Below, piece by piece: positions 1-64,000 of a stretch of 64,000 nt of DNA. Within the stretch, counting starts at the first letter, position 1. Each line of letters begins with the position of its first letter. Both the position numbers and the translations under genes were made by a program. The notes under the pieces are model-generated. The model searched no databases. It saw only the letters and a program-made list of their open reading frames with translations, and was not told where the DNA came from. Source of the DNA: Plumapathes pennacea (lineage: Eukaryota > Cnidaria > Anthozoa > Antipatharia > Myriopathidae); contig OZ038464.1 in assembly GCA_964036295.1 (NCBI GenBank), positions 5,628,001 to 5,692,000 of the forward strand, in the 5' to 3' direction.

Positions 1-1028
1 TTTGGACCAATCAAAACATAAAATAGAAACAATGACACATTTAGTTTTGACAGTTTTGTAGATGTTTTTGTTATTGTACAGTGCAGGAACAAGGTGATCG
101 AATCTCTGATAATATTTGTAGTCACAACTTTGACCATTGCTGAACAACAGTTACTGTTATGGCAGTGCTGTATGATAGACAATTAGATGTCAGCATGCAA
201 ATTTAAATTTGAAGCAGTTGTGTTGTCACACATTTTTGTGTTCTGAAATACTAATATACACTTAACAGTAGATGCAGATAAGTCTTACTGAAGATTATCC
301 ACAAGTACACATAAATATTTCAACCATATAAATCACACATTTATAGATACAGTTGTAATAGTTTAAATGTTATAATATTGGTTTTAGTTATTGGAACCAA
401 TCAGTCATACTGTACATTGGTACACTATGCTGACCTGGATTTTAGGAAGTCCTGAACTTTTGCAAACTGTACATCTATTGTCACAATCATCACTGTCAGA
501 AATTTATACATGTATGGTACTGCATGTCTCAGTCATTCCTGAAGAAAGAGTTACCATAAAGATGCAAATGCTTTGGGTTTGGTTTTTCAATGCTTTCCTT
601 TTGGTCTAAAAGGGTCGGCATTCTTGTGCAATCATGAAGAAAAGCAAAGTTTGACTGTGATCTACTCATGTGTGCACAAGCATTTGTTTTAGTGATAGTC
701 ATGTACTGTACATTTGTACACATCAAGGTCATGAGATTAGTGTGGTTGAAGAAACAATTCACAGTTGTAATACAGCGCTGTTATTTTGATTTGCTCCTTT
801 CTGTGCAAGCATAAATATGGTTACCCGCAGTATACAGTATGCAGTGCTTCTGGTCTCATTAAATTACACAGCTGAGAAAACTTGTCTCTCAAATTTAGTT
901 TTAGCAGGTCTAAAATCGAATCCTTTAGTAGCAATTTTATGTACCATACTGTAGATTTACAGTACCTCACAAAATGAAATGCATTTAGATAATCCTGTGT
1001 TTCTCATTGTGTTTTCATCATGACACAG
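1..1028. other. VCPIP1 intron, no recognised element
   Basis: AT-rich sequence ending in a pyrimidine-rich tract and the AG acceptor at 1027-1028. The short open frames here show no recognisable protein. I see no repeat unit that I can match elsewhere in the window. Confidence 0.5.
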
Positions 1029-4000
1029 GATTCATCAAGTCTTAAGTGCCATTTTTGCAACCATGGCTCCTGCCGCAGAGTTCGGTCTGATGGCTCAGCA
1101 GTGTACCTGAATGGTGACAGAACAACCAGCCCAGTAGAGGGAGTAAGTCGGTGTGGATGTGGGTACAAACACTACTGGGACGGCACCGAGTACAATAATC
1201 TTCCTGAAACGTAAGTTTGCTTGAATCATTTTTGTTCAGCTCATATGTATGGGACACAATTATTGCCTGTACAATATAGAGAATAATACATAGGCATGCA
1301 GAGATATAAAATTTATCTTCATGTGTTCATCCCGATATTTCATGAGTGAGATGTCAAGATGAACATGAGAAGATAGATTCATATATCTAAGCATCCAAGA
1401 ATTATTCTATTCTATTTCATAAACTCTGATGTGATACAGAGATTTCTGCCACTAATAAATGCAAAAACATGCAAGACCACTGCTTAGCTGATATTTACAC
1501 ATGTAAATATATCATACTTTTATATGCGTTCAGATACAACATAACATGTAATAAACTGAATTATTATCTTTTATACTGAGGATTACTGAAAATTAAAACA
1601 CTTTTCTTAATTTCCATGTGGGAGGCTTTTATGATTTGGGTAGGCATGTTTCCAGGCTCTCAAAGGCATGGAAATTGAGACTGGGAATAAGTGCAAAGAG
1701 ACTGGCAACAAGCCTCAAGATTCAATATTATATCGATTGATTCTGTTTACCCAGGGTAATTTCGGCTGGACTGCCACCCTGACTCGACTCTAATCTTGGC
1801 TGGACTTTGGTCAATTGTTTAATACTGTATGTCAATCCAGATTCCGTGCCGAAGATTTTGTTGTTTATGTGGGAGATTCGAGACTTTGACCCCCAGGCAG
1901 GAGAGTTGGCATGTATAAGAGTTGCATGTGTACATAGTGTACCACAGCCCAGAGTTACTATACTGGTGGTACATGTGCAGTGTGTATGTTGTAGTTTGAA
2001 ATTTTTCTTGGTATAAAAATTGGATTTTGGTTTAAAAATTTACCTGTCTAAAAAGGAATTTTAATTTTTGGGGATTCATAAGAAAATAAAAGTTCGGTAT
2101 TTTTAGTTCCCTGCCCAGTTCAATGTTGTGTGATTGAGCAAGTTGGGGAATACAGTATGAGCCCCTAATAGTTCAAGCATGGGGCGGAAGTTATGTTCTG
2201 CTGATTTCTCGTTTCTCAGTAATTAGCATGTCAAAATATGAACCTTAATAACTTGGAGACACAACATTCAATCCAGGAATTATTCTGCTAGTCAATTATT
2301 TACTTGATTTACGATCGATTTTAACCCTTTCACTTCCAAGCTCAAACTGCAGATTCTCCCAAACTTTTACAATAAGAGGAATAGTATGTATTAGTGATGT
2401 AGTGAGAATTGATAGTTTAATCAGCTACCATCTGAGCAGATTCAGATTTCAGATTTCTTTATTCACACTATTGACAAAAACTGTAATACGCGGTTTTACA
2501 ATAATTAATACATAGCATAGTACGAAGCCTGAATACATATATGTTTTAAGGTAGATTGTGTGAGTGGTCGAAGGAGCAGAGCTTTCGAGTCGACCACTCA
2601 TAATCAAAATAGTATATACAAGACAAGCTCATTCTAATTAAATAGATATCCACAAGTCATATAATTACATGGATTGAGTGTAGAAGAGAAACTAAATAGT
2701 TTGAGTACATTAAAAGCTCAAGATGATGCAGAGAGTATTCTAGGTTTGATTATTGAGCAGATAATTTTTGTAAGAATTCTTAAAGCTTTTAAAAGACAAT
2801 AAATTGTCTAATATCAGTGTTATTGACTCGAGTCCATATTCATGAGATGTCTGGTTGCTGATGATTTATTGGGTTCACTTCAAAGATACACAAAATGGTT
2901 GATAATTGATTGACTTACTAACAACTGACCGATAACTAACTGCTGATTGAAGACTGACTGCCCACTGAGCAAAGAACTATTCCCCTAAATAGCCTAGAAA
3001 GAAGTAACATAATTATGGTAGAGTACAAAGAACTGGAACAAAGGAGTAAATTATACAAAGGAACCAGATGGTGAGCTAAAACAAAGAGACCATATGGTAA
3101 ACATGCTGCTGAGGCTGTGGACCCTAAATACTGGCTTACTTGAACTGAAACTAAAACTAAAGTGCTGACCATCTAAAATAATCGCAGGCACACAAACACA
3201 CTAGAGACAGGAAAAAAACAGACTGTTCTGGCCAGTTCGCAACAATCAGAAGGGATTTTTTCCCACATTCTTGAAGCTAAGGAGTTAAAAGTTGTTTTTC
3301 CATAATAAGGTCTGGCAGTTGGTCTGTAAATATTTTGTCTTGTAGCAAATCTTGTGTTATATGAATGGTTTCTGATACTGTATATCATCACGAAAGATAA
3401 TAGGGATTTTTGTCTTATCATTTTAGATTTTATGTGTGAGATAATGAAACTTTATGATTTAAGGTATCAGGATACCCTCCGGACTTTGCCAGATTCAAAA
3501 AAATTTTTTTTGGCTTAACGAAATTACTACATGTTTTACCTTGTGTTTCTGAAAACAAAATTTGGATACCTATTTTTTCCCCCGAGAGATTCAAACGAAA
3601 GGATTTTATCTTTCTCTTTCTCGCCGGAAACTACCTGTCAACAGATCGTTAGTATCACCCGTAACTGCGCAGCATGCGGCTTGCGCGTCAGTTATGCAAA
3701 ACAATGAAGTACAAATTTTAACCGCGCGACGGGAACGTGTGACTAACAGCAAATCTGCAAGAATAACGAAATGCCGCAAGAAATTTTTCCTTGTACGCCT
3801 TTCTGAACGCTTTTCTATGTTTACGCTGAAACAAATTAAATATAACCATGTGAGCGACGAAATGTCACAACGTGTGATCCTTGCACAATGCCGATTTATA
3901 AACCTTGAGCAGCGCGTGGACCATGGAGCACTCCTGCTTTTCGCAGCTCTCTTTTTAGAACGAGTTTGTCGTTTGCTTGAACTCATTCCGAATTCCAACT

Positions 4001-7000
4001 GTGGCTGCAAAAGGTTGAACTGGTGTTGAGTGGTGAGTGCAACTGTGAAGGGAAAATAGATGTTGCGAAACTTACCCGAACGAAGCGTTGATGTCCGTAG
4101 TAATATACACGGCGGTCTTTTGTGCCGCGTGTTTCAATTACCTACAAGATGCCTGGAAAGTCTCTATGCGAAAGCAGTAACTGCGGTGTTTTGACAGATT
4201 GCTGACAGATGAGGCAATTATGTAAACAGGTTTCCGGCTCCCTGGTCAGAATCTTTAAATGTGTTTTTCTCTGTGTTTTTAAAACGCGGAGAAGTGTTTC
4301 TTTCGGAAACCTGCATTTCAATGGATTTTAATCGATTGGCTTGAAACTTGGCAAATATGTGAATCAATATCAAGGCTACAAAAAGGTGTCTCCGATTTTA
4401 TTTCTTTTTTTTCGTTCGGAAGATATGTCCACTTTTGTCTTGCGCGTAGCTAGAAATATGATCGGCCAACTTTAAAAGTCAATAACTTTGTATATGGACA
4501 AGATATCAAAATTCGGAGACACCTTTTTTTTCTTCATTGTGTCAACAGTAGGCTAAAACAATAAATAATCAAATCGGGTAAAATCCGAGTGACATTAGGC
4601 TTTTTTAATGAGTCAAGGTCAAAATTCACTCGGAAGCTGATAACTTTCTTTTTTTAGCGAATTCAAAAAATATAAAGCTTTAACCTAAATCTTTGATTGT
4701 TGAGCTTTCAGAAAATATATACTTTATTATCAGTTAAATGTAACGCTAGCGCGAAAAATGGGTTTGAACGCATGTCGTTCACGAGGGTATCCTGATACCT
4801 TAAGATATCATTTACTTTCAGAATTTGCAGAAGCTGGTAGTAAGGAGTGGCACTTTCTTTCTTATTAACAAAAAAAAAAATACTTCGGATGCAGTTGCTT
4901 TGTTGTGTTACAATTTTAGTTAGTTTAGTTTTATAGGCAGTACCCCTGGGCCCAGTTTTTCAAAGCACAATTAGGCTAATCCTGGATTAGGTCTAAACTT
5001 TCTTGTCATTTTTTTTTAGCTTGAAAACATGAAAGTTTAGTCCACAAAGACTTTCTTGATAACGTTTGCTGGAACAAGCTTACTAATCCACATCTTCGAA
5101 CAAAACTCTGCAGTTTATTGGGAGAGAGGTCGAGAGAAAGAATTTCGTTAATCCTGGATTAGTTTAATCGGCTTTCGAAAAACCAGGCCCAGGTCATTAA
5201 GCCATAATTTAAGTATGGGTATATTGAAGTGTAATATAGCTGTGTAAGTATTATTTTTAAGATTAGTGTAATGTCTTAATTTGCAGATAATTCCAAGGTT
5301 TTTTGCTATTTTGTTGCTGACATGTTTTATTTACATAGCCAGTTTAAAGAGCAAGGTATCAAAAGCCAAGTTCTCTTTACTGTATGATTTTTTCTGGTAA
5401 GAAACTTGAAGATAAAATTGAAGTTCATTACTCTTGATAGTGAAAGGTTAAGGTGAGGTAATGAGAACCTGATACTGTAGTTTGCTCAGCTTTTAACTTA
5501 GTAAGCTATCAAAAGCCTAGTTCTCTCTACTGTATGGCATACTGTACATCTGATGAGAAACTGAAGGAAACAATCCACAGAAGTAGATTTGGGGGTTAGG
5601 GGTACTTTAACCCTTTCAATCCAAAGAGTGATCAACTTCAATGTTCTCCTTTAGTTTTTCACCAGAGATATAATTTATAATCACACAGTATGTAATCACA
5701 CAGTATGGAGAGCTTGGCATTTGATGCCTTGCCCAGATGAAAGCTAATTAAATTATCAGTTCTCGCCACATCGCGAGTGAAAGCCAATTGGCCTATTAAT
5801 TCTCACTACATAAATCATACATTTTCTTCCTGGAATGGTTGGGAGAATTAATTTTTGTATTTTGAGCCAAAGAGTGAAAGGGTCAAAAGGCTGAATTTGA
5901 TGGGTTAACTCTTTCACTCCCAAGAGTGATCAACTTCAATTTTCTCCTTCAGTTTCACAGCAGAAGTACATCATATAGTAAGGAGAACTTGGCTTTTGAT
6001 ACCTTCCTCAGGTGATAGCTGATTAAACTATCAATTCTCACTACATCATTCATACATTTTCCTATTTAAAGGTTGGGAGAATCTGCATTTTGAACTTGGG
6101 AGTGAAAGGGTTAAAGAAAACCTGACAGAGTCCACTTTTCTCCTTCAGATTTCCCATCGCAATGGAGTGGGGTGGCAAGAGTGTTGACGAGACTGTTTAC
6201 TGGTTCCAGTATGAACCAAACCCTGAAGCAAACTCCAATGTTTATGACGTGGCAGCCAAACTTGTCCAAAAACATTTCCCTGGGGAATTTGGCAGTGAGC
6301 GATTGGTCCAGAAAGTAGTGGACATAATCTTGAGGCAAACAGCCAAAAAGGATGGTGAAAACAAAGGTTAGTCTTGAGTTACAAATTCCAATTTCCCATT
6401 TTATCTCACAAAATACAGTTTTACTGTATCTCTCCAATCCCCTGGGGACATAAAGTTTAACCATCACAAAAAAAAAGGGAAGTTTAACTGTGACTGTTGC
6501 AGAGAGGTGTTGTAGGAATAGTACTCGGACCACATAAACTTGCATCAAATTTTGTAAACTTTTCTCAAATGCGAAAAGTTTCAAAATGTGAACTACAGTA
6601 TGCACACCAGCGGGACCCTGTAAAATATAGGGAAACCTCTTTAGTGTTATCTTCAAAACTACGGGTTGTGGCTTCTTCAATTTTAACCTTTTCACTCCCA
6701 AGCTCAAAATACAGATTCTCCCAACCTTCTAAGAAGAAAAAGTATGATGTTTGCATTGAGAATTGATAGTATAATCAGCTTTTATCTGAACAAGCTATAA
6801 AAAGTCAAGTTCTCTGTGTATGGTACAGTATATATCTTTGATGAGAAACTGAAGGAGAAATTTGAAGTTGATCACTCTTGGGAGCGAAATGGTTAACTGC
6901 TATCAGTGTTCATACAAACTCAGCATTGGCATATTTGCCGAACGTCATTCAATCCAAACACAACTGTCACCTTTAAACTTCAAACCAAGCCTGTATTGGT

Positions 7001-10000
7001 AGTGAATCCAGTGGCTGATTTATGGCAAACTTTCAACTTCCCCATTGCTGAGATTTGTGCCTCTGCCTGCCACTTGTGGGTTATAACTGCCCAGTTGATC
7101 AATCAATCAATATATCATTGGCTGGGACGAAAAACCTGGCTGTATAGTAGGGTGGTGGCTAATAGTGCAGGTTTTGACTATGCTGCAATTTTGGATAAGC
7201 ATTATCTCTTTCACTCCCAAGCTTAAAATACAGATTCTCCCAACCTTTTAACAAGAAAATGTATGGGTGATGCAAAGAGAATTGATAGTTTAATCAGCTT
7301 CCATCTGAACAAGGTATCAAAAGTCAAATTCTCCTTACTGTATGATATATATTTCTGGTGCAAAAACTGAAGGAGAAAATTGAAGTTGATCAATCTTGAG
7401 AGTTGAAGGGTTATGATTGCCACCCTGGCTCAGAGTTTCCCTGTGCTCTCAGCCTCTAAACTGTTCACTCCCAGGAATTATTAACCTTAGATTTCTCTTG
7501 TCGGTTTTACCAAAGATATGTGAAACTGTAAGGAGAATATGTTTGTTGATACTTGTAAGCTTGGTCAGTTGAAACTCGAGCTTCACCAAAGTACATTTTC
7601 TTCTTGAATGGCTTGGCGAGGTGCTGCTGTTCTGATTTTGTAGAAAGCAGAACAGCAGCACCTCGGAGACCCAGGGCTAGATCGTGGGGCAGGAGACAAA
7701 CAGAGGGGGAGGGGGAGGGGAGCTTATTCTTCTAGTCTTTCCCATTTTCTCCCACCCCCACCCCCACCCCATCCGTTAGTTTTTGTCTCCTGCCCCACAA
7801 TTTACCCCAGGGAATCTAAGAATGGTACACTCTAGTACTTACAGTGTATTCAGTCACCACAACAACATACCAACATCATATTACCATTCATGTAGTTGAC
7901 ATGATTGTGTTACAGTTCTTATTGTGTGATACTGTATGTATATATATTCTTTCATATATAGAGAATGATACATGGGCACGCAGAGACATGAAATTTATCG
8001 AGCTGAACACGAGAGGATACATTTCATATCCCAAGCGTCCGTGTATTATTCTTTTTATTTCGTGAACTCTGGTGTGATACACACATTTCCGCCACTAAGA
8101 AATGCGAAAACATACAAGATCTCCGCTGCTTGACTGATATCAACACACGTAAAATTATCGCATTTTTACAAGCGTTTAGATACGATATTTCTCAGTGGCG
8201 GAAATCGCTGTATCACACTGGAGTTAACTAAAGAGATGTAACTAAAGAAGATAATAGATAAATTCTCAGTTCATCACTTCCAGAAGTTGAAGGGTTAAGA
8301 CAAGTTTGTATGCTGTAGGAGCTTCACCCAAAGGTACAGGCGTCAGTACAGGCTCAGCTGACCTCCCAAGCGAGTCAGACGCAGCTGTATCTCCCTTCAC
8401 GCCGTCCAAGATCATTCTGACGGGAGAGAAGAAGAAGACTTTCCACAAGGAGGAGTTAACGGCCAGCACCTCGGAACAAGTGCTCAAGACCAGGACCGAA
8501 CACCACGCCGCTCTCACGCAGAAGAGAAAGAGCAGAGAAATAGGCAAGAAGGCGACGGAGAGCGGCAACGACAGACTCACAAAACACCAGGTAAGCAGCA
8601 CACAAACACAAGGGGCCCTCTCAATCACAATCCTTTGCCCACCGAAAACCTTCATCCGCCAGTTTCAGACCCCCAAAAGTCGAAAGATGAATGAACTCCT
8701 CGCACAGGAACTGGCACGAGCTTCAAAAGCGAAGCTGTCCTGGCATAACTGAGACGGTTACCTTGAGAATTTGTGCATGTAACTCCCCAACGAACATGTG
8801 CATCTCCTCTGTGAACGCCTTGGTGCTTTAGAGCGATAGGCCAAAACTCTCTTGTTTCATGTTTGGCGAATTTCGTTGGCCTCGCTTTAAATCCAAGATG
8901 GCGGCAACGTGCAATGAGCAAACCCATTTTAATCCGACTAGTTGGAGGAGAATACAGTTGAAACTCCGTTAAGCGGACACCCTTGGGAAGCAGGAAAATG
9001 TCCGCAACTAGAGCTGTCCGCTTACGAGAATGTGTAAGATACAGACTGAGTTTGACTCAGAGTTTAACGGAGTTTCCTAAAGGTGTCCGTAAGCATGCTG
9101 TCCACTTAAACTACGAGTGTCTACTCAGAGAGCTCCGACTGTATCAGTTTCTGTTGGCTTAAAAGTGCCACTTATCTATTTTGCTATTGTCTTTTCTCGT
9201 GTTGGTAACCAAATTGAGCCTTGGATTTCTAAATGTAAACATTAGCTTGGCTGAGAGGGCCCATTCAATTCAGCTATTTATGCATCCATGCATCCACTCT
9301 TTTGCTTTTATTCATTTCTCATCTTGCCGTATTTTGTCAATTGCTTATTCGGCCGAAGTTTTTAATCTCCCCTGCAAAACATGTACAGCAGTCAGTAAAA
9401 GTTACGACATGACAAGATCGTCCACAGAGTAGCTGTTGTGAGCCCTCAGAAAAGGAGATACGGTATGTTTATTGTTTACATTATTTCATTGCTTCTATCA
9501 GGGAAAACAGGAGAGGCCAGCTGCTGGTAGTCAGGAACAGACCTCCCCCCGCTCATCAGCGAGTGATTCTCCGGCACAGAAGACACAGACAGCGGTCAGA
9601 ACAGACAAGAAGTTGCGTCTTTCCTCGTCAGACGGTAGGCAGCTCATGCTCACCCTGCCTTTGGACACTACATTTAAAACTTTACAGGAAGCGATCGAGA
9701 AAGAGCTCGGGATTCCTCCCTCCCAGCAAAAGATCCGGTACGGGTTTCCCCCGCGAGAGCTACTGCCCCCAGACGAAGCGAGCAAGGAAGAGCCTGTACC
9801 TCTACAGCATGGTGACAGGGTGACTGTGGAGTGTCTCAAGTCCACAGACATCAGCGTGCCAGCAGAAGAGGCCCCGCCAAAAGCTGTTACGTCCAGCGCC
9901 GCACAGCAGCAACAAGGTATTCAGCTAATACAACACAGCTTTTGTTATAGAAAATACATTGGACTAAGTATTGAGTCAGTTTCTTGGTTTAAGGGGACTC

Positions 10001-13000
10001 TCACCCACAGTCCTTTGCGCGCCGAAATCCTCGATTCGCCTTTTTAGGCCCCCGAAAGTCAAAAGTTGAATAGCAATCCACTTCCATCCGACTCATTTGA
10101 GCAGAAGATTAGTTTCTTTTGACCTAAAAGTGCTATTTGGCTATTTTCTTTTGATATATTACGTTTTTTCGTGTTAATAACCAAATTCAGCCAGATCTTT
10201 TTTTACACATTTCTAAATGTCAACAAAAACATTGAGTTGGCTGAGAATGCTTTATTTTTAGTCTTGAGGTGTACAAGCGTCACAGTGAACATCAAAATCT
10301 GCACTTTAATCCAACGTTTTGTGCACTGACCGCTCACTCAATGTAAGGGTGACCGCACGGCCGAGAAACGTATTTCTGCAGTGTTATTGAAATGGCGATG
10401 ACCGATGTACTTGCACGGTAGCTGTATTTATTTTTTTGTATTTTGCGTTGCTTCTCAGCCCTGGCGTCCGCCTTGGTGAGCGCGCTCGGCGCAATGAACG
10501 CTGACCAGTGGGAAGTGGCTCAACATTGCCCGGAGATGTTTGAGCGAGGAGGATGTTATTTGGATTATGTGGTCAAGGAACTAGGAGCACTCCAGGACAA
10601 CCAACACTGCACTCTATCTTTCTTTCCTAGCAAGGTGCGTGTGCAGACAAAGCTGCCTCCTTGAAGCAAGTATTTAGTGGCCCGTCCCCAGGCTCTCAGA
10701 TACTGAAAGCATGGTGCAGAAAAAAAAAGCGCAAAGGACTGGGGCGAGATAAAGAGATGCTTTCTCGCCCTAGTCTTTCGCGCCTTGTTTCTTTTGCTCG
10801 CTCTTTCTGTGCCTTGCTGCAGTATCTGGTAGCCTGGGAACAGGGTAGTATTTGGTTGCTGTTAAAGCCTGGTCCTCACTAGCGCATAAGCATAAGCATA
10901 GGAATGAGAGAGCGACAGTGGCGAAATAAGCACAAGGAACGGACGTGTTTGATCCTTATGCTTATGTCAACACTGTCGCTCTCTTATTCTTTTGCTTTTG
11001 CTTGTGCTTATGCTTATGCGCTAGTGAGGACCAGGCTTAACTTGGATCAAACGTCGAACTCAGTACAAATGAGCAAAATCCATTGTTTAAAGTGTTTATG
11101 AAGTGAGATTAGCGCTTGCTACTTTTTTTATTTAAATTGAAGAATGGTGCATTTGCAATAGCCTGAACAAATTTGAAAAGATTTCGTTGAATAGTTTTTG
11201 AGTTACAGCGCTTCGAAATCCAGAACAAAAATCGCAAAAATGGAGAAATCGAGCGCTCGGTCAGCCGTGGTGTCACATGACCTTGTGAGGTATGCAGATG
11301 GACGCAAATCTTGGCAGAGTCTACAAATGGCGGCAGAAATCAAGAAGAGAGGGAAAGTACTGCGTTTGTGGTCGTCCAGGTGGACACAGCTGTATTTACA
11401 TGCACAAGTTTCCAAGCGAAGCCACGATGCCGGAATAGCGTAAATTTTGGACAAAGTTTGTGCGAAAGCACTGTCAAAACTTTACTCCAACGAGCTACTC
11501 GGTCATCTGCTTGACCATCACTTTGACCATTCGTGCTATCCTTCCTGCTATTCCTTCAATATACCAACGCATTTAAAGCCAAAATCAACGTACCTAAATC
11601 CTGGTTCAGTCCCAACCTTACATACAAGTCGTGTATTACAACAATCACCGTATATTTTGTCGTTTTGATGCCCCGGGAACTGTGATGAAGGCCAAGTAGG
11701 ATTATATTGTGACCTTTTCGCCAATTTTTTAAAGCTATTTCAGAGTGCCTTTGTGCAAGATTGTGTCATCCGATTATTGACATATTTGCATAATTTCTCC
11801 GACAGTCTGACACATGGAAATGCAGTGAAGTTTTCTCGCCGTGTTTGTTTTCTATGGGCCGAGTTTGTTCGCTCAACACAATCGGACCTCGTATTATTTA
11901 GTGACCGGGTTTACTCGCTTTAACACAATCGGACCATTTATTATTTAGTGACCGGGTTTGCTCGCTCAACACAATCGGATCTTGTATTATTTAGTGACTT
12001 GATTTCTTTTTTCTGTCAAAGATTTTAAATTCGTCAAACGCGGTTTGAAAAGTTGTTGTGTTCAAAATTGAATCCTTGCCAAAACCACACATTCCGAGAC
12101 TTCGAAAGCGTATAAACAAGCGACTCTTGCTTTGACAGTTCTAAATTTGTTACACTCAAAGAAGCGTATGAAATTGATAAAGTAAAAAAACCATACACGT
12201 ATGTGGTTGGCTGGAGTAATCGCGGCTTTTCTTGAAACTCATAAATTTCGGTGTTGAAGATCGACTTTGCAGACTGGGCAAAACTGATCGAGTCACGATT
12301 CTAGTTGCGCTTTTCTTGTTTTGAAAGTCTTGGGAGTATTATGTAGTTGCATGTAGAAGTTGTCTCAGCGAATTTTGGAGTTCAGCTAGTGTCCACGAAA
12401 ACTTGCAGACTGTGCACGTTGTCCGTGCGCCTTATACCGCCGAATACCGCTTCCCAAAAATCCCACTACAGAGCGAGGGGATATCTGCGATTATCGTATT
12501 TCTAGTTTACCAAGAGTCCACTTCAACGATTCTATCAAATCTTTCGGCTAACAAGTGGCCGAAAGGATGCCATCCTCGTCTTCTGTATCCTCTTTATTCT
12601 CTGAAGAATCGCTATCGCTAGCCAAGGGTTCGTTCGTGTACGGCTCGAATAAATCTGAAATATGCTGCCTGTCTTTTTCACTCTCAAATGTCAAGGAAGA
12701 ACTACACGAATGATAACCTGATGAAGAGAAGCGAGCGAGTCACTATCACCAGACATGTTGACAAGTCAAAGCGCGTCCACCTGCATACGTCATCAGTCAA
12801 CTAAACTCGGGCCCAGTCTTTTCGCCATTTTCTTCTATTTTGAGCGACTAATTTGCAGTATTCGGAACGGTGTAACTCAAAAACTATTCAACAAAATCTT
12901 TTCAAATTTGTTCAGGCTATTGCAAACGCACCATTCTTCAATTTAAGTTGAAAAAGTAGCAAGCGCTAATCTCGTTTCATAGACACTTTAAGCTAATTTG

Positions 13001-14697
13001 CATTGAGCTCAACTCGCATGAAGTTCAGCCTTTGACCCGGGCCTTGTACCCGCTGCTTGTTTTTCTTTGAAGGTCTTTGCATACAATGCTGACAAAAATA
13101 GACTAGAACTCTGCTTGGGCCAGACGCACGTCCAAGTTCAACCGCTGAACGACGAGATGCTATCGCAGGCGATCGGTAGCTCTAATCTGCAGCAATCAAA
13201 CACCCAGAATTCAGGCTCCCGTCAAACAAGCCATCTAACGGGCGAGGCAAGCTTTAGTGGCGCGATTGTTCACAAAGACACTTCCCGCGCACGAACCGCG
13301 TTCTCTGGTACGGGACGGACTCTTGCTGGCCCACAACCGAAGTCCCCCAAAAAGATGATCGAACAAGTAAGTCATCTATAGTACTTTCCTTTACCCCATA
13401 TTTGCCGTGGAACCCCGCTTTACGACCACCCCGTTATTATGGCCACCTCGTTAAAACGGCCAGTGTACTTTTATCCCGGCAAACGCCCAGTCATTTTCTT
13501 ATCTGAAAACGCCGTTAATCCAGCTACCTCGTTTATACGGCCAACGACCAGTTTTCGAATTTCCGACAAAAGACTGATTTTGTAAACCGTCTACTTAAGT
13601 TAATTGGCTTTTGAACGTGAACTAGGAGAGCTTCGTTTTAGTTTATCTTATGGCCTTTTCGTATGAGCCGGTCATGTGTTCATATGGGAAGTTTCAGCCC
13701 GATGCCAAATTAAGAAGCAGGAAGTGCCAAGTAGATTTCAAACTCGCGTAGATGAAACATTTTCATCCCGGTTAACCGAGTTGTAGTGATCATATGAGAA
13801 ACGGGCCAGCCCGGTTTACCGAGATCCCGGTCGCAAAGACCGAGATATTGTCGCTATTAGAACATTATACGAACAGCTTACGTTATGTTGTTTATGGGCA
13901 AATATTATGCATTACGAAAATAGATCTGACCACGATTTTGGAAAAACGAAATAAGCGCCGAGGCTGTATACAGGAATAGTAACGTGTCTCAGACTAAGTA
14001 GGCCGAGTTCTTGTTGTTGTTTTTCTTTCAGCCCAAGGTGTCAGATCAACAGAGTGATAGACAGTCGTTGACACTTGTGCCCACAAATCAGGCATCAAGT
14101 TCTATGAGCTCTGCTGAAACGGCGAACGAAGACGCGGAGACAGCAGACACGACAAAAAGCCACCAACGGGACAGCGCTGGTCGTGATGCTGTCGGGACTG
14201 AAGGCGCCAGTTCAGACGACGTGGAGATGGAGCCTAGATTCAGCAGTTCAAATGAACAGCGGTCGAGTACCGAAACGGCAGGCGCGAGTGAGGAGAAATC
14301 TGACAGAGACGAACTTAATGACGGCATCGTGGTCGCCGTATCCAGTCCCCTGGATCCAATGGAGACCGACCTGGCAAAGCACGATCTAGAGCGTGAGACG
14401 GAAGCTAAGAGCCCTGAGGCGAGTCACAAGATAGTCGAGGAAGTTTCATCTGAGTGTGTGGAATCAAAAGACAACATGGAGGTGGAGTGCGAAAAAGTCC
14501 GGCTAGGACTAGAAAGTTCTTCGTCATTGCACCGCTTGGAAACGCAAAATTTGCCCATTCAGCCAACGGAAGAGCTTTCTGTGCCGATGGAGTTGGACAG
14601 TGGCTTGAAGACTAAGGAAAAAGCTTCAAAGGACACGGAAAGTGTCAAAGAACATAGTGGCACCAATGAAGAGGCAGGGCAAGGTGACCAGCTTTAA
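1029..14697 (+). CDS. VCPIP1: VCPIP1 (VCIP135) deubiquitinase, C-terminal part, seven exons
   Basis: Valosin-containing-protein/p47-interacting protein 1 is a deubiquitinase that works with p97/VCP in Golgi and ER reassembly and in DNA-protein crosslink repair. Exons: 1029-1210, 6149-6366, 8319-8590, 9502-9916, 10459-10634, 13073-13366 and 14032-14697 (TAA at 14695-14697). All have AG/GT borders and the phases agree, giving 2223 nt or 741 codons including the stop. Recognition rests on blocks conserved in vertebrate VCPIP1: KHYWDGTEYNNLP at the end of exon 1, EWGGKSVDETVYWFQYE and FPGEFGSERLVQKVV in exon 2, KIILTGEKKKTFHKEEL in exon 3, a UBX-like domain in exon 4, and VFAYNADKNRLELC in exon 6. 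The last exon is acidic and low in complexity, as in the vertebrate tail. The catalytic OTU region must lie before position 1. The introns are large and full of transposons. The exon borders were read by eye, without transcripts. Confidence 0.93.
1275..1545. repeat. Dispersed repeat family E, copy 1
   Basis: About 270 bp that matches 7950-8225 in the same orientation, with clear but diverged identity. Shared blocks include AGAGAATAATACAT/AGAGAATGATACAT, ATTCTTTTTATTTCGTGAACT-like sequence and TGTGATACA...TTTCYGCCACTAA. Both copies lie in VCPIP1 introns. No coding capacity. The family class is unknown, probably a non-autonomous element. Confidence 0.6.
2323..2440. repeat. Palindromic MITE family A, left part, cut by a LINE
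   Basis: Begins AACCCTTTCACTTCCAAG and continues through GATTCTCCCAAAC...GAGAATTGATAGTTTAATCAGCT, the standard left half of family A (compare 5906-6113 and 15491-15690). It stops at about 2440, exactly where the minus-strand LINE tail begins, so the LINE probably inserted into the MITE. Confidence 0.7.
2441..3430 (-). mobile_element. 5'-truncated non-LTR retrotransposon (CR1/L2-like) remnant
   Basis: The minus-strand frame 3173-3421 encodes a peptide with YNTRFATRQNIYRP, YGKTTFNSLASRMWEKIPSD and no other domain. This is the 'NTR ... W..IPS' end typical of CR1/L2-like reverse transcriptase proteins. On the minus strand the 3' end (2441-2470) shows AATAAA followed by short (CTGAAAT)n repeats, the tail type of this LINE group. 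The RT core is missing, so the copy is dead. The stretch 2470-3170 shows nothing coding and is taken as 3' UTR. Confidence 0.6.
3459..4803. mobile_element. TTAA-flanked DNA transposon with perfect 17-bp terminal inverted repeats
   Basis: The unit 3463-4799 (1337 bp) starts GGTATCAGGATACCCTC and ends with its exact reverse complement. TTAA lies directly outside both ends (3459-3462 and 4800-4803). TTAA duplications are the mark of piggyBac-type insertion, but the ends do not begin with the usual CCY. An internal inverted pair surrounds GGTGTCTCCGA (about 4385) and TCGGAGACACC (about 4515). No transposase is recognisable. A 155-codon plus frame (3562-4029) and its antisense shadow have no known motif. 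Confidence 0.7.
4945..5193. repeat. Palindromic MITE with CCTGGGCCC ends
   Basis: A 249-bp unit beginning CCTGGGCCCAGTTTTTC and ending in a close reverse complement (GAAAAACCAGGCCCAGG). A second matching pair, TAATCCTGGATTAG near both ends, extends the terminal inverted repeats to about 45 bp imperfect. Non-coding. It sits in VCPIP1 intron 1. Confidence 0.75.
5347..5585. repeat. Two partial MITE family A copies (right halves)
   Basis: 5347-5451 matches the right half of family A (CAAGGTATCAAAAGCCAAGT ... ATTGAAGTTCATTACTCTTG ... GTGAAAGGTTAA). 5502-5585 repeats the middle part (AGCTATCAAAAGCCTAGTTC ... GATGAGAAACTGAAGG). They lie next to the two full-size copies that follow. Confidence 0.6.
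5608..5882. repeat. Palindromic MITE family A, full-size copy (longer variant)
   Basis: Starts AACCCTTTCAATCCAAAGAG and ends AGCCAAAGAGTGAAAGGGT, so the ends are inverted repeats of each other. Interior blocks GATCAACTTCAATGTTCTCC and GAGAATTAAT match the other copies. It is about 65 bp longer than the neighbouring copy and contains a short internal duplication (ATAATCACACAGTATG). Confidence 0.7.
5906..6113. repeat. Palindromic MITE family A, full-size copy next to a splice acceptor
   Basis: A 208-bp unit starting AACTCTTTCACTCCCAAGAG and ending CTTGGGAGTGAAAGGGTTAA, so the ends are near-perfect inverted repeats. Its right edge is 35 bp from the first base of VCPIP1 exon 6149-6366. The polypyrimidine tract of that acceptor lies just outside the element. 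Confidence 0.8.
6685..7413. repeat. Two further MITE family A copies in VCPIP1 intron 2
   Basis: Copy 6685-6895 begins AACCTTTTCACTCCCAAG and ends CACTCTTGGGAGCGAAATGG. Copy 7206-7413 begins CTCTTTCACTCCCAAG and ends CTTGAGAGTTGAAGGGTT. Both share GATTCTCCCAACCTT, GAGAATTGATAGT and ACTGAAGGAGAAA with the other copies. The 310 bp between them hold no recognised element. Confidence 0.75.
7458..7803. repeat. Partial MITE family A copy followed by a G/C-tract palindrome
   Basis: 7458-7612 is a diverged family A fragment (TTCACTCCCAGG, AGATTTCTCTTGTCGG, GTAAGGAGAATATG). 7682-7803 is a separate palindrome with arms GTGGGGCAGGAGACAAA and TTTGTCTCCTGCCCCAC. Its loop carries a GGGGGAGGGGGAGGGG tract and a CCCACCCCCACCCCCACCCC tract, so each strand has a G-rich run. 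Confidence 0.6.
7950..8225. repeat. Dispersed repeat family E, copy 2
   Basis: Second copy of the repeat at 1275-1545. A CCGCCACTAAGAAATGCG block recurs inverted near its right side (TTTCTCAGTGGCGG at about 8189-8202), so the unit is partly palindromic. Confidence 0.6.
8612..9262. repeat. MITE family C copy 1 (GGGGCCCTCTCA ends), carrying a nested insertion
   Basis: Ends are GGGGCCCTCTCA (8612-8623) and TGAGAGGGCCC (9252-9262). The interior (CCCCCAAAAGTCGAAAG ... GGCTTAAAAGTGCCAC ... CGTGTTGGTAACCAAATT) matches 9993-10250 and, inverted, 57052-57201. The copy is longer than its relatives because of the insertion at 8955-9141. It lies wholly in VCPIP1 intron 3. Confidence 0.75.
8955..9141. mobile_element. 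TA-targeted mini-transposon nested in MITE family C
   Basis: A 187-bp unit bounded by CAGTTGAAACTCC and the reverse complement of CAGTCGGAGC, with TA duplicated outside both ends (8953-8954, 9142-9143). These are features of Tc1/mariner/pogo-type non-autonomous elements. The sister MITE at 9993-10250 reads straight through the same site without it, so it serves as an empty-site control. Confidence 0.7.
9607..9843 (+). other. VCPIP1: UBX-like / ubiquitin-like domain within VCPIP1 exon 4
   Basis: About 79 residues running from KKLRLSSSDGRQLMLTLPL to GDRVTVECLKS. They have the beta-grasp order of a UBX or ubiquitin-like fold: strand, DGRQ turn, strand, helix (FKTLQEAIEKELGIPP), IRYGFPPREL, then LQHGDRVTVE. 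In VCPIP1 this region is the UBX-like module linked to p97 binding. The rest of the exon (9502-9606 and 9844-9916) is Ser/Gln/Pro-rich linker. Confidence 0.8.
9993..10250. repeat. MITE family C, copy 2
   Basis: Starts GGGGACTCTCACCCACAGTC and ends near GAGTTGGCTGAGAATGC. It aligns to 8612-9262 across its whole length except the nested insertion there. It lies in VCPIP1 intron 4 and has no coding capacity. The remainder of that intron (10251-10458) shows nothing recognised. Confidence 0.65.
10684..10846. repeat. Palindromic element with GACTGGGGCGAG core
   Basis: Imperfect palindrome with nested arms: CCCCAGGCTC/TAGCCTGGGA, CAGATACTG/CAGTATCTG, and a core GGACTGGGGCGAGA/TCTCGCCCTAGTC. A related core recurs at 14797-14895. 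Non-coding, in VCPIP1 intron 5. Confidence 0.65.
10862..11040. repeat. Palindromic MITE (GCATAAGCATAAGC arms)
   Basis: About 175 bp with arms AGCCTGGTCCTCACTAGCGC and GCGCTAGTGAGGACCAGGCT that are exact reverse complements. They continue inward as (GCATAA)n and its complement, then GAGAGCGACAGTG/CACTGTCGCTCTC. Both sides are flanked by TTAA or TTA. The DNA could fold into one long hairpin. Confidence 0.8.
11340..11575 (+). pseudogene. Broken THAP-type zinc-finger coding remnant
   Basis: Reading from 11340 in the frame of TAC at 11358 gives KYCVCGRPGGHSC, IYMHKFPSE, then a TAG at 11436-11438, then RKFWTKFVRKH, and YSVIC near the end. One base out of frame this continues as DHHFDHSCYP. This is the C-x2-C ... 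HKFP ... R..W....R ... VIC..HF order of a THAP domain. It has one in-frame stop and one frameshift. No start codon is clear in this frame. I infer it was the N-terminal DNA-binding part of a transposase. Confidence 0.55.
11856..12000. repeat. Three tandem units of 47-51 bp
   Basis: Units start at 11856, 11907 and 11954. Each reads (C/G)GGTTTrCTCGCT...AACACAATCGGA followed by TATTATTTAGTGAC. They lie inside the long-inverted-repeat transposon and are non-coding. Confidence 0.8.
13400..13560. repeat. Dispersed repeat resembling a pogo/Tigger-type terminus
   Basis: GTGGAACCCCGCTTTACGAC, CCACCTCGTTAAAACGGCC and CATTTTCTTATCTGAAAA recur at 49505-49595 (GTGGAATCCCGTCTTACGAC, CACCTCGTTAAAACGG, TTTTCTTATCTGAAAA). 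Such ends are typical of TA-targeted elements. Only one terminus is evident in either copy. The rest of this intron (13561-14031) shows nothing recognised. Confidence 0.45.
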
Positions 14698-14796
14698 TTT
14701 TCTCTTTCTAAAGCAGAAACATGTTGTTAAAGATCTTTCAGGTACTGCCATACATTTATTAAACACAGAAAACACAGAAAATGGTACGACACAGAA

Positions 14797-14895
14797 AGAC
14801 GCAGAAGACTGGGGCGAGCTTCTGCTCCCGCCTCGCCCTAGTCTTCTTCTGCACCTCGCTTTCAGTATAACGAGAGCCTGGGACGGGCTACCATA
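14797..14895. repeat. Palindrome with GACTGGGGCGAG core, second copy
   Basis: AGACGCAGAAGACTGGGGCG is opposed by CTCGCCCTAGTCTTCTTCTGC. The core is shared with 10684-10846. It starts 100 bp after the VCPIP1 stop codon, so it may be transcribed as 3' UTR. Confidence 0.6.
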
Positions 14896-15490
14896 CTTTT
14901 GTTTGCATCTTTTTCGTCTGTGCGACCACTTGTTGCTTCTGTTTCTGTAACAGGAGCTGTAAGTTTGTCGATTGTTTTGTCAGCCTTCCAAGGAGGTGGG
15001 TAATCACTTTTTTCTATTGGAGATTTGATATTCGCACCGGTTAAAAGGGGTAGAAATGTTTAAGGTAATTTAAAAGTTGTGTACAGTGATCCTTTGTATG
15101 ATTAGTCTCCATCGCATGCGTTGCGTGGCGAGACCATTGTATGATAATATACGTGACGAGGTTCTGTGTGGCGATGGGACAAAAGAGATATTGCTGGTAC
15201 ACAGCCAAATTTCCGCTACTGATGTTCCTATTCACAGATGTGTGTAGATATAGGTAAAGATAAATTTTGTAAGATTAAAGTATAGTTTCTAGAAAGGTCT
15301 TCGCGCGAAATAGCAAAGATATCGAACAAGAAGTGGTGATTATTCGTAGCCTAAATAGACCAGTTTCTCAAGGCTGCGAGCGTCTCTGTGACTGACGGGC
15401 CGAGTATTAAAAATTCACGTATCAACTTTCTTTCAATGCGGACTTATTTGACGTCGATGCAGGTGCGTTATTTTGCGCTATCTAGAGTTC

Positions 15491-15690
15491 TAACCCTTTC
15501 ACTTCCAAGATCAAAATGCAGATTCTCCGAACCTTTTAGGAGTAAAATGTATGAGCAATATAGTGAGAATTGATAGTTAAATCAGCTTTCATCTTGGCAA
15601 GGTATCAAAGGCCAAGTTCTCTCTAATGTATCATGTTTGCGATGAGAAACTGAAAGAGAAAATCGAAGTGGATCACTCTTTCCTACAGCA
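15491..15690. repeat. Palindromic MITE family A copy
   Basis: Begins AACCCTTTCACTTCCAAG, then GATTCTCCGAACCTTTTAGG, GAGAATTGATAGTTAAATCA, GGTATCAAAGGCCAAGTTCT and AGAAAATCGAAGTGGATCAC. The right-hand GAAAGGGTT end is missing. Confidence 0.7.
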
Positions 15691-18044
15691 TTCACGCGTG
15701 ATTGCTGGCTAAACATTTCTCGTATCGAAGTTTGTGGCCCGTCAAGCTTTGCGAATGCGCGCGCAATCTTGAGAAACTAGCCCAGTGTATTTGCATATTC
15801 TGCACGGATACTTACACAAATAAAGCAAAGCGAAACGGAACCCTTCCCATGCTGTAAATAGAATTATTTTGCTTCGTTTTGGATCAACATTTTCGACCTA
15901 CTGACTGTTCAGTTCCAAAAGTGATGACGTCCCAAAAAAGAAATTTTTTTTCTGTAACAATGGATTTTTTTAGATTTTAAAGGTTTTTTTTTTTTTCTGA
16001 AAATGTGCCATTCCTACTCCCAAAGCCACTCAATGACGCTCCCATTCCTAGGAACGGTAACCGCTCCTGCACTAACGTTCCTGTTAGTCCTGCATTTGCG
16101 GGGAAGCTGGTGCGGGAGTAAAAGCAGAGTAGAACCGGAAACCGCTCCCGTGAGGAGCGGAAGCAGGAGCGATGACCGCTCTCAGGGAAGCGGGAGAAGG
16201 AGCGGTAAGTGTGTAGAGTTAACATGCATAATGCTGTGGAAAGAATTATGTATTTGAAATACAAACTTTTACTTATGGAGATATGGCAAGAAAACGATTG
16301 AACCTTTTTGTTTGCTCTTATTTCTTGGGCCCGGCTGTATGAAATATCAAACATTTCATATACAAAGCTTCGTTATAGTTCCAGTAAGGTTCCTTGAAAG
16401 GTTCGAGTCCTTGTAGTTGTTCGAAAATATCTGGTGATATGTTATATTCCTAGCCAGGGCTACTCTACTGTGATGCGGGTCACGTTGTCCTTATAATATT
16501 GTTCCAAGATATCCAGTATTGTGTTATGGTGGCTTTTAGTGTAAGACATCACTCTAACTTGTGCTCAAACACCACGCTAAGGCCAAGTGCACTGCCATTT
16601 TCAGTCTTGTTAGATATTAAACCAGTGATTTCTCGGCGTACCGGCTTCCGTTTGTACGAAGACTGAACCTGGTAAAGTGTTTCAGCACTAAACGAACGTA
16701 CTGTAACAAACAATGCCTTCAGAACAATGCAGTTCGGACCAGGGAAGTCGATCACTTTTACCTTGATGCACAATGCTGTCAGTGTACTCAATACAGCTAC
16801 GACTTTTGTGTCTACTGCTTCGAAGAAGCTGTAGACACTATGCTATCGAGTGTGTAGTGTAATGTAACGTAAGAATCGATAAATAGTCGCGCGTTAATAT
16901 TTGGGACCAATAAAAAGCAACAATTGTTTTCTTGTAAAGTCGGAACGATCTCTGACCGTGTATCAACTTCATCATTGGCTGGAATATTTGCCAACAAAAG
17001 AACGAAGGCTCCCGAAAAAGTCATTTGGTGAGTTTTAGAACCAATTCTTGTTTGCGATATTTTCAAATTTGCATTTGAATCACAGCTTTTGAAAGTATGT
17101 ATTTGGAGCCGCTTGAACGAAAGGTTACTGCCTGTACAACAAGTATTTTTATTTCTATTTTTATTTTTATTTTTGTTTTATTGAAGTTTCAAGCGTCATC
17201 CGATTTTTTGATAAACTTTGTGTACAGACTGACCACACTTCATACCGAAACGGTACGATGCTTAGCTAGCCAGTTATCATTTTGTGTCCATATTTCAGTC
17301 GGCAGACCGTAAAGTGTGAAACACCCATTTGGTCGTTTACTTCTTACAATATGTGACATATGCAAGTATGCCTGGATACAACTTTAAACCTCAACTCTTT
17401 AAGTACATTGTGTATGCCGAAGCCCTTGAACGAAAGGTTACTTTGGTGTTCTTGGTATTCCAGTTAGGAATCGAATTATTAAAACTTCACTTGCGATTTT
17501 CCCTGATTAACTCTGCAAGAGAACAGCATATGCTTTTGCACGGCGTGTCATGATGTATTTAGTCATCCGGTCAATGTTTATCTCTTTCATCGGTTGACTG
17601 AGGCTATAAATGGTGAAACTTCTATGAAACTCGAGGGATCGCGTTCGAATTTGTTCATGTGAGTTCAAAATAAACGTTTTACTCTTCCAAAAAGACATGT
17701 TGTCATATAAACAGGGTTAATAAGTGTGAACTGCACCGCTCGGAAAGAACATGCGCCCTCAAAATGTTTCGGAGGGTAATGCAGGCAAGGTTTTGTGCAC
17801 TGCAGAATATATCCTGCCAATTTTGCTTTGATTTAGGAGGAATTTCAGCCGCCTTGTAGTCCACAGAGAAATTTTTTGACTCACTCTGTGCAGCGCGCCG
17901 AAGATCATAACTATGCATGTTACGCATAATTGAGCGTCTTGTGATTCCTGTAGTAAGAAATAAGCACCCAGGGGGGGCGGGGACTACCATATATATGAGC
18001 CATATAGGTATGTGCCACCCCAATGGGCATCATATTCAGCATTT
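15691..18044. other. Intergenic stretch, no gene recognised
   Basis: There is a G/C-rich purine block at 16040-16205 with repeated GGAGCGG-type words, a 31-nt hairpin at 16808-16838, and a 17-bp direct repeat TTGAACGAAAGGTTACT (near 17114 and 17427). The open frames in this stretch are short, overlap on both strands and show no recognisable motif. Confidence 0.5.
15819..15824 (+). promoter_or_regulatory. Candidate polyadenylation signal of VCPIP1
   Basis: An AATAAA hexamer lies about 1.1 kb after the VCPIP1 stop codon. A weaker ATTAAA lies closer, at 14758-14763. Which one is used cannot be told from sequence. Using the distal site would put the palindrome at 14797-14895 and the MITE at 15491-15690 inside the 3' UTR. 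Confidence 0.3.
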
Positions 18045-19655
18045 TAGTCTGAAAACAGGGTATCGATTTTGAGCCTTTATCTCGCCAACGGATGAAGATA
18101 TATAAAGCAAATGTATTGCAAAAAGTCTTGTCATAGTCCAAAGAAGGTTTCAAGAGTTTTCAATATTTCACAAAAATCCCTGTGCTATAGCTTTAGTATT
18201 TTGTGGTAAATCCAGTCATTTTTCGACCATCTCAGAATCACATGAAAGTTTCAGGAAACGTTCCAGACACTATGCCGACGGTATTTGCATAGTTTTTGTA
18301 AAAATTTAACCCTCACGTCCTAAGATATTAGAGCAAATTAGAGCAAATCATGCACTAATTAAAACATCACACCTTTTGAAGGAATGTTTCCTGAAAGTTT
18401 TAAAAGTTTTCAATTTTTCACAAAAAAACCCTGTGCTATAGCCTTAATGTTTTGTGAAAATCCAGTCATTTTTCGACCATATCAGAAATGCATCAAACTT
18501 TTTAGGAAACGTTCCTGGGACTATGCCGACGGTTTTTGCATAGTTTTTGTAAACTTTTAGCACGCGCGTCGTGAGAAATTAGAGCAAATCATGCACTAAT
18601 TAAAATATCACACCTTTTGTTCAAACGAGCCAAATTTAAGCTGCTATATCTCGCCAACGGATGAAGATAGATAATTCAAATGTACTGCAAAAAGTCCTGT
18701 TATATTCCAAGGAAGGTTTCCTAAAAGTTTTAAAGGTTTTTTAATTTTTGACAAAAAAAAACCTTGTGCTATAGCCTTGGTATTTTGTGAAAAATCCGGT
18801 CATTTTTCGACCATCTCAAAATCGTATGAAACTTTCAGGAAACCTTCCTGCCGACGGTTTTTGCGTAGTTTTTGTAAACTATTAGCCCGTGCGTCCTAAG
18901 AAATTAGAGCAAATTATGCACTAATTAAGACATCACAACTTTTGAGCAAAGGAGCTAAAATTAAGCTACTATCTCTCGCCAAAGGATGGAGATAGATAAA
19001 GCAAATGTATTGCAAAAAGTCCTGTTATATTCCAAGGAAGGTTTCCTGAAAGTTTTAAAAGTTTTCAATTTTTGACAAAAAACCCTGTACTATAGCCTTA
19101 GTATTTTGTGAAAATCCGGTCATTTTTTGACCATCTCAGAATCGCATGAAACTTTCAGGAAACGTTCCAGGGACTATGCCGACGGTTTTTGCATAGTTTT
19201 TGTAAACTTTTAGGTAGCGCGTCGTGAGAAATTAGAGCAAATTAGAGCAAATCATGCACTAATTAAAGCATCACACCTTTTGTTCAAACGAGCCAAATTT
19301 GAGCTGCTATATCTCGCCAAACGATGAAGATAGATAAAAGCAAATGTATTGTAAAAAGTCCTATTATATTCGAAGGAAGGTTTCCTGAAAGTTTTAAAAG
19401 TTTTCAATTTTTGACAAAAAACCCTGTGCTATAGCCTTAGTATTTTGTGAAAATCCGGTCATTTTTTGACCATTTCATAGTTGCATGAATATTTTGGAAA
19501 ACATTCCTGGGACTATGCCGTCGTTTTTTGCATAGTTTTGTAAACTTTTAGCACACGCGTCGTGAGAATTTAGAGCAAATTATGCACTAATTAAAACATC
19601 ACCTTTTGATCAAACGAGCCAAATTTAAGCTGCTATATCTCGCCAACGGATGAAG

Positions 19656-20880
19656 TTCCCCACCAACGTTTATTGGTAAAGTTAAGGGGATACGGGATTG
19701 ACGGTCGCCTCCTAAACTGGCTGGCTGACTTCCTTATGGGTAGAAAACAAAGAGCAGTGCTTCAAGGCAGCTGTTCACCTCGGATGGCAGTTGCCTCTGG
19801 TGTACCCCAAGGCAGCGTGTTGGGCCCAGTTCTATTCTTAGCTTACATGAATGACATCACGACAGGCGTGAAACCAACCTGCGTTTATTCGCAGATGACA
19901 GCAAAATTTACAGAATTATCTACGATGAAGAGGACGAAAAACAACTACAACGTGATCTTGACACTCTCCAAGAATGGAGCAATAACTGGAAACTACGATT
20001 CCATCCAAAAAAATGCGAAGTTCTACGTATCACTCAGAAAAGAGATGATAGCAACAACCCGTACAAGTTGCTTAGAAAATCACTCAAAACTGTGAGTGAA
20101 ACTGTTGACCTGGGCATATCATTAACTTCTCATTTATCCTGGAGTGTTCAAACACAGAAGGTTGTAAACAAGGCAAATAAGATTCTCGGGTTTATCAAAA
20201 GAACTGTTGGTCCGAGCAACAAAGAAGTCTTTACTCGTCTCTGACTATAAGACCCTGGTTTTACCTATCCTTGAATATGCAGCTCCTCTCTGGTCCCCAC
20301 ATCTTAAAAAGAACATCGACGCTCTCGAACGGGTACAGAGGAGACCCTCGAGACATGCCCTTCCACCAGCATCCAGAGACAAACCATACGAGGAAAGGAT
20401 AAAGATATCGAAATGGACCAGTCTTGAGACTAGGAGGACATATTTTTCCTTGCTAGAATGCTATAAGTCACTTCATGGACTCAACGGCCTCAATGGCGCT
20501 GAATACCTTGAGTTTTTTTCTTACAATAAAACAAGAGCGAACCATTCCCTCAAATTAAGAAGACCGAGAGCAAAACTTGACTGTTGTTATCATTCTTTTT
20601 TTGTCATGATTGTTAAAGAGTGGAACGATCTTCCAAAAGATATAGCCGAAGATTCCTTTTCAACTTTTAAAAGTAAATTGAGAAAATATATGAATATTTA
20701 ATTATTTTTATATTGCAATTTTCTTGTAAATTTATATTTCTTATTGCATTTTCTTTTACTTTCATACAATATTTTATATTTTTGTATTAGGGAATGTCCT
20801 CGATAGGGATATTACCTCCATATTTCCTTTTTATGAAATGTTTATTTTTCTTTTCATTTCATAAATAATATATATAATAT
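19656..20880 (+). mobile_element. 5'-truncated LINE reverse transcriptase inserted in the satellite
   Basis: The insertion starts inside the RT domain (VPHQRLLVKLRGYGIDGRLL), then GVPQGSVLGPVLF, then a one-base frameshift near 19880, then LFADDSKIYR (catalytic aspartates present). A second frameshift near 20220 leads into YKTLVLPILEYAAPLWSPH and a C-terminal ..WNDLP..I.. end, with a stop at 20699-20701. The 3' tail is AT-rich and ends in an (ATA)n-like run. The layout fits CR1/L2-type LINEs. The satellite monomer resumes right after it. No clear target duplication was seen. Confidence 0.85.
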
Positions 20881-21066
20881 ATAGCTAAAGCAATTGTATT
20901 ACAAAAAGTCCTGTTATATTCCAAGGAAGGTTTCCTAAAAGTTTTAAAAGTTTTCAATTTTTGACAATAAACCCTGTGCTATAGCCTTAGTATTTTGTGA
21001 AAATCCGGTCATTTTTTGATCATCTCAGAATCGCATCAAGCTTTCAGGAAACGTTCCAGGGACTAT

Positions 21067-22743
21067 GCCGACGGTTTTTGCATAGTTTTTGTAAACTTTT
21101 AGCAAACGCATCGCGAGAAATTAGAGCTAATTAGAGCAAATTATGCACTAATTAAAACATCACACCTTTGGAGCAAGGAGCCATATTGAACCTCCTATAT
21201 TTTGCCAACGGATGAAGATAGATAATGCAAATGTATTGCAAAAGGTCTTGTTATAGTCCAAAGAAGGTTTCCTGAAAGTTTCAAGAGTTTTCAATTTTTG
21301 ACAAAACCCTGTGCTATGGCCTTAGTATTTTGTGAAAATCCGGTCATTTTTTGATCATCTCAGAATCGCATCAACTTTCAGGAAACGTTCCAGGGACTAT
21401 GCCGACGGTTTTTGCATAGTTTCTGTAAATTTTTAGGAAGCGCGTCGTGACAAATTAAAGCAAATTAGAGCAAATTATGCACTAATTAAAACATCACACC
21501 TTAGGAGCAAGGAGCCAAATTGAACCTCCTATATTTTGCCAACGGATGAAGATAGATAAAGCAAATGTATCGCAAAATGTCTTGTTATAGTCCAAAGAAG
21601 GTTTCCTGAAAGTTTCAAGAGTTTTCAATTTTTGACAAAAAACCCTGTGCTATAGCCTTAGTATTTTGTGAAAATCCGGTCATTTTTCGACCATCTCAGA
21701 ATTGCATCAAACTTTCAGGAAACGTTCCAGGGACTATGCCGACGGTTTTTGCATAGTTTTTGTAAACTTTTAGCAAACGCATCGCGAGAAATTAGAGCTA
21801 ATTAGAGCAAATTATGCACTAATTAAAACATCACACCTTTGGAGCAAGGAGCCATATTGAACCTCCTATATTTTGCCAACGGATGAAGATAGATAATGCA
21901 AATGTATTGCAAAAGGTCTTGTTATAGTCCAAAGAAGGTTTCCTGAAAGTTTCAAGAGTTTTCAATTTTTGACAAAACCCTGTGCTATGGCCTTAGTATT
22001 TTGTGAAAATCCGGTCATTTTTTGATCATCTCAGAATCGCATCAACTTTCAGGAAACGTTCCAGGGACTATGCCGACGGTTTTTGCATAGTTTCTGTAAA
22101 TTTTTAGGAAGCGCGTCGTGACAAATTAAAGCAAATTAGAGCAAATTATGCACTAATTAAAACATCACACCTTAGGAGCAAGGAGCCAAATTGAACCTCC
22201 TATATTTTGCCAACGGATGAAGATAGATAAATCAAATGTATCGCAAAATGTCTTGTTATAGTCCAAAGAAGGTTTCCTGAAAGTTTCAAGAGTTTTCAAT
22301 TTTTGACAAAAAACCCTGTGCTATAGCCTTAGTATTTTGTGAAAATCCGGTCATTTTTCGACCATCTCAGAATTGCATTAAACTTTCAGGAAACGTTCCA
22401 GGGACTATGCCGACGGTTTTTGCATAGTTTTTGTAAACTTTTAGCAAACGCATCGCGAGAAATTAGAGCTAATTAGAGCAAATTATGCACTAATTAAAAC
22501 ATCACACCTTTGGAGCAAGGAGCCATATTGAACCTCCTATATTTTGCCAACGGATGAAGATAGATAATGCAAATGTATTGCAAAAGGTCTTGTTATAGTC
22601 CAAAGAAGGTTTCCTGAAAGTTTCAAGAGTTTTCAATTTTTGACAAAACCCTGTGCTATGGCCTTAGTATTTTGTGAAAATCCGGTCATTTTTTGATCAA
22701 CTCAGAATTGCATCAAACTTTCAGGAAACGTTCCAGGGACTAT
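21067..22743 (+). repeat. Dimeric higher-order repeat block (671-bp period) in the satellite
   Basis: Ruler motifs at 21067, 21401, 21738, 22072, 22409 and 22744 alternate 334 and 337 bp, so type-1 units recur every 671 bp. Type-1 units carry AGCAAACGCATCGCGAG and 'GAGCTAATTAGAG'. Type-2 units carry AGGAAGCGCGTCGTGAC and a shortened 'GACAAAACCCTG'. Corresponding units are almost identical by eye. Confidence 0.85.
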
Positions 22744-24765
22744 GCCGACGGTTTTTGCATAGTTTTCGTAAATTTTTAGGAAGCGCATCGCGAGAAATTA
22801 GAGCAAATTAGAGCAAATTATGCACTAATTAAAACATGACACCTTTGGAGCGAGGAGCCAAATTGAACCTCCTATATTTTGCCAACGGATGAAGATAGAT
22901 AAATGCAAATGTATTGCAAAGGGTCTTGTTATAGTCCAAAGAAGGTTTCCTGAAAGTTTCAAGAGTTTTCAATTTTTGACAAAAAACCCTGTGCTATAGC
23001 CTTAGTATTTTGTGAAAATCCGGTCATTTTTCGACCATCTCAGAATTGCATCAAACTTTCAGGAAACGTTCCAGGGACTATGCCGACGGTTTTTGCATAG
23101 TTTTTGTAAATTTTTAGGATGCGCGTCGTGTCAAATTAAAGCAAATTAGAGCAAATTATGCACTAATTAAAACATCACACCTTAGGAGCAAGGAGTCAAA
23201 TTGAACCTCCTATATTTTGCGAACGGAAGAAGATAGATAAAGCAAATATATTGCAAAAAGTCTTGTTATAGTCCAAAGAAGGTTTCCTGAAAGTTTCAAG
23301 AGTTTTCAATTTTTGACAAAAAACCCTGTGCTATAGCCTTTCGTATTTTGTGAAAATCCGGTCATTTTTCGACCATCTCAGAATTGCATCAAACTTTCAG
23401 GAAACGTTCCAGGGACTATGCCGACGGTTTTTGCATAGTTTTTGTAAACTTTTAGGAGGCGCGTAGCGAGAAATTAAAGCAAATTAGAGCAAATTACGCT
23501 CTAATTAATACATCACACCTTTGGAGCAAGGAGTCAAATTGAACCTGCTATATTTTGCCAACGAATGAAGATAGATAAAGCAAATGTATCGCAAAAAGTC
23601 TTGTTATAGTCCAAAGAAGGTTTCCTGAAAGTTTCAAGAGTTTTCAATTTTTGACAAAAAACCCTGTGCTATAGCCTTAGTATTTTGTGAAAATCCGGTC
23701 ATTTTTCGACCATCTCAGAATTGCATCAAACTTTCAGGAAACGTTCCAGGGACTATGCCGACGGTTTTTGCATAGTTTTTGTAAATTTTTAGGATGCGCG
23801 TCGTGTCAAATTAAAGCAAATTAGAGCAAATTATGTACTAATTAAAACATCACACCTTTGGAGCAAGGAGTCAAATTGAACCTCCTATATTTTGCGAACG
23901 GAAGAAGATAGATAAAGCAAATATATTGCAAAAAGTCTTGTTATAGTCCAAAGAAGGTTTCCTGAAAGTTTCAAGAGTTTTCAATTTTTGACAAAAAACC
24001 CTGTGCTATAGCCTTAGTATTTTGTGAAAATCCGGTCATTTTTCGACCATCTCAGAATTGCATCAAACTTTCAGGAAACGTTCCAGGGACTATGCCGACG
24101 GTTTTTGCATAGTTTTTGTAAATTTTTAGGAAGCGCGTCGTGAGAAATTAGGGAAAATTAGAGCAAATTATACACTAATTTAAACATCACACCTTTTGAT
24201 CAAACGAGCCAAATTTAAGCTCCTATATTTCGCCAAAGGATGAAGATACATAAAACAAATGTATAGCAAAAAAGGCTTGTTATAGTCCAAAGGTTTCCTG
24301 AAAGTTTCAAGAGTTTTCATTTTGACAAAAAACCCTGTGCTATAGCCTTAGTATTTTGTGAAAATCCGGTCATTTTTTGACCATCTCAGAATTCCATCAA
24401 ACTTTCAGGAAACGTTCCAAGAACTCTACCGACGGTTTTTGCATAGTTTTTGTAAACTTTTAGGAGGCGCGTAGCGAGAAATTAAAGCAAATTAGAGCAA
24501 ATTACGCTTTAATTAATACATCACACCTTTAGAGCAAGAAGCCATATTGAACCTCCTATATTTTGCCAACGGATGAAGATAGATAAATGCAAATGTATTG
24601 CAAAAGGTCTTGTTATAGTCCAAAGAAGGTTTCCTGAAAGTTTCAAGAGTTTTCAATTTTTGACAAAAAACCCTGTGCTATAGCCTTAGTATTTTGTGAA
24701 AATCCGGTCATTTTTCGACCATCTCAGAATTGCATCAAACTTTCAGGAAACGTTCCAGGGACTAT

Positions 24766-27457
24766 GCCGACGGTTTTTGCATAGTTTTTGTAAATTTTTA
24801 GGAAGCGCGTCGTGAGAAATTAGGGAAAATTAGAGCAAATTATACACTAATTTAAACATCACACCTTTTGATCAAACGAGCCAAATTTAAGCTCCTATAT
24901 TTCGCCAAAGGATGAATATACATAAAACAAATGTATTGCAAAAAAGGCTTGTTATAGTCCAAAGGTTTCCTGAAAGTTTCAAGAGTTTTCATTTTGACAA
25001 AAAACCCTGTGCTATAGCCTTAGTATTTTGTGAAAATCCGGTCATTTTTTGACCATCTCAGAATTCCATCAAACTTTCAGGAAACGTTCCAAGAACTCTA
25101 CCGACGGTTTTTGCATAGTTTTTGTAAACTTTTAGGAGGCGCGTAGCGAGAAATTAAAGCAAATTAGAGCAAATTACGCTTTAATTAATACATCACACCT
25201 TTAGAGCAAGAAGCCATATTGAACCTCCTATATTTTGCCAACGAATGAAGATAGATAAAGCAAATGTATCGCAAAAAGTCTTGTTATAGTCCAAAGAAGG
25301 TTTCCTGAAAGTTTCAAGAGTTTTCAATTTTTGACAAAAAACCCTGTGCTATAGCCTTAGTATTTTGTGAAAATCCGGTCATTTTTTGACCATCTCAGAA
25401 TTGCATCAAACTTTCAGGAAACGTTCCAGGAACTCTACCGACGGTTTTTGCATAGTTTTTGTAAACTTTTAGGAGGCGCGTAGCGAGAAATTAAAGCAAA
25501 TTAGATCAAATTACGCTCTAATTAATACATCACACCTTTGGAGCAAGAAGCCATATTGAACCTCCTATATTTTGCCAACGAATGAAGATAGATAAAGCAA
25601 ATGTATCGCAAAAAGTCTTGTTATAGTCCAAAGAAGGTTTCCTGAAAGTTTCAAGAGTTTTCAATTTTTGACAAAAAACCCTGTGCTATAGCCTTAGTAT
25701 TTTGTGAAAATCCGGTCATTTTTTGATCATCTCAGAATTGCATCAAACTTTCAGGAAACGTTCCAGGGACTATGCCGACGGTTTTTGCATAGTTTTTGTA
25801 AATTTTTAGGAAGCGCATCGCGAAAAATTAGAGCAAATTAGAGCAAATTATGCACTAATTAAAACATCACATCTTTGGAGCAAGAAGCCATATTGAACCT
25901 CCTATATTTTGCCAACGGATGAAGTTAGATAATGCAAATGTATTGCAAAAGGTCTTGTTATAGTCCAAAGAAGGTTTCCTGAAAGTTTCAAGAGTTTTCA
26001 ATTTTTGGCAAAAAACCCTGTGCTATAGCCTTTCGTATTTTGTGAAAATCCGGTCATTTTTCGACCATCTCAGAATTGCATCAAACTTTCAGGAAACGTT
26101 CCAGGGACTATGCCGACGGTTTTTGCATAGTTTTTGTAAATTTTTAGGAAGCGCGTCGTGAGAAATTAGGGAAAATTAGAGCAAATTATACACTAATTTA
26201 AACATCACACCTTTTGATCAAACGAGCCAAATTTAAGCTCCTATATTTCGCCAAAGGATGAATATACATAAAACAAATGTATTGCAAAAAAGGCTTGTTA
26301 TAGTCCAAAGGTTTCCTGAAAGTTTCAAGAGTTTTCATTTTGACAAAAAACCCTGTGCTATAGCCTTAGTATTTTGTGAAAATCCGGTCATTTTTTGACC
26401 ATCTCAGAATTCCATCAAACTTTCAGGAAACGTTCCAAGAACTCTACCGACGGTTTTTGCATAGTTTTTGTAAACTTTTAGGAGGCGCGTAGCGAGAAAT
26501 TAAAGCAAATTAGAGCAAATTACGCTTTAATTAATACATCACACCTTTAGAGCAAGAAGCCATATTGAACCTCCTATATTTTGCCAACGAATGAAGATAG
26601 ATAAAGCAAATGTATCGCAAAAAGTCTTGTTATAGTCCAAAGAAGGTTTCCTGAAAGTTTCAAGAGTTTTCAATTTTTGACAAAAAACCCTGTGCTATAG
26701 CCTTAGTATTTTGTGAAAATCCGGTCATTTTTTGACCATCTCAGAATTGCATCAAACTTTCAGGAAACGTTCCAGGAACTCTACCGACGGTTTTTGCATA
26801 GTTTTTGTAAACTTTTAGGAGGCGCGTAGCGAGAAATTAAAGCAAATTAGATCAAATTACGCTCTAATTAATACATCACACCTTTGGAGCAAGAAGCCAT
26901 ATTGAACCTCCTATATTTTGCCAACGAATGAAGATAGATAAAGCAAATGTATCGCAAAAAGTCTTGTTATAGTCCAAAGAAGGTTTCCTGAAAGTTTCAA
27001 GAGTTTTCAATTTTTGACAAAAAACCCTGTGCTATAGCCTTAGTATTTTGTGAAAATCCGGTCATTTTTTGATCATCTCAGAATTGCATCAAACTTTCAG
27101 GAAACGTTCCAGGGACTATGCCGACGGTTTTTGCATAGTTTTTGTAAATTTTTAGGAAGCGCATCGCGAAAAATTAGAGCAAATTAGAGCAAATTATGCA
27201 CTAATTAAAACATCACATCTTTGGAGCAAGAAGCCATATTGAACCTCCTATATTTTGCCAACGGATGAAGTTAGATAATGCAAATGTATTGCAAAAGGTC
27301 TTGTTATAGTCCAAAGAAGGTTTCCTGAAAGTTTCAAGAGTTTTCAATTTTTGGCAAAAAACCCTGTGCTATAGCCTTTCGTATTTTGTGAAAATCCGGT
27401 CATTTTTCGACCATCTCAGAATTGCATCAAACTTTCAGGAAACGTTCCAGGGACTAT
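24766..27457 (+). repeat. Tetrameric higher-order repeat, two near-identical 1346-bp blocks
   Basis: Four ruler motifs at 24766, 25100, 25437 and 25774 recur at 26112, 26446, 26783 and 27120, each exactly 1346 bp later. Rare variants are copied too: ATGAATATACATAAAACAAA, the 4-bp-shorter CAAAGGTTTCC, CTCTACCGACGG and TAGATCAAATTACGCTC. This marks a recent four-monomer duplication. Confidence 0.9.
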
Positions 27458-30400
27458 GCCGACGGTTTTTGCATAGTTTTTGTAAACTTTTAGGAGGCGC
27501 GTAGCGAGAAATTAAAGCAAATTAGAGCAAATCACGCTCTAATTAATACATCACACCTTTGGAGCAAGGAGTCAAATTGAACCTGCTATATTTTGCCAAC
27601 GAATGAAGATAGATAAAGCAAATGTATCGCAAAAGGTCTTGTTATAGTCCAAAGAAGGTTTCCTGAAAGTTTCAAGACTTTTCAATTTTTGACAAAAAAA
27701 CCCTGTGCTATAGCCTTAGTATTTTGTGAAAATCCGGTCATTTTTTGATCATCTCAGAATTGCATCAAACTTTCAGGAAACGTTCCAGGGACTATTCCGA
27801 CGGTTTTTGGATAGTTTTTGTAAATTTTTAGGAAGCGCATCGCGAGAAATTAGAGCAAATTAGAGCAAATTATGCACTAATTAAAACATCACACCTTTGG
27901 AAGCCATATTGAATCTCCTATATTTTGCCAACGGATGAAGATAGATAATGCAAATGTACTGCAAAAGATCTTGTTATAGTCCAAAGAAGGTTTCCTGAAG
28001 GTTTCAAGAGTTTTCAATTTTTGACAAAACCCTGTGCTATAGCCTTAGTATTTTGTGAAAATCCGGTCATTTTTTGACCATCTCAGAATTGCATCAAACT
28101 TTCAGGAAACCTTCCAGGGACTATGCCGACGGTTTTTGCATAGTTTTTGTAAAAACTTTTAGGAGGCGCGTAGCGAGAAATTAAAGCAAATTAGAGCAAA
28201 TTACGCTCTAATTAATACATCACACCATAGTCCAAAGAAGGTTTCCTGAAAGTTTCAAGAGTTTTCAATTTTTGACAAAAAACCCTGTGCTATAGCCTTA
28301 GTATTTTGTGAAAATCCGGTCATTTTTTGAGCAGTCATTTTGTAAACTTTTACAAAACGCATCGCGAGAAATTAGAGCAAATTATAGCAAATTATGCACT
28401 AATTAAAACATCACACCTTTGGAGCAAGGAGCCATATTGAACCTCCTATATTTTGCCAAAGGATGAAGATAGATATAGCAAATGTATTGCAAAAAGTCTT
28501 GTTATAGTCCAATTAAGGTTTCCTGAAAGTTTCAAGAGTTTTCAATTTTTGACAAAAAACCCTGTGCTATAGCCTTAGTATTTTGTGAAGATCCGGTCAT
28601 TTTTTGACCATCTCAGAATTGCATCAAACTTTCAGGAAACGTTCCAGGGACTATGCCGATGGTTTTTGCATAGTTTTTGTAAATTATTAGGAAGCGCGTC
28701 GTGAGAAATTAGGGAAAATTAGAGCAAATTATACACTAATTTAAACATCACACCTTTTGATCAAACGAGCCAAATTTAAGCTCCTATATTTCGCCAAAGG
28801 ATAAAGATAGATAAAACAAAATATATTGCAAAAGGTCTTGTTATTGTCCAAATAAGGTGTCCTGAAAGTTTCAAGACTTTTTAATTTTTGACAAAAAACC
28901 CTGTGCTATAGCCTTAGTATTTTGTGAAAATCCGGTCATTTTTTGACCATCTCAGAATCGCATCATACTTTCAGGAAACGTTCCAGGGACTATGCCGACG
29001 GTTTTTGCATAGATTTTTGTAAACTTTTAGCAAGCGCATCGCCAGAAATTAGAGCAAATTAGAGCAAATTATGCACTAATTAAAACATCACACCTTTGCA
29101 GCAAGGAGCCAAATTGAACCTCCTATATTTTGCCAAAGGATGAAGATAGATATAACAAATGTATTGCAAAAGATCTTTTTATAGTCCAAAGAAGGTTTCC
29201 TGAAAGTTTCAAGAGTTTTCAATTTTTGACAAAAAACCCTGTGCTATAGCCTTAGTATTTTGTGAAAATCCGGTCATTTTTTGACCATCTCAGAATCGCA
29301 TCAAACTTTCGGGAAACGTTCCAGGGACTATGCCGATGGTTTTTGCATACTTTTTGTAAACTTTTAGGAAGCGCGTGGCGAGAAATTAGAGCAAATTAGA
29401 GCAAATTATGCACTAATTAAAACATCAAACATTTGGAGCAAGGAGCCAAATTGAACCTCCTATATTTTGCCAAAACATGAAGATAGATATAGCAAATGTA
29501 TTGCAAAAGGTCTTCTTATAGTCCAAAGAAGGTTTCTTGAAAGTTTCAAGAGTTTTCAATATTTGACAAAAAACCCTGTGCTATAGTCTTAGTATTTTGT
29601 GAAAATCCGGCCATTTTTTGACCATCTCAGAATCGCATCATACTTTCAGGAAACGTTCCAGGGACTATGCCGACGGTTTTTGCATAGTTTTTGTAAACTT
29701 TTAGGAAGCGCGTCGCGAAAAATTAGGGAAAATTAGAGGAAATTATGCACTAATTAAAACATCACACTATTTCATCAAACGAGCCAAATTTAAGCTCCTA
29801 TATTTCGCCAAAGGATGTAGATACATAAAACAAATGTATTGTAAAAAGGCTTGTTATAGTCCAAAGAAGGTTTCCTGAAAGTTTCAAGAGTTTTCATTTT
29901 GACAAAAAAGCCTGTGCTATAACCTTATTATTTTGTGAAAATCCGGTCATTTTTTGACCATCTCAGATTCGTATCAATCTTTCAGGAAACGTTCCAGGAA
30001 CTCTACCGACGGTTTTTGCATAGTTTTTGTAAACTTTTAGGAGGCGGGTAGCGAGAAATTAGAGCAAATTATAGCAAATTATGCTCTAATTAATACACCA
30101 CACCTTTGGAGCAAGGAGCCAAATTGAAGCTGCTATATTTTGCCAACGAATGAAGATAGATAAAGCAAATATATCGCAAAAAGTCTTGTTATAGTCCAAA
30201 TAAGGTGTCCTGAAAGTTTCAAGAGTTTTGAATTTTTGACAAAAAACCCTGTGCTATAGCCTTAGTATTTTGTGAAAATCCGGTCATTTTTTGACCATCT
30301 CAGAATCGCATCAAACTTTCGGGAAGCGTTCCATGGACTATGCGGACGGTTTTCGAATAGTTTTTGTAAACTTTTAGGTAGCGCTTCATGAGAAATTAGA

Positions 30401-30938
30401 GCAAATTAGAGCAAATTATGCACTAATTAAAACATCACACCTTTGGAGCAAGGAGCCAAATTGAACCTCCTATATTTTGGCAAAGGATTAAGATAGATAA
30501 AGGAAATTTATTGCAAAAAGTCTTGTTATAGTCCAAAGAAGTTTTCCTGAAAGTTTCAAGAGTTTTTAATTTTTGACAAAAAACCTTGTGCTATAGCCTT
30601 ATTATTTTGTGAAAATCCGGTCATTTTTTGACCATCTCAGAATTGTCTCAAACTTTCTGGAAACGTTCCAGGAACTATGCCGACGGTTTTTCCATAGTTT
30701 TTGTAAACTTTAAGCACGCACGTCGTGAGAAATTAGAGGAAATTAGTGCAAATCATGCACTAATTAAAACATCACACCTTTCGAGGAAAGGAGCCAAATT
30801 TAAGCTGCTATATTTCGCCAACGGATTAAGATAGATAAAGCAAATGTATTGCAAAAAGTCTTGTTATAGTCCAATGATGGTTTCCTAAACATTTCAAGAG
30901 TTTTTTATTTTTGACAGAACACCCTGTGCTATAGCCCA

Positions 30939-33900
30939 AAGAATTCTAATCTTGCCCGTATTATTTCTATTGTTGTTTTTCTAAAACGTTCACCATTGGC
31001 ACTGGTTATGCGCGTAACTTTTTTCTTCGTTTTGGAAACGTTGTAGTTACGCAGGTATTGATTTAATGTTTTTATTGTGTTTACTTGTACTTAGTTTATC
31101 GTACTATTTCAGCTCGACGGTATAAAAAGCAACGCTGAAATTCCCTCACAAAATGGTTGTTGTTTTCGCCTACTTTTAAGGTGTTTGCATCATTTTTTTT
31201 CTTCGAAAACTGATGTTTTCTTAGTCGCTCTCTTTAATCTTGCCACAAATTTGTAGAATATTTTCTGTTCGCTCTCAAATTTTGATACGGCTTGATAAAT
31301 AATGTTGGACATGGTTTTAGATTTTAGATTTTCTTCTGTGTACAATGTAGTAACTTGCCTGATAGGTTTATTTGTAACACCTCAAGTTATTAGTATTAGT
31401 TTTTTTTGGTGCATGCGGCTGCTAGTTATATACTATTCAGAAATAGAAAGTTGCGCACTGTTTTCCAGCACAGGAATTTTGTGAAATTATTTTTTACGAG
31501 AACAAATTATTTTGATTTGGATATTTCTTAGCTTTTCAAGGCAAACAAAGAATATTTCGCGGCAGAAATAATACAGTTGTGTCTGTTTGCGCAAATTTAC
31601 AGCCATTTGTTTCGCGCTGTTTATATTTTTGAAGGGTATATCTTTATCTGGTACTGAACCTGAAATTTTTACTTGCAAAATTAAAATGGACTTATTCAAA
31701 TAGAAACAATTCAACACTGAATCTTTACTCGGAAGCAATCAACAGTTTTGTGTCTTCTGTGATTCATTTGCGCCACAATTTTGGTGGCCTGACTAAATTG
31801 ACCCCCGAGGTTTGTCCAGATTGTGTTTTTTTTCTTTAAATTTTCAACTGTACCAGAGTTTAGGTTTGTGTATTTCCGGAGTTAGAACTGTTTAGCTTGT
31901 GGTTCTGTCAAGTTGGGATAGTTGGAAGAGAATTGTGCACTGTCTTTTGTCTATTGGGTTGGGAAGTCGTTTTGATTCCGTCGCACAATTTTTCATTCAA
32001 TTTTAAAATTTAGCTTATGACGCCGTTTGAATTAACTAATGCTTCACAAAGCTGACGCGGTTCAATTTTAAGTGAATGGCTACGTCGCCAAGAGTTTAAT
32101 TCCCACTTCATGTAAGCTTTTATCGTTTTCAAATGCACTTGAAATATTTTAAAGACTTCATCTGTAATATTGTATTCGATTTTTGTTGCAAAAACTATTT
32201 TATTCATTGCCATTTGCGAGCAGTTCGCATTTCTCTTCCTCCATCCTGGCTTATCAGACGATCCCTTCGGCTAAGCAGTAACTTGTAATATGCTTTTTTA
32301 TGTCTGTTTGTGGGTGCGTCACATGTAAAAGCTACCTCATGGCTCAAGTCAATTTGCTTTCACTGTCGAGGGAAATAGATCAAGTGTTCGCATTCGAATT
32401 CGAATTAGAACCGCGGGAATTGAATAGCAATTCCGCACCAAATTTTATTGACGCATGATATACCTTTACTTGTGATGCATTGGATGCATCATTTCATATA
32501 TTCACCGTCTATTTGGCGCGCGCTTCTTAAACTTTACATGGCGGGGATTATTGCGCGGAGCAACTAATGCAGGCAATCGGTGTCTGTTTTCTTTCGCGAA
32601 GGCTCTAAAAACGTAGTCGGTGTATTTTGAAATGTTTGTAGCCTTTAGCTTTTTAGTGAATGACCTATACTTTAATGCGATATGATGTACGTGAATATGT
32701 AATATGCAGTATAACCTGCAAAACTTGTTTTATAATTAAAGATGACATAAGACCATGATGCTTTTCAAACTTTAATGACGTCACATTCAGAGTGCATATA
32801 AGTAAATTTTCAGGTAGGGGTGGTTGGTCGTGGCTACAACTATGGTCAAACTTTTTTGCTTACCTAATAAGGTTAATGATCGGACTTTGAAACAGCAAGA
32901 GTAATAGAGTTGTACTAGTTATGTAGTAGTAAAAGAGCACTACTAAACTGTTACAACTACTATTACTATTACTACTTCAAAGCACATATACGCGAACCTA
33001 GCAGTTAAGTAAATTGAAGGAGAGGCTCTGAGAAACGGAAAGCAAATAACGCAAAGAAAAAAGGGTTTATTAAAATTGGGATATTTAACAAAAATTCGGC
33101 GCATGAAGTTGGCATAAGCCTTCAGCCAAATCAAGAATATCGGAGCCAAAATGAAAGACGTTTCTCAGAGCCTCCCGTTCCAAATCCTTTTTGAAATAAG
33201 GAGGGAAGGTATTCCCTTGCTTCTAATAAACACGCACAACATGGGATATGGTTGTTGAATCACTAGAAAATCATAAAGGTAGAATTGAAGTTTTTGCTTC
33301 GCACAAAATTGTTCAAAACGGCTGTTATTTATCCTGAAAACCCGAAGTCAGAATGTAAAGAAGATCCGTGCAATTAACTCAAAACAACGTTGCAATTGAT
33401 CATCGCAAAGTTCCATTTGAAATTTGCGACTACTCAATTGAGCAAAATTCCTATTTCGGACGCAAATTTCCTTTTGAAATTTACCGAGATAAAAATTTCC
33501 CTAGTTTTCTCGTTCCTATTTCAGCATTGCAAAGTTCCATTTGAAATTTGCAATTAAATTTTCAGTGATTCGAAAGAAACAACCACATCCCATTATATGC
33601 AGAGATCAAGCATACTAAAATGACTGCAGTGCCGTTGACGCGAAATTGAACGCGATAAAGAAACCACGCGAGAAACCGTTTCGAAAGAGAAAATAAAAAC
33701 ACTCCGCTCAGCTTGCATTTGAATATGAAATCAGATACTCTAGCTCAGTTAAACTCTGTATTTTCCACATTCTTGTAAGCGGGCAGTTCTAGTGCACCGT
33801 AAATTATCGGATGGTACATTCAAATTTCGCGCTCGATATTTGTGATTGCGCCAAACTCGAGATACAATAAGGATGAATATTTATTGTCAAGAAACAATAG

Positions 33901-34376
33901 GCTGAGTATCACGTGTTGGTCTCCGAGGAAAACGTTTTCGGCACAAACAAAAAACAATACCAACAACAACACTGGAAAAAAAAACTTGATTTATAATTTG
34001 TGGGAAAAACTTGCTATTTTCGTGTTCTTCGCTAAGTAGAGAGGGCAAAATCCCTACGAAAACATTCTGATAAACCATTTTTCGACTTAAATTCTCCGTC
34101 AGAATCTGTAGCACTGAACTGAATGTTTGCGTTAGCCACAAAATGGCTTTGAATCTCGCGGGTTTGCAGTTGTATATGGCTAATTTAATTTGAATAGCAA
34201 AAAAAAAAAAAAAAAAGAGTTCTTTCGCGATGTACTGAAGCCGGTTCGTGTAGAAAATGTCTCTTGATCTTTTCAGTAACGGCTTGTTTGCAGTCATGTA
34301 AAGTAAGCTTGGCTAACAACGAAACAAGGTGTCTCAATAGAACAGATACTTGAAGCACTGACTTCTCGAGAACGGT
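30939..34376. other. AT-rich intergenic stretch, no gene recognised
   Basis: No open frame has a recognisable motif. A 23-bp direct repeat containing AAAGTTCCATTTGAAATTTG occurs at 33405-33427 and 33529-33551, with a weaker third version at about 33460-33484. A 19-bp A-run is at about 34199-34217. Confidence 0.5.
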
Positions 34377-34908
34377 TTGGAACGTTCACCCAATCTCAGA
34401 CCTCCATCGTCAGGCACCACCGACCTCAGACCTCCAACCTCAGGCATTTGGGACTGGGTCCAACTACCAACCTCGGGCTCTTGGGGAGAATGGGGACCAC
34501 CAACCTTAGACACATTCCCTAGGAGACTACAACCACAACGTCAGGCACAAAATGGCGGACGTGACGTGGCTGACAGGAAACAGCGATACGAACAACAAAT
34601 ACGTTTAATATTAGCAATAACATGAACTGTGATTGTCTCATAATTGTAGCGAATGTTATAGCGAACTTGAACACGGCCGTAATCTGTAATTTATGTTTCT
34701 TGGACACTCGTTCGTTTCAAAGGAAACAGGTATGATGATGTGATTCGCCCAAATGTAAAATCCTAACAGAAATCATCTCTGAAGTGTTGTAACTTCCTTG
34801 TATTGAGTAAAAATCAACGATCACTTCGCTTGATCCTGTTCTACATGCAGTTCTACGTGAACAGAAACACTTATTGCAGCCTGCGAATCAGAATAACAAT
34901 AATTCTAA

Positions 34909-35308
34909 TTACTGCCGTCGGGTCTTGACAGGCGGCGCATAATATCTCCCGATGCGTACATCATTCTGTTCGCCAGCATTTGCTTGGTTGGTCCGCCGTC
35001 GTGTCCATTGAAATTCTGCCGGAAAACGTTGGAGAAGCTGATCCTCCACTGTTTGAGCAAGGTTTTCAGGGGAGGCTAACCTCGCTTGAACGTTGGTAAC
35101 GAAAGTGGCCTTATCAGTACTCCCATCCGTGTCTGCCGCTGTGGTCACCTCCATGAAAGTGGCCACCAAAGTCGTTTGGAATACATTCGCATACCCGGAC
35201 GGCTTCTTTCAGAACGTTCTCTAGCTCTCCAGTTCTGTCCATTTCTCGTATTAGTTCCTTTACTCGCCCTTGCATTTCTTCTTCCGCCATTGCTTTACCG
35301 TCTGTCAT
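34909..35308 (-). pseudogene. Short coding-like remnant near the left end of the 8.5-kb unit
   Basis: Minus-strand frame 35308-35114 gives a charged helical stretch (MQGRVKELIREMDRTGELEN) followed by CECIPNDFGGHFHGG. One base out of frame, 35169-34909 continues as TFVTNVQARLASPENLAQ and LLQRFPAEFQWTRRRTNQA, with a stop at 34909. The two halves read as one protein split by a frameshift. I do not recognise the family. Confidence 0.25.
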
Positions 35309-36094
35309 GCGACTGGAGAGAATTCAATAGGGCGTGTAATTTTAAATACTTCAACGCTTGGCAGTCGTCGTATTGTCGTCCAACTATGGCCAATTGGGAT
35401 TGCAGGTACGGTAGTCCTAATATGCACCATACTAACTAACCGTTCCAGAGTATTGGCAAGTGTAACTATTATTTTATTTGTTGAAATATAATACGGGTCA
35501 TTGACTCTTGCTGTCATTATACCCACCTGTGGCGCCTAATCTTTGGCAGTTCCCACTCGCTTGACTTCAGTGGTCGCCACGAGAGAATGGTAGACAAACA
35601 TTGTAATACAATTGTAGGTCCATGTAATGACTGCAAACTTTTATTAAAATTTTGCCGTACTGGGGCCCGTTTGCACTAGACTGAGTTAGTTATTGATACA
35701 GTTTTTGTTTGGGAGGCACGTGCAAAATATTCATTGACGACAAAGTTGTATCGGCGTCGTTTTTTTCGAATACGAAAAGCCCCCTTTCTTGTAGAGTGTA
35801 ACACTGTCATGGAATAAGTCGAGGAAAGTTACCTTGATTCGAGATCTGCGCCTCAACTGCATTTTGCGTCCGTCAGATCCATTTATTTGGCCTCGAATCT
35901 TCGGAGGATCGGTGACTACCTCTACGCTCTCCGCAGCATCTGCTTCCCACAGATTTGAGGAGCAGGATTGGCCTTCCACGGGCGACGGTTCAGTCCTACA
36001 TATATACGACGAAAGAGGAAAGGTCGGAAAATAACAATACCGTAAAATACGGAAATATGCCTCCCTGAAACTGTTTCTATAATGAGCCCTCAAC

Positions 36095-36119
36095 CCCCCC
36101 CCCCCCCCCCCCCCCCCCC
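36095..36119 (+). repeat. Homopolymer run of 25 C
   Basis: An uninterrupted C-run. It creates an artefactual Gly-rich frame on the minus strand. Its length is prone to sequencing error. Confidence 0.9.
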
Positions 36120-38334
36120 TCCTCATAATATCAGCCTATCGGCTTATTTCCCACCTACAAATACAAACTAAACCAAAGGTTTTATTCTTTAAAAAATGTT
36201 TATGGCATGTCCAATGTTTAGTACAAGAGTTCACTGGCGTTACAGTAGTTTATTCTTTACTCAAAAGGTCGTTTGAGGCATCGCCAAAAATTCCGGACAT
36301 TTTGCGTCCACGATTGCTTCCGGTCTTTCCCAGCGGCGTGCGGTATGAGCATGCGCCATTCACACATTCAACATTGTTACGTACTTTGCCTCAGTGGGGT
36401 GGGGGAGGGATGGGTTTCTCCGGTTCAAAAAGAGACTGCTACGTTTAGGAGACGTGCCGCTGAACGACCTAGTTGAAATTAGCTTTCGTTTGGTGCAATT
36501 TTCATGCGATTTGGAGCTTCCCAGCCCAATTTATCAACATCCGAAGTCAGCGTATTTCACGGGAGGTATTCGCCATGGCTGGCTGTGAACTGCAAATTCA
36601 AACACAAAAAGTACACATCGAATTTGCTCCAGGGGACTGACTGAGGCTTCACAGGAGATGTTCAATCCTTCGACAATCAGGTACGGGGTAGACATTTTGC
36701 GTTGTACCCAAGGTTCTTGTATTAAATGCAGCTTAACAAGTGACAGTAGCCGGTTTTGAGCGTATTCTGCTATCAATCCCTTCTTACGTCGGCCGAAATT
36801 TTAAATTCAAACAAGACTGGCTTTGCCAGTGAGCTCGTGGCGTGAGTTGGGTCGAGACCAGGATAAACTAAAATTAAAAGTAAGGACAAGAGCGAGACTC
36901 CCTAGAGAGATTTTCAGTCCCCGGAGGAGGAGGGTACTCATCATAATTTTGCGTGGGTGTGCCGCCCGGTCCTTCAAACCAAAATATCTGATTTTCTATA
37001 CGCTATTTCAGACCTAACTTCAAAAATGTACACGGCACATACCTTACTCCACCGGGTTTCAGTCTCACCAGAAAAAATATTGTACAGCATAGAGAACCTG
37101 GTTTTTGAGACTTTGCTCAAATAAAACCTGATTAAATTATAAATTTTCATACAACACTCATAAGAGTAATGCGTGACCCTGTGCATGACTTGCGACATTT
37201 ACTGTATTTTTGACAGTTTGACTTCGAACACTTATTTCTTATCAGAGGCCACGATTAATCCAGCCATAGCTCCGATACTTATCTGTTTTCTTTTTACTGA
37301 ATGCGTTTCTTTTATTAGGCTTTCGAGTATTCGCGCTTTGTGGCAAATATAAAATTGAAAGCGAGGAATGTGACACAAGAGTTGTTTACAATATTCTCGC
37401 GGTTTTGTTTCACAGCGTGTTCAGTCCATTTGTGACTAACAAATTCAATGCTTAGGGCTATTTCGGTGTGTTTTTCATTTCTAGTATACAGTTACCATTG
37501 CAAAACATAGGCTACATGATCGAATTGAAGAAACATTTCAACAGGCACTCTATTCTTGGTTTGCATGTGACGTCATAAGAAGGCCATCACAGAAGTAACG
37601 CACCCTACGTCCGATACACTAATATGTTCAAGACTGTTATGCCTTAATACTTACTGCAAAATTCTGGGTCGACACAAAATATCTATCGGGAGCTATGGAC
37701 GTTTGAATACCGTGACAACAAAACCGTGTGACACGCTCGTGGCCGACTAAAATCGTTGCTTGTGTCTGAATTATAAAGTTTTCCTTCACGAAACATTTTA
37801 AAATTGGCACTGCGAAGGATGTGAAGTAACATAGAATCAAACTGAGTCGTACATCAGCTTCATTTCGTGTTCCGAGTTATTGGCCGCCATGTTGGTGTAC
37901 AACCTTGGTCCACCAACATGGCGCCGCATACAAACTCTTATCAAATCTCCAAAAAACAAATTGCCGCTGCTTCGCCAAAATTAAGCCTGGACAATCCAAA
38001 ATTGGCATCTGGACTAATTCAGGTGTGCTCTTTTCAGTTCTGGAGTCAGAAAGGTACAATCTGTTATTTTGGAGGGTGCTGCGGTCACGTGACCCGTGAA
38101 AACCACGTGAGTGCAAACCAAGAATACGATAAGCTGAAGCATTTTGACGGCACAGGCTGGCAGTATGATACACGTAATATGCTCACAAAGCCGCTTTGAT
38201 TGAGTCTTGAGTTACGAGGATGGATATTTCGTCACACAAGGATCTATTTTCGGCAAAAAAAACTGTACAAAACAGCTAACAGTATGTATGAGGCAACATA
38301 TGTCATGTACAGTGCCAAATGTTTACGGCTAAAC

Positions 38335-39850
38335 AGTCATCGTAGCTTTGGTGTCTGTTTTCGGCGAAAAACAAGCCAGAAATTTGAGCGAGACACGAGC
38401 AAGACGGAGCTCAGCAATGAGCGATAATTAATGGGCGATAACTGAACAAGAATCGAGCGAGACACTTGACTGACCGTGACATATGGATGGCTTGTTTCTG
38501 GCGAGTATATCGCCCGTCATTGGACTCATTTTTTCTACGAGATTATCGCCTGTCATTTGACTTATGTATCGCTGGTAAACAAATGGAGTTCACATGCGAC
38601 GCGTTCACATAACCAACGACACAGCAGAGTTGATTCAAAATTGCAATTTAATTACATATTGATCTCTTAAGATAGTTGTTCAAAATACAATGAAAAGTCT
38701 CAGTCGTCAAACAATATTGGCTAACATACCAATCACATCGATGATAGAATTCTCGCTCAATTCCCTCACTTTTGGCTGCTCGCCATTCGATCAGAAGTCT
38801 TGACAGAAATACGTCTTTCGAAAAATCGCTTTTCATTGGGTTTTTACAAGAATCCTGGTCGGTACATACAGAAGGTTGGGGCTCCTATTCACTTGCTCAG
38901 GTCTTGGGCAGTGTTGATGGCGAAAGGTTTCAATCTTTTCAACAGTCCCACAGCCGTACCGAACATCTCGCCACACGCTGTGCATGTTACTCAAAATAGC
39001 AACTTCACACGAATTCGCTTTCGCTTGAAAACGCAAACAAAATGAACGTTGCCATCGCAGTTGCAACAAAAGGTTTTCACTCAATCGAAGCTAAAGCAAC
39101 TGATGTCCCGTTGAAGTCGTTGATAAAACCACTACTTAGCGCCAGTGATATGATGTTTTTACAGCCCTGATGTAGCCAATCAGGAAGCTCACTCAGGGTG
39201 CACACGACGAAAAGTGTCATCCAAGAGAACACGAATCTTCGTTTCCTCACGCTATGGTTCCTCTAAACGTTTCGTAATAAATTGTAAAACTGTTCTAAAA
39301 CAATATGCTGCGTTTACGTGTGGACTGATTGGGTTAATTTACGTGAACAGACATTGCGTGCAAACCTTACCGCACCGGAAGATGCGTACTCATGTTACAA
39401 GTTTGTCTCAGAAGCAGAAGCGGTTGTGTACATTGCACAACTCAGTACTTTGAATGAAAAGGAAGATTACAGTACAAGAATATTGCTGTGCTAGTGACAT
39501 CAGATAAGTCATGCTTAATCTCAAACACGCTTAGTGTTAGTCCAAACCAGCGTTTAGGATTGACCGATTTGTCTCGCTGCCGTCTCGTTCAGCCTTCAAC
39601 CGATTAAATTTGATCCACCACAAAAGCGAAATTTATCCCGCTATGTCTCGTTCATTCTCGCCGATAACCGAGCCTGACAAATAACACGCTCAAGCAGAAA
39701 AATATGTCTCTGTGTGTCTTGTTCAGTCTGGCCGTGTTTTCGCCGATAACGCAGCGAGACAAATGTCACGCTGGCACATTGTGGCGAGACAAAAACTCTG
39801 TCTCACTTTGTCTTGCTGAAATTTCACCGTAAAAATCGGATTATGGCCAG
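38335..39850. repeat. Region with inverted GAGACA-rich blocks
   Basis: 38340-38470 holds repeated GAGCGAGACAC and GCGATAA words. 39540-39840 holds the complementary TGTCTCGCT, TGTCTCGTT and GCCGATAAC words in several imperfect tandem units. The two blocks face each other about 1.1 kb apart and may be the arms of a smaller nested element. I could not fix its ends. Confidence 0.35.
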
Positions 39851-40826
39851 AGTCGGGCCCGTTTCTCGCTCAGTCGGGCTAGCAATTTTCGTACGGGAAA
39901 ATACATTTCAATCGCCCGCATCTCAAGCTGTTCGCGATCAACTTACGTCATCGCATATCACGTGACAATGTGAACCAATCAGCGTGTGCTGATTTGTAAC
40001 CCAGAAAACTAACATGACGATTAAGACACACGGTGCAATCCTAAGCTCGTCTGCCACGAGCAAAAAGTACACATCGAATTTTACCGGAGATAAATATTTT
40101 TTGTACTGTTGTGTTTAGGAAGCTTTCCTCTTCCGAATGCTGCCCAGACATTTTTACGAACGTGCTTCAGTTAATCGAAAAGCGCAACTTATTATCAGAT
40201 CCCATACATTTCTTTGTTATTTCTTGAGCGGCTGTCAGCGTGAAACCTGATGCCTCTTCCGAGATGGCGCAACCGGATGTCTGAAATTTCTGGCGATGGA
40301 AATATAAGCCTGAGGCTTATTTTCGTAATGGGGCACCAAAATTAACATACTGTGTTCGGCCATGTCAACCCTATGATTGCTTGAAAAAAACATTTTCATG
40401 TCTTTTGTTCAAAAAAAAAAAAACCTCTTTGTAATATCTACTGGAGCAAAGGATTTGATGTTTTTACCTGAAGGGCTTCGTTATCCTTGGAACTTATCAC
40501 ATTCCGTACGATGATTTTGCGCAACTCGAGCATGTCTTCCTGCACAATGAAAATTAATGTCACCTATTGCCGGTTACAAACAAGAGTCACAAAAAACTTG
40601 TTGTCCATACCTGGTGAAAGTCGAAGTTGCTTCCCTCGCAAAGACATTGAGCAATCTATAAGAAAAAAATGGGACTGAACATTTCCTTAGTTCTGAGAGC
40701 AGAACTTGTATGAGCAAATACCGGTAATAGTTTTTATTTTACTGAAGTTTTAGAAATTACCATGCAAACAAAAACTCCACAGCTGCAGCTGTCAAGCTGC
40801 ACTGGATGGATTGGTGTCTCTCCTTC

Positions 40827-42601
40827 CTACTCATCAACAGAAGAAGCGTCCCATCCTTCAGCCTCAGCTTTGAGTTTGAGGTACCTCCTATTGAAAGGAC
40901 GATTATCTCTTAGATTTGGAGGTCTCCATAACGCCGCAGAATCCCGGTTATAGCGGGACCAGTAATGTACACGACCTTCAAACACAGACAAGTACAGTCT
41001 CTTGGTGGAATGTAACTCATACTCATCTTCGCAAAACTGGACGACATGCCATTCTGTTGCGCTTTCTCGAGGAAAGAAAGACAGGATTGTCTCCGGCTCT
41101 ATTTCAGCCACCTTTTACCAGATATTAGCTCCTCCAATGATTCGGGGCGCAGCACAATGGGTTGTTGGTATGGCTCTGCGTACTGGACACGGCCGGGTGC
41201 CCAATCTGCTTCCCAACTCTTGCAGCATCTCGGCACTCATCGACCTCACACGAGGCCGTTTCGCCGGGATCATAAGCCCCATGGGTGGTATGCCTGCAGT
41301 GAATTCATTAGGCCTGAAAACTTTCTACTAACCATAAAAGTCCCAGACGTAAAGTCTACACACATGCCCTTCAAGTATCTCCTAGGGTGAATAGATACGT
41401 TGTCTAACTTTCGCTCGTGCTGTTCACGAACGTGGCGCTGCAAAGCGTGGTTATTGGGACATAACCTGCTGCATTCGGGACAGACCAGATTGGAAACATG
41501 ATGGCTTTCTCCGTTCGGAGCCGGGTCACTGTTACTGGCCATTAAGGTAGGCGCGCTTGTCGTTGCTCGCCTTTGTATAGGGCGGGGCTGCTTGCTTGCA
41601 GGTCTTGAAGCATGTGCTGCGAGGTGGGGGTTAAATTCTCGCTTCCTCTGATAAATACGACCACAAAAAGCGCAATGCCAATGGCTGCGCTTGCAGAATG
41701 CTTACCCTCGGCACGAACAGTCCAAGAAGCACTTCATCATTATTTTGTCTGAGACAAATACAAGATATAACCTAAAAATATATTTAGAGGGCAGAACAAT
41801 AATCCGACACCCGCGTCCGACAATGTTTCACTCTCAAACGACATGTAAGTCTATGGTCATTGCAAATTAAACCCCTTTAATAAGAACTCAAGCCATTCTT
41901 TTATAAATAAACAATAATTTAACTCAACGTCTAACTGTCATGACAACAGGCGGGAATCGTAGCCGAACGGTGCAAAGGATAACTACAGAAATATATGATT
42001 CTGAAAGAGTTTTAATGACCGTTCATTACAACTTTTTTTTTTCTCTTTTTGGATTGATTGATTGATTGATTTTTTTTTAAATTTTAATGACCGTTCATTA
42101 CAACATACTGTAACGGACCGAGACAGTGATTGATCCGGTAATCTCCACTTAATATTTACATAAATATAATAATAACAAAATACGTCTGCGGTGCGCGTTA
42201 ATGTCTTGACAGCTAGCGGGTTGCACAATCGTGCAGCCACAGTAAGAGACCCATGATCCGTCCCAAGGCACGTTCTTTGCAAAAGATAAAATATCGTAAT
42301 ACTTACTGCCTTGCAAGAATCTGTCACTCCAGTGCCGAAGGCTGAAATGGTCTTTGAGTTTGCAGAAAGTCGTTGCATTCCTGTCGGATTTAGGGCAAAG
42401 TATACAGTGGTATAGTTTGCCTTCACAAGGAAAGGGGCAAGCACCATCATCACAACGACTTATAAAGGTCGAAAAGTCATCCAAGCTGTCTATGGTGATG
42501 GAAATGTGTTCACATTGTGTTGCGTCCGTCTGTAAAGTTAAATAACGTATTAAACCAAAAACAAAACAATAAAACGTAATAAGTCATCTACTCACATCCA
42601 T
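40827..42601 (-). pseudogene. Spliced C2H2-like zinc-finger gene, broken by a stop and a frameshift
   Basis: Read on the minus strand. The first coding exon ends ATG GAT (42601-42596) before GTGAGT. Exon 42529-42307 has acceptor TTACAG and donor GTAAGT and encodes DDGACPFPCEG, YHCILCPKS and KDHFSLRHW. Exon 3 starts at 41748 in matching phase and encodes CFLDCSCRG, a TAA at 41704-41702, then HWHCAFCGRIYQRKREFNPH, and later VCPECSRLCPNNHALQRHV (C2H2). Next come CVDFTSGTFMVSRKFSG and a one-base slip near 41306, continuing as ASCEVDECRDAARVGKQIG. A last frame, 41111-40827, may be a further exon. A minus-strand AATAAA lies at 40738-40733. Function is unknown. Its place just inside the unit's right end suggests the element carried it. 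Confidence 0.5.
42009..42104. repeat. 23-bp direct repeat flanking a T-rich spacer
   Basis: TTTTAATGACCGTTCATTAC plus three more bases occurs at 42009-42031 and again at 42082-42104. Between them is a T-rich spacer with four GATT tandem units. It looks like a target-site duplication around a bare minus-strand poly(A)-type tail. Confidence 0.6.
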
Positions 42602-42863
42602 GTGTCTACTTTCTCCTTGAAGAGTTTACATAATTTCGATTCGAAAGACCGCAACATTTCTTTGAGGCGGCGCGTGGTTCTACCGGAAATCACCAATTCC
42701 GATACACCGGAAGTCTGGCGATGTGCCCGAGGTTGGAGTTGGACCCATTCCCCCAGGTGCCTGAGGTTGGTAGTCCCCATTCTCCCAAATGCCTGAGGTT
42801 GGTAGTTGGACCCAGTCCCAAATGCCTGAGGTTGGAGGTCCGAGGTTGGTGAACGTTCCAACT

Positions 42864-44340
42864 GTATATTCTCAGCAATTAAATAAAGAAATGTACGTTT
42901 AAGTCAAATCAAACCAAATCTTCTGACACAAGAAAAAATGCGAAGCCCGAAAAGTTATCACGCCTCAACTCGTGTAATAACGAATATACAAGGCTGATAG
43001 GTTCCATGCATCATAAAAATAAAACTGCTATGAAGATAGGCAATTTGTTTGAAGTTAAAGAAACGACAGGAAGCTTCGTTTTGAAAAATAAAAATCCAAT
43101 TTGTTGATAGAAATATAGTTGGTAGTTTTATCAGCACGGAAATGCATGGTATCGATCAGCCTCAATAATTAAATCTGTATCAAATTAATCACAGTAGTAA
43201 ACCCTACTTTACAGTAGTCTAGCGCTTGTGTCCTTGCAAGAACCATTGCTTGTTACTATCCATGGTAGTCCACTGCAGTCCATTCCAGTCCACTGACTGC
43301 AGTCCATTTGACAGTTTCATCCTGATCGTCACTCGAGCTCTATGCGCAAAGGAACACATTCTGTAAGCTAACAATGTATTTTGGCTAGGTTAAATGTATA
43401 TGTACTGTACTGACTGAGATGAAACTCTGACCCTATAATGCAAAGGCAATAAACTCAAAACTCACCCGGCATAATTCGTCTCGAAGCTTGACGGGGCAGT
43501 TTCGCTCAATTCCCGTCTATTCTGCCATTTTTTCTTTGCCCTGAAGTCGAAGAACACGTTTGGTCAGCTAAACCATCTTTTGAGCAAAACAAAAAACAGG
43601 AATGAACACGAAACGTACCGAATAATTCGACATTCGACAACAACAACGTGGAAATAATGACATACAGAAGAGAAAGGTGTGAAAAGATTCTTGCATGCTT
43701 TAGTTTTGCCGTGATATTGTGGATGCCCTGCTGGAGGACTGAGCGAGTGGCTTCACTGGCGGATGGACCTAAAATAAAGGTCGAAAAATGTTAAAGCTTT
43801 TTTTCATCACTTTGTATTACAGTGTATTTTATTTTTAAAAACAAGAGAATATAACAAATGACTTTTCGAGTTGACATATTGCAAGCCTCAAGTACAAAAA
43901 GGTATAAAAAAGATGTTTTGTGTTTGTTTGTATTTTAAAGAGTTGGCACTAAAGGCTGGACTAAAGAAAATAGTATTGACGTTTTATAGGCCGGGTTCTA
44001 AAACTCGTGCCTCCCCTCGTACCTTGGTCTTTGCAAATATAGTGTTGTCACGTGCGCGATTTCATTTTTAGAATTTTTTCTTTTCAGAGAAGTAGAAGTT
44101 TCTTACTAAACGTATATAAATATAATGGTCAAAATTTCGACCTCAAGGTATTTTGAATGGCAAGATTCCCGCCCACCTTCCTTTATACTGTTCGATTTTA
44201 GGGCCAAATAATTATTAGCCAAATTCCGATAATAATAATAATAAAGAATTTAGTTAATCTCCAACAAATTTGTTATACGTTATAGGGTTTCTGACCAATA
44301 TAACGGACACATCTTCCCAGTCCCTTGCAATTTGTTACAC
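42864..44340. other. Intergenic stretch, no gene recognised
   Basis: There is a small cluster of CAGTCCA(T/C) words at 43265-43310 and a short (ATA)n run near 44230. No frame longer than about 65 codons has recognisable content. Confidence 0.5.
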
Positions 44341-44344
44341 TGTA

Positions 44345-44735
44345 TGAAGAAAATGTATGAACAATGTAGTGAGAACTGATAGGTCAATCAACTTTTATCT
44401 AAGCAAACTCTCGAGTAGCAAATTCTCTATACTGTATGATACATCTCTGGTGAAAGACTGAAGGAGAAAATTGAAGTTGATCATTCCCACGAGTGAAAGG
44501 GTTAAGAGTGATTGTCTGTGAGAATTAATCAAACTCCAACACAAGTTAAAACATAGATTTTCATCTAAGCGAAATGAAGTACGGTTAGTTTTCGTAAAGA
44601 GTTCTTCCTGGATATTACAGGAGAAAAAGGGGGTCGTTACACGGGAAGGATTGCAATACGGCAGAGTATTTTTATGAGTCAGTTATATATACAGTTATAT
44701 ATTGAGCCTGCTTCAGGTCATTGTACGTATTTCTT
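44345..44735. repeat. MITE family A copy and a partial copy of repeat family F
   Basis: 44345-44504 is family A without its left end (AAAATGTATGAACAATGTAG ... GAAAATTGAAGTTGATCATT ... GAGTGAAAGGGTTAA). 44630-44735 resembles 62155-62240 (TTACACGGGAAGGATTGCAA, TACGGC, TTTTTATGAGTC, GAGCCTGCTTCAGG). Confidence 0.6.
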
Positions 44736-45129
44736 CAACAAATTTATTAAATACTGTACAGTACACATAACATCTGGAAACTATTTCATCTGCAGCACGG
44801 GATAATTTTAAATGGGAACGTACTGTACCATTTTCAGATTTTTCTTTTCCTAATTTAACCACACAAAAAGAAAGGCAGATGTGACAAATTTAAAGTTCAT
44901 CACTTGACTTTCTGAAGATTATTTTGGTGCTTTATTTGTTGTCACAACAAAAATCTGGGAAATTTATTTTAACTACAGTACCACTCTCAGCCCCAGTGTT
45001 TTCACCTACAATAGCAAGGAAACCTACACGCATTAATTTGTGCTCTTTTGTTTGAAAAGGGTGAACTCTTAGGGAATGACTTGCTCTTATTATTCCCCAT
45101 CCGCTCTATATAAGATCAAAAACATGTCC

Positions 45130-45270
45130 AGGAACATGTCCTGAAAGTTTCATGCAATTCTGAGATTAGGCCGAGACTATACTCTGACTTTAATATTGGG
45201 CCAAAAATGGCCAATTTTCAAAAAAATGGTAATAAGGTTATAGTGCATGCCTTTTGTCAAAAATAGCCAT
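45130..45270 (-). repeat. Solitary diverged satellite monomer, inverted
   Basis: On the plus strand it reads TGTCCTGAAAGTTTCATGCA, ATTCTGAGAT, AAAAATGGCCAATTTTCA, AATAAGGTTATAGTGCATG and TTTTGTCAAAAATAG. This is the reverse complement order of the satellite monomer (TTTTTGACAAAA, CTGTGCTATAGCCTTAGTAT, GAAAATCCGGTCATTTTT, ATCTCAGAATTGCATCAAAC, TTTCAGGAAAC), heavily diverged. It is about 14 kb from the array. Confidence 0.6.
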
Positions 45271-45419
45271 CAACCACACACTATAGTACAAGTATTTAGT
45301 AGAATATTAATAGTAATAATATTAAAACCACACTTTAGAGAAAATTACTCGATTTTAACCCCTGGGCATTCACACAAAGTTCTACTCCAGTCACGTATGG
45401 TGGGGGAAGGTTGCCCTGG

Positions 45420-45690
45420 TGAAAATCCTTTCAGGATCTTCTGTACGAGGATCCTGCCTACATTATTGTTGATGTAGATCCTGCAAGGATCTTTTAAGGA
45501 TCTTGGCAGGGCATGGATTGCCAGGATCCTTGCAGGATAAACATAACATGATCCAGCTTAGATCCTGGTAGGATCTGGTTAAGATCCTCTTAGATCTTCG
45601 TAGGATAAACACAACAGGATCCTGGCAGGATCATTCCTGGATACACATACTGTAGCTAGATCTTGTTAAGACCCTTATGGGATCTTGTTA
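45420..45690. repeat. AGGATC/GGATCCT-rich low-complexity stretch
   Basis: More than fifteen close variants of (T)AGGATCCT(GCA) recur within about 270 bp. The word is self-complementary, so both strands look alike. Spacing is irregular. No coding frame is convincing. Confidence 0.7.
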
Positions 45691-45824
45691 AATGCGAGTG
45701 CTCACTATAAAAGGAGTGCTTTCTAGAGAAGATGTGACTCACTAGGCCTGGCATGACATCAGCCAATATGAAAAAGGTAAGCATTACTTTTACCAAAACA
45801 CCTTACTTTTGCGATATAACAAAC

Positions 45825-46045
45825 AGCCATAAGTCACCTCTTTCTTACGAGGCAAACACATTCAGTACCCCTTATTTGGATGAAAAACCTTACTTTGCAA
45901 GAACAAGACCAATATGTTTTTAGAGCCTCTAACTTTCGGTGAAAAACCTTACTTTTGCAAAAACAAGACCGACATGTTTCCAAGCCCACTACTTTTGGTG
46001 GAAAACCTTTCATTTGCAAGAACAAGGCCAATATGTTTTTAAATC
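45825..46045 (+). repeat. Tandem repeat, three to four units of about 60 bp
   Basis: Units begin with GAAAAACCTTACTTT (near 45889 and 45940), GAAAACCTTTCATTTGC (near 46000) and a worn ACACCTTACTTTTGC (near 45800). Each continues GCAAGAACAAGACCAATATG and TTT.AA.CCC. Confidence 0.75.
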
Positions 46046-46057
46046 CCCTTCCGTTTT

Positions 46058-46390
46058 AAATTTGGTTGGATGTAACCCTAGGAGCCTAGCTCCAACCCCA
46101 ACTAACTCTAACTTTGACCGGCATTTTCTCCAAGATTAAAATATATTTTAAAAACCCAAGGGTAGATTCCTATCATTTACCAGCTCAAGTGCCTATTTTC
46201 ATTGTTCAAGCTTGACTCAGACACCAAAAAATTTGGTTGAATCTAACCCTAGGAGCCTGGGTCTAACCCTAACTAACTCCAACTTTGACCTGCGTTTTCT
46301 CCAAGATTAAAACATATTTTCAAAATTCAAGAGTAGATTCCTATCATTTACCAGCTCAAGTGCCTCTTTTCATTACGAATTCAGTTATCT
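46058..46390 (+). repeat. Tandem duplication of about 170 bp
   Basis: AATTTGGTTGGATGTAACCC at 46058 recurs as AATTTGGTTGAATCTAACCC near 46229. Both copies carry CCTAGGAGCCT, AACTAACTC.AACTTTGACC, TTTTCTCCAAGATTAAAA, GTAGATTCCTATCATTTACC and AGCTCAAGTGCCT. Confidence 0.8.
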
Positions 46391-46780
46391 TAAACTTCAT
46401 ACTATCTCAAACATGATCCAATTTTCCTTGGATCCCCTGCAAACTCGATTTGTTTCTTGCTTCCTTGAGAATTCAAGATGGCAGGGTTCTACTGTTAGGC
46501 AATGTTACTGGAAACATATTATTACATACTCATAGTTTTCTAGACTTTTAAAATATTGTCATAGTAAAGCAGTGCTCAACATTAAAGCTCAACATTAACG
46601 CTAAATTCTGGTCAGGCAAGTAAATTCAGTGCAATGGTTGCCTGACTGGGCAACAAAGAAAGGATGAAACAACTACTGAACATTGCTTGAAATCAATCTG
46701 CAGTCCGTGAATGTCACATTCTCTATCTGAAAGACTCTCAGTTTTTCCAGTAAATGTCAACAATAGCAAACATTAGTAAT

Positions 46781-47351
46781 GTGAGAGGCGGTCGCATCAG
46801 AGTGATAGGCGGTCACAGCAGGGTGAGAGGCATTAACAGCTGGGTGAAATGCGGTCACATCAGGGTGAAAGGCGGCCACAGCAGGGTGAGAGGCGGTCGC
46901 ATCAGGGTGAAAGGCAGTCACATCAGGGTGAAAGGCGGTCACATCAGGGTGAGAGGCGGTCACAGCAGGGTGAAAGGTGGTCACAGCAGGGTAAAAGGCG
47001 GTCACAGCAGGGTGAGAGGCATTAACAGCAGGGTGAAATGCGGTCACATCAGGGTGAGAGACTGTCCCATCAGAGTAAAACGCGCTTACATCAGGGTGAA
47101 AGGCGGTCACAGCAGGGTCAGAGGCAGTCACATAAGGGTGAGAGACGGTCTCATCAGGGTGAAAGGCAGTCACATCAGGGTGAGAGGCGGTCACATCAGG
47201 GTGAAAGGCAGTCACATCAGGGTGAGAAACTGTCCCATCAGGGCAAAATGTGCTCACATCAGGGTGAGAGGCAGTCACATAAAGGTGAGAGACGGTCTCA
47301 TCAGGGTGAAAGGCGGTCACATCAGGGTGAGAGGCGGTCACAACAGGGCGA
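46781..47351 (+). repeat. 21-bp minisatellite, about 27 units
   Basis: The unit GGCGGTCACATCAGGGTGAAA varies at a few sites (AGCAGG for ATCAGG, GAGAG for GAAAG). Because the unit is 21 bp it stays open in several frames on both strands: a plus frame 46754-47422 of (GGHIRVK)n, an offset plus frame of (GERRSHQ)n and a minus frame of (DVTAFHP)n. No flanking exon or signal supports a gene, so I call it a repeat. Confidence 0.85.
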
Positions 47352-47422
47352 GTAATCCGGGTCTTGGTCCTGACCTACCGAAGGCGGGCCAAGTAGGAAA
47401 ATGGGAAGAATTTGTTTTATAG

Positions 47423-48794
47423 TCTTCACATTAAAGATCTTTATCTTCAAATATTCAATGATGCAACACCACATGCATCCACTGATGCACTGTTTATATC
47501 AGATCGTGTTTGGTCAAGAATCTTTAAGCTGCCGGTAACCATGGATATTTTGTATGGAGGAGAATGAGCAAAGTACTGTATTGTAAAACATCAGGCTGGT
47601 TGTCAGCGCATCAGTTTATGTCCCAATAGAGCTTTATGAAAAAACAGGGGAGCATCTTGGAAGATACCCCAGACAACCCAACAGTTCATACATTGTAGAA
47701 CAAGTTGATGGATCAGATTACCCCAGATGTGTGCCATGAATGGCAATGACAGAGAAGCACAAACTGATTTGGCTGAAAATTCAGAATGAGGAGAAATATT
47801 TGCTGTCATTAATGATCTATCAGTTATCCTCCAATAATCTGATCATCCACAGTAACAAAATTTGGCTATTACCAAAAATTGTCAGATCTAAATAGCACAT
47901 GTACACCCATTATTATACTAGAAATACGATAATCGCAGATACCCCCTCGCTCTGCCATTGATGAGACTTTTACTTTGGTACTCCCAACAAGAGTAGCCTT
48001 TGTTGTACCGAAATGTTGACTCAATCTTTTCTTCGAAGTCAAGTGATACACGCAAAGGAAGGAGAAAAAGAATGGTATGTGTTATACTTTTGCGTTGAAA
48101 AAAGAGTCGATTGCGTGACGAAGTACGTATTTCCCACAGTCGGCACGTCAAATTAATTTATACAGTCTGCCAAGCACCGTTCTCAAAATTTAATACTCAA
48201 ATTTTGAAGTTGGTCGGCCGTCGTAGTACTGGAAAAAAGGAACACTGATTTTCCAATTTTGAATTCATAGGCGGTACAATTAAATAGGCTTCCTGTGCGA
48301 TTTGTTTTACTCTGGACTGCATGTTCCAGACTCAGGCATGCATATTTAATGAGCTCGAATTGTTTTGTATGTGAACCCGCTCAAAACAGCATGATTTCTC
48401 CCAGAATCAAAGCAAAACTTGAACGGTTTACTTCAAATTGTACACGGGCGTCAGACCTAGTCATACTTCTAAGGGCTTTTGAACGATTCTCGCTGTAATC
48501 ACCACATGTCAGATAACAGCATTTGTTACAGTTTTAGTTGAAAGAAAAAATAAGACCTGACTAAATCATTCAAGACTCCAAGTTCCGATTGCTCTGAGCG
48601 AATACGGTAGCCGAAACTGGCGACAGAAGCGTATTAAAACAATACTTCGAGGGAAAATGACCAGCATACAGATTCTAATACATTCTTGAACTGATCGATT
48701 TACAAGATAAGGGTAGAATATATTTGTCACGGTGATTGTTCCATTTCCATTGACTAACCTTTGCTGCTTGTCCTTACTGAATAAGTATCTGAGT
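47423..48794. other. Intergenic stretch, nothing recognised
   Basis: No repeat that recurs elsewhere in the window and no frame with a known motif. All frames are under 80 codons. Confidence 0.45.
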
Positions 48795-49043
48795 TTAACA
48801 CAAAACGACGTCTGAAGCTCCCGATTTCCTTTCAAGCGCTGTACCCTTTGCGGAGCCGTTTCTTCGGCACGCTTGCGTTCTTTGATGCTGTCGGTTATAA
48901 AATGTTTGTCGTCTTTTCTCTAGACGTATTTGGCGATGTTCGATCGTTTCACGATTTCGCCTTGCCCGTGCCTGTTCCCTTCTCTTTTGAAGACGAGCTT
49001 CGCGAGACCGTTCTGTTTCAAGTTTTCCAGTTTTCAAATTCAT
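48795..49043 (-). CDS. Small basic STPR-like protein or exon
   Basis: 82 codons from ATG 49043-49041 to TAA 48797-48795. Residues 12-57 hold two imperfect 23-24-residue units, ERSREARLQKRREQARARRN and IEHRQIRLEKRRQTFYNRQ. This Arg-rich pattern resembles the score-and-three-peptide (STPR) DNA-binding repeat, which also occurs in some mobile-element proteins. No other domain follows. It could be a single exon (a GGTACAG lies inside), a fragment of a transposon protein, or chance. Confidence 0.3.
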   Translation of the reverse strand: MNLKTGKLETERSREARLQKRREQARARRNRETIEHRQIRLEKRRQTFYNRQHQRTQACRRNGSAKGTALERKSGASDVVLC

Positions 49044-49269
49044 TTTCGTGAACGCAGTTACGTACAATTGTCAGTAAAACTAACCACTGTCTGAGACGCT
49101 AATCGATAATTATGACGTCATTGGCTTAGGTACCTGACCTAAAAGGTCGCCCTATGACAGACTGAAGAACATTAAATTTCGAGATGGCGACCCGCTTGGA
49201 GTCTTCAAACAAGGCGATTTTGCTGCATTAGCGCCGTGATTATTTCCCTCGCTTCGCTCGGTGATGATG

Positions 49270-49281
49270 GTGGTGGTGGTG

Positions 49282-49343
<62 letters not shown>
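49270..49343 (+). repeat. (TTA)n microsatellite
   Basis: More than 20 uninterrupted ATT/TTA triplets following a short (GGT)n run. Confidence 0.95.
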
Positions 49344-49346
<3 letters not shown>

Positions 49347-49504
49347 AAACATGGTCTACCGAATAAAATGTCTACCCGAATGAACCACACACACACGAAG
49401 ACTATTAAAATAGGCGATTTGTGCAGAAAATTTCGACTTTACTCAAGGGATGTTACCATCAAAAAGTAAGTCATTTATATTACTTTTCTTTTCCCATAGT
49501 TACA

Positions 49505-49703
49505 GTGGAATCCCGTCTTACGACCACCTCGTTAAAACGGTTACTTTTCTATTCTATCTCAGCAAATGTACAGTTATTTTCTTATCTGAAAAAACCTTTA
49601 ACCTTTTCACTCTCAAACTTAAAGTGTAGATTCCCCCAACTTTTTAAAAGTAAAATGTACGAGCGATGTAGTAAGAATTGATAGTTTAGCCAGCTTTCGA
49701 TTT
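49505..49703. repeat. Pogo/Tigger-like terminus copy and a truncated MITE family A copy
   Basis: 49505-49595 matches 13400-13500 (GTGGAATCCCGTCTTACGAC). 49600-49703 is the left half of family A (AACCTTTTCACTCTCAAAC, GATTCCCCCAAC, GAATTGATAGTTTAGCCAGC). Confidence 0.6.
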
Positions 49704-49982
49704 TTTTTGTTTCATCATTCCAATCAATAAGTTTCAATTGGGACCCTTCTAGGAGGGTCATCCTCCTTCCATGTAAACCGGGCCTACTATCTCTGATTTT
49801 TTGCACATGCAGCAGATTGATTCTATATTTTAGACCATGCTGCCGTGCACGATTATACATAAAAATCATGTCATGTAAGTCCAATGGCAAAACATATTGT
49901 ACGCGTATGGTATCAAGAAAGGGAAATTTGAAAAGCAATTGAAAGAGATCCCGAGGAAGCACCACTAAAAAAGCAGCTGAGC

Positions 49983-49988
49983 TTTATT
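49983..49988 (-). promoter_or_regulatory. Candidate polyadenylation signal of the VWDE/mucin-like gene
   Basis: TTTATT on the plus strand is AATAAA on the minus strand, about 930 nt after the stop codon at 50922-50924. The implied 3' UTR would contain a MITE family A copy at 50707-50830. Confidence 0.35.
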
Positions 49989-50706
49989 TACAAACATACA
50001 AAAGAAAAAAATTAAATGGCATTCACTGTAACAAAATCACCCGCTGTTGTTTTCTTTTCCTGTTGTGTAATCATAGCTGACAACGTTTGCTGCTGTAATA
50101 CTGTTATTAGGTCGTCATCTCTATAGCGCACAATAATATAACAGACAAATAGCAGACAACACACTTTTGAACACTAAATACCTATACCCAGAACCGATGT
50201 GAACAGCACAAGAGGAACTTCAAAAGACCAATCATTGAATTATAATTTCTGCAAGAAAACAACGTGATCGTCAATCCTAAAGGGAGGACAACTCATTGAC
50301 TAAAAAAAAAAGATTCATTCAGTAGATCTCATTATAATCAAACCGAAAGGTACACAAAGCTCTTCACACATTCGGAGACAGAAATGTAAAAGATAAAAAC
50401 AAAATAAAACACTGCAGTACATCTTGGTTACCAGATATTTTTTTCTGCACTCTCTCGCTGAATGGGGATAAGTGACCGAGTGGGCAGGACAAACATTTCT
50501 AGAAATTCTTGAACTCTCGCTCACTGAATCTCAGATTAGTTAAAACTTTGATGCCTGTCGCCGATTGATTATCTATTTTTAGACCCGGGTACGGTGCAAG
50601 CTTGGTCGAAAATCATGTCAATAAGTGCAAAACCTGTTTTACAAGTACGGTTTACAGAAAAGATTTGAAGTTTGAGATATGGATGTGCTTGCTTCGAGAC
50701 TAAGGT

Positions 50707-50830
50707 TTGATTCTCTCAACCTGACCAAGGTATCAAAAGCTATGCTCTCCTTTCTGTATATTATGTATTATTTTAAATTAGAAACTGGAGGAGAAAATCA
50801 AACTTGATCAGTCTTATAGTTAAAGGGTTA
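50707..50830. repeat. Partial MITE family A copy in the 3' flank of the minus-strand gene
   Basis: GATTCTCTCAACCTGACCAA, GGTATCAAAAGCTATGCTCT, AAACTGGAGGAGAAAATCAA, CTTGATCAGTCTTATAG and TTAAAGGGTTAG match the family A consensus order. Confidence 0.6.
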
Positions 50831-50921
50831 GAGTCCATCGCACTCGCTCGCAATGGTTCGAGATGTCGAAAAAAGAACCTGTGTTACCAGGACAACCAGT
50901 GAGCTAGAAAGTTGATTGCTT

Positions 50922-51172
50922 CTACACTGCTTTTTCCTCAATCCAAGGAACTTCTCCAGCTGACATTTCTGCAGACCTCTCGGCCATCGCATAGTTTACG
51001 TGCGAACTAAAGTCCAGTTCGTTTGGGTCATCTTTCTCGTAGTTCGGGGACCTTGTCATTTTCTTTTTCCAAATCAAGAAAATAGCGCAGGTCAAAACCA
51101 CCACAAGGATGGCTGCTCCAATTCCAACATATATCCAGATCCTCTGGAAGTCATGCTCGGGTGGACTGGGAT
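50922..51172 (-). other. Last exon: transmembrane segment and cytoplasmic tail
   Basis: After [10 protein letters not shown] comes a hydrophobic helix ([20 protein letters not shown], then IW), a KKK stop-transfer cluster and a tail of about 49 residues. The tail is acidic and Tyr-containing ([14 protein letters not shown]) and ends EEKAV with TAG at 50924-50922. Confidence 0.85.
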
Positions 51173-54100
51173 CTGTATTGTGTTCAGTTATACCAGTTAG
51201 TCGCTGTTAGGTCTAGTGAAGCTTGACTTTTTGGTCGTTTAATATAAGCAATGATTTGTTTGGATGGAGTAATTGTATACAATTAAGAAATATATAACAC
51301 GTAACCGTGTATAGTCTCATCTAAACACGCGGGAAGATGGAAGAATACTTGATTAGCGTAAGGAAACCACGAGGCCGTAAATAAGTGTTTAGATGAGGCT
51401 ATATTACACGGGAACGCGGTATACATTTCTTTTATAAAATAATTAGTCAAAAAAAAAAAAAACATCACGTATCACATCAGCGTGTAATATACTCTCTTAT
51501 AAAATAAAAGTTATATAACGAGAGCTCTGATTGGTTCTCAACCGTGTTTGCATGAGGCTATGTAACATGGAAAGTGTGTTATATTGCTCTGAGGTTGCGC
51601 AGTGGGACAAAGTTTTGGACTGCTCGATCTTAGTGAAGTTCCCGATTCTTCATTTGACCTGAGTTTACGAGAAAAACACGAATTTATAAGCGTCAAGCAA
51701 AGAAACGGCAACGGCGGTTGTGGCAAAAGGAATTATTGATGAAAGATTATTCAGTGCTGGGCAGAAGCAGTTCGCTAACACTCGAGTTTCTTTGAAATAA
51801 CAGCGGAAAGGATAAGTCCACTGAATTGTTAAAATGAGCAACAGGCAACTTACAGTGAACAGTGAAAACCGAACGGTAATTTACAGAGCATTTGTACAAT
51901 CAGTTGTGATCTCGCTCGCTCGTGACCCACTAAATACAATTCACTGATGAATGCGGTACCTCTTTAATATACCACAAACGCGAATAGATACAGTAAGTAT
52001 ATCGGTTCATCCAAACTCAGTCCCATTCAGGAATACGTGTAAACAAAAGACGTAAAGTAATTACAAAGTACATACGTGATTACGGCACTGCAAAACATTC
52101 ATCCATTGAACTCAGTACGGCGAAGAATCGACGTGATTTCTTAATAGATCTCGTGAAAGGTCATCTGCTTGTACCACACCAAAATCAGTTCTGGACGAGA
52201 CGTCGGACAAGTGGAGAAGAAAGTAATCATAGCGATGTAGCTTCCCAAACGTTGCGTTTACATTTAGTGCAGTTCACATCGCTCATTTCAATCAGCACAG
52301 CAGAAGCTTCACTAGCTGCTCAGCCAGTTTAAGACAGCTCTGCTCTGGATACTACGGAAGCGCCAACCGAGCCGAGGGAAGTTCAGTTTGAGATTCATTG
52401 ATGGAATGTCCTTTTGATTATTCATTTCTACAGCATTCGTAAGTTCGTAGTTTGAAGATTTGAAAACTTTGTCTCGTCCACTCGGCACAACGATCTGTTT
52501 GTGTGCTGAGAATCTCGACTTTGATAATCACGTAAAACGGTCGTTTTTGCGGTAGTATTGCTGTTGTTTATTTTATAAAAAAAATATAAAACGCCGTGTT
52601 TACATAGCTTGCTGCAAACACTCGAGTGAGTTTTAGAGTACTTTAAAGTTTGTGTAAACCCTCGCCGCGGCGGCTCGGGTTTACACAAACTTTCTCATTC
52701 TCCCAAAGTCCCTCTCGTGTTTGCATCAGGCTATGTAAACACGGCACGCGTTTTATATTTCTTAAATCTTACGCGGTTATTTAGCCAACCAAAACGCGCG
52801 TAGTATCATTACATAAATCATTACATACATACACACATACGTGCATACATAAATACGTATACACACATAAATGAAGTAATGAATGATTATTAATAAGAAC
52901 CAGTCCACCATGCAGGACCAACTATCTGTTTTACCTACAACTTTGAAACAAACTCCTCCGAGACTCTCAGGATAGTAATTTTGTCCACTGTAGGTTGGTT
53001 GTAAACAGTAGGTTGGTTGTGATCGTCCGGGTTAGAGTAGTCTCCAGAAAGACTGTTGTTGGTGACTGACGTTTCGACTACCTGAGCGGAAGTCATCTTC
53101 AGAGTCAAGTGAAAGTATTCGTCAGATGGCGGTATATATGTCTCTGGTTGTTGAAGTGATTGGTCCGTTATGTCGGCCTATGGTTGGTCGAGTCGGCTTG
53201 GTTGTGTTTCGTTATTGGTCAGTTGATGTTCTGTTGTCCTGTTGATTTGTCTATTGTTCGTTCGGTTGCGTTTGATGTCATCTATCAGTCGTATGTAAGG
53301 TGCCGGTAATTGTTGGCATCTGTTGAGTGGTTTCCGTTCTAAGTTTTTTGTACCAGCTTCCCAGTGAAAGTCGTTGGTAGTAGTTGGTACTGTGGCTGAT
53401 GAATTCAGCAGAGTCCCAGTTGATGTCGTGTTCAGTCTGTCGGTGGTGTTCAGAAATGTGATTTCTGATGTCGCCGTTCCTGGTAGCTCGTTTGTGTTCA
53501 GTAAGTCTCGTGTTCAGGTTTCTGCCAGTTTCACCGATGTAGGTGGCTTCGCAGTCAGTATAAGATATTCTGTATACTGTCCACTGTATTATGATCTTGG
53601 GATTATGTATCTACACATGCTGTCTTAAGGTGCATATAAAACCCCCAAATAATATCCTTATAATCGATTCTTTAACAGCCTTCTCAAAACCAGGCGGTCG
53701 GCGGCTCATTGAGCCGCCTCGTCTGATACTTTGACCGCCTCCGTCACATCAATTTCTAACAACAACAATTTCTTATAAACACGCAGTCAAGCAGATGCTT
53801 ATTTTCTGAGAGATGCGTTGAGTCCAAACTCACATAGAATCATGTGTCTGGATCCAGGTAACTGCTTATCGTCAGGCAAATTCACTCCAGCAAATAAATC
53901 ACCATGATTTTACTGAAAAACAAGTGCAGTTTCGAAATATCTGGGTAACGTCACTTCTTTACCGCCATTTTGAATGGTGGCTGGTTTTTGCACAATGGCT
54001 TTGATGCACAATGGCTTTGTTGCGAAGCAATGTGCTGACTTAAACGACTGCGGGCGGCGGGAGAGAGAGAAGCGAACAGGAACGAAGATAACAACATTTT

Positions 54101-57100
54101 TCGCCAAAGCGCCAAGAAAGGAAGGAATACTTCGCGTATGACATATCTACAGATTTACATTCATTTACTGAATGCACGCTCTGAGCAGTTTACTCGGATT
54201 TCGTTTTGTATTGATTTCCGAATACGTCTCGGTAATGTCTGTCAGTACAATCCGGGTAATGCACAGTTTTTCCGGCCTAATGCTGAACAAGTCATCGAGT
54301 AAGTTCAACACTCAAATATAATAGTTATCTTTATTCTCATTGTGTTTCTTTCCTGGCCTGCTGGTTTTGAGAAGGCTGAAGTCCTGTAGTGGACAAAACC
54401 ACATTTGTCAATTATCGTTTATACTTGATTTAGAATATAGTAAAAAGACATGATTGAAACATTTAAACATCTGAAAAAGTGCTCACAAATGCTGGACACG
54501 GCATTTAAGAGAGCCTAAATTTCAAAATTTTCCCGGGGGTGCATGCCCCCGGACCCCCCTAGCAATTCGTGCCTTCGGCACTCAACCAAGCCTACTCCTC
54601 CTAGCAAATAACCTACTCTTCCAAAACATTTTGAGACATTATCAAGTAAGTAGTTGACTAGTAGAAACTGCTTTGGTTTGAATGTTGCACCTCACCTTTG
54701 AGTTATATATGTTTAGGTTTCGAATATGCCAATGTGACGTCATGCAAGGAAGAGGGCCTAGATGAGATTTACTGTTAAGTGTTATGGGCCTAAATTGTTT
54801 ACTGTTAAGTGTTATGCAGACCCCGCCGCCATCTAGGCCCTCAAGGAACTTCGTATAATTTCTTAATTGTTGGTTATCTTTTCGTCCTCCTGCAACATTA
54901 CACTATTACAGAAAATAAGTAAACAATAAAAAAATATATACAAGTGGGGCTGGTGTTGCTTGTTTGCAGCGCAATGGACCCTGGATAATTTCCATGTTGG
55001 GTGCTGTTTGACACTTACCTTCTTTCTTGATAACCTTTAACGAATCTGGATCAACCTGAAGACTTCCAAGTTTCCCGTCTTTTATCTTTTCCTTGAGATT
55101 ACTAAGAACATCCTCTTCATCTGGACGCGTAGCAAAAAACAGGGTAAACTTTGCAATTATGCTGCCGGATCTGTAGGAATATAGGATAGATGAATGGATA
55201 GATCGCCTAGTGAAAAACCCATTTGCATTTATAAACGGTTAATTAAATATCATACTAAAAGATTTAAATTACTTACTAATTAAAGTAAAAATTCTAACTT
55301 GTTCTAAATTACTTGGTATCAATGTATGCTCGTGCACTTGCTATGATAAAGGTTTTCCTAAACTCGTCTGTTTTGCATCAGTCTTGCATCCCTTCAGGTG
55401 ATAGAAGGGCTGGTTGTATTAAATTCATAAAAATTTCTTTGTGGATTGTTGACTATTTTGCAAGCAAATCTTCTGACAAAATTTTGACCTGAAAGGCTGG
55501 ACAGACCAGATAGATCAAGCAATTCCTGGTAAGGCAGGTCGTATCCATAAGTGATGTGTAAAGCTCGTTGTTGTACCGGTCCCGTTCAAGCGAGAACGGT
55601 GGTTTTTTAACACTATATATCAATAACTTATTGATAAATTCTACCCAACAGAAAACTGATCGAAAAGAAATGTCGGTTACGTATAGAAATTCCCCAGCAC
55701 GTATAAGTTAATAATTGAAGTATAAGATGGTACACAGATTTGATAATATCAGAAAATAAATTCATAAATTCTTATTAATTTAGAAGCTGGAAGAGAAATT
55801 AAAGTTGAACCTGTCTTTCTTACTTGAATGATATTATCTTGACCTTCTTGAGTTCGACGCTTCCTGAATATTCTTCCATAATCTGCAAACGTTAATTTAC
55901 GATAAATATTCTACTATAATAATTAACTTTTATAGTATTTGCCGTTACACACAAAAAGATGCGTTCAAGTTTCCTCACCATGATGCAAGGCATTTCTAAC
56001 TACAAATTTTCAATTGATAAAGAATATGAACTCATATGTTCAATGAAAGGCTTTGAATAAGTCCATGGGAAGTAAACCAACGATTTTGCAGGGTCTACAA
56101 AATGTTTGAAAAACATATATTTGATTATGCTGGCCAATCACGTAAAAATTAAATAAATTTAAGAAAGGAAACCAAGATAAACACTTTTAAAGTTATACGT
56201 GGCTGAACAATTCCGCAAAAATATCGACCTGACCAAGATGGGTACCTCTGTGTCGTGCTGTGACTATTAAAACTAGAACACAATCACATTCGAAAAGGCA
56301 AATTTGCCTAACTATATCTTAAAAAAAAATAAATGTGCAAAATAGCAAACTCACAGAGTCCTCTAATGTGGTTGCCAGTTTTTTGAACTCAGGGCTTGTT
56401 TTGTCCTGCAGCTTTTCATCCCAAGTTTCCATGATGCGAATCACAGCATCAATTTCTGTCAAAGTAACATATTTGTTTTTTAAAACACTCATTGTTTCAT
56501 TTAATGAATTTGGAGATCTCTAGTCATAGATTTTTTACTCGTGTGACATGTGAAGAATAGCCTGCACACAAGCGTTCTTGAAACGAAAACGAGTGACCGA
56601 GCAAAACGAGCCGCCAGGAGAATAGGAAGGCCTTCCCTCCTTCTCTCCATTCTCCTCGCGGTCCACTTCGCTTGGCCACTCGTTCCGTTCGCGTTGAAGA
56701 ACGCCTGTTGATAGCCTACATGAATAATGATATATACGCCTATTTATATTGTTTGTAAACTGATTCTTCTTCACATACGTAAGTAAAAAATATTGAAGTA
56801 TTTTTTTATAACTAAAATTATATACAACTTTCTGAGAGAGCACAAAAGAACAAAATAGTTTTACTTGAAGAACATTAGATTTAGAATCACTAATACGATC
56901 TGAGAAATAAGCCACCAAAATGTTTTACCTGAAAGAGATTCTTCTGTTGGAACAGGTGTTGTCGTGTCACCTACGGTGGTTGTGATGGTTACTGCGGTTG
57001 GCACTGACAAAAAGTCAGAATAGTTATTCATAATGATTTGTCTAACTCAAAGGGGCCCTCTCAGCCAATTCACTGTTTTTGTTTACATATAGAAAATCCA

Positions 57101-60100
57101 AGGATAAATTTGATGCTCAACACGACTCGACGTAACTAACCAAAAGAAAAATAGGCTAGTAGCACTTTTAGTTCAAAAAGAAACTAATCTTCCGACTAGT
57201 GTGAATACTTTTTGTTTTGTTTTGTTTTGTTTGATTTATTAGTATAGGTAATCGCATGATTTCGAGTGCAATTTGGAATAAATTAGCATGAGTAAATTTT
57301 TCAAAGACCACAAAATTGCACGAGCGCCGCGCGAGTGCAATTTGTGGTCTTTGAAAACTTTACGAGTGCTCATTTATTCCAAAATTGCACGAGAAATCAT
57401 GCGATTGCTTGTTAATAACATGCATACAATAATTGTCGTCGAGCAATCTTTTTTCAATTTCGTTACAATTCACAAGTGTCTCAAGAACTTCGTTCTCTCG
57501 AAACAGAATCGGAATCGTCCTGAGGAATGAAAACGCTTTCTGTTTTGTTTGGCTTTGCCGCGAATACGCGCGCCAGCTATTGGCAATTTTTAATTTCAAA
57601 TTTCTGCACTCTTAATTTCACATTTCTGCACTGTTAATTACACATTTTTGCACTGTTTGGGATAAATTGACGCGCGCTCAGCCAATCAGAATGCAGAAAT
57701 TATTGTGTGCATGTTATTAATTAATTAATTAATTACGTTCTTTCGTGTTGGGAATTCACTTGCACGGGAAAGAAAGAGAATATAACTTCACCTTCTATAC
57801 TAAGACCTAGGCTGTCGTTTTTTTCCTTCACTATTCCCTAATCGTTTCTTTACAAATTACTATTTGAAAGCAATACTATACTTTATATATTATGTTGTTA
57901 ACGTGGGCACGTACGCCGATCCTAAATAATTTGTTAGCATGTTACTTCATTTTACACGAGCTACATATCTTCAAGCGAAAGATTTCGCCGTAGGCCTCGT
58001 TGTGAAAGAGAATCATCTTGAAAAATGGTTTATTGTAGGAAAATAGCTTCCTTTTACCTTCACAGTTCCTGCCGTCACCAGTCAGTCCATCTGGACATGA
58101 AGCGCACACGGTGCCTCCTGTGATATTGATACAAGGAACCCCTGGATAACACGATACATTTCCACAGAAGTGGACCATGATCTCGCACTGATGACCGGCG
58201 AATCCTTTTGAACACGTGCAGTTAAAACCGTTTACAAGATCACGGCACGTCCCTGAAAATATATCACATAGTATTACAAAACGGAACTATTTTTTATCGG
58301 GAGTCAAAATTTTTCATTCCCCTATCTGATACATTCATACAGAAAAATGAAAGTGACTGAAAAAGCAGAAATATAAACACCGTTGCCGCAAGGAGATGAC
58401 TGACACTCATCAATATCAGTGTTACAATCATGGCCTGTGTAACCAGGAGAACAACTGCATTTGTAGTCATTTGTCTCGTCGGTACAAATCCCTAGAAGAG
58501 ATAGACAAATTAAAATCAAATCCCAAACTGTTGAACATTATCAAAGTGTTGCTTATCTAAAAAATCATGACATCATTTTTACCGTGCGCGCAAGGAGAAG
58601 ATTGGCAGTCGTCGTAGTCTTCCCTGCAAGTTCGACCAGTGAAACCAGGATAACAAAGACACGAGAAGTTGTTGAGTCGATCAACACACCGCCCTGTTGG
58701 TAATAAATTGAAAATATATATCAATACAACTTATATTGTAACTCGGCTTGGTGGCCGCTCCAACCAAAAAAAGATTTTAAAAAGAAGGGAGTCTATCGTT
58801 TGTTATATAGACTCCTTCACGGTATTGAATGCATGATAGGTAAATCAGGGTAAATAAGCTGCATATACATTCGATTTTCTGATCGGTGGAACTGAAATCG
58901 AAACACTCCAAATTGTCACTTGCAAACTTTCAGTGGTTCTGATTGTGAGGGATTTCACTATTAAACCGAGACTTCTCGCACGCGTCGCCGCCACGTTTCT
59001 GTGTACTTGCTCTGATTATCCATCATGCATTCAATACCGTCAAGGGGTCTATTGTGGTGGCCAAACAAAATTACTGGTGAAAAAAACTAATGATGAAAAT
59101 GCCAGTTACAACTGAAAGTGATAATGGCGTTTTCTCGCGTTGCTTATAAGTTCCTTTTTCTCAAACAAAGTTTGAAAGTTGATGAAATGCTCGCGAATCT
59201 CCGCAAGCCGAGGTCAGCCATGTTTGCTATTTTGAAAATGAAACTACAACAATAGCCAAAAGTGTTGGGACGATACCAATAACCCTCCCATAGATCAATG
59301 TTGGAATGTGAGTCGCACACAGTACTTAACATATGCCAACCCACACCAACATTGATTGGGGGGAGGGGGTTAAATTATAGATACGTCTGATGTTAACGGT
59401 TTTCTATTTTCAGCACAAAATACATGGACTTGGAATAAAAGATAACTCGTCTCTTCATATTCAGTAAGCATCGTCTCAACTAAATTTGACCATGATTGTA
59501 TCTTGCCATTATTCGTGCATGTATGCGGACCTTGGAACGGGTTGATTGTACGTAAAGTACTTTCTTTATGCCAAACTAGCAACGCGCTAACATACTACAT
59601 TTTCCTGCACATTTAAACCATTAGCTCAGCAAGCACTGCATTTTCTTTTTCTCTTTATGGGAACTTCTTGGTCTTACCGTACGCACAGGGAAATGACTGG
59701 CACTCATCTATTTCTGTTTCACATCTGTCCCCAGTGTACCCTGGGAAGCAATCACACACATAATATCCCGAGCCTCTTGGGCGGTCTGGGTCGGGTTGAC
59801 AGCTACCATTCAAACAAGAGCACGTCACAATGGAGATGGTCATGTTCATGGTACTGGACGCACCACAAGCGTCTGTTGCTCTAAAGAAGAACTCGGAGGA
59901 CTGAGTTGAGTTTGGTTGCCATGTGAGAACGCCATCTTTAAAGCTTGCAGCTGCTGGACTGCCATTTAACATAGTTATCTTGATTGGCATTCCTTCAGGA
60001 TCTGTTGCTTTGATTGGCATCACAAGATTTTCGTACTGCAGGGCATATCTCGTTTGCTCGGTAGTGAACTGCGGTGCCTCATTTACTGACGAAGGAAATA

Positions 60101-63100
60101 ACACAGAAGTAAAGACGCGTATGATGTTGAGCACGCAGGAACTTGTAAAAAGAAGTGTTGTAGGGTGTTTTACTTCTTCACTCGATTATTCTTACAAATT
60201 CAAAGTGCTTCCATAACTCCACAGTACGTTGACAATGCTCTATTTATTATAATTTTTTCTGGCATGGTGTGTTATATTTGCAAGCGAATTAACCAATCAT
60301 ATCAAGCGCACTACCTCATCTATTATTCAATTGCATTTTCTTATTAAGGAGATTCAAGCGTTAGGCATTAGTCAGAGCAATTTTGTCATTCAGTTTTCTT
60401 CGTTGATATCGCATACCCTGTCTTTTAGACCAGAGCCCAGTGTTGACATGAGGGAGACATTGTTTGCACCAGTCCTCTGGATTCGTGTCATTATGAGCAA
60501 AGCAGTAGCCATTGATGTAACAGGAGCCTGTCTGAAGAAATTACAAAGGATTCCAGTCAAAATATTTGTCTGAAAAATGCTGACAGTCCTTCTGAGCCGT
60601 TTTCGAAAAGACTGTCAAAGGTGGGAATCTGGTTGCTTTGGTTTTGCGCTTGCTACACTTCCGATTGGTTAATCAGAGTCAAAAGCAATACTCAATTGCA
60701 ATCTGTTTACGCAAGCAAGAAAGTGGCAATAGAGTTTTCTTTCACTGCTGAGTGGTCTCTTCTACAAAGTAAAACCAATCACAAACTATTTTGGCTTCCA
60801 CTTGGCCTTAATTTTTAGAAATCCATTCAAAACTCGTTCTATTAATAAAAGCATGTCCCTTTGCACTAAACCTTAGAAGCTGCAGTGCTATATATTGCAA
60901 TCCAGGGTTTAGTTCTTGCAACACCAGTAATAAAATATCCCTACCTTGAAAAAGCAGCCTGAGGTCACATTGCAGTCCATACAGGCCGAGTCATAAACAA
61001 TCAAGTTCAGTTTTTCTTTGCTCTGATGGATTCCGTTGTTTGAAACTGTCAGGGTCACTCCTGAAGCTGCGGTACCCGACGAACTGTTGTCATAGTGACC
61101 AGGACGCACAGGAGACTGGGGCAGGGAGCAGTCGACCATCACCAAGTCTGTCATAACTCCTTGCAATATCATTGGCTCACTTGATGGAGTCCACGAACTG
61201 TTGATAACCTGATAACACAAAAGCCAAAAACACGGAAAACAGCAGATCAAACTTTAACACTATTAACACTGACTGCAATGTTTACCTCACTAAACTGTAT
61301 TTTCACGAAGTGGAAACATTTTCAAACTGTCCATTTTACACTGATTTCTACGGCTAAGAGCAAAGCATAATCTTCTTCAGGATTCGTCACCAAATGTTGT
61401 GTTTTCATGCCAAAACAAACTAATCAGAGGTAATATAATTTGGAGCTATATTAAAGTGCTTTCCTTTCTTACCTTGAATTCCTGAACATGACAAGTCAGA
61501 TTAGACGAACTGATAAATCCGCGCCCATAAACCGTGACTTTCTCACAAGGCCTCTCACGCGTGTTACAGAGACCCCTGCCTTGGAGTCTGAAGAAAGCAA
61601 AAAGAGCGCAGTACTGAGTAGAAAGTAGTTTGATTTCATACAGTGCTTGAGATTTCCGTATCATTTCAAATATTATTTTTTGTTGATTACATTTCCAAGC
61701 GATGTGGTGTTACGTCATGTTATTTGATCATGCATTTTATACTATTTAGGTATGCTACGAAACAAAACAAATTTTAGTATATTATCTAACACTTTTATAA
61801 ATGGTGATCTCCCCAATATACTACACTCAGTAAAATGTATTGTGCACCAGACCTTTTTAAAATTTAGTTCAAAGCCAATCTTGGTTCTAAAATTGCAATT
61901 TAGCTTTTGGCAAACCCTAGTTTACAGATTCCGTCTAACTTTCAATTTAGCGATAAGCCAGGTTTAAGTTAGGATTCGTTTAAAAAATCGGCCCAAAGTC
62001 TCGCTGAGTGAAGTCATTCTGAGTCAGCCCAATAGACCGAAACGTAGGACAATGTTTTTCACAAACGCACGTATTATTCACCAACTTCATTGACTTTTGA
62101 AGCTGTTACTTCAACGCCTTATATTTCAGTTTTTCCAACAGTATTTAAAAAGAGGTTATTACACGGGAAGGAGTGCAATACGGCGGATTATTTTTACGAC
62201 TCGGTTTTATTTTTTCGAGCCTGCTTCAGGCGAGAAAAAATAAAACTGACGAGTAAAAATACAGCTGTATTGCACGACTTTTCGTGTAATAAATTGTTTA
62301 TTATACGACAAACGAAGCAGGGCAAACATTCTCGCCGCGCGCAAAATGGAACAAAAAATGACGCGTTCGTAAACTTTGCTTGCCAAAATTGATTACGTAA
62401 GCTAATAAACCAGTTGATCTGGTTCCTGACGAGTGCAATACTTGATAATGATCCCAATACGCTCCCATCGCACTCGTTTTGGCCCGTATTTGCACTCGAA
62501 AATGTGAAGTCGTGTAATAAATGGACTTATTCAGCAAATAGGTCAGGATTACTGAAACACTTAATTTTGTCATGATACAATTTTTAGTCTTATTCAAATG
62601 TAGTTTATTGGAAAGGCCTTTAAATGGTTTTATTATCTACATTGAAAGTGAAATTATGTGTTTGAATGAGGAAGGTAGAAAAGTAAGTGAATTTGGGCAC
62701 CGGATATTCATGAAGTTACAACATTGACTTACTTGGCAATTTCTGGTTTCTGATATAGAGACATCGAACAGTCGGCTGCCGTGAATCCCTCAGCACAGAT
62801 GCAGGTTCCAGCAGAACAGTTTCCATTAAAAGTGCAGTCATTTGGGCAGACGTTTTCCATCACCTCTTTTAACACCTCCACGCCTTGTCCACTTTCGTTT
62901 TTAGCAGTTGTGGTATTTCGAACCGCAAGTTCCTCACACTCATTTGTCATCATTGTTGCAGAAGCGACAGCGAAATCATAATCCCCAGTATACTACAATG
63001 AGAATATGTAAAAACATGGAGTTAAATGACTTGCACGTTTTGGTAAAGCTGCCACTTTTAAAATTCAATATTGAAACTGCCACAGTACTATAACGAATTT

Positions 63101-64000
63101 TCATATTTGATTTAAAAACTTGGTGAACAACAAAAAAATAGAAATGCACAAACGAAAAATACGTAAAAGCTACGGTAAAAGGCTACGAACAACTTTTCCC
63201 ATACAAGTTCGATCCGTAACCGCTGTGAGCCTGATATATTTTTACATATTTGTTTATCCTTTTTCATTTCTGACACTCAAAAAGCCTGAGGTGACAAATT
63301 TTCGGTCACGTGGTCAATTTTGGGTCATGCGGCCAGATCCTGCAAAGGGCCTACTGTACAGGTATTTGAAAAAAGAAAAAGAAAAAAAAAAACTCTTTGA
63401 TTTTCTAGTAAATGCCCCAGCCATAATCGTTCGTAGCATTTTAATAATAGCATTTTAATGACTCAAGCACTGGTAAAATGAATCATAAAGTTGATGCAAT
63501 TTGCAAAACCAGAACTTGCGTAAGATTGCTGCCCAAGAATGTGATAAAACATGCGCATCGAATTTCGCGTGCAAATTTGGGCTGGATCAACGCAAGTCAC
63601 CACTCTAGCGAGCCTCCTAACAAAATGCAAAATTGAACGCAAGTTTAGTAAAAACTTTAGACGTCTGAGTCCGCCAGGGATTTACAGGTTCCAAGATAAC
63701 TCTATTTGAATTTGTAGGCTTTGCATTTTGTAGTTTTACTTGATACTTACCATAATATCCTCTGAACAAACGTTAACGAAGCTATGGACGTTTATTCCAA
63801 GTTTAGCGCAGAACTTGCCGACGTGGGACTCGACCAGTTTTTCTTCACAGTAATTGGTGGCATTCTCTCGCGAAACCGGAAAAGGTTTAGCTTCTCGTCT
63901 TGCCCTCTGGTGGCCATGTAATGAAAGTTTGAATGAATCAGGTTCTTTAAAGTATTCATAATCTTCTTCACTGAGCGCATCGGACCGAGACACGTCGCGT
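50922..64000 (-). CDS. VWDE/mucin-like type I membrane protein (EGF, cadherin-like, SEA, TM), C-terminal part
   Basis: Fourteen exons on the minus strand: 64000-63751 (runs off the window), 62992-62733, 61587-61473, 61208-60945, 60531-60417, 60085-59678, 58693-58583, 58491-58381, 58252-58058, 57003-56929, 56455-56355, 55882-55824, 55170-55019, 51172-50922. All phases agree; exons 2-14 total 2217 nt, and about 821 residues are in the window. Order: a Cys-rich region of the type that follows VWFD ([26 protein letters not shown]), EGF ([17 protein letters not shown]), a [16 protein letters not shown] module, [10 protein letters not shown]...WCKQCLPH, a cadherin-like module, five EGF-type units, a Thr/Pro linker, SEA, TM and tail. 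This is the layout of VWDE-like proteins and of the coral skeletal-matrix 'mucin-like protein'. The VWFD itself must lie beyond the window. Likely extracellular adhesion or matrix role. Confidence 0.85.
51285..51610. repeat. Palindromic MITE pieces (GTGTTTAGATGAGGCTAT type)
   Basis: TATAGTCTCATCTAAACAC (near 51312) is opposed by GTGTTTAGATGAGGCTATAT (near 51387). A further GTGTTTGCATGAGGCTATGT follows near 51543. Related arms occur at 52577-52768. They lie in the last intron of the minus-strand gene. Confidence 0.55.
52577..52768. repeat. Palindromic MITE with AAATATAAAACG arms
   Basis: Arms AAATATAAAACGCCGTGTTT...ACATAGC and GCTATGTAAACACGGCACGC...GTTTTATATTT are inverted. A second inverted pair, AGTTTGTGTAAACCC and GGGTTTACACAAACT, flanks a CGCCGCGGCGG centre at about 52665. 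Confidence 0.7.
52820..52872 (+). repeat. (TACA)n-like microsatellite
   Basis: Imperfect TACA/CATA tetranucleotide repeats with a few ACAC interruptions. Confidence 0.8.
53025..53590 (-). mobile_element. Penelope-like element remnant with GIY-YIG endonuclease end
   Basis: On the minus strand from about 53585: [19 protein letters not shown], then [13 protein letters not shown] and HINWDS-like sequence ([11 protein letters not shown]), the GIY-YIG endonuclease that ends Penelope-like reverse transcriptases. After a one-base frameshift near 53350 the frame continues [17 protein letters not shown] and stops at about 53176. About 150 bp of 3' UTR follow. The reverse transcriptase core is missing, so this is a 5'-truncated dead copy in the last intron of the host gene. 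Confidence 0.7.
53640..55018. other. Intron, no gene recognised
   Basis: Holds a short inverted pair (GGCGGCTCATTGAGCCGCC near 53700), a hairpin GGGGGTGCATGCCCCCGGACC near 54535, and a direct repeat GTTTACTGTTAAGTGTTATG near 54765 and 54795. Confidence 0.5.
55019..56455 (-). other. SEA domain spread over three exons
   Basis: Exon 56455-56355 gives [20 protein letters not shown]. Exon 55882-55824 gives [19 protein letters not shown]. Exon 55170-55019 gives [14 protein letters not shown] and ends KVIKKE. Together they form a SEA fold just outside the membrane. The GSIIA stretch sits where SEA domains self-cleave between G and S (GSVVV type). Whether this version cleaves is unknown. A Ser/Thr/Pro linker (57003-56929) precedes it. 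Confidence 0.75.
57052..57201. repeat. MITE family C copy 3, inverted and truncated
   Basis: GGGGCCCTCTCAGCCAA, TTTGTTTACATATAGAAAAT and AGTAGCACTTTTAGTTCAAA are the reverse complement of the right and middle parts of 8612-9262. It ends in a (TTTTG)n run at 57207-57230. Confidence 0.65.
57250..57408. repeat. Near-perfect 159-bp palindrome (hairpin MITE)
   Basis: AATCGCATGATTTCGAGTGC...TTGGAATAAATTAGCA and its inverted partner TGCTCATTTATTCCAAAATTGCACGAGAAATCATGCGATT pair along almost the whole length. The inner arms are TCAAAGACCACAAAATTGCA and TGCAATTTGTGGTCTTTGA, and the turn is CGAGCGCCGCGCG. It lies between EGF and linker exons. Confidence 0.85.
58058..58693 (-). other. Tandem EGF-like exons
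   Basis: Exons 58693-58583 and 58491-58381 are both exactly 111 bp, phase 1-1, and each ends in the middle of an EGF (..[11 protein letters not shown], ..[12 protein letters not shown]). Exon 58252-58058 finishes one EGF ([13 protein letters not shown]) and adds another ([12 protein letters not shown] ... [12 protein letters not shown]). They read as exon-shuffled duplicates. DIDEC suggests calcium binding. The donor of 58381 is GTGTTT, weaker than its neighbours. Confidence 0.8.
58777..59070. repeat. Palindromic element (ACGGTATTGAATGCATGAT arms)
   Basis: CTTCACGGTATTGAATGCAT (about 58816) is opposed by ATGCATTCAATACCGTCAAG (about 59024), with TAGACTCC/GGGGTCTA next to them. It lies in the intron between the cadherin-like exon and the first 111-bp EGF exon. 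Confidence 0.65.
59678..60085 (-). other. Exon with cadherin-like (dystroglycan-type) module plus EGF
   Basis: Residues [45 protein letters not shown] and [11 protein letters not shown] follow the pattern of dystroglycan-type cadherin-like repeats (P.F..., A.DPEG, G.L.W.P, ATDACG). The exon then enters an EGF domain ([24 protein letters not shown]) and starts a calcium-binding-type EGF ([12 protein letters not shown]), which is completed in the next exon. Confidence 0.75.
62155..62520. repeat. Palindromic repeat family F, fuller copy
   Basis: An inner inverted pair, TTTTATTTTTTCGAGCCTGC and the opposing CAGGCGAGAAAAAATAAAAC, lies at about 62203-62245. Outer blocks GGGAAGGAGTGCAATACGGC, GTGTAATAAATTG and GTCGTGTAATAAATGGAC recur. 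A partial copy is at 44630-44735. Confidence 0.6.
63000..63750. other. Intron, nothing recognised
   Basis: The intron between the last two visible upstream exons of the VWDE/mucin-like gene. No repeat that I can match elsewhere in the window. Confidence 0.4.

Follow-up and report, generated by a model that had tools for sequence, protein, structure and literature searches.

The beginnings of satellite DNA are mostly inferred from finished, large arrays. Human alpha satellite higher-order repeats consist of tandem monomers with multi-monomer duplications. The array described here shares this organization; however, its multi-monomer units stand in two copies and its monomer contains a long palindrome. 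Such monomers have been described in insects, although the available part of a report on Tribolium madens calls longer dyads in satellite monomers “not so common” (PMC13081366). In TmSat2, the minor satellite of this species, oppositely oriented subunits form a long imperfect palindrome in each tandem monomer, as far as the same part of the source describes it (PMC13081366). Compared by description, our array shares this feature but differs in scale and setting: TmSat2 has a 704-bp monomer with ~300-bp arms and occupies megabase, likely (peri)centromeric regions in arrays that switch orientation, whereas here a 337-bp monomer with a ~200-bp palindrome forms one 13-kb array, in one orientation and near genes. 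Two other insect satellites, likened to ours by description and not by sequence, are mentioned in that part of the source: that of Trichogramma brassicae (385 bp, with 80-bp inverted repeats), which is near 337 bp in size, and that of Tribolium brevicornis (1061 bp, with ~470-bp inverted segments in the monomer) (both via PMC13081366). A review, in its available part, presents comparable routes from miniature inverted-repeat transposable elements (MITEs) to satellites, including stem-and-loop models (PMC12628747). Among them are Xstir and miDNA4 of Xenopus, in which scattered elements accompany related tandem arrays and amplification by stem-and-loop is modelled; their repeats, however, relate to the interior of a MITE with recognisable ends, while no ends or target-site duplications were recognised by eye in ours (PMC12628747, available part). 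The locus presented below is a new array of a known type, a satellite with inverted segments inside the monomer. The array itself is ordinary, and the part worth following is the built-in inverted pair with single copies nearby. The array is small, its monomer can be separated into an inverted pair, and diverged single copies lie within 15 kb of its edges, which makes the steps of satellite formation testable in one genome.

The window, the whole 64-kb stretch of DNA that was analysed, contains a tandem array of ~13 kb with a 337-bp consensus monomer. Judged by its genes and repeats, the window would come from an animal, perhaps an anthozoan. Tandem Repeats Finder (TRF) divides the array into 18379-19655, 20881-28226, and 28338-30936 and gives its unit as 325 or 337 bp. 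With the single monomer m14 as query, nhmmer finds 36 plus-strand monomer pieces from ~18098 to ~30936, and BLAST places the pieces at the same sites. After cutting and alignment, 31 of the 36 measure 325-339 bp and five are shorter (106-288 bp); all share one orientation (+). The monomers are AT-rich (~35% GC), their pairwise identity averages 90.9% with a minimum of 79.7%, and neighbours in the array differ by ~3-14%. Internal deletions are present in the main part at 28226/28227 and 28327/28338. The longest stop-free stretch in 20881-30936 has 73 codons, and the locus shows what defines a local-array satellite, a non-coding monomer repeated many times head to tail. The initial annotation placed the array at 18045-30938, with 34 monomers spaced at 334-338 bp and worn edges. 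The right boundary agrees, but the left one, judged by eye, is nearer to 18068. The number of monomers was close to our count, in which five pieces are short, and the wear was confirmed by the alignment, where the outer pieces are more diverged. The tandem 337-bp consensus was confirmed; the spacing, however, is not continuous, since an insertion at 19656-20880, absent from the initial annotation, interrupts the array and divides it into 5 + 31 pieces. An open frame of the insertion resembles the reverse-transcriptase family PF00078 with E 3.8e-05, at 23.9 bits where the Pfam cut-off is 29.6; no Pfam match was obtained for another frame that overlaps it. The 3' end of the insertion is AT-rich, and past it the monomer restarts at consensus position 1; by its appearance only, the insertion may be of the non-LTR type and 5'-truncated.

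The monomer was also sought elsewhere. Exact patterns of its core had 0 matches in viral and prokaryotic contig collections, a result that says little given the nature of these collections. No match to phages was obtained with blastn for 680 bases of the array, and four monomer stretches searched as text in the literature gave 0 matches. Among the matches listed for literature on satellites, corals, anthozoans, cnidarians, and centromeres no recognisable monomer was found, and a published description may exist beyond them; the available part of one coral paper holds no description of the monomer (PMC9005458).

Table 1. Positions in the window of the array, its internal features, and neighbouring elements
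Feature	Position	Strand	Evidence and remarks
Array, left part, m01-m05 (5 pieces)	18098..19655	+	nhmmer, alignment; among the most diverged; m01 and m02 shortened
Insertion with reverse-transcriptase similarity, 1225 bp	19656..20880	+	PF00078 match on 19855-20244
Array, main part, m06-m36 (31 pieces)	20881..30936	+	TRF, nhmmer, alignment
Dimer duplication, two ~671-bp copies, m07-m08 / m09-m10	21218..22559	+	alignment
Palindrome, example in m14	23582..23779	.	m14 against its own reverse complement, positions 12-209, 63% identity
Tetramer duplication, two copies, offset 1346 bp, m17-m20 / m21-m24	24579..27270	+	alignment
Lone arm-like copy, diverged	16311..16440	+	~65-68% identical to both monomer arms
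Degenerate copy of monomer positions 76-309 (right arm + spacer)	45033..45265	-	90% identity over a 39-bp core
Open frame with OTU1-UBXL domain, 8 kb left of array	9442-10047		PF21403, E 3.2e-11
Open frame with EGF domain, 27 kb right of array	57942-58286	other strand	PF00008, E 0.00025
Second dispersed family, copies	2315-2436, 5349-5456, 5604-5672, 5904-6116, 6677-6897, 7202-7413, 15488-15680, 44343-44511, 49596-49698		
Palindromic elements	57250-57406, 10884-11007, 62156-62292, 7617-7665		78-88% self-complementary

The identity between monomers changes little with their distance: the means for steps 1-8 are 91.7, 92.9, 92.2, 92.3, 91.8, 92.2, 91.2, and 91.4%, nearly flat, with a slight rise at step 2 and no sustained period. 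The periods of 671 and 1346 bp that had been taken for higher-order structure are present, but they arise from discrete two-copy duplications. In the dimer duplication, m07 and m09 are 100% identical and m08 and m10 99.4%; m15-m16 resemble m17-m18 with 99.1 and 99.4% identity. For the tetramer, the corresponding values are 98.8, 100, 100, and 100%, and an exact run of 1452 bp (24689-26140) is repeated at offset 1346, its second copy ending at 27486, just past m24. Centromeric satellites with higher-order repeats contain a unit repeated many times, with identity far above that of the monomers, and this was not found. Both periods are local duplication and not a higher-order repeat of the alpha-satellite type.

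Within the monomer, consensus positions 12-209 form a degenerate palindrome of ~200 bp centred near position 110, and the rest is a spacer of ~139 bp. Aligned to its own reverse complement, the consensus scores 44.0, which none of 500 shuffles reaches (mean 16.5, sd 3.75, max 33.9). Long inverted segments within the monomer, i.e., intramonomer dyad symmetry, are thus a property of the consensus. Taken individually, 24 of 36 pieces, among them 23 of the 31 with full length, have a palindrome that 0 of 200 own shuffles reach; in the other 12 (8 full-length), from 1 to 151 of 200 shuffles reach it. These 12 include m05, m06, m34, m35, and four of the five truncated pieces, and several of the full-length ones are near the edges. 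The minus-strand nhmmer matches in the array, among the matches listed, extend from monomer positions ~17-20 to ~201-212; they cover the palindrome and therefore do not represent reversed monomers. An exact 13-base core, TTCCTGAAAGTTT, occurs in the left arm of 28/36 pieces and in the right arm of 22/36, and GTTTCCTGAAAGTTT stands in both arms of the consensus. A heat-shock-element reading of the conserved core was considered. The motif TTCNNGAA, which we take to be that of a heat-shock element, was counted 62 times in the array, where copies are not independent, and 21 times elsewhere in the window; the strict three-unit site occurs 0 times in the array, and the reading was set aside, although kept as a lead.

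The two parts of the monomer diverge to a different extent. In a set of 29 monomers, which omits m09, m22, m23, and m24 (100% identical to m07, m18, m19, and m20) and the truncated m27, m28, and m36, divergence is 3.8% in the palindrome vs 8.2% in the spacer, with 87/198 and 82/139 variable sites, respectively (Mann-Whitney over sites, p 2.6e-4). When a block of equal length is slid round the monomer, however, the contrast is at least as strong at 10 of 337 positions, counting that of the palindrome, and the 37-bp arm cores come 25th of 337 circular slides; the contrast is thus suggestive only. Hairpin-assisted homogenisation or constraint may explain why the palindrome is less diverged.

Sequences related to the monomer are also found outside the array. 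With the array masked, a profile of two monomers matches 45264-45033 (E 1.2e-14) and 16347-16437 (E 2.1e-05), whereas the best of ten resampled sequences has E 1.2. The copy at 16.3 kb matches this profile on the opposite strand too (E 0.0015). Because both orientations were matched, an arm profile was built from the left arms and the reverse-complemented right arms of 22 monomers. The two top matches of this profile are 16312-16427, with 37.7 bits and E 8.5e-11, and 45081-45169, with 32.3 bits and E 3.8e-09. The next match has 5.3 bits; by comparison, 60 block-wise dinucleotide shuffles reach 9.0 at most, and the reversed sequence reaches 6.7. Profiles of the whole monomer, in four rotations, give the 16.3-kb copy at most 20.0 bits, and a lone arm would be expected to prefer the arm profile in this way. 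On the other hand, the 45-kb copy matches the whole monomer at 43-50 bits, over a stretch that crosses the centre of the palindrome and enters the spacer. In direct alignments, the 16.3-kb copy shares 81/125 aligned positions with the left arm and 78/115 with the right arm (0/500 shuffles each), and the 45-kb copy shares 73/86 with the right arm, with 22 gap positions (0/500). The left arm is not evident in the 45-kb copy, to which it is weakly alike (5/500 shuffles score as high), and the two dispersed copies are weakly alike directly (47/69 positions; 5/500 as high). Two diverged copies in the window correspond to the dispersal expected of a MITE; however, inspection by eye of the array edges and the dispersed copies revealed neither terminal repeats nor a target-site duplication, so MITE is here a resemblance and not a membership. 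The lone arm copy also contains, at 16400-16410, an exact GGTTCGAGTCC, presumably a tRNA-type B box. It occurs 0 times in the array, and a SINE reading of the lone arm, which was considered, is therefore unsupported.

We consider it probable that a dispersed, MITE-like element was duplicated head-to-head and that the inverted pair was then tandemly amplified into a non-coding, local satellite. The simplest reading of the alignments is that both arms of the monomer would descend from one unit of ~125 bp, with the 16.3-kb copy as such a unit alone and the 45-kb copy as a worn palindromic unit with spacer. The process would start from a short dispersed element of this size, MITE-like in its scattered copies and inverted arms; head-to-head duplication would give the inverted pair with spacer, 337 bp in length, and tandem copies of the pair would then have accumulated, probably through unequal crossing-over, replication slippage, or circles that re-inserted. 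Central duplications of two and four monomers, decay of the edges, and one retroelement insertion would have come later. The array probably has no function for the organism. What the results show directly is the array, the palindrome (in the consensus and in most full-length monomers), the relationship of the arms to one another and to the dispersed copies, the duplications, and the insertion; the sequence of steps, the mode of amplification, and the lack of a function are deduced. Further palindromic elements in the window are counted in favour of the inverted-pair origin. The order of events can also be turned round: both dispersed copies could have escaped from the array as monomers and decayed, and would then not be its ancestors. 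A bolder form of the inverted-pair origin assumes that every stage in which inverted duplication gives rise to a satellite is present in the window (lone arm, worn palindromic copy, array) and that the palindrome, with half the divergence of the spacer, is active, either as an extruding hairpin or through GTTTCCTGAAAGTTT as a protein-binding core, and drives copying and homogenisation; this form is tentative and seems to us rather doubtful.

Alternatively, the array could be a tandem-repeat region inside a larger transposable element, either Helitron/Helentron-like or a MITE that carries a satellite, and would have moved together with that element. Satellites inside such elements are documented in the available part of the review cited above (PMC12628747), and dispersed, diverged copies do exist here. 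However, the flanks (14000-18098 vs 30937-35500) match only weakly (best E 0.055), no element ends were recognised by eye at the array edges, and 36 copies seem long for an internal array; we regard this origin as unlikely. A different proposal is that a functional RNA, a hairpin or a self-cleaving one, is transcribed from the array, similar to the tandem repeats of retrozymes. Hammerhead ribozymes are carried by tandem repeats of similar size in some animals. The consensus folds into an RNA of -86.4 kcal/mol, stronger than 100 shuffles (z -3.67), but in the consensus fold across the 29 monomers the covariation term is unfavourable (+0.88) and a two-sided change is present in 2/52 pairs, which does not support RNA-type covariation of the hairpin in this set. 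The stability follows from the palindrome and covariation adds nothing, so the fold looks like its by-product. The Rfam search gave no match at gathering score in the window and none at E up to 1 in 17900-31100, and thus found in the unit neither the hammerhead nor another known ribozyme that defines a retrozyme; such a template is scarcely credible. A false duplication caused by an assembly error would explain why a single exact 1452-bp duplicate exists where neighbouring monomers differ as much as given above. Only ~1346 bp would be affected, though, and most other monomers are too different for copies made by assembly, which leaves the error very improbable.

The remaining question is whether the array could be centromeric or pericentromeric, a small outlying block in which the intramonomer dyad would help to recruit centromere proteins. 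The tandem AT-rich monomers, the long dyad, and the local duplications are consistent with it, and long intramonomer dyads are reported in putative (peri)centromeric satellites such as TmSat2 (PMC13081366, available part). Against it, the array has only 13 kb with unrelated DNA beyond both edges, open frames with protein domains lie 8 and 27 kb away, a retroelement has inserted into it, and a sustained higher-order repeat is missing. Many centromeric satellites also have no CENP-B box. Sites resembling the box, whose core we take to be TTCGNNNNANNCGGG, were sought with up to one mismatch; 0 were found in the array and 3 in the window, where 6.3 are expected by chance, so the array does not resemble a CENP-B-binding satellite. 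We consider a centromeric or pericentromeric role quite improbable. The centromere candidate of the initial annotation gained no positive support, although it was not refuted, and the alternative offered there, simply a local expansion, agrees with the evidence. The monomer length had also been likened to two nucleosomes; it may instead reflect a spacer and an inverted pair whose unit was older and shorter. More generally, a monomer of 337 bp may suggest “two nucleosomes” and show apparent higher-order periods although it is an inverted dimer that was recently duplicated, and by itself is no evidence of a centromere.

Several other repeats accompany the array in the window. A second dispersed family comprises several copies of ~65-220 bp in both orientations, ~74-90% alike. 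Among the palindromic elements, that at 10884 has inverted ends that run on into the flanks (CCTCACTAGCGCATAAGCATAAGC...) and is MITE-like by appearance, while 44624-44688 matches 62147-62210, part of the element at 62156, with 83% identity. A GIY-YIG endonuclease domain (PF01541, E 3.1e-05) is encoded at 53278-53610 (-), perhaps, we assume, as a relic of a retroelement. A 21-bp minisatellite with 27 copies occupies 46781-47348, and the region 46754-47422 around it has one long open frame on each strand, of 222 aa (+) and 205 aa (-). A pure TTA microsatellite of 20.7 copies is located at 49283-49344.
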